From positions 1 to 22,626 of IMG/VR virus record IMGVR_UViG_3300014932_000464: a DNA stretch of 22,626 bases; one strand, written 5' to 3'. Numbering within the stretch: the first letter of the stretch is position 1; each line of letters starts with the position of its first letter. The notes beneath the pieces are model-generated. The model did not search any database and had not been told where the DNA came from. It saw only the letters and a program-made list of their open reading frames with translations. Positions 1 to 22,626 of the stretch are shown here, in pieces. Made by a program: the position numbers and the translations under genes. The DNA comes from a virus.

Positions 1-1005
1 ATATACTCAAGCGGTTCGGGTAATTCGTTGAATTTTAATTATGCTTCTTCCCAAAATGTCTATATACTCACAGGTGGTGCAACAGGAACAACAACGTTTG
101 GAACAGCAGTAACAATTAATGGTAGTATAACTCAAACAGGAAGCGGTTATCAGAATATGTACCTAACAAGTAGATCATCAGCTAATGCAGCAGTTCTAAA
201 TTTCACTACGCCTGCCAATAGCTCGTCCTCATGGTTGATTGGTAAACGTGATGATGGAATTGGTGGTACAAGTGCAGGTAATTTTATGCTTACAGATGGT
301 ACAGGAGCTTTAGTGTTCTATGTTGATAATTCAAGACAAATGCACATTGCTAATGCAGCTACATTCAGTAGTAGTGTAACAGCAAGTGGTATAATCGCTG
401 CTAATGGTGGACTTCAAATGAATAACCAAGTGTTAGGTTTTAATGAATCAGGAGTACGAAGCTGGAATGTACAAGCAACAGGAGGTAATCTATTACTAAA
501 TAGTGGAGATGGTAATGCCTCTTTTAATATAGCAATGACAACAGCATCTTCATCCTATACAACAGGAGCATTAGTTGTTAGTGGTGGTGTGGGTGTGGCG
601 GGGGCTGCTTATTTCAATAGTACAATGAATGTAGCGGGTTATCTAACAGCAGCAGGTGGTGCGGGAACATCCGATAAAAGACTAAAAGACACAACAGTAT
701 TCAACTTCAATCTATCTCAATTAGATAATCTTCATGTGTACCAATATCATTGGAATAAACTAAGCGGATTAGAGCAAGAAAGAAATCACTATTCCGTATT
801 TGCGCAAGAGGTTGAAAAGATTGCTCCCGATTTAGTGTTTACAGCTAATGACAGTATGGGAAAGAAGTCGGTGAATTTTACCGAATTACATACACTTGAA
901 ATTGAAAGATTGAAGCAAAGAATTAGTGAACAAAATGATAGAATAGAAAGATTAGAGAAAGCTGTTTTTATATTAACTCATAATGTACATAATGTAGCTA
1001 ACTAA
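1..1005 (+). CDS. Tail fibre/spike C-terminal part with S74 intramolecular chaperone (5' end outside window)
   Basis: The frame is open from base 1, so this is the C-terminal 334 residues of a longer protein; a TTG at 28 is probably internal. The visible N-terminal part is a Gly/Ser/Thr/Asn-rich beta-repeat stalk, including the SGGVGVAG segment often found just before S74 domains. The last ~120 residues are a Peptidase_S74 (endosialidase-type) chaperone domain. It has the SDKRLK motif (nt 670-687), a YHW segment, FAQEVEKIAP and a C-terminal helical coiled coil. In this family the domain trimerises the fibre and then cuts itself off using a Ser/Lys dyad; the Ser and the Lys five residues later are both present. 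Inferred role: host-receptor binding. Receptor specificity cannot be read from this part. Confidence 0.88.
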   Translation: MYSSGSGNSLNFNYASSQNVYILTGGATGTTTFGTAVTINGSITQTGSGYQNMYLTSRSSANAAVLNFTTPANSSSSWLIGKRDDGIGGTSAGNFMLTDGTGALVFYVDNSRQMHIANAATFSSSVTASGIIAANGGLQMNNQVLGFNESGVRSWNVQATGGNLLLNSGDGNASFNIAMTTASSSYTTGALVVSGGVGVAGAAYFNSTMNVAGYLTAAGGAGTSDKRLKDTTVFNFNLSQLDNLHVYQYHWNKLSGLEQERNHYSVFAQEVEKIAPDLVFTANDSMGKKSVNFTELHTLEIERLKQRISEQNDRIERLEKAVFILTHNVHNVAN

Positions 1006-1006
1006 A

Positions 1007-1933
1007 ATGAAAAAAATATTGTTATCAATAACCGTTTGTCTTTCGCTGCTCGTTGTGTTTTGCGGCAGCAAACAACCGAATACAACCAAGCAAGTATTCA
1101 GCGATAGTTTCGCTGCTTTAAACCCAACTGATTTTGTAACTAACAACGTATTGAAATCAGCAGTGTATCATGGAGATTTTGTTTCTATTGCAACCATTCC
1201 AAGTGATAATACATTCGTAACAAAAGCGGGCGTTGCATCATTGGTTTGTATAGATGGAGGCAACAGTTATTATAATGCCCTGCCTTACGGTTCTTCATTC
1301 GTAACCAAGCAATCATTGACAGCAAGTGGAACAGCACAACTGCACACAGGAACGATATATTATGTAGGTAGTGATGGTCCGGGTTATGTGTGGGGATGGA
1401 CTTCATCGGCAAATGCTTGTACGCATTCAGGAAGTTCAACATATACCTTTTACTACAATGGAACTTTTGGCAATGGCACAACATTGTACGCAGATGTGTG
1501 CGGCATTACACCTATGGCTTATGGAACAGGTGGTGCAGGCACAGGAAACTATTTCTACAAGGATGGTCAATGGTTCAATTTAAGTGGAAGTGCGGTAGTA
1601 AGTAACCTTACTAATTGCAGTGGCGGCTTAACAGATGTTTATGTTCACATTGATAGTTATGGAACAGGAAGCACAACTTCAACAGCAGTAATTTCTTCTT
1701 ATTCGGATGCAGGCAATACCACAACAATTAATACCGATACCAATGTAACAATAACCTTACAGTTCGAGGATAATTACGGAGATACATGGGCTGTATCAGG
1801 CACTATCAATAGCGGTTCGCATACGGTATCAATTGCAAGCGGAACAGCACCAGGAGGAGGTACTGTAACAGCTTGTACAATAATAGGCATAAGCCCTTCA
1901 ACATCTTCAACTCAAAATTATATCGCTAACTAA
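1007..1933 (+). CDS. Secreted beta-rich protein of unknown function
   Basis: 308 residues. The N-terminus is a clear secretion signal: MKK, then a hydrophobic stretch to about residue 19 ending VVFCGS. The Cys suggests a lipobox, but Phe at the -1 position is atypical, so lipidation is uncertain. The rest is Gly/Ser/Thr/Asn-rich and beta-like with few charges, resembling Bacteroidota surface or adhesin-like repeats. One segment (LYADVCGITP, then YFYKDGQWFNLSG) looks like a small repeat unit known from such proteins. It starts one base after the fibre stop, so it is probably co-transcribed with it. A Sec signal is unexpected for a virion tail protein, since tails assemble in the cytoplasm. It may act on the host envelope (receptor masking, exclusion) or be a fibre-associated protein with a misleading N-terminus. 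No family assigned. Confidence 0.7.
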   Translation: MKKILLSITVCLSLLVVFCGSKQPNTTKQVFSDSFAALNPTDFVTNNVLKSAVYHGDFVSIATIPSDNTFVTKAGVASLVCIDGGNSYYNALPYGSSFVTKQSLTASGTAQLHTGTIYYVGSDGPGYVWGWTSSANACTHSGSSTYTFYYNGTFGNGTTLYADVCGITPMAYGTGGAGTGNYFYKDGQWFNLSGSAVVSNLTNCSGGLTDVYVHIDSYGTGSTTSTAVISSYSDAGNTTTINTDTNVTITLQFEDNYGDTWAVSGTINSGSHTVSIASGTAPGGGTVTACTIIGISPSTSSTQNYIAN

Positions 1934-1934
1934 C

Positions 1935-2261
1935 ATGAAAAAACTTTTGTCATTCATATTCGTTGCCATCGCTGCTGTTCTCAATGCAGTGCTGGACACT
2001 TTGAAGGATCACTTTTCAGTTTCCGTTTTTAAAAATCTGAATCCTAAATTCTGGAATCCGCAAGTGAGTTATGCAACATCAATCACTTTGTTTGGTGTTC
2101 ATTGGGATGCCTGGCATATTATCAAGTATGCTTTTATCGCGTCAATATTTATGGCCATTGTGATGTTCGAGCAGGTGTTTAAGTGGTGGGTTGAATTTAT
2201 AATGTTCTTCCTTCTATGGTGGATATTCTTCGAGCTTTTTTATACATATATTTTTAAATAA
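1935..2261 (+). CDS. Small membrane protein, lysis-cassette candidate
   Basis: 108 residues, strongly hydrophobic, with likely membrane segments at about residues 3-20, 61-80 and 85-106. The loop after the first segment carries NPKFWNP, followed by a DAWH motif just before the second segment. I associate this FWNP...D-x-WH layout with small conserved Bacteroidota membrane proteins of unknown function. It begins one base after the preceding stop and lies at the head of a run of membrane proteins leading to the endolysin, so a lysis or holin-like role is possible. Topology is inferred by eye. The conserved polar motifs argue against a simple pore-forming holin. Confidence 0.7.
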   Translation: MKKLLSFIFVAIAAVLNAVLDTLKDHFSVSVFKNLNPKFWNPQVSYATSITLFGVHWDAWHIIKYAFIASIFMAIVMFEQVFKWWVEFIMFFLLWWIFFELFYTYIFK

Positions 2262-2268
2262 AAAACAA

Positions 2269-2499
2269 ATGAAAAAAACAATCACAATTTTAATCGCAGC
2301 TTTTATTTGCGTAATGAGTTTCGGACAAACTAAGCAGGACACGACAATAGTTATAACAATGCCTTTAGATCAGTTTAGGGCTTTGCTTTATACAATTGAC
2401 CAAAACATTGATTCAAAAAAAGTTTCAAAAGAATTGTTGGAATTTTTGCAAAAGTCAGCAGCGATAAAACCAAAAGAAGAACAACCAAAGAAAAAATAA
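2269..2499 (+). CDS. Small secreted protein with signal peptide
   Basis: 76 residues. It has a signal peptide (MKKT plus a hydrophobic core, ending MSFGQ) with a likely signal peptidase I site around SFG/Q, a very common Bacteroidota pattern. The mature part is about 56 residues with one predicted helix (PLDQFRALLYTIDQNI), a second helix near SKELLEFLQ and a Lys-rich tail. No family is recognised. It sits between two membrane-protein genes in the lysis region, so a periplasmic accessory role in lysis is possible but unproven. Confidence 0.68.
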   Translation: MKKTITILIAAFICVMSFGQTKQDTTIVITMPLDQFRALLYTIDQNIDSKKVSKELLEFLQKSAAIKPKEEQPKKK

Positions 2500-2544
2500 T
2501 TAATCACATCGAAAATAAACCCATAAAAGATAAAAGTAGAAGCA

Positions 2545-2790
2545 ATGAAACAGGACGAAACGACTAAAAGAATTGGAGTAAGTACAGGCGAATTAGTAGG
2601 TGCGTGTTTGATTGTGATTAGTGCTTGTCTTATGTTTTGGAAAACAACCGATGTACGATTGAGTGCATTGGAATTGAGAATGAATGAAAGTGATAAAACT
2701 AACACTATCATTAATTCAAAACTTGACAAGCTGCAAGATGGTATCAACGATGTAAAAGTTTCGTTGCAAAATAAAGCAGACAGAAAATAA
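2545..2790 (+). CDS. Single-span membrane protein with periplasmic coiled coil
   Basis: 81 residues. A short charged N-terminus is followed by one membrane segment (about residues 16-33, LVGACLIVISACLMFWK) and a heptad-like helix from about 38 to 78. The layout, N-terminal anchor then coiled coil, matches the general design of inner-membrane spanins. It is the reverse of XhlA-type hemolysin-like lysis proteins, which place the coiled coil before the membrane span. It lies two genes before the spanin candidate at 3147 and could be its inner-membrane partner or a holin regulator. Function is inferred from position and topology only. Confidence 0.66.
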   Translation: MKQDETTKRIGVSTGELVGACLIVISACLMFWKTTDVRLSALELRMNESDKTNTIINSKLDKLQDGINDVKVSLQNKADRK

Positions 2791-2871
2791 TTTATAAGCA
2801 TCGAGTGGAAAAACGGATACATAAGAACCCGCCACAAATGCACATTTTTTCATCACTAAAAAACAAATAAA

Positions 2872-3111
2872 ATGAACAGTAATTTTTTGAATTTGAATTG
2901 GAAGGATTTGGCTAAGGCGGCAGTAGTATTATTCCTTTCAACACTTGTTGCAAGTGTATATACTGCTATATCAGCAACGCCTATTCATGTTCCGACAGTT
3001 CCGGAACTTATTGGCGATGCTAAAGTAGCTGCTATTGCTGCTGTTTCTTATTTATTGAAACAGTTAATTACAAACAGCAACGGCAGTATTGGCACAGAGC
3101 CAACAAAGTAA
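2872..3111 (+). CDS. Probable holin, two membrane spans
   Basis: 79 residues with two hydrophobic segments, about 14-34 and 47-65. They are separated by a short Pro-containing loop (PIHVPTVPELIGD), and the tail is polar (LLKQLITNSNGSIG). Small size, two spans, hydrophilic tail and location just before the spanin and endolysin genes fit a holin. The WKDLAKA start and the YLLKQ...NSNGSIG end resemble predicted holins of Bacteroidota phages as I remember them. A holin would form lesions in the inner membrane and release the signal-less endolysin at 3710. The other multi-span candidate is at 1935. Confidence 0.68.
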   Translation: MNSNFLNLNWKDLAKAAVVLFLSTLVASVYTAISATPIHVPTVPELIGDAKVAAIAAVSYLLKQLITNSNGSIGTEPTK

Positions 3112-3115
3112 TCAC

Positions 3116-3141
3116 AGCCCCTTTATTGGGGCTTTAAATTT
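3116..3141 (+). terminator. Weak hairpin after holin gene
   Basis: A 6-bp stem AGCCCC (3116-3121) / GGGGCT (3128-3133) with loop TTTATT is followed by TTTAAATTTTT. The T tract is interrupted, so this may be only a partial terminator or attenuator before the spanin gene. Confidence 0.45.
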
Positions 3142-3146
3142 TTCTT

Positions 3147-3713
3147 ATGAAAAAAGTGAATCCTCATGCGATAAAAGCAATCATAGATATAGTATTGATT
3201 ACATTATCTGTTATTGCAATTGCGCTTTGTTTTAGTGGATGCAATGCCGAAAAGAGATTGGAGAAAGCAAAACAAGAAGTTTTAACCGATTCAGCATCTT
3301 TCGATTATGTAGGTAGAAAGTTTGTAGCCCTAAACCCTTGTACTAATAAGATAATCTATAAGAGCGATACAATTTATCAGTACGATACAACCGAAACATT
3401 TACAAGCTACACCGATACATTTAACCACACCGATACGGTTGTAAAAACAATCAAATTAACTGCTGTAAAAACAATACACGATACAGCAACTGTAATTGAT
3501 GGGCAACAAGTACAATTACTACAAAGCCAATTAGCACAAAGGAATTTACAAATAGCACAAATGAACGGACAAATTTTGTCGGCAAATGATGCGACAAAAG
3601 ACGCAACTAAAAGGGGCAATAAATTTTTGTACTGGTTAATAGCAGTAGTAAGTATGGTTGGAATTGGTTATTCCATTAAAATTTATACATCACTTAAACC
3701 AAAAATATTATGA
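3147..3713 (+). CDS. Candidate unimolecular spanin (lipoprotein with C-terminal membrane anchor)
   Basis: 188 residues. The N-terminal signal (hydrophobic 11-30) ends in FSGC, a plausible lipobox with Cys32 as the lipidated residue. The following NAEKRL lacks the acidic run that exports Bacteroidota lipoproteins to the cell surface, so a periplasm-facing outer-membrane lipoprotein is expected. Residues 66-118 are Thr/Tyr/Asp-rich with beta alternation, residues 119-147 are a Gln-rich coiled coil, and residues 159-178 form a C-terminal membrane span (FLYWLIAVVSMVGIGY). Lipid anchor plus C-terminal span in one chain is the defining plan of u-spanins such as phage T1 gp11, which join inner and outer membranes at the last step of lysis. 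It overlaps the endolysin start by ATGA. Homology to known spanins is not claimed. Confidence 0.68.
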   Translation: MKKVNPHAIKAIIDIVLITLSVIAIALCFSGCNAEKRLEKAKQEVLTDSASFDYVGRKFVALNPCTNKIIYKSDTIYQYDTTETFTSYTDTFNHTDTVVKTIKLTAVKTIHDTATVIDGQQVQLLQSQLAQRNLQIAQMNGQILSANDATKDATKRGNKFLYWLIAVVSMVGIGYSIKIYTSLKPKIL

Positions 3714-4219
3714 GTACAAAAAATTTCTATCCGCAATTTCCTGAAATGCCATACCAACGTACATCAGTTGATATGCCTACTGTTGTTGTATTCGCAAAAG
3801 CATTGATTGGCAAATATCCTTTGGAAGTAGTCAGAGCAGCGTATATAATTTTCAGAAACGAAAGTGGTAACGGACAATACGGAGTGAATAATAATTATAT
3901 CGGCTTACAAGCTGATAATGCCGCATGGGAAGGATTAGATGTAAGTAATATTATCGGCACATCGGTTAAGAAAGATAATGCAGGGGAAGTAAGAAGGTTT
4001 ATCTGTTTCAATGACAAAGGCTATCAAACATCATTTGATTTTTTGTGCTACAAGGTTCAACAAAGAGGTATTTATATTGGTGCTGATGGCGTTAAAACAC
4101 CCGATGATTTGGCAATGCAGTATGAGTTGAAGTGGGTAGCTAATGCACCCGAGAATACACCTGCTAACAGAGCGGGAATAGTAAGTATGTATAATTCAGC
4201 AGTAAGGAACATATCCTAA
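3710..4219 (+). CDS. Endolysin candidate, GH73/lysozyme-like peptidoglycan hydrolase
   Basis: 169 residues with no signal peptide, so release would depend on a holin. Residues 50-67 read NESGNGQYGVNNNYIGLQ. This matches the GH73 and lysozyme-superfamily pattern of a catalytic Glu in an ESG motif followed by an NN-[F/Y]-x-G-[I/L] segment, making Glu51 the candidate acid. Further on, RRFICFNDKGYQTSFDFLCYKV resembles the family's FR-x-Y-x-S...S-x-x-D-[Y/F]-x-x-x-L segment. Expected action is cleavage of glycan strands in peptidoglycan. The ATGA overlap with the spanin candidate and the terminator downstream place it as the last gene of the lysis cassette. Linkage specificity (glucosaminidase, muramidase or transglycosylase) is not decided by the sequence. 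Confidence 0.68.
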   Translation: MSTKNFYPQFPEMPYQRTSVDMPTVVVFAKALIGKYPLEVVRAAYIIFRNESGNGQYGVNNNYIGLQADNAAWEGLDVSNIIGTSVKKDNAGEVRRFICFNDKGYQTSFDFLCYKVQQRGIYIGADGVKTPDDLAMQYELKWVANAPENTPANRAGIVSMYNSAVRNIS

Positions 4220-4246
4220 TTCGATTAAACGCAATAGAATATCAAC

Positions 4247-4279
4247 CATGAAAAAAATAATCAAATAGCTTTTTTCATG
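4247..4279. repeat. AT-rich inverted repeat enclosing a six-codon mini-ORF
   Basis: CATGAAAAAA (4247-4256) is perfectly complementary to TTTTTTCATG (4270-4279) across a 13-nt loop. The left arm starts ATG AAA AAA ATA ATC AAA TAG (4248-4268), a six-residue MKKIIK peptide that looks like the beginning of a signal peptide. It may be a decayed gene start, a leader peptide or a weak upstream terminator. It lies just before the strong terminator at 4292. Confidence 0.4.
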
Positions 4280-4291
4280 CAGTTGGTTTTT

Positions 4292-4321
4292 AAAGCCCTT
4301 CGTTTCTACGAGGGGCTTTTT
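4292..4321 (+). terminator. Strong intrinsic terminator after endolysin
   Basis: AAAGCCCTTCG (4292-4302) pairs with CGAGGGGCTTT (4309-4319), one G-U pair included, around loop TTTCTA. T residues run from 4317 to 4321. It ends the fibre-lysis transcription unit. Confidence 0.85.
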
Positions 4322-4332
4322 ACTGTCCTTTC
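4321..4332 (+). promoter_or_regulatory. 12-bp conserved leader motif, copy 1
   Basis: TACTGTCCTTTC, identical to the copies at 11804 and 19795. It directly abuts the terminator T tract and lies 16 nt before the ATG of the protease gene (31 nt before an in-frame GTG at 4364). It is likely a phage promoter or leader element; the function is inferred from position. Confidence 0.55.
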
Positions 4333-4348
4333 GTAGAATTTTTAGTTA

Positions 4349-5224
4349 ATGAAAATTTGTATCGTGGAAGTAAAAAATCTTTTAAGCATTTTAAACAAGC
4401 CCTGGGCAATTGAACCAATTGCTGCAGATTATTGGTTAGGTATTGGTTATGAAGTTTTATACAACGGAAAAACTTTTGCCAGTGTAGCTACAACTAATAG
4501 AAAAGGAACCGGCGATTACCGGGTTAATCCAAAAGGCGAAGAAGATAGAAACGGATCCGTACAGATCATTGAAATTAATGGCCCAATAGCTAAATACGAT
4601 ATGTGTTTTACTCCGGGTGCACAAACATTGCAACAGCAAGTACGTACCGCCAATATGGATGCAAGTATTGCAGCTATTGTTTTGGTTATTGATAGTCCGG
4701 GCGGACAAGTGGATGGAACAGAAAATTTAGCTAATGAAATTGCTGCATCTAAAAAACCTGTTGTGGCATTTGTGGATGGAATGATGTGCAGTGCAGCTTA
4801 TTGGATTGGAAGTGCCGCTAACGAAATTATGGTAGATAATGCCAATAACGGACATAATGCAACCATTGGAAGCATTGGCATCATGGCTACCTGGAATGAT
4901 AATACCAAGGAAAAAGAAATGAAAGGCATTAAAACACATATGGTGTATGCCGATGCCAGTACCGATAAAAATGCAATAATGCAACAAGCTAATAGTGGTG
5001 ATTATACGGCCATTAAAAAACAGTTGAATGCATTAAACAATACATTTCTTTCTGCAGTACAAAATAACCGTGCGGGTAAATTAAGTAGTAAAGAAAATGT
5101 ATTAACCGGCAAAACATACAATGGCAATCAGGCTATACGATATGGTTTGGCAGATAGATATGGCAATTTTCAAACTGCAGTATCGCGTGCCTATTTTTTA
5201 AGCAAAAACCCATTAAAAAAATGA
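4349..5224 (+). CDS. Prohead maturation protease, S49 (SppA/ClpP-like) family
   Basis: 291 residues. It shows the ClpP/crotonase-fold landmarks of S49 peptidases: VLVIDSPGGQVDG (111-123), the nucleophile region FVDGMMCSAAYWIGSAA with candidate Ser148, and IGSIGI (173-178). A general-base Lys is expected roughly 50-60 residues after the Ser; K207 in ASTDKN is the best candidate. The canonical S-G-G-Y is S-A-A-Y here. S49 phage proteases such as lambda gpC cleave the scaffold and capsid during procapsid maturation. Position directly before the scaffold (ATGA overlap) and capsid genes supports this. ATG 4349 is chosen; GTG 4364, giving a protein starting at EVKNLL, is possible and would equalise the distance to the upstream 12-bp motif. 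Confidence 0.85.
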   Translation: MKICIVEVKNLLSILNKPWAIEPIAADYWLGIGYEVLYNGKTFASVATTNRKGTGDYRVNPKGEEDRNGSVQIIEINGPIAKYDMCFTPGAQTLQQQVRTANMDASIAAIVLVIDSPGGQVDGTENLANEIAASKKPVVAFVDGMMCSAAYWIGSAANEIMVDNANNGHNATIGSIGIMATWNDNTKEKEMKGIKTHMVYADASTDKNAIMQQANSGDYTAIKKQLNALNNTFLSAVQNNRAGKLSSKENVLTGKTYNGNQAIRYGLADRYGNFQTAVSRAYFLSKNPLKK

Positions 5225-5820
5225 AATACGAAAATTTAACTATCGAGCAATTAAATACCATAGCAGCATCTTATAATGCTGAAAATATTGCCATTCCGGA
5301 TGCATTATCTGCAGCTATTGATGCCAAGAAAAAAGAAGTGAAGGATGATGATATGGATGATGATGACGATGATGAAGAAGATGATGATAATGATGGCGAT
5401 GGTAAAAAAAAATCTGCCTTTGCGCATATTGCTAATTTAACACCCACCGGCGAAGAATTTATTGAAGAGGCATTGAATGAAGGTGTATGGATTACCGGTA
5501 CACATTTAACAGCTATTGAAGCTGCTTTGGCAACTGCTAAAAAAGAAGCTAAGATCAATGCTAAAAAATTGATGGTAAAAGACAATACCATTAAAACCCA
5601 AGAGCAAAATATTACTGCATTACAAACCAATGTTGATGCATTAAAAGCAGAAAATAAACAATTAAAAGAAAGTGATGGAACAATTGCAGCAACTGTTGCA
5701 GCAGATGTTGATGCAACAGTGGTTACGGATTCTGAAAAAATGAGCCGTGAGCAATTGGCAAAAGCAGAAACCAAGTGGGATAAAGAAATGAAGCAGATTT
5801 TAAAAATAAAAAATTCTTAA
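5221..5820 (+). CDS. Head scaffolding protein candidate, acidic and coiled coil
   Basis: 199 residues. It overlaps the protease stop by ATGA. An N-terminal helical part (1-40) is followed by an almost uninterrupted Asp/Glu tract (42-60, nt 5344-5400, built of GAT/GAC/GAA codons) and then KKKS. A region (65-98) contains LTPTGEEFIEEALNEGVW, and a long heptad-bearing helix spans about 100-151. The C-terminus is charged and basic. Small size, extreme charge, coiled coil, and placement between an S49 protease and the capsid protein are the usual signs of a scaffold that is degraded during maturation. No specific family is recognised. An alternative is a minor head protein. Confidence 0.66.
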   Translation: MKYENLTIEQLNTIAASYNAENIAIPDALSAAIDAKKKEVKDDDMDDDDDDEEDDDNDGDGKKKSAFAHIANLTPTGEEFIEEALNEGVWITGTHLTAIEAALATAKKEAKINAKKLMVKDNTIKTQEQNITALQTNVDALKAENKQLKESDGTIAATVAADVDATVVTDSEKMSREQLAKAETKWDKEMKQILKIKNS

Positions 5821-5858
5821 AAAAAGTAACCCATTAATAAACAATAAAAACAATAACT

Positions 5859-6752
5859 ATGGCAACTCCTGATTTGTCGCTACTCTCTTCCCAATTTGTG
5901 GAATTTGGCGGCCCTATTTTTGGCAAACACGTTGTAGATTGGGATTTAAAATCTACAGGTGTTCAGGTTCGTACAAACGTAAATGCCCCACAAGCACTGG
6001 TGAAGATCAGCGCATTGGGTGGCCCAAAACCATACGCCACAGCGGATGAAACAAGTGGTAATGGTGCAAAAATGACTGATCAAATTCTTACTGCTTATCA
6101 AAGCAAGTGGGATTATGATTTTGATCCTGAACAATTCCGCAATACCTATTTGGCAAATGCTGATGGAAGCCCATTCTATCAACAAGCTATCAGCCAGGTA
6201 GCAAGAGAGTATTTAGCAGCAATTGTAAATAATACTTTGGGCAGTGGTGTAAGAAACGGAAGCGGTACATCAGCAGCAGATTTATGCAACGGCTGGTTAA
6301 CAGAAATTGCCACATTAATCAGTGGTTCTGTAATTACCCCAATTACAACCGGTGCAATCACCTCATCTAATGCGGTAACAAAGATTGATACCATGAAAGT
6401 GGCATTGCCAACATGGTTAAAACAATATGGTGCCATCTTCTATTGTTCGTACAGCGTATTTGAAAACTATGCTGCACACTACAGAACATTGAATGGCTTT
6501 AAGTTCGAGCCACGCATTACCGGCGATTATCCAATTGATAACACCAAACACGTTTTACGTCCGGTGTCATGGTTGGGTAGTTCAAGCCGAGTTATTGCAA
6601 CTATTGCAAACAATTTGGTATTTGGTACTGATATTGAAAGAGTACAATTGTATGCCACACCTTATCGCAACATCATTAAAGTTCGTCAAATGATGCCTGT
6701 GGGTTGTGCCATTCAAGACACAGAAGCTTTGTTTGTAAACGATCAAGCGTAA
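5859..6752 (+). CDS. Major capsid protein (HK97-fold candidate)
   Basis: 297 residues. Evidence is position and overall character. It directly follows the protease and scaffold genes, has an A-rich leader (5821-5858), and is followed by a strong terminator, as expected for the most abundant virion protein. The sequence is mixed alpha/beta with no signal, membrane span or coiled coil. It has a central helix-rich stretch (SPFYQQAISQVAREYLAAIVNN) that could be the spine helix of the HK97 fold, and beta-rich C-terminal segments (AIFYCSYSVFENY; YRNIIKVRQMMPVG). Similar length and layout occur in capsid proteins of Bacteroidota siphophages. No N-terminal delta domain is visible, consistent with a separate scaffold gene. 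Confidence 0.75.
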   Translation: MATPDLSLLSSQFVEFGGPIFGKHVVDWDLKSTGVQVRTNVNAPQALVKISALGGPKPYATADETSGNGAKMTDQILTAYQSKWDYDFDPEQFRNTYLANADGSPFYQQAISQVAREYLAAIVNNTLGSGVRNGSGTSAADLCNGWLTEIATLISGSVITPITTGAITSSNAVTKIDTMKVALPTWLKQYGAIFYCSYSVFENYAAHYRTLNGFKFEPRITGDYPIDNTKHVLRPVSWLGSSSRVIATIANNLVFGTDIERVQLYATPYRNIIKVRQMMPVGCAIQDTEALFVNDQA

Positions 6753-6766
6753 TTTAATCAACTAAT

Positions 6767-6794
6767 AAAAGCCCTGTATTAAACAGGGCTTTTT
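6767..6794 (+). terminator. Intrinsic terminator after major capsid gene
   Basis: A perfect 11-bp stem AAAAGCCCTGT (6767-6777) / ACAGGGCTTTT (6783-6793) encloses loop ATTAA, followed by T and an A/T tract. It lies only 12 nt before the next start codon, so read-through, or a promoter elsewhere, must feed the downstream genes. Confidence 0.85.
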
Positions 6795-6806
6795 AAAAAA
6801 TTTATT

Positions 6807-7115
6807 ATGGAATTAAATCTTGAAGAACTGCAAAAAAGCAACGAAGAATTAAAAGCAGAAAATGCTAATCTTTTAAAAGCCAACGAAGCATTAACATTAG
6901 AAGTAGAAAAATTAAGCAGTGCCCCACAAAGTGCAACACCTGCACCGGCACAATTAAGTAAAGCTACTTTTAAATTAGGTGCCGATGAGTATGGTTTTGC
7001 TTATCCGGCTGTAATGCATAATGGCGAAAAAATTACTGCAGATCATGTATTGGCCAGTGAGGATTTGCAAAAAGAATTGGTTGAAATTCAAAGCGGATTT
7101 TTAATTAAAAAATAA
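6807..7115 (+). CDS. Small head/neck protein with N-terminal coiled coil
   Basis: 102 residues. Residues 1-37 are a Glu/Lys/Leu heptad coiled coil (LEELQKSNEELKAEN), then an Ala/Pro linker (SAPQSATPAPAQL). A compact C-terminal domain (KATFKLGADEYGFAYPAV...) of about 50 residues ends in LIKK. The order between capsid and tube genes suggests a head-completion, decoration or assembly role. The C-terminal domain is not recognised. The gene begins just after the capsid terminator and is thus likely expressed below the capsid level. Confidence 0.65.
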   Translation: MELNLEELQKSNEELKAENANLLKANEALTLEVEKLSSAPQSATPAPAQLSKATFKLGADEYGFAYPAVMHNGEKITADHVLASEDLQKELVEIQSGFLIKK

Positions 7116-7147
7116 ACAACAAACATTAAACTTTTAAATTCTTTTTT

Positions 7148-7693
7148 ATGAGTGAATTATATGCGCCATATCCGATTGCCAAAGTAAGCGGACAACAGGC
7201 AGGTTATCGCAATAATGCTTGGATAACATTAAAAGAATGGATTACTACCGAAGTAGTACCAACACCAAGCGGATCGCCGGTAATGGGCGATAATTACAAA
7301 ATAGCTACGGGCCATACATGGGCAAGTGGCAAAGGTGCCATACCTATTTATTTATTTCCTAAAACAGCAGAGCAACAAGGCGAACTAGCGGGAGATCAAG
7401 GCGCAAAAATTATTGTGTACAAACCAAAAATTATGGTGGCTGGCGATAATGCCGCTGTAACCGAATTATTGAACAACATTTTGAATAAAGAAGTATTTAT
7501 TTTCATGCAAAAAGCCGATGGAACGGTTGTACAATTTGGCGATGGTGCTTTCCCTGCGCACTTAGACAGTGGTGCAAGTACCAGCACTGTTTTTGCAAGT
7601 GGTAAAGCAGGCACAGAAATGATTTTCGAAAGTTTTGTAAAGTATTATTATGTACCGGGTGTAGATGGTATTACCGAATATCCGGGATCTTAA
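7148..7693 (+). CDS. Major tail tube protein candidate
   Basis: 181 residues, beta-rich, no signal or membrane span. Recognisable stretches include GDNYKIATGHTW, GAIPIYLFPKT, a VYKPKIMVAGD segment, a QKADGTVVQFGDGAFPAHL segment and GKAGTEMIFESFVKYYYVPG near the end. This arrangement (DADG-VQ-G-x-x-x-PA followed by a KxG-x-E/T beta hairpin) is what I associate with tube-like proteins of Bacteroidota siphophages. The gene is two before the tape measure and is followed by its own terminator, as is common for abundant tube proteins. If correct, hundreds of copies form the tail lumen. Another structural role near the head-tail joint cannot be excluded. Confidence 0.62.
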   Translation: MSELYAPYPIAKVSGQQAGYRNNAWITLKEWITTEVVPTPSGSPVMGDNYKIATGHTWASGKGAIPIYLFPKTAEQQGELAGDQGAKIIVYKPKIMVAGDNAAVTELLNNILNKEVFIFMQKADGTVVQFGDGAFPAHLDSGASTSTVFASGKAGTEMIFESFVKYYYVPGVDGITEYPGS

Positions 7694-7717
7694 ATAACTA
7701 ACCCTTTTGAATAAACC

Positions 7718-7753
7718 AAAAGCCCTGCCCGGTAAATGGGCATGGGCTTTTTT
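7718..7753 (+). terminator. Intrinsic terminator after tail tube gene
   Basis: AAAAGCCCTGCCC (7718-7730) pairs with GGGCATGGGCTTTT (7738-7751), with one bulged T, around a 7-nt loop; T residues continue to 7753. It ends 4 nt before the next ATG. Confidence 0.8.
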
Positions 7754-7757
7754 ATTT

Positions 7758-8132
7758 ATGAATTACGATAGCATAAACGATATTATTACCAATAAAACAG
7801 CCAACCTAAAAGCAAGGTTAAAACAAAGCATTGCTGCCAATAATATACGCCACACCGATACTTTATGGGATGCCGAACCACTAAGCAATATAAGCACCCG
7901 ATTAAGCCGCCAATTTGGAATGGTTAACCGAATACGTATAAAATTTAAACGCAGTGGCGTATTTGTGAGTAAAGGTGTGGGCCGTGGTACCAAAGCCGGT
8001 CAAGTAGGTACTACTAACCGGCAGGCAAAAGATTGGTTTAACCCGGTAGTGGAAGAATTTACGGATGAACTGGCTAATGAAGTGGCAGATGAATTAGCAG
8101 ACATAACTTTTAATTCAATAAAAATTAAGTAA
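7758..8132 (+). CDS. Tail completion/neck protein candidate
   Basis: 124 residues from ATG 7758. The frame is open further upstream to a TTG at 7707, but that extension reads through the terminator hairpin and is rejected. A short helical N-terminus is followed by RIRIKFKRSGVFVSKGVGRGTKAG, a basic glycine-rich segment recalling HK97 gp10-like and related tail-completion proteins. The C-terminal helix is acidic (EEFTDELANEVADELADI). It sits between tube and tape-measure genes and its stop overlaps the next start by one base (TAATG), indicating translational coupling. The role could be neck assembly or tail chaperone; no ribosomal-frameshift chaperone pair is seen here. Confidence 0.65.
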   Translation: MNYDSINDIITNKTANLKARLKQSIAANNIRHTDTLWDAEPLSNISTRLSRQFGMVNRIRIKFKRSGVFVSKGVGRGTKAGQVGTTNRQAKDWFNPVVEEFTDELANEVADELADITFNSIKIK

Positions 8133-11122
8133 TGGCACAACAAACAAAATCGGTTAGCAGAAGTATATATTTAGATACACAAGCTGCACAGGTGCAGATG
8201 CAAAATTTAGTGGCTGCCGGCGATAAGTTGAAAATGAAAATTAATGAGGGCGAACTGGCCGGCAAAAGCATGATAAAAGAGTTGGGTAAATTGAACGAGA
8301 TTAATAGTAAAATTAAAAGTGTTCAAGATCAATTAGATAGCGGATTAAAACCAACCCTGCAACAGCAACAAAATTTGGTACGCCAATTAAATAACGAATT
8401 GGCAAGAATGAGCGAAAATAACCCTGCTTTTAAAGAAAAAGCGGCTATATACCAAAAGCAGAACAAAATATTACAACAAATGCGCAGCCGCATACAAGGT
8501 GTTAGAGATGCGCAAAAAGAATTGAATGATCACACAACAGGATTCGGTAAAGTATTTACACATGTGGCCGAAGCGGCTGCCAGTTGGTTTGCCATTGAAA
8601 AGGTAGTGGATGGTGTAAAAGATGTTTTTAAAGAAAGCATTGAAGTGGCGCAACATGCCGAAGAAAGTTTTAGCCGGCTGCAAAATATATTGCACAATAT
8701 TGGGCGTGAAGATGTATTACCACGCATTCAGGAAAATGTAGAAAATTTATCTAAAAGTTTTAAATATTTAGAGCCTGCCGATATACAAGATGCGTTTACC
8801 AAATTAATTACTTACGGTAAACTAACCGAAAGGCAAATTAATGATTTGCTGCCTGTAATAATAAATTTTGCCGCACAACAAAAAATAACTGTACCGGAAG
8901 CCACAGGCATTTTTACCAAAGCATTAGAAGGTAATGCACGTGCATTAAAAGAATATGGTATTAATATTAAAGATGGCCATGATGTTACAGAACGTTTTGG
9001 CATATTAATGACCGAATTAAAACCACGTGTAGAAGGTGCTGCTGATGCATTTGGCAAAACCATGAAAGGGCAATTGGCGATTGCTAAACAGGAACTTCGT
9101 GAAACACAAGAACAAATTGGCAACGGGTTAATACCTGTATTAACCTCACTTTTAAAAGTAACAGTTTCTGCTATTAAAGGCATTGGCGATACGTTTTGGT
9201 TGGTGCAAAAAGTTACCAATCCATCTGCATATGCTTCTCATAAAGCAGAAGAAGCGCTTAATCAAATAAAAGAAAATAATGAAAAATACGAAAATGGTTT
9301 AATTGAATCTTACAGTAAAGACAAAAATGGTAAAGCACGCAGTAATGAAGAAATTGCAAAATTATTAGAGCGTGATAAGAAGTTTGATGAAAAACAAGCA
9401 GAATTAGCAAGCATTGCCGGTGATGTGCAAAAACAAGCGATGTATGAACAAAGCATTAAAAACACCGAAGCTGCTATTGAAAAATTAAAAGAACGTGCTA
9501 ACCCGGATTTAGATAAAGTGTTGGGTTTGGGTGCAGGCAAAGGTGATCAGGATGCGGCTGCAAAAAAATATGCAGAAGGCCGCAAACAGTTTCAGGATTT
9601 AATTGATAAGATGAACGAAAGTGTGGCAAAAGATACTTTAAGCCCAATGGAAGCGGCATTTGTACGCATTAATATAGAACTGAAAAAGAATATTGAGTTA
9701 ATTGAAGATTTTAGAAAACGTGGCATTATTACCAATAAAGAAGCCAGCACAGCCTTAGAATTAGCCCGTACCAAAGCATTAGAAGATAGCAATAAAGCTT
9801 ATAACGAAGCTGATATTGCCGCCAGGAAAAAACGCACAGGTACTATAAGCACACCACTGCTGCAGCTTAACGATAAAGATATTGAAACTGCTATGCGCCA
9901 ATTGGGCGATAAAGAGTTGGCTGCTGCCATGAAGGAAAGTAAAAGAATTATTGATGCTTTTAATAAAGATAAAAGTGCAGGTATAGAATTAGATGTTTTA
10001 AAATTTGGCACCAAAGGAACAGATCCCAACCGAAATAAAGAATACGAAGCATTAAAAGCGCAGTTACTGCAAAACGAAAAATTAGAATTAGATGCTGCCG
10101 GATTAACCGAAAACGAAAAGCAAGTTATTTACGAAAAGTATAGACAAAAAAGGCAACAGTTAGACGATGATTTTCAATCACAAACCATTAAAACTGTTGA
10201 ACTAAGTTTAGATTATGCCAAGCAAAGTTTGGGCATACTTTCTACTATTGATCATGCCAAAACAACCATGGAGAATAAGCAATTGGCATTACAAATGCGT
10301 AATGCAGATATTGCTAAAAACTATGTAAACCGATTAGAAGGGCAAAAAGTAATTACCAAACAAGAAGCCGCCGCACGCACTATTGCTATTGAACAAAATA
10401 TGGATAAGGCAAAACGCACTTTAGAGATGCAGCAGTGGGAGCGTAACCGTAAAATACAAATTGCACAGGCACTTGTTAATGGTGCAATGGGTATTACATC
10501 GGCATTAGCTGCACGTCCGGGTGCTGCAGATATTATTAGTTTGGGTGCATTCAGGGCCATACAAATTGCTTTTACCATTGCCACAACAGCTGCACAAATT
10601 GCAAACATATCTGCCCAAAAACCACAATTTGCACGTGGTGGTTATTTACCCGGCCCAAGCCATGCCGAAGGTGGATTGCCTGTAATAAACCCACGTACCG
10701 GGCAGGCAGTGGCAGAGGTAGAAGGTGGAGAAGCTATCTTAAGCAAAAACACGGTACGCAATAATAAAGGCATAGTAAGTGCCTTATTGCAAAGCAGCAT
10801 GTATTATAACGGGCAGCCTATTAATTTGCCGTGGGTAGGGCGTGGATATCAAAGTTTAGATTTTGCAGCAATTGGAAAAGGATATAAAAAATTTGCCACA
10901 GGCGGTATTTATGGCGATGTATCGAACCAGGGCAATGCAGATAATGCTGCAGCGCAATCTATTAATAACACCAACCAAATTAATGCTGCATTGGTACAAA
11001 CCATTAGTAATTTAACCGACAGATTAAACCAACCCATTAATACTTACATGACCTTAAAACAAATGAGCGATGCCAATACCAGACAGGCACAGATTTTGAG
11101 TAACGCTAAGATAAGTTCGTAA
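8132..11122 (+). CDS. Tail tape measure protein
   Basis: 996 residues, the largest gene. It is mostly alpha-helical and charged, with long coiled coils near the N-terminus (about 20-140) and centrally (about 390-720). The segment PEATGIFTKALEGNARALKEYGI (around 255-277) is typical of tape measures. A hydrophobic Ala/Ile-rich region (about 773-828) could insert in the host membrane on ejection. It is followed by ARGGYLPGPSHAEGGLPVI and EVEGGEAILS, also a common tape-measure signature. The protein sets tail length and helps DNA entry. With about 0.15 nm per residue as a rule of thumb, a tail near 150 nm would be expected. No lytic domain is evident. Confidence 0.9.
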   Translation: MAQQTKSVSRSIYLDTQAAQVQMQNLVAAGDKLKMKINEGELAGKSMIKELGKLNEINSKIKSVQDQLDSGLKPTLQQQQNLVRQLNNELARMSENNPAFKEKAAIYQKQNKILQQMRSRIQGVRDAQKELNDHTTGFGKVFTHVAEAAASWFAIEKVVDGVKDVFKESIEVAQHAEESFSRLQNILHNIGREDVLPRIQENVENLSKSFKYLEPADIQDAFTKLITYGKLTERQINDLLPVIINFAAQQKITVPEATGIFTKALEGNARALKEYGINIKDGHDVTERFGILMTELKPRVEGAADAFGKTMKGQLAIAKQELRETQEQIGNGLIPVLTSLLKVTVSAIKGIGDTFWLVQKVTNPSAYASHKAEEALNQIKENNEKYENGLIESYSKDKNGKARSNEEIAKLLERDKKFDEKQAELASIAGDVQKQAMYEQSIKNTEAAIEKLKERANPDLDKVLGLGAGKGDQDAAAKKYAEGRKQFQDLIDKMNESVAKDTLSPMEAAFVRINIELKKNIELIEDFRKRGIITNKEASTALELARTKALEDSNKAYNEADIAARKKRTGTISTPLLQLNDKDIETAMRQLGDKELAAAMKESKRIIDAFNKDKSAGIELDVLKFGTKGTDPNRNKEYEALKAQLLQNEKLELDAAGLTENEKQVIYEKYRQKRQQLDDDFQSQTIKTVELSLDYAKQSLGILSTIDHAKTTMENKQLALQMRNADIAKNYVNRLEGQKVITKQEAAARTIAIEQNMDKAKRTLEMQQWERNRKIQIAQALVNGAMGITSALAARPGAADIISLGAFRAIQIAFTIATTAAQIANISAQKPQFARGGYLPGPSHAEGGLPVINPRTGQAVAEVEGGEAILSKNTVRNNKGIVSALLQSSMYYNGQPINLPWVGRGYQSLDFAAIGKGYKKFATGGIYGDVSNQGNADNAAAQSINNTNQINAALVQTISNLTDRLNQPINTYMTLKQMSDANTRQAQILSNAKISS

Positions 11123-11152
11123 AAATTATTATATTAGCTTAAAATTGATTGT

Positions 11153-11710
11153 ATGAAAAAAGTGATTACTATTTTATTATTATTAGTATCAATCATTGTT
11201 AAAAGTCAGGATGATAAGGATTTGATAGATTTAATGAAAATACCACGTGATAAATCCGGTGAAATAATTTATACAGATGTTGTAAATATAGATTCGGCAA
11301 CTGCACAAAATTTATATAGTAGAGCAAAACTTTTTGTTGCCGATGTTTATAAAAGCAGTAAAGATGTTACACAATTAAATGATGATGTTGCAAAAACTAT
11401 TTTAATTAAACCCAATATAAAAAATCACATAAAATCATTTTTAGTAAACGACAATTGGGGATATACTTCTTATCAAATTTTTATTGAATGCAAGGACAAT
11501 AAATACAGATATACAATTTCAGGGTTTTATCATCACGCACCATCATCTATAAATAATTATTTAAGAGATGGGGGGATTTTATATAAAAATTCTCCAAAGG
11601 GGTATTCAGATAAAATATGGGCGCAGATTACATTACAGGCAAAAAATGAAATTGATGTAATTATAGATTTAATGCAAAAATTTATGAAAAAACCTATTTT
11701 AGATTTTTAA
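11153..11710 (+). CDS. Secreted DUF4468-type (TBP-like fold) protein, moron
   Basis: 185 residues. It has a signal peptide (MKKVITILLLLVSIIVKSQ, likely cut near KSQ) and a mature part with the pattern of DUF4468: DSATAQNLYSRAKLFVADVYKSSKDVTQLNDDV, then IKNHIKSFLV..., TSYQIFIECKDNKYRYTISGF. DUF4468 proteins are predicted periplasmic or exported proteins of Bacteroidota chromosomes with a TBP-like fold; their function is unknown to me. It is not expected in a virion. It sits between tape measure and portal modules, has a separate A/T-rich leader (11123-11152) and its own terminator, and looks more AT-rich and richer in Lys/Ile/Asn than its neighbours. These are the marks of an acquired moron gene, possibly altering the lysogen's envelope. 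Confidence 0.72.
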   Translation: MKKVITILLLLVSIIVKSQDDKDLIDLMKIPRDKSGEIIYTDVVNIDSATAQNLYSRAKLFVADVYKSSKDVTQLNDDVAKTILIKPNIKNHIKSFLVNDNWGYTSYQIFIECKDNKYRYTISGFYHHAPSSINNYLRDGGILYKNSPKGYSDKIWAQITLQAKNEIDVIIDLMQKFMKKPILDF

Positions 11711-11769
11711 AAAGATTGCTTTATCAGCTTTTACAAAATATTCCCAATCCACTACCGGTTAATTAAAAC

Positions 11770-11795
11770 AAAAGCCCCTGTAAAGGGGCTTTTTT
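11770..11795 (+). terminator. Intrinsic terminator after DUF4468 gene
   Basis: A perfect 9-bp stem AAAAGCCCC (11770-11778) / GGGGCTTTT (11785-11793) encloses loop TGTAAA and is followed by T residues to 11795. It isolates the moron from the portal block. Confidence 0.85.
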
Positions 11796-11803
11796 ATTGT
11801 TTA

Positions 11804-11815
11804 TACTGTCCTTTC
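11804..11815 (+). promoter_or_regulatory. 12-bp conserved leader motif, copy 2
   Basis: TACTGTCCTTTC, identical to the copies at 4321 and 19795. It is 8 nt beyond the moron terminator and 33 nt before ATG 11849. With copy 3 it also shares a flanking A on each side. Confidence 0.55.
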
Positions 11816-11848
11816 AAAGCTGGTTGAGGAATGCCAATTTTATGTTTA

Positions 11849-12163
11849 ATGGAAAGCATAAGCCTACAAAAAGTTATTGAAATAATGGATGGTAAACAAC
11901 CATTTAGTATTGCTTTTGTAACGGCGGACAGTAAAAAAGATAGCGGTGGCGAATGGATTTATATACCAAAAGCATGGAAACATGAATTTGCCACCCGAAA
12001 AGAAATTGCAGCAGCCCAAAACGCCGCACCGCGCAGCGATATGGTTCGCAAAAATCCAAATCATTATCAAAATAGTACCCGCAATTTGCGATTGCCTAAC
12101 GGCGAAATAAGAAAAGTGCATGTACGCCTGATTACTCAATTCAATAATCAAATTGTAACCTGA
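11849..12163 (+). CDS. Small protein of unknown function before portal
   Basis: 104 residues from ATG 11849; an in-frame ATG at 11831 would add six residues (MPILCL). I prefer 11849 because MESISLQKVIEIMDG starts a natural helix and the spacing to the 12-bp motif then equals that of copy 3. Recognisable pieces are KPFSIAFVTAD-type beta strands (QPFSIAFVTADSKKDSGGEW), an Ala-rich helix (KEIAAAQNAA) and a C-terminal KVHVRLITQFN strand. No family is named. Its stop overlaps the portal start (TGATG), so the two are likely co-translated. A head-vertex or packaging accessory role is possible. Confidence 0.68.
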   Translation: MESISLQKVIEIMDGKQPFSIAFVTADSKKDSGGEWIYIPKAWKHEFATRKEIAAAQNAAPRSDMVRKNPNHYQNSTRNLRLPNGEIRKVHVRLITQFNNQIVT

Positions 12164-13542
12164 TGGAAATTCATAACAATATTGGTTTTAGCTATCATAC
12201 AGGTGCATTATTTGTAACGGATATGCCCGGTTATGGTCAGGATGGAACAAAAGATTATGTGGCTGCCCCGCCACTGGATCTTACAGCCTGGCAATGGAGC
12301 CCCTGGGGTGGCCCAAGTAATAACTTATTGCCCATGGAAATTGCCAAGTATATTGAAACATGCGGCATACTTTCTGCAATTTGTAATTTAATTAGTATAA
12401 CTACTGTGGGTAAGGGTTTGCAGCCATTTTTATTAACCAATATTGGAGAGGATGGCAGCGAAGAAGTAAAGTGGCTGAACGATACCGAAATATTAGATTG
12501 GATTGAAGATAATGATTTGTTTAGCAAAGCAGCAGATTGGGCTTTTGACAAAGCAGCTTATGGATGGAAAGTAGGTACATTTATTTTGAATAAAAACAGG
12601 GATAAAATTAACCGTGTTATTCGCAAAGATGTATATGATGTAAGATTAGAGAAGAAGCCAATCGAGGGTGCCAATGCAGATGTAATTGGTAATATATTTT
12701 TAAGCAGCAATTGGGATAAAGTAGGTTACAACCCCGATACTAACAAATTAACAGGCGCATGGGTAATTAAAATACCGGCATTATTAGAAGGTAAAGAAAT
12801 TGAGGATTTAAAAAGCCGTAAAACCGGCTATGAATTTGCTTTTATTGACAGGCCACGCCGTAATGGTCGCCAATATTACCCATTACCATTATGGTGGAGT
12901 GCATTAGAGTGGGTAAAACAAGCCATTGAAATACCTAAACAAAAAAATGCCATTTTTAAAAATAGTTTGTTGCTGCGTTATGTGATAAACATTAATAAAC
13001 GCTTTTGGGAAGATAAGATTACCAATTGGAGTAGCTTAACAACCGAACAGCAGCAAACTAAAATTGAAGAAACTTATGATAATATTGATCAATGGTTAAG
13101 TGGAACGGATAACCAGGGCAAAAGTTTATTTGCCGGAACTTTTATTGAACCCGGTATTAATGAGCCCCTACCTTATGTAACCGTAACCAGTATAGACGAT
13201 AAATTTAAAGACGGCAAATTATTGCCCGATGCAACTGCAGCCAATGTAGAAATATTGATGGCCTGTTTAGTAAACCCCAGTTTTTTAGGTGCAGGATCTG
13301 TTGGCGGACAAAGCCATGGAAGCCAAAGCGGTGGTAGTAATATTCGCGAAAGTATTGCACAGGCTATTATGAATGCAGAACTGTATAGAAAAGAAATTGT
13401 AAACGTAATGCAAATGGTTGCTGAATTTAACGGATGGAATAAAAAATACAATAATGGGAACCAAAGATTGGTATGGCGTTTTCAATCATCCTTACTTACC
13501 ACATTAGATACCGGTAAGAGTACAAAAACTGAAAATCTTTAA
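12163..13542 (+). CDS. Portal protein
   Basis: 459 residues. Length, composition and layout fit a phage portal. An N-terminal part contains PMEIAKYIETCGILSAICNLIS (subunit clip and wing region), followed by a helix with AADWAFDKAAYGWKVGTFIL. Mixed beta segments follow with IDRPRRNGRQYYPLPLWW and an ALEWVKQAIEIPKQKNAIFKN helix. The last 100 residues hold ILMACLVNPSFLGAG, a Gly/Ser/His loop and a long helix (ESIAQAIMNAELYRKEIVNVMQM), as in the portal crown/stem region. It forms the dodecameric DNA gate to which terminase docks. It does not lie next to the terminase here; the block order is commented on separately. Confidence 0.75.
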   Translation: MEIHNNIGFSYHTGALFVTDMPGYGQDGTKDYVAAPPLDLTAWQWSPWGGPSNNLLPMEIAKYIETCGILSAICNLISITTVGKGLQPFLLTNIGEDGSEEVKWLNDTEILDWIEDNDLFSKAADWAFDKAAYGWKVGTFILNKNRDKINRVIRKDVYDVRLEKKPIEGANADVIGNIFLSSNWDKVGYNPDTNKLTGAWVIKIPALLEGKEIEDLKSRKTGYEFAFIDRPRRNGRQYYPLPLWWSALEWVKQAIEIPKQKNAIFKNSLLLRYVININKRFWEDKITNWSSLTTEQQQTKIEETYDNIDQWLSGTDNQGKSLFAGTFIEPGINEPLPYVTVTSIDDKFKDGKLLPDATAANVEILMACLVNPSFLGAGSVGGQSHGSQSGGSNIRESIAQAIMNAELYRKEIVNVMQMVAEFNGWNKKYNNGNQRLVWRFQSSLLTTLDTGKSTKTENL

Positions 13543-13544
13543 TT

Positions 13545-14507
13545 ATGCCACTTATTACAACAGCCGCACAGCTTCGCCAATATTGCCCCGGTATTACCTA
13601 TACCAGCCAATCAGCTTTAACGCTGCCTAATATGGATATTGCAGATGAACAATATATTATTCCCATTTTAGGGCAAACATTATACAATACAATTATTGCA
13701 GTTAGTACAAATGCAGATATTTTACGATTAAAAGAATTGTGCATGCGTGCAGTAGCACCATTGGCTATTATGAATGGATTGGCTACTAAACAATTACAGA
13801 TAAGTGATATGGGTGTACACAGCAGTGTAAGTGATACCACAACACCTGCAACACGTTGGGCTTATTACGAATTGAAAGAAAGTTTAGCCAATGCCGGTGC
13901 AGAAGCTTTGGAAAAAGTTTGGTTGCAATTAATTAATAATGCAAATACTTACGAATGGACTAATCCGCTACCATACAAAACTGTTTTTAGTGGTGGCGAT
14001 GATTTTAGCAAGTTCTTTAATGTACCCAAACCATATATTACATTCAGCGCATTAGCCCCTATTATCAGCGAAGTACAGGATGCTAATATTTACAACAATT
14101 TTGGGGAATCTTTTATTAATGCATTAATTGCTAAAACAACGCCCAATGCAAATGAATTGATTGCAATTCGTTTAATTAAAGCAGCTGTTGCCAATTTAAC
14201 CATTAATAGCGCCTGCAGTAAATTAAGTGCCCGTGTAACTGAAAAAGGTTTTACTGTTTTGATGGGTGATGGTGGCGATATGCCATTTAAGGGGCAAAAT
14301 GATAGCAGCTATACCTTAAAGCAAGATTTGAAAAATGTTACGGCACGTGATGGAATGCGATATTTAAGTGAACTTAAAAACTACTTAGATACCAATGCCG
14401 GTACAGAATTATTTGCCGATTATTATGCTAGCAGTTATTATACTGCACCATCCACAACCGTTAAAGAAAATCCCAATAAAAACAGAAGAGGTGTATTTGC
14501 ATTATGA
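13545..14507 (+). CDS. Head-tail connector/adaptor candidate with internal duplication (DUF6712-like)
   Basis: 320 residues. Two halves share a pattern: a helix near ADEQYIIPILGQTLYNTIIA (about 33-52) then LKELCMRAVAPLAIMNGL; and EVQDANIYNNFGESFINALIA then IRLIKAAVANLTINSA (about 187-226). The first halves end QISDMGVHSS and the second EKGFTVLM. This suggests tandem copies of a small helical domain, as in gp6/gp15-type connectors that sit under the portal. I recall this protein type in Bacteroidota phages under DUF6712, with moderate certainty. It follows the portal by two bases and overlaps the next gene by ATGA, consistent with a head-completion operon. Confidence 0.62.
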   Translation: MPLITTAAQLRQYCPGITYTSQSALTLPNMDIADEQYIIPILGQTLYNTIIAVSTNADILRLKELCMRAVAPLAIMNGLATKQLQISDMGVHSSVSDTTTPATRWAYYELKESLANAGAEALEKVWLQLINNANTYEWTNPLPYKTVFSGGDDFSKFFNVPKPYITFSALAPIISEVQDANIYNNFGESFINALIAKTTPNANELIAIRLIKAAVANLTINSACSKLSARVTEKGFTVLMGDGGDMPFKGQNDSSYTLKQDLKNVTARDGMRYLSELKNYLDTNAGTELFADYYASSYYTAPSTTVKENPNKNRRGVFAL

Positions 14508-15295
14508 TATACGCTTTATCATCATATAAAAAAGCATTTTATTTGGCAGAAAGTTTTAACGAACTATCTGCCAAACAATTATTTGCCATTACTAAAATCA
14601 GATCCTCTAAAATGGATGCCAATGAAGCTATATTGGCAGCACTGCGCATTTTATTAAAAATGCCTTTTATAAAATTTGCATTATTACCTGCAGAAATTAA
14701 AGAACGCTTATTGCCTTATGCAGAATGGGTATTTGGCGATAATACTTTAACACATCAATTACTACCCAAGTATAAAGGATTGTATGGACCCAAAAGCAAA
14801 CTGCTGAATTTGCGTATGAAAGAATTTCATGCCTGCGAAATGCGCTATAAAATGATACTTGACGGGGTGCCGGGTGCCATGGATGAATTGATTGCAATTC
14901 TGTACCGCCCCGGTAAGCCCCATTATGATTTAGGTGTAGATAAAGATGGCGATGTACGCATTGATTATAATGGCAATACAGTAGCAGCCCGTGCCACAGC
15001 CATTGCTAAATGGCCTATAGAAGTAAAACAAGCAATTGTATTTTTTTACGATGGTTGCCGAATGGAATTAATAAAAAACCATCCCATTGTATTTGATCAA
15101 AGCAATAATGAGCAAGGGTTTCAGCATGATCAATTTCATGGAATGTTTATGATGATGCGTGGTATTGCTGCAGATGGCAAGTTTGGTGATTTTGAAAAAG
15201 TTGAAAATTTGTACATGTACACTGCTTTAACGGAAGTTACGCAAATGCTGATAGAGCAAAAAAAATTAGAAGCACAAAGTGAAATAACTAATTAA
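14504..15295 (+). CDS. Conserved-looking phage protein, function unknown
   Basis: 263 residues, soluble and largely alpha-helical. The N-terminal region (YLAESFNELSAKQLFAITKI... ILAALRILLKMPFI) and the helix FHACEMRYKMILDGVPGAMDELIAILYRP lead to a short beta segment (VDKDGDVRIDYNG). The C-terminus has a Met/His-rich stretch (DQFHGMFMMMRGIAADGKFGDF) and a long helix. It is located between the connector and a small protein at 15298, where tail-assembly chaperones or tail terminators are common. No slippery frameshift site joining it to the next gene was noticed, as they are separated by two bases with a stop between. Not assigned. Confidence 0.66.
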   Translation: MIYALSSYKKAFYLAESFNELSAKQLFAITKIRSSKMDANEAILAALRILLKMPFIKFALLPAEIKERLLPYAEWVFGDNTLTHQLLPKYKGLYGPKSKLLNLRMKEFHACEMRYKMILDGVPGAMDELIAILYRPGKPHYDLGVDKDGDVRIDYNGNTVAARATAIAKWPIEVKQAIVFFYDGCRMELIKNHPIVFDQSNNEQGFQHDQFHGMFMMMRGIAADGKFGDFEKVENLYMYTALTEVTQMLIEQKKLEAQSEITN

Positions 15296-15297
15296 TT

Positions 15298-15819
15298 ATG
15301 AGTTTATATACTGATAGAAAAACATATTTTGAAGGATTGGCAGCAGCAGATCCGGTTATAAAACATGGTGTTGATGGAAGAGTAAGTTTTTTTACAGATG
15401 CTACAGAAGAAGCCTTACTTGCCGGCATTATTAATAAATGCGATCCGCCATTTGTTTGGTACGAAGGCCCTAAAGGAAATATGCAAGATGTGGCTGGTGG
15501 CTTAAACGAAAACATTACACACACATTACGCTTTTACAGCAAAGGAGTTGTAAATGATAGTGTGATAGATAAAGAAACGGCTGCCGAAAATGCCTATAAC
15601 GAAAGTTTTTTATTAGTGCAACATTGGATGCACCGCATAATTGCAGATGGATATAATGATGCCGATGGTGGTGCTTTTGATAATGTGGATATGGGTTCGG
15701 TTAATTACAGTAAAATGCCTGTGTTTAACGATTTTTTTTACGGTTGGCAATTACAATTTATAGAAGTAAAGATTGATATGGATTTTACTATTCCGGAACA
15801 AAATTATTGGACAGTATAA
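15298..15819 (+). CDS. Tail terminator/head-tail joining candidate, unassigned
   Basis: 173 residues, soluble. N-terminal RKTYFEGLAAADPVIKHG is followed by a beta-rich region with CDPPFVWYEGPKGN and a repeated F/Y-rich pattern. The C-terminal strand FFYGWQLQFIEVKIDMDFTIPEQNYW is of the kind seen at the end of tail-terminator-type proteins. Placement between connector-region and tail-tip genes is compatible with tail terminator, but the family could not be recognised. Starts ATG two bases after the previous stop. Confidence 0.62.
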   Translation: MSLYTDRKTYFEGLAAADPVIKHGVDGRVSFFTDATEEALLAGIINKCDPPFVWYEGPKGNMQDVAGGLNENITHTLRFYSKGVVNDSVIDKETAAENAYNESFLLVQHWMHRIIADGYNDADGGAFDNVDMGSVNYSKMPVFNDFFYGWQLQFIEVKIDMDFTIPEQNYWTV

Positions 15820-15828
15820 TTTTTGATA

Positions 15829-17415
15829 ATGAGCATGAAAGTAATAGAAAGGCCACCACAATTTTGTTTTAGTAAAAACGAAATAAGGTATGTATTTGGC
15901 TATGCTACACAGATTTACTGGAAAGATCATCAGCAAGATGGTTATGATAGTAATTTGTTTATTAAAAAAAGTGATGGTACTTTTTATGTTCAGGAATATG
16001 CCAATAATCAGGGAATTCAAGCATTAATACCAGGCGAAACCGTTACATTAATATTACCCATTTTTGATGCATGGCCCGATAGTAATGGTATTGCACATTT
16101 ATTGGTAAAAAAGGGTAATGATGTAGTATATGATGTAAGCACCAATAACCCAATGCCGGATGGATTACCTGCATTACAATATACATTTGTTGTTGAATCG
16201 GGTATTACATATTCCGTATGCGCTTCTGCAAGATTAAACACAAACGCAGATACAACCCCTTATGTACCGGCTGCAGAAAATAACCCATTTATTAAATTGC
16301 AATTGTGGTACAAAACCATTGGCAACGATACGCCGTTTTTACTAAAAACATTTACCCGATTACCTAATACAGATGGTAAAACATATGTGTATTTGAATAA
16401 TTTGATTGATAGTTTATTAGAATATGCATTACCCATTTTTTCTGATCAGCAAACAGATGCCAGCAGCGAAATGATTGCTTTTTATATTTTATGGGCAGAA
16501 GGCACCGAAGATGATTTAACACCTGCATTAAGTAACAGCGAAACAACGCATATAAGGTATGTTATTAAAGGTGGTATTGAAAGAAAAAAATACAGCCGTA
16601 ATAATTTTTTCAGAAACTATTTTAATACAGTAAAACCTTTTTTTACCTGGCAGCCTGATTATAAAATGGTGCAGATGAATGAGCCTGTTTTTATTACTGC
16701 ATTTGTTGCCGATAATACTTTAACAGGAAGAAGATTACGGATAGTAATTACCAAATTTGATGGCAGTACGGTAACGCATGATATTAACAGCTTTGCTATT
16801 GATGGCAAATTTTTATACCACTTAAATGTATCGCCAACATTTTTAAATTTAGTAACCCTTGCCAGTACTACCAATATTGCATCATACAGTGTTGCACTGC
16901 AAAACATAAGCGATGGAAGCAATGTAATTGCGCCAAGAACATTTATGATTGATTACCGCCCCGCTTATACTTATTATGATTTATTATGGATTAATAGTTT
17001 AGGTGGTGTTGATACCATACGTGTACGCGGTGATGTTACTGTTGGATTAAATAAAGATACTGCACAAGTAAGTGCCGGATTAGATTTAAACGATTGGAAC
17101 GCCACACAAAAAAAGGGTGATGTGGCTATACAGCGCAATTTGCGTAACGATTATTATAAAGGCGATATTGGTTATGTAGAAGATGATTGTGCACAAGATG
17201 CGCTGAAAGAAATTTTACAAAGCACACAAGTATTTATGCATTTAGATAGCCGCTGGGTTCCGGTAATTGGTTTACAACAAAGTGCCGATTTAAGAACCAG
17301 CAGCGATAAAAAATACAGTTTTGCCCTTGAATGGCAAATTGCTATAAGCGAAGAAACTTATACACCGGGTAATATTGCATTGGGCATAGTAACAGATGAT
17401 GAAACCTATAGTTAA
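15829..17415 (+). CDS. Large tail-tip/baseplate candidate, beta-rich
   Basis: 528 residues from ATG 15829; a second ATG at 15835 is equally usable, and the TTG at 15823 is less likely. The protein is beta-rich with Tyr/Asp/Asn, no signal or membrane span. Notable stretches are TWQPDYKMVQMNEPVFITAFV and FMIDYRPAYTYYDLLWINSLGGVDTIRVRGDV, a pattern I associate loosely with Bacteroidota phage tail-tip proteins. A C-terminal block contains HLDSRWVPVIGLQQSAD and YSFALEWQIAISEE. It is followed two to three codons later by the other large tail gene. Possible roles are distal tail protein or receptor-binding tip; unproven. Confidence 0.65.
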   Translation: MSMKVIERPPQFCFSKNEIRYVFGYATQIYWKDHQQDGYDSNLFIKKSDGTFYVQEYANNQGIQALIPGETVTLILPIFDAWPDSNGIAHLLVKKGNDVVYDVSTNNPMPDGLPALQYTFVVESGITYSVCASARLNTNADTTPYVPAAENNPFIKLQLWYKTIGNDTPFLLKTFTRLPNTDGKTYVYLNNLIDSLLEYALPIFSDQQTDASSEMIAFYILWAEGTEDDLTPALSNSETTHIRYVIKGGIERKKYSRNNFFRNYFNTVKPFFTWQPDYKMVQMNEPVFITAFVADNTLTGRRLRIVITKFDGSTVTHDINSFAIDGKFLYHLNVSPTFLNLVTLASTTNIASYSVALQNISDGSNVIAPRTFMIDYRPAYTYYDLLWINSLGGVDTIRVRGDVTVGLNKDTAQVSAGLDLNDWNATQKKGDVAIQRNLRNDYYKGDIGYVEDDCAQDALKEILQSTQVFMHLDSRWVPVIGLQQSADLRTSSDKKYSFALEWQIAISEETYTPGNIALGIVTDDETYS

Positions 17416-17424
17416 TTATTGAGC

Positions 17425-19794
17425 ATGTTAAGAATACAAATTGGCAAACAGTTTTTAGATTTATTACCATCTGCAGCAATTGAAATGCAGTTGAATAGCC
17501 CTTTATTTTTAACAGAAGCTATTTATGGCGATTACAGTGTTCCGGTGAATTTGCCTTATACTGAAAACAATGTTAGATTATTGGGTAATGTTTTTGATGA
17601 AGATGCAAAGCTTGCACAATATTATGATGCCCAGGTATTTGATGATACTAACTTTTTGTTTGGTTGTAAATTAATTTTAGATAAGCCCAGCCCGAACATT
17701 AAACATGCAGGTAAGGGAACCGTTGAAGGGTACTTATTGGGTGGCAACAGCTTGTTTTTTTATGAGATAAAATACCAACGTGTTGGACAATTACAATTAG
17801 GTGGCACACGAACTTTTGCTAATACCGGCTATAACCCATGGGATGGCAGCAGCGGTATATGGCAGCATTTACATGCAACATGGGATGGAACTTATGATTA
17901 TGTGTGTTTGCCATATATTAATGAAAGCGCTTCGGTGCACGATCCTACCAACGAATACAAAGATTATTTTGATACATTATTCAGCGGGTGGGCCAACCAA
18001 TTAGATTGGGGGCATTTATATGATGGTTTATTGTTTCACGAACCAGGTTATGATATTACTATTGGGCCAAGCAATTACGGTACTACTTATAATGATGTAA
18101 GAATGCGGCATAATGATATTGTGCCTGCACCGATATTATCTATTAAGGTAAAATTTATTATGGAGTGCATTTGCGCTGAAAATGGTTGGACTTTAGATAG
18201 TAGTTTAATAGATGCTGAAAACTTTGATAAATTATTAATGGTAGGCAATGTGCCCATTAATATTATACCCGACAGAATACCGGGAAGTGCCGGTGAATTT
18301 AAAAGCACCATTAGTTTTAATTTGGGTGCTTTAATAAGCCCCGAAATTACATGTACTGATTTTATAATGCAGCGTTGTAAACGTTATGGATGGTGGCCTA
18401 AAATTGATGCTGATAATAAAACAGTGCAGTTAGTGCCTTTAAAAAATATTAATATTCACTCTAAAATAAAAGATTGGACAAAATACGCAGATCCGCAACA
18501 ATTTTTTGATGCAACAGGTGGCATCAGAACTTTTGCTTTTAAAAATAATTTTCCGAATGGCGATAATTTTCCATCGCAACCAAAATTCAGCGATTATATA
18601 ATTGAACCACCTGTGGCCAGTGCAGAAAATTTACCTGCCGCCACTGCTTATTTTGATAACAGCCTTTGTTTATGCGAAAAAGAAAATGCATTTTACCATG
18701 TAGTGTATGATGAGGATTTACCATTGGCAACGGATCCTACACACCAAACATACAGCCGTAAATGGCAATGGTTTTGCGATAATATTTATGATGTTGCACC
18801 TGATAATACCAGTGATATCAATGAAACCAATGTTACCACCATGCCGCTACATTATACCCTTTACCGGGTAGATAATAGCGGCAATAAATATTATGGTGGT
18901 TTTTTACGTTGCGATATGAACCAACAACATAATTGGGGTATGCGTGATGTATTTTATTGGGGATTGGTTACCGAAAAAAAATTAGGATTAACGGTAACCG
19001 GATTTACTTATGCTGCGCAATACAATGATTATTTAAACACTTACGGATCTATAAATAAAAGTTTAACGAATGGTACATTAAGTTATCCATTTGCATCGCC
19101 AATACCATTATTGCCCGATGGAACGGTAACGGGTAATTGGGCAAATGTTTTTAAAACAGCTTCAACTTTATTTAAGGGAATAATTGATTATTGGTGGAAA
19201 CAATGGTTAAGTATTAATAGCAATGCTATAGCCAATACTGTTAATTTAAACCTGCCATTATTTGAATTAGTGAATTTGCAGTACGATAGCATTATTAACA
19301 TTAAGAATATTCCTTTTTTATTGAAACAGTTGGTATTACCTGTACCTTATAGAGGAACTGCACAGGCAACTTTACAGCCGGTTATTTTAGATAAAACAGT
19401 TTTACAACAAAGCAATATTCCATATAGCGGCCCTATTTATTTAAAAGTACAATGGGATATAACAACAATTACTTCTGATCCTTTATATGGAGATTATGGA
19501 GAAGTAAAAAGTGGTATTGCTAAAATATATGCATACCAAGATGCAGATGGAACCGTACCTGTAAGCCCAAATAATTTAGGCGTGTTTGTGTACAGAAAAA
19601 TTATTGCCACGCCCAATACAGCCAATTTGATTTATACCGAAAAAGCATTACTAATAAATATTAATGCACCTGTAACGGCCATTACTAAAGACGGACAGGA
19701 ATATTATAACTGGACAGATGCATTTGGTACTAATAATTTGGTACAATACATTATACAGGCAGATGATAATGCCGCTTATCAGGTAATAGATTAA
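17425..19794 (+). CDS. Large tail-tip/hub candidate
   Basis: 789 residues from ATG 17425; an in-frame TTG at 17419 would add two. Both this gene and the preceding one start in a TGAGCATG context. N-terminal residues LDLLPSAAIEMQLNSPLFLTEA, IYGDYSVPVNLPYTENN and a LILDKPSPN segment resemble the beginning of tail-associated or baseplate-hub-like proteins. The middle is Trp/Tyr/Asn-rich and beta-like (GIWQHLHATWDG; YDVAPDNTSD). The C-terminal third holds YDSIINIKNIPFLLKQLVLPVPY. No catalytic motif was seen. As the last tail gene before the terminase block, a tail-tip or adsorption role is the best inference. Confidence 0.66.
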   Translation: MLRIQIGKQFLDLLPSAAIEMQLNSPLFLTEAIYGDYSVPVNLPYTENNVRLLGNVFDEDAKLAQYYDAQVFDDTNFLFGCKLILDKPSPNIKHAGKGTVEGYLLGGNSLFFYEIKYQRVGQLQLGGTRTFANTGYNPWDGSSGIWQHLHATWDGTYDYVCLPYINESASVHDPTNEYKDYFDTLFSGWANQLDWGHLYDGLLFHEPGYDITIGPSNYGTTYNDVRMRHNDIVPAPILSIKVKFIMECICAENGWTLDSSLIDAENFDKLLMVGNVPINIIPDRIPGSAGEFKSTISFNLGALISPEITCTDFIMQRCKRYGWWPKIDADNKTVQLVPLKNINIHSKIKDWTKYADPQQFFDATGGIRTFAFKNNFPNGDNFPSQPKFSDYIIEPPVASAENLPAATAYFDNSLCLCEKENAFYHVVYDEDLPLATDPTHQTYSRKWQWFCDNIYDVAPDNTSDINETNVTTMPLHYTLYRVDNSGNKYYGGFLRCDMNQQHNWGMRDVFYWGLVTEKKLGLTVTGFTYAAQYNDYLNTYGSINKSLTNGTLSYPFASPIPLLPDGTVTGNWANVFKTASTLFKGIIDYWWKQWLSINSNAIANTVNLNLPLFELVNLQYDSIINIKNIPFLLKQLVLPVPYRGTAQATLQPVILDKTVLQQSNIPYSGPIYLKVQWDITTITSDPLYGDYGEVKSGIAKIYAYQDADGTVPVSPNNLGVFVYRKIIATPNTANLIYTEKALLININAPVTAITKDGQEYYNWTDAFGTNNLVQYIIQADDNAAYQVID

Positions 19795-19806
19795 TACTGT
19801 CCTTTC
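19795..19806 (+). promoter_or_regulatory. 12-bp conserved leader motif, copy 3
   Basis: TACTGTCCTTTC, identical to copies at 4321 and 11804. It begins at the first base after the TAA of the tail gene, with no terminator in front, and lies 31 nt before ATG 19838. Confidence 0.55.
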
Positions 19807-19825
19807 ATCGTCCGCTATCGTCCGC
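19807..19825 (+). repeat. Tandem ATCGTCCGC repeats upstream of terminase block
   Basis: ATCGTCCGC at 19807-19815 and again at 19817-19825, spaced by one T. A third exact copy lies at 22591-22599, after terL. GC-rich repeats in an AT-rich genome next to terminase genes could be an operator or a packaging-initiation element. Confidence 0.55.
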
Positions 19826-19837
19826 CATCTTTACCTT

Positions 19838-20479
19838 ATGCAAGTAATACGTAATTGGTTTGCCGGTAATAAAAATTTTCATGTAGGAAAAGTATTGTAT
19901 GAAACATTTGGCCCTGATGAAAATGTAAAAAAACTACTGAATACAGGTAAATCAAACTTTACACAACAGCTTTTAGAAAAGCATTTATTATTGGTTTTAA
20001 GTAAACCTGCACCCGCGCCGATCAGAAGCGAAGTGGCATTAATGCCTGAAAGCAATGATTCTGTTTTAAAGGCATTGAAAGCCGAATGGATGGAACCTTA
20101 CCAGCAAATGAATTTTAAACGCCATGCATTGCACAAATTTGGCAATACTAATACCAACCAAGCTATTAATGAACGCAAACAATTGGCATTTGATATTTTA
20201 GAATTAGAACAGCAGTGTATGCTGATATGGGAAAAGCGAGATTATTACCTGCAGCATGGCAAACTGCCGGATGCTAAAAAAGAAACTGCTTTTAACATAC
20301 CAACGGATCCGGTTGAACTGGGTAAAACAATTGAGGCTACCAAAAGAAGAATAAGAGATTGGAGAAATAAACTAACTACCAATCCATCCAATGCAAAAGG
20401 AGCCAGTGAATTGCAAAAATATAGAGCCAAATATGTGGCATTAACCGGAAATGAATATAATGAAAACCAATCTGTATAA
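19838..20479 (+). CDS. Terminase-linked helical protein of unknown function
   Basis: 213 residues, charged and mostly alpha-helical. N-terminal residues NWFAGNKNFHVGKVLYETFG and LLNTGKSNFTQQLLEKHLLLVL are followed by a Lys/Glu-rich middle (LKALKAEWMEPYQQMNFKRHALHKFGN). A long helix (RKQLAFDILELEQQCMLIWEKRDYYL) and a second one near TIEATKRRIRDWRNKL follow. The 3' end overlaps the next gene by 20-29 nt, a strong sign of co-expression with the small terminase. Possible roles are packaging regulation or DNA binding at pac/cos. No family recognised. Confidence 0.65.
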   Translation: MQVIRNWFAGNKNFHVGKVLYETFGPDENVKKLLNTGKSNFTQQLLEKHLLLVLSKPAPAPIRSEVALMPESNDSVLKALKAEWMEPYQQMNFKRHALHKFGNTNTNQAINERKQLAFDILELEQQCMLIWEKRDYYLQHGKLPDAKKETAFNIPTDPVELGKTIEATKRRIRDWRNKLTTNPSNAKGASELQKYRAKYVALTGNEYNENQSV

Positions 20480-21011
20480 AGAATTAGCGAAGCAATCCAA
20501 TGATAGTAATTTGGATATGATACGTGCATTTGTTATTACCGGTGGAGAAGGTATAGAATTAACTGATTTTCAAAAAGAATTAAAAGCACGTATAGAATTT
20601 GCTGATGAACAGATACGGGGCAAAGTAGGACTATTAAGGCGTGAAGCAATTGCTAATATTATACGTGATCGATTTGATGTTGGACGTGATACTGCTTTCA
20701 GGTATATGCGATGGGCAGAGGAATTATATTGTTCATCTAACCCGCTAAATAAAAAATATAAAATTCAATTACGAATTGAATGGTGCGAAGAGCAAGCAAA
20801 AATTGCTGCTTTTGCCGGCGATTTACAAGCTGCAGCCATGTTTGAAAGTATGATTGAGAAATACATAAAACAATACCCGGATGCAGCCAAAGAAAAAAAT
20901 CCGAGGAAAGTAATTTTTATCATTCCCAATTCAGCCAAAGAACAAACCATTACAGAAGACACAGCGATGGAATTAATTGATAGTCATTTAACCAAAACTG
21001 CAGATGAATAA
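20451..21011 (+). CDS. Terminase small subunit candidate
   Basis: 186 residues from ATG 20451; ATG 20460 is an alternative. It lies immediately before terL with an 8-nt overlap. Residues 63-92 (RREAIANIIRDRFDVGRDTAFRYMRWAEEL) read as a helix-turn-helix, with VGRDTAFRYM as the likely recognition helix, matching the role of TerS in recognising the packaging site. The middle (103-145) is helical (WCEEQAKIAAFAGDLQAAAMFESMIEKY), suited to oligomerisation. The C-terminus (PRKVIFIIPNS...) could contact TerL. Assignment rests on position, size and the HTH, not on recognised homology. Confidence 0.68.
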   Translation: MNIMKTNLYKELAKQSNDSNLDMIRAFVITGGEGIELTDFQKELKARIEFADEQIRGKVGLLRREAIANIIRDRFDVGRDTAFRYMRWAEELYCSSNPLNKKYKIQLRIEWCEEQAKIAAFAGDLQAAAMFESMIEKYIKQYPDAAKEKNPRKVIFIIPNSAKEQTITEDTAMELIDSHLTKTADE

Positions 21012-22587
21012 TGAAAAAACAATTCGTTTAAACAGAAGTCAGGCATTGATTAAATTGGTAAATGCCAATGTAACCTATGTTTTAGCGCCACGTGGTAATG
21101 GTAAAACATATTCCATTGGTGATAGAATTGAAAATTTAAGCGAACTGATGCCACGCAGTCAGATTTTATTGTTATCAGATACATATAAGAGATTACAGGA
21201 TAAAATTGTACCCAATATTTGCGATTACTTTATTAACCATGCCGGATTAATTGAAGGCGAAGATTTTGTTATTTATAAAAAGCCACCCGAACATTTTATA
21301 AAACCATTAATTCCATTGCATAATTATGAATATGTGGTAAGTTTTGCTGATGGAATGGCATTGTGTTTAGTAAGCGGACAAAGCGAAGGCAATGCCAATG
21401 CATTTAATGCACAGGCGATGATTATTGATGAAGCAAAATTTGTAAAACGAGAAAATGTTATACAAGCCAGTTTGGTATTACGTGGGGCATTTGAACATTT
21501 TGGACATTTACCGGAATACAGAAGCAAATGGTTTTTTACGGATAAATATCCTGATGCCGGCAGCAACATAAAATGGTTATTAGGTGAAAAAGATAATGCA
21601 TCGGATATGCAATTGATTAATAGTGTAATTACACTTCAATTAAAAATTTTTGAATTAGATCATCAAATTGCAAATGCAATAAATGATTCATCGAAATATC
21701 TAATAAAAAAGAAAAAAGCAGAGATTGAAAAGAAGCTCAATGATATACGTAAACGATTGACTTTTTATTGTGAAGGATTGGCATTTGAAAATATTGACAA
21801 TTTGGGTGAAAAATATTATCGAGATCAAAAAAGAGACTTAACAAAATTTGAATATGATATTGCCATCCTCAATAAGGATCCTGATATTGTAGAAAATGCA
21901 TTTTATCCGGCCCTTAACAGTGAGCAACATTATTATACAGAAATGAATGATATCGATACTGCATTACCATTAGGAATTGCATTCGATTATAATTGGAGAA
22001 TTACACCAATGGCTGTAGCACAATACAGCAAATTGCCTGGTAATGATTACTGTACATTTAATACGGTTGCCGGTATTCATACATTGGCAGATGGTGGTAT
22101 TGTTGCTACCTGCAAGGCATTTGCACAACAGTTTCAGCAACATAAAAATAAAACAGTGTATTATGCATTTGATCACACTGCAGTGGGAAAGAGTACTGCC
22201 AATGAACCGTTCTATAGAATTGTAGTATCTACATTAAGATCGTTGGGATGGAATGTAGTAGATAAATACATTGGTCAGGCAAGCATGCACAATATCAGAT
22301 TTGAAACAATTAAGCAAGCTATGCTTAGGCAAGGTGAAGGATCTATTCATTTCAATAAGTTGCGCTGTAAATACTTGTTGTTATCAATGCAGCAAGCTGG
22401 TGCTATCATTAGCAATGGCGAAACCAAAAAGGATAAAAGCAAAGAGAAGCGATTGAACTTTCCAGCCGAAGAAACTACAGATTATAGCGAAGCTTGGGAT
22501 TGCCTTATATGGGCCGAACTTCAACACAAACTTCTATCATCCGCACACAATAGCAATGGCGCTAATACAGGCATAGCCATTCGTTGA
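21004..22587 (+). CDS. terL: Terminase large subunit (ATPase and nuclease)
   Basis: 527 residues. The N-terminal ATPase has a Walker A-type loop LAPRGNGKT (27-35, Lys34) and Walker B with catalytic Glu in MIIDEAKF (Asp142, Glu143). The C-terminal RNase H-like nuclease shows three candidate metal-binding acids: Asp328 (IAFDYNW), Asp390 (YAFDHT) and Asp499 (EAWDCLIW). Between the domains, residues about 203-285 form a charged helical insert (IFELDHQIANAIN, KKKKAEIEKKLNDIRKRL), probably a coiled-coil hairpin. The protein packages DNA through the portal and cuts it at the end. It overlaps the small-subunit gene by eight bases. After it only 39 bases of window remain. Confidence 0.92.
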   Translation: MNNEKTIRLNRSQALIKLVNANVTYVLAPRGNGKTYSIGDRIENLSELMPRSQILLLSDTYKRLQDKIVPNICDYFINHAGLIEGEDFVIYKKPPEHFIKPLIPLHNYEYVVSFADGMALCLVSGQSEGNANAFNAQAMIIDEAKFVKRENVIQASLVLRGAFEHFGHLPEYRSKWFFTDKYPDAGSNIKWLLGEKDNASDMQLINSVITLQLKIFELDHQIANAINDSSKYLIKKKKAEIEKKLNDIRKRLTFYCEGLAFENIDNLGEKYYRDQKRDLTKFEYDIAILNKDPDIVENAFYPALNSEQHYYTEMNDIDTALPLGIAFDYNWRITPMAVAQYSKLPGNDYCTFNTVAGIHTLADGGIVATCKAFAQQFQQHKNKTVYYAFDHTAVGKSTANEPFYRIVVSTLRSLGWNVVDKYIGQASMHNIRFETIKQAMLRQGEGSIHFNKLRCKYLLLSMQQAGAIISNGETKKDKSKEKRLNFPAEETTDYSEAWDCLIWAELQHKLLSSAHNSNGANTGIAIR

Positions 22588-22590
22588 TCA

Positions 22591-22599
22591 ATCGTCCGC
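22591..22599 (+). repeat. ATCGTCCGC, third copy, downstream of terL
   Basis: Exact match to the two tandem copies at 19807 and 19817. It starts three bases after the terL stop, in the last intergenic bases of the window; the following gene is not visible. Confidence 0.45.
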
Positions 22600-22626
22600 A
22601 TAGTGTTTCATATTTCTGCTTCATGC

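Follow-up and report, generated by a model that had tools for sequence, protein, structure and literature searches.

The 12-bp sequence TACTGTCCTTTC, three identical copies of which are present in the DNA examined here (a viral contig of 22,626 nt, referred to below as the window), is very likely, based upon comparisons of related sequences, the upstream element of late promoters in a broad group of Bacteroidota phages, where it would work with a phage-encoded activator and the host RNA polymerase carrying sigma-A. That sites of this type are promoters is a conclusion which these comparisons make close to certain. Among the roles that the initial annotation had considered for this motif, that of a phage-specific late promoter is now favored by its conservation at orthologous positions, its fixed spacing to a sigma-A-like box, its occurrence on one strand and before late operons only, and the lack of enrichment in host sequences.

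The window, of which positions 4,292–19,806 are shown, has no genes other than the late ones of a tailed phage (lysis/fibre, head protease, capsid, tape measure, portal, tail and terminase), and its terminase is recognised by remote similarity to Flavobacterium, Cellulophaga and Porphyromonas phages. The three copies of TACTGTCCTTTC, which had been described as exact, intergenic and in the same orientation, were confirmed at all of their positions (Table 1), and no copy was found on the minus strand. A chance origin, which had been considered unlikely, is also argued against by our results, as the count was 0 in 100 dinucleotide shuffles; one further 12-mer is also present three times in this sequence. 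Likewise, two of the copies do follow an intrinsic terminator, and the third is immediately preceded by a stop codon. However, the earlier distance of 15–31 nt to a start codon required correction, because two of the start codons used for it precede the point at which transcription is predicted to begin. When the revised starts are taken, which were chosen for their agreement with both homology and the promoter, the distance from the end of the motif to the start codon is nearly constant (31, 33, and 31 nt). Scans for sigma-70 consensus sequences yielded sites that were fewer than, or not above, those in shuffled sequences.

Table 1. Predicted promoter elements, terminators and first genes of the late operons in the window.
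Feature	Position	Strand	Remarks
Intrinsic terminator of the preceding operon	4292..4319	+	Abuts the promoter of copy 1
Upstream (-33 region) element TACTGTCCTTTC, copy 1	4321..4332	+	Predicted -43 to -32; orthologous before the protease gene in G001 16291, G006 6180, G427 10107
-7 box AAAATTTG	4352..4359	+	Exactly 19 nt after copy 1
Predicted transcription start, leaderless	4364	+	First base of the GTG start codon; placed from the published box position
Head maturation protease, first gene of late operon	4364..5224	+	phrog_53, E 7e-50; start from promoter geometry and homologues (ORF caller: 4349)
Intrinsic terminator of the preceding operon	11770..11793	+	Before copy 2
Upstream element TACTGTCCTTTC, copy 2	11804..11815	+	Orthologous in L001 1396, L012 1024, L013 9638, G002 21243, G427 19094
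-7 box CAATTTTA	11835..11842	+	19 nt after copy 2
Portal/tail operon, first gene	11849..12163	+	ATG start, reannotated; ATG 11831 falls between both promoter elements
Upstream element TACTGTCCTTTC, copy 3	19795..19806	+	Directly behind the stop codon that ends the preceding tail gene; orthologous in L001 8783, L012 8691, G004 33669, G002 18082
-7 box CATCTTTA	19826..19833	+	19 nt after copy 3
Terminase operon, first gene	19838..20479	+	ATG is the predicted +1

A second conserved element became apparent when the sites in the window were aligned with those from relatives that were identified either by terminase or portal homology (L001, L012, and L013) or by the presence of a terminator plus the motif (L011). 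The putative promoter consists of TGTCCTTTC, 19 nt, and the box nAnnTTT(G/A), usually followed by 4 nt and then the start codon. The boxes found in the relatives, 19 nt after TGTCCTTTC, include CATTTTTG, TAGTTTCA, GATATTTG, AATATTTG, CACTTTTA, and CAATTTCA, in addition to others. Judged by its sequence, this element is TAnnTTTG, the -7 box read by the primary sigma factor of Bacteroidota, sigma-A, with its first position relaxed. The previous remark that the motif does not match TAnnTTTG holds for the 12-mer itself, but it is misleading for the site as a whole, since a box of this kind is present 19 nt further on.

An unbiased test of the spacing is provided by ten records that were selected without reference to the box. 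In these records, nAnnTT is present at exactly offset +28 in 31 of the 39 late-strand copies of TGTCCTTT, compared with a mean of 1.0 at other offsets (6 at the neighbouring offset 29 and a maximum of 4 elsewhere), and only 5 copies of TGTCCTTT are found on the opposite strand. In 89 sites, which were picked by part of the box, the frequencies of its A, third T and G are 0.96, 0.74, and 0.76, respectively, and that of its first T is only 0.34. The phage box is looser than that of the host, as the first T is not kept and G is tolerated at two middle positions. The host -33 element TTTG is not retained in the phage sites, which hold TTTC/A/T, with G in 7% of them. The 19-nt spacer between the motif and the box is not conserved. 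In 8 of the 89 sites the spacer contains a hairpin, so that a terminator T-run would double as the -7 box (shuffled mean 2.75, maximum 7), an observation that is suggestive only.

The -7 box is located at -12 to -5 in Flavobacterium psychrophilum (PMC9723704), and in F. johnsoniae it extends from T-12 to G-5, with 4–5 nt to the transcription start (PMC6847099). Based upon this published position, +1 is placed at offset 40 from TGTCC. A start codon is present at exactly +40 in 31 of 79 sites and at +39 to +42 in 38 of them, and about half of the late mRNAs (38/79 sites) are accordingly predicted to be leaderless or nearly so; for the sites in the window, the predicted leaders are 0, about 2, and 0 nt. 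In the remaining 41 sites, offset 40 is occupied by A with a frequency of 0.59 and is preceded by a pyrimidine with a frequency of 0.74. Leaderless starts are not universal, as about half of the sites have either a start codon between +43 and +80 or none that can be clearly assigned; that many late mRNAs of these phages lack a leader is nonetheless a likely reading of these positions. Among the bacteria themselves, 5′ UTRs of <10 nt make up 3.7% in Bacteroides thetaiotaomicron (PMC7366714), leaderless mRNAs make up 5.5% in F. psychrophilum (PMC9723704), and 87% of F. johnsoniae mRNAs have leaders of >10 nt (PMC6847099). Start codons annotated by others in GenBank records also fall exactly at +40 (gp5 and gp46 of the Polaribacter phage Leef_1 and CDS 13128 of the Microcystis phage Mea-Yong924-1). 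For Leef_1 gp4, the predicted start at 1848 instead of 1878 adds ten codons and restores a signal peptide.

The motif is present at the orthologous operon starts of relatives, rather than being absent from them. The operon starts with orthologous sites are those of the protease, of a small gene preceding the portal gene and of the gene preceding the terminase small subunit, and these positions are kept among phages whose proteins are 39–64% identical. Several of the records contain multiple sites (seven in G002, six each in G010 and G012, and five in G011). In 25 contigs, 79 sites were observed on the late strand vs. one on the other strand. This lone opposite-strand site (G005 35888) is located before a gene similar to the one that starts at 19838 in the window, and the G005 gene is itself strand-flipped.

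In 22 viral records, each of which was picked for at least one match, the pattern TGTCCTTTN21ANNTTY has 67 matches vs. 1 for a reversed-pattern control. No enrichment was observed in a 7.3-Mb Chitinophagaceae chromosome, where 8 sites were found vs. 14 for the control, and in 399 genomes of the order the strict pattern has 3 matches vs. 1 for the control. Two of these matches are in prophages: one (G263) in a prophage matching a viral record (G004) and the other (G172) adjoining late phage genes and the candidate regulator gene described below. The third is probably due to chance. When the viral collection was scanned, 93 matches were obtained at the right spacing vs. 64 with the box at a wrong spacing (N15 control), which indicates that single matches in so huge a collection are mostly chance; therefore, the case rests upon multi-site records, strand bias, the position of the start codon, and homology. 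The first scan of viral contigs, using a terminator plus the motif, had likewise yielded real sites (L011) mixed with chance matches.

Clustering of the ORFs from promoter-bearing records revealed, in addition to structural and replication proteins, one small shared family. Its members are about 150–210 aa long, with the N-terminal sequence PTKPYLxKYL and the C-terminal sequence IxDFxxxYxIxEEDIxYDxLxRxxxRxR, and they are encoded at the junction of the early and late genes. In most genomes the gene ends at most about 500 nt from the first late promoter, and in three (G009, L153, and L157) the first site follows 3.6–10 kb after it. In 13 records without circular permutation, 46 sites are downstream of this gene and none is upstream. 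Based upon this linkage, and upon the independent retrieval and co-variation described below, it is probable that the junction protein is the activator of these promoters, and some of the linkage between the motif and the gene could stem from the shared ancestry of the late module. The regulator of the window phage itself is not seen because the contig does not include the early region; its gene, together with a fourth promoter, is predicted to lie before position 1. Promoters without a detectable regulator are also present in G017, a near-complete record of 40 kb, and in G010–G012, G018, G019, and G021, all of which are partial.

For 10 members of this family, no Pfam match above the cut-off was obtained, including to Mor/C, Ogr and other listed activators or to sigma factors. 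NCBIfam provided no match, and PHROGs gave only unnamed entries with E values of 0.017 or worse. Sequence and fold searches of the PDB likewise yielded nothing credible, and no DNA-binding family was recognisable. The AlphaFold model of the protein (pLDDT 84, pTM 0.74) has one good viral match, an uncharacterised protein of phage Leef_1 (E 4e-7), which corresponds to gp39 by tblastn (E 2e-8). Leef_1 is a cultured phage, and in its genome TGTCCTTTT is present in six copies, all on one strand and solely before late genes.

The pairing between regulator and promoter was also observed when the protein served as the starting point. Searches with the junction protein alone retrieved four records (L150, L152, G427, and G099; L150 and L152 by means of a degenerate alignment built from three close regulators), and the promoter was found in all four. 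In L150, L152, and G427 it is within 40 nt of the regulator stop codon, and the start codons that follow are at +40. A regulator profile matched the gut phage MT835542 and Mea-Yong924-1, both of which had been left out when it was built, and the promoter is present in both. Additionally, the regulator was found in five loci from the right-spacing scan vs. none in 64 control loci with wrong spacing. In the 5-kb record G181 the regulator is present with no visible site, and G112 ends just past the regulator. Flavobacterium phage 6H contains a divergent regulator, gp40, at the junction (E 1e-4), and the common type of promoter is absent from its genome. Its element is TGTCTTAAA, which is present in four copies on the late strand (before gp39, the protease gene, gp23, and gp13) and none on the other, with a box 27 nt on from it (28 nt for gp23). 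Similarly, a divergent regulator in G100 is paired with TGTCGTT (2 sites). Divergent homologues of the regulator thus go with divergent motifs.

We propose that early transcription would produce the junction protein, which would most likely recognise TGTCC, with its TAC and TTTC flanks, at about -40 to -36. The bound protein would then recruit or activate host RNA polymerase carrying sigma-A, with sigma-A reading the weak -7 box, and transcription would begin 5 nt past the box, with the A (or G) of a start codon as the most frequent first nucleotide. A separate copy of the promoter would serve each of the late operons (tail fibre/lysis, protease-capsid, portal-tail, and terminase). Alternatively, both elements of the same promoter could be read by the junction protein itself, acting as a phage sigma factor or a sigma-like subunit. 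Two elements at a fixed spacing, a strongly conserved upstream element and a -7 box looser than that of the host would all suit such a protein. However, we consider this unlikely, as the protein has no sigma domain detectable by sequence and no fold match in the PDB, and the host consensus A..TTTG is still present in the box, at the same position as in host promoters. It is less probable still that the element is read by an alternative sigma factor or regulator of the host, which the phages borrow while the junction protein does something else. The promoter-bearing records in which no regulator is detectable (G017 and the partial G010–G012) would fit this view, but host chromosomes show no enrichment of the sites, and the motif changes along with the phage regulator in 6H and G100.

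The two other roles considered in the initial annotation fare much worse. An RNA leader element that affects how the first gene in each block is translated would account for the near-constant 31–33 nt between the motif and the start codons in the window, and part of the motif resembles the 3′ end of 16S rRNA. However, this is very improbable in view of the many start codons at +43 to +80 for which the distance from the motif to the box stays 28. As this spacing is maintained while the start codon varies, even with the latter 50–80 nt away, it is the box, rather than the start codon, to which the position of the motif is linked. Further, the motif is upstream of the predicted +1, and an unconserved spacer divides it from the box. 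With the translational role disfavoured, the resemblance to 16S rRNA is read as a coincidence. The location of the copies at operon and module borders is also what would be expected of a linker or recombination site, but we give this idea hardly any credence: it leaves unexplained the box at a fixed spacing, the single orientation, and the way in which the motif is linked to, and varies together with, a single early protein. In addition, no association with a recombinase was observed, and a linker is not needed to account for the sites.

Late promoters served by an activator of their own are already known among phages. However, in the literature and libraries that were searched we found neither this promoter sequence nor this protein family, and nothing on the leaderless late mRNAs that are predicted here for phages of Bacteroidota; the control of late genes in these phages appears to be largely undescribed. 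It is about an even question whether the junction proteins form a new family of activators, with no relation in sequence, or in any fold that could be detected, to known activators and sigma factors, that controls late genes across several Bacteroidota orders (Chitinophagales, Flavobacteriales and probably gut lineages) and gives rise to a largely leaderless late transcriptome, in a phylum whose mRNAs are seldom leaderless. The sequence rule described here predicts late operons and transcription starts, and it has led to corrected start codons both in the window (4349 to 4364 and 11831 to 11849) and in Leef_1 (gp4). It also names a candidate master switch within an unannotated protein family, and it predicts leaderless late mRNAs in bacteria that make no use of Shine-Dalgarno pairing, for which the cultured phages Leef_1 and 6H are at hand. 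The Bacteroidota are hard to engineer, and the promoter and its putative activator may provide an inducible pair for this phylum.

In comparison with known systems, the phage sites resemble Bacteroidota sigma-A promoters, which consist of -33 TTTG and -7 TAnnTTTG (PMC7366714, PMC9723704, PMC6847099), in the sequence of the -7 box and in the predicted 4–5 nt to +1. Unlike these host promoters, whose -33 motif is hardly evident in F. johnsoniae (PMC6847099), they combine a strong TACTGTCCTTTC with a relaxed box, and host mRNAs mostly have leaders. The regulator homologues gp39 of Leef_1 (Helgolandviridae) and gp40 of 6H (Duneviridae) are both annotated as hypothetical, and promoters are not mentioned in the paper on the isolation of Leef_1. 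In the middle promoters of phage T4 (MotA/AsiA), the box of the phage factor replaces the -35 element and the -10 element of the host sigma factor stays. The late promoters described here similarly have an upstream phage box together with a retained host sigma box; however, they serve late rather than middle genes, differ in sequence, host and protein family, and no AsiA-like partner was identified for them. In the temperate phage Mu, the small activator C turns on four late promoters via the host RNA polymerase, and these promoters have a non-consensus core with the C site at or just upstream of -35 (PMC4461284). The arrangement proposed here is similar in that one small phage protein would serve several late promoters through the host polymerase, and also in its non-consensus core and in the placement of the putative activator site. 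As in regulons of the Mu C and T4 MotA type, the element is present before several late operons, is not found upstream of the regulator gene in the 13 records above, and is not enriched in host genomes. It differs from Mu in the host phylum and the sigma factor, and in that the junction protein bears no sequence relation or detected fold relation to C/Mor. Lastly, the upstream element is in this case a near-invariant block of 9–12 bp at a fixed distance, and leaderless starts are predicted.

Among the 89 predicted late promoter sites, the 19-nt spacer between the TGTCC-containing element and the -7 box was found to be occupied by a terminator-like hairpin in eight, compared with a mean of 2.75 for shuffled sequences. 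This is suggestive of a fused terminator-promoter, in which the T-run of the hairpin would also serve as the -7 box. In the window, GTCCGC repeats are present in the spacer of the third site (19810-19825) and 3' of the terminase gene (22590-22597). As the matching spacer forms GTCC/GGAC hairpins in three related viral loci (L001, L012, and G004), these repeats may represent a decayed terminator.

In a second phage group with the same promoter (G010, G011, and G012; L114-L118), start codons lie approximately 50 to 73 nt downstream of TGTCC and the predicted leaders are about 10-33 nt long, indicating that leader length at these promoters, as judged from sequence, is a trait of the lineage. For gp4 of Polaribacter phage Leef_1 (1848-1878), the annotated start is probably ten codons too late, and with the promoter-predicted start the signal peptide MKKIFLLFCLMFMV is regained.

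Coordinates of spacer hairpins, promoter sites and genes in the window and compared viral records
Feature	Record	Position	Remark
Spacer-hairpin site	G001	23531	
Spacer-hairpin site	G002	25540	
Spacer-hairpin sites	G009	17540, 22566	
Spacer-hairpin site	G020	19824	
Spacer-hairpin site	L157	33220	
Spacer-hairpin site	L012	8691	
Moron gene, secreted-type	Window	11153-11710	Between tape measure and second promoter; phrog_4002, E 2e-19
Regulator family member	L153 (MZ447863)	8977-9450	
Late promoters, Bacteroidota-type	L153 (MZ447863)	13088, 17597, 19632, 28689	

Read by eye, the C-terminal part of window gene 28-1005 (GTSDKRLKDT...) resembles a self-cleaving tail-fibre chaperone of the S74 type. 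Both a regulator family member and late promoters of the Bacteroidota type are present in Microcystis phage Mea-Yong924-1 (L153), whose true host is probably not the cyanobacterium itself but a member of the Bacteroidota that accompanies Microcystis.
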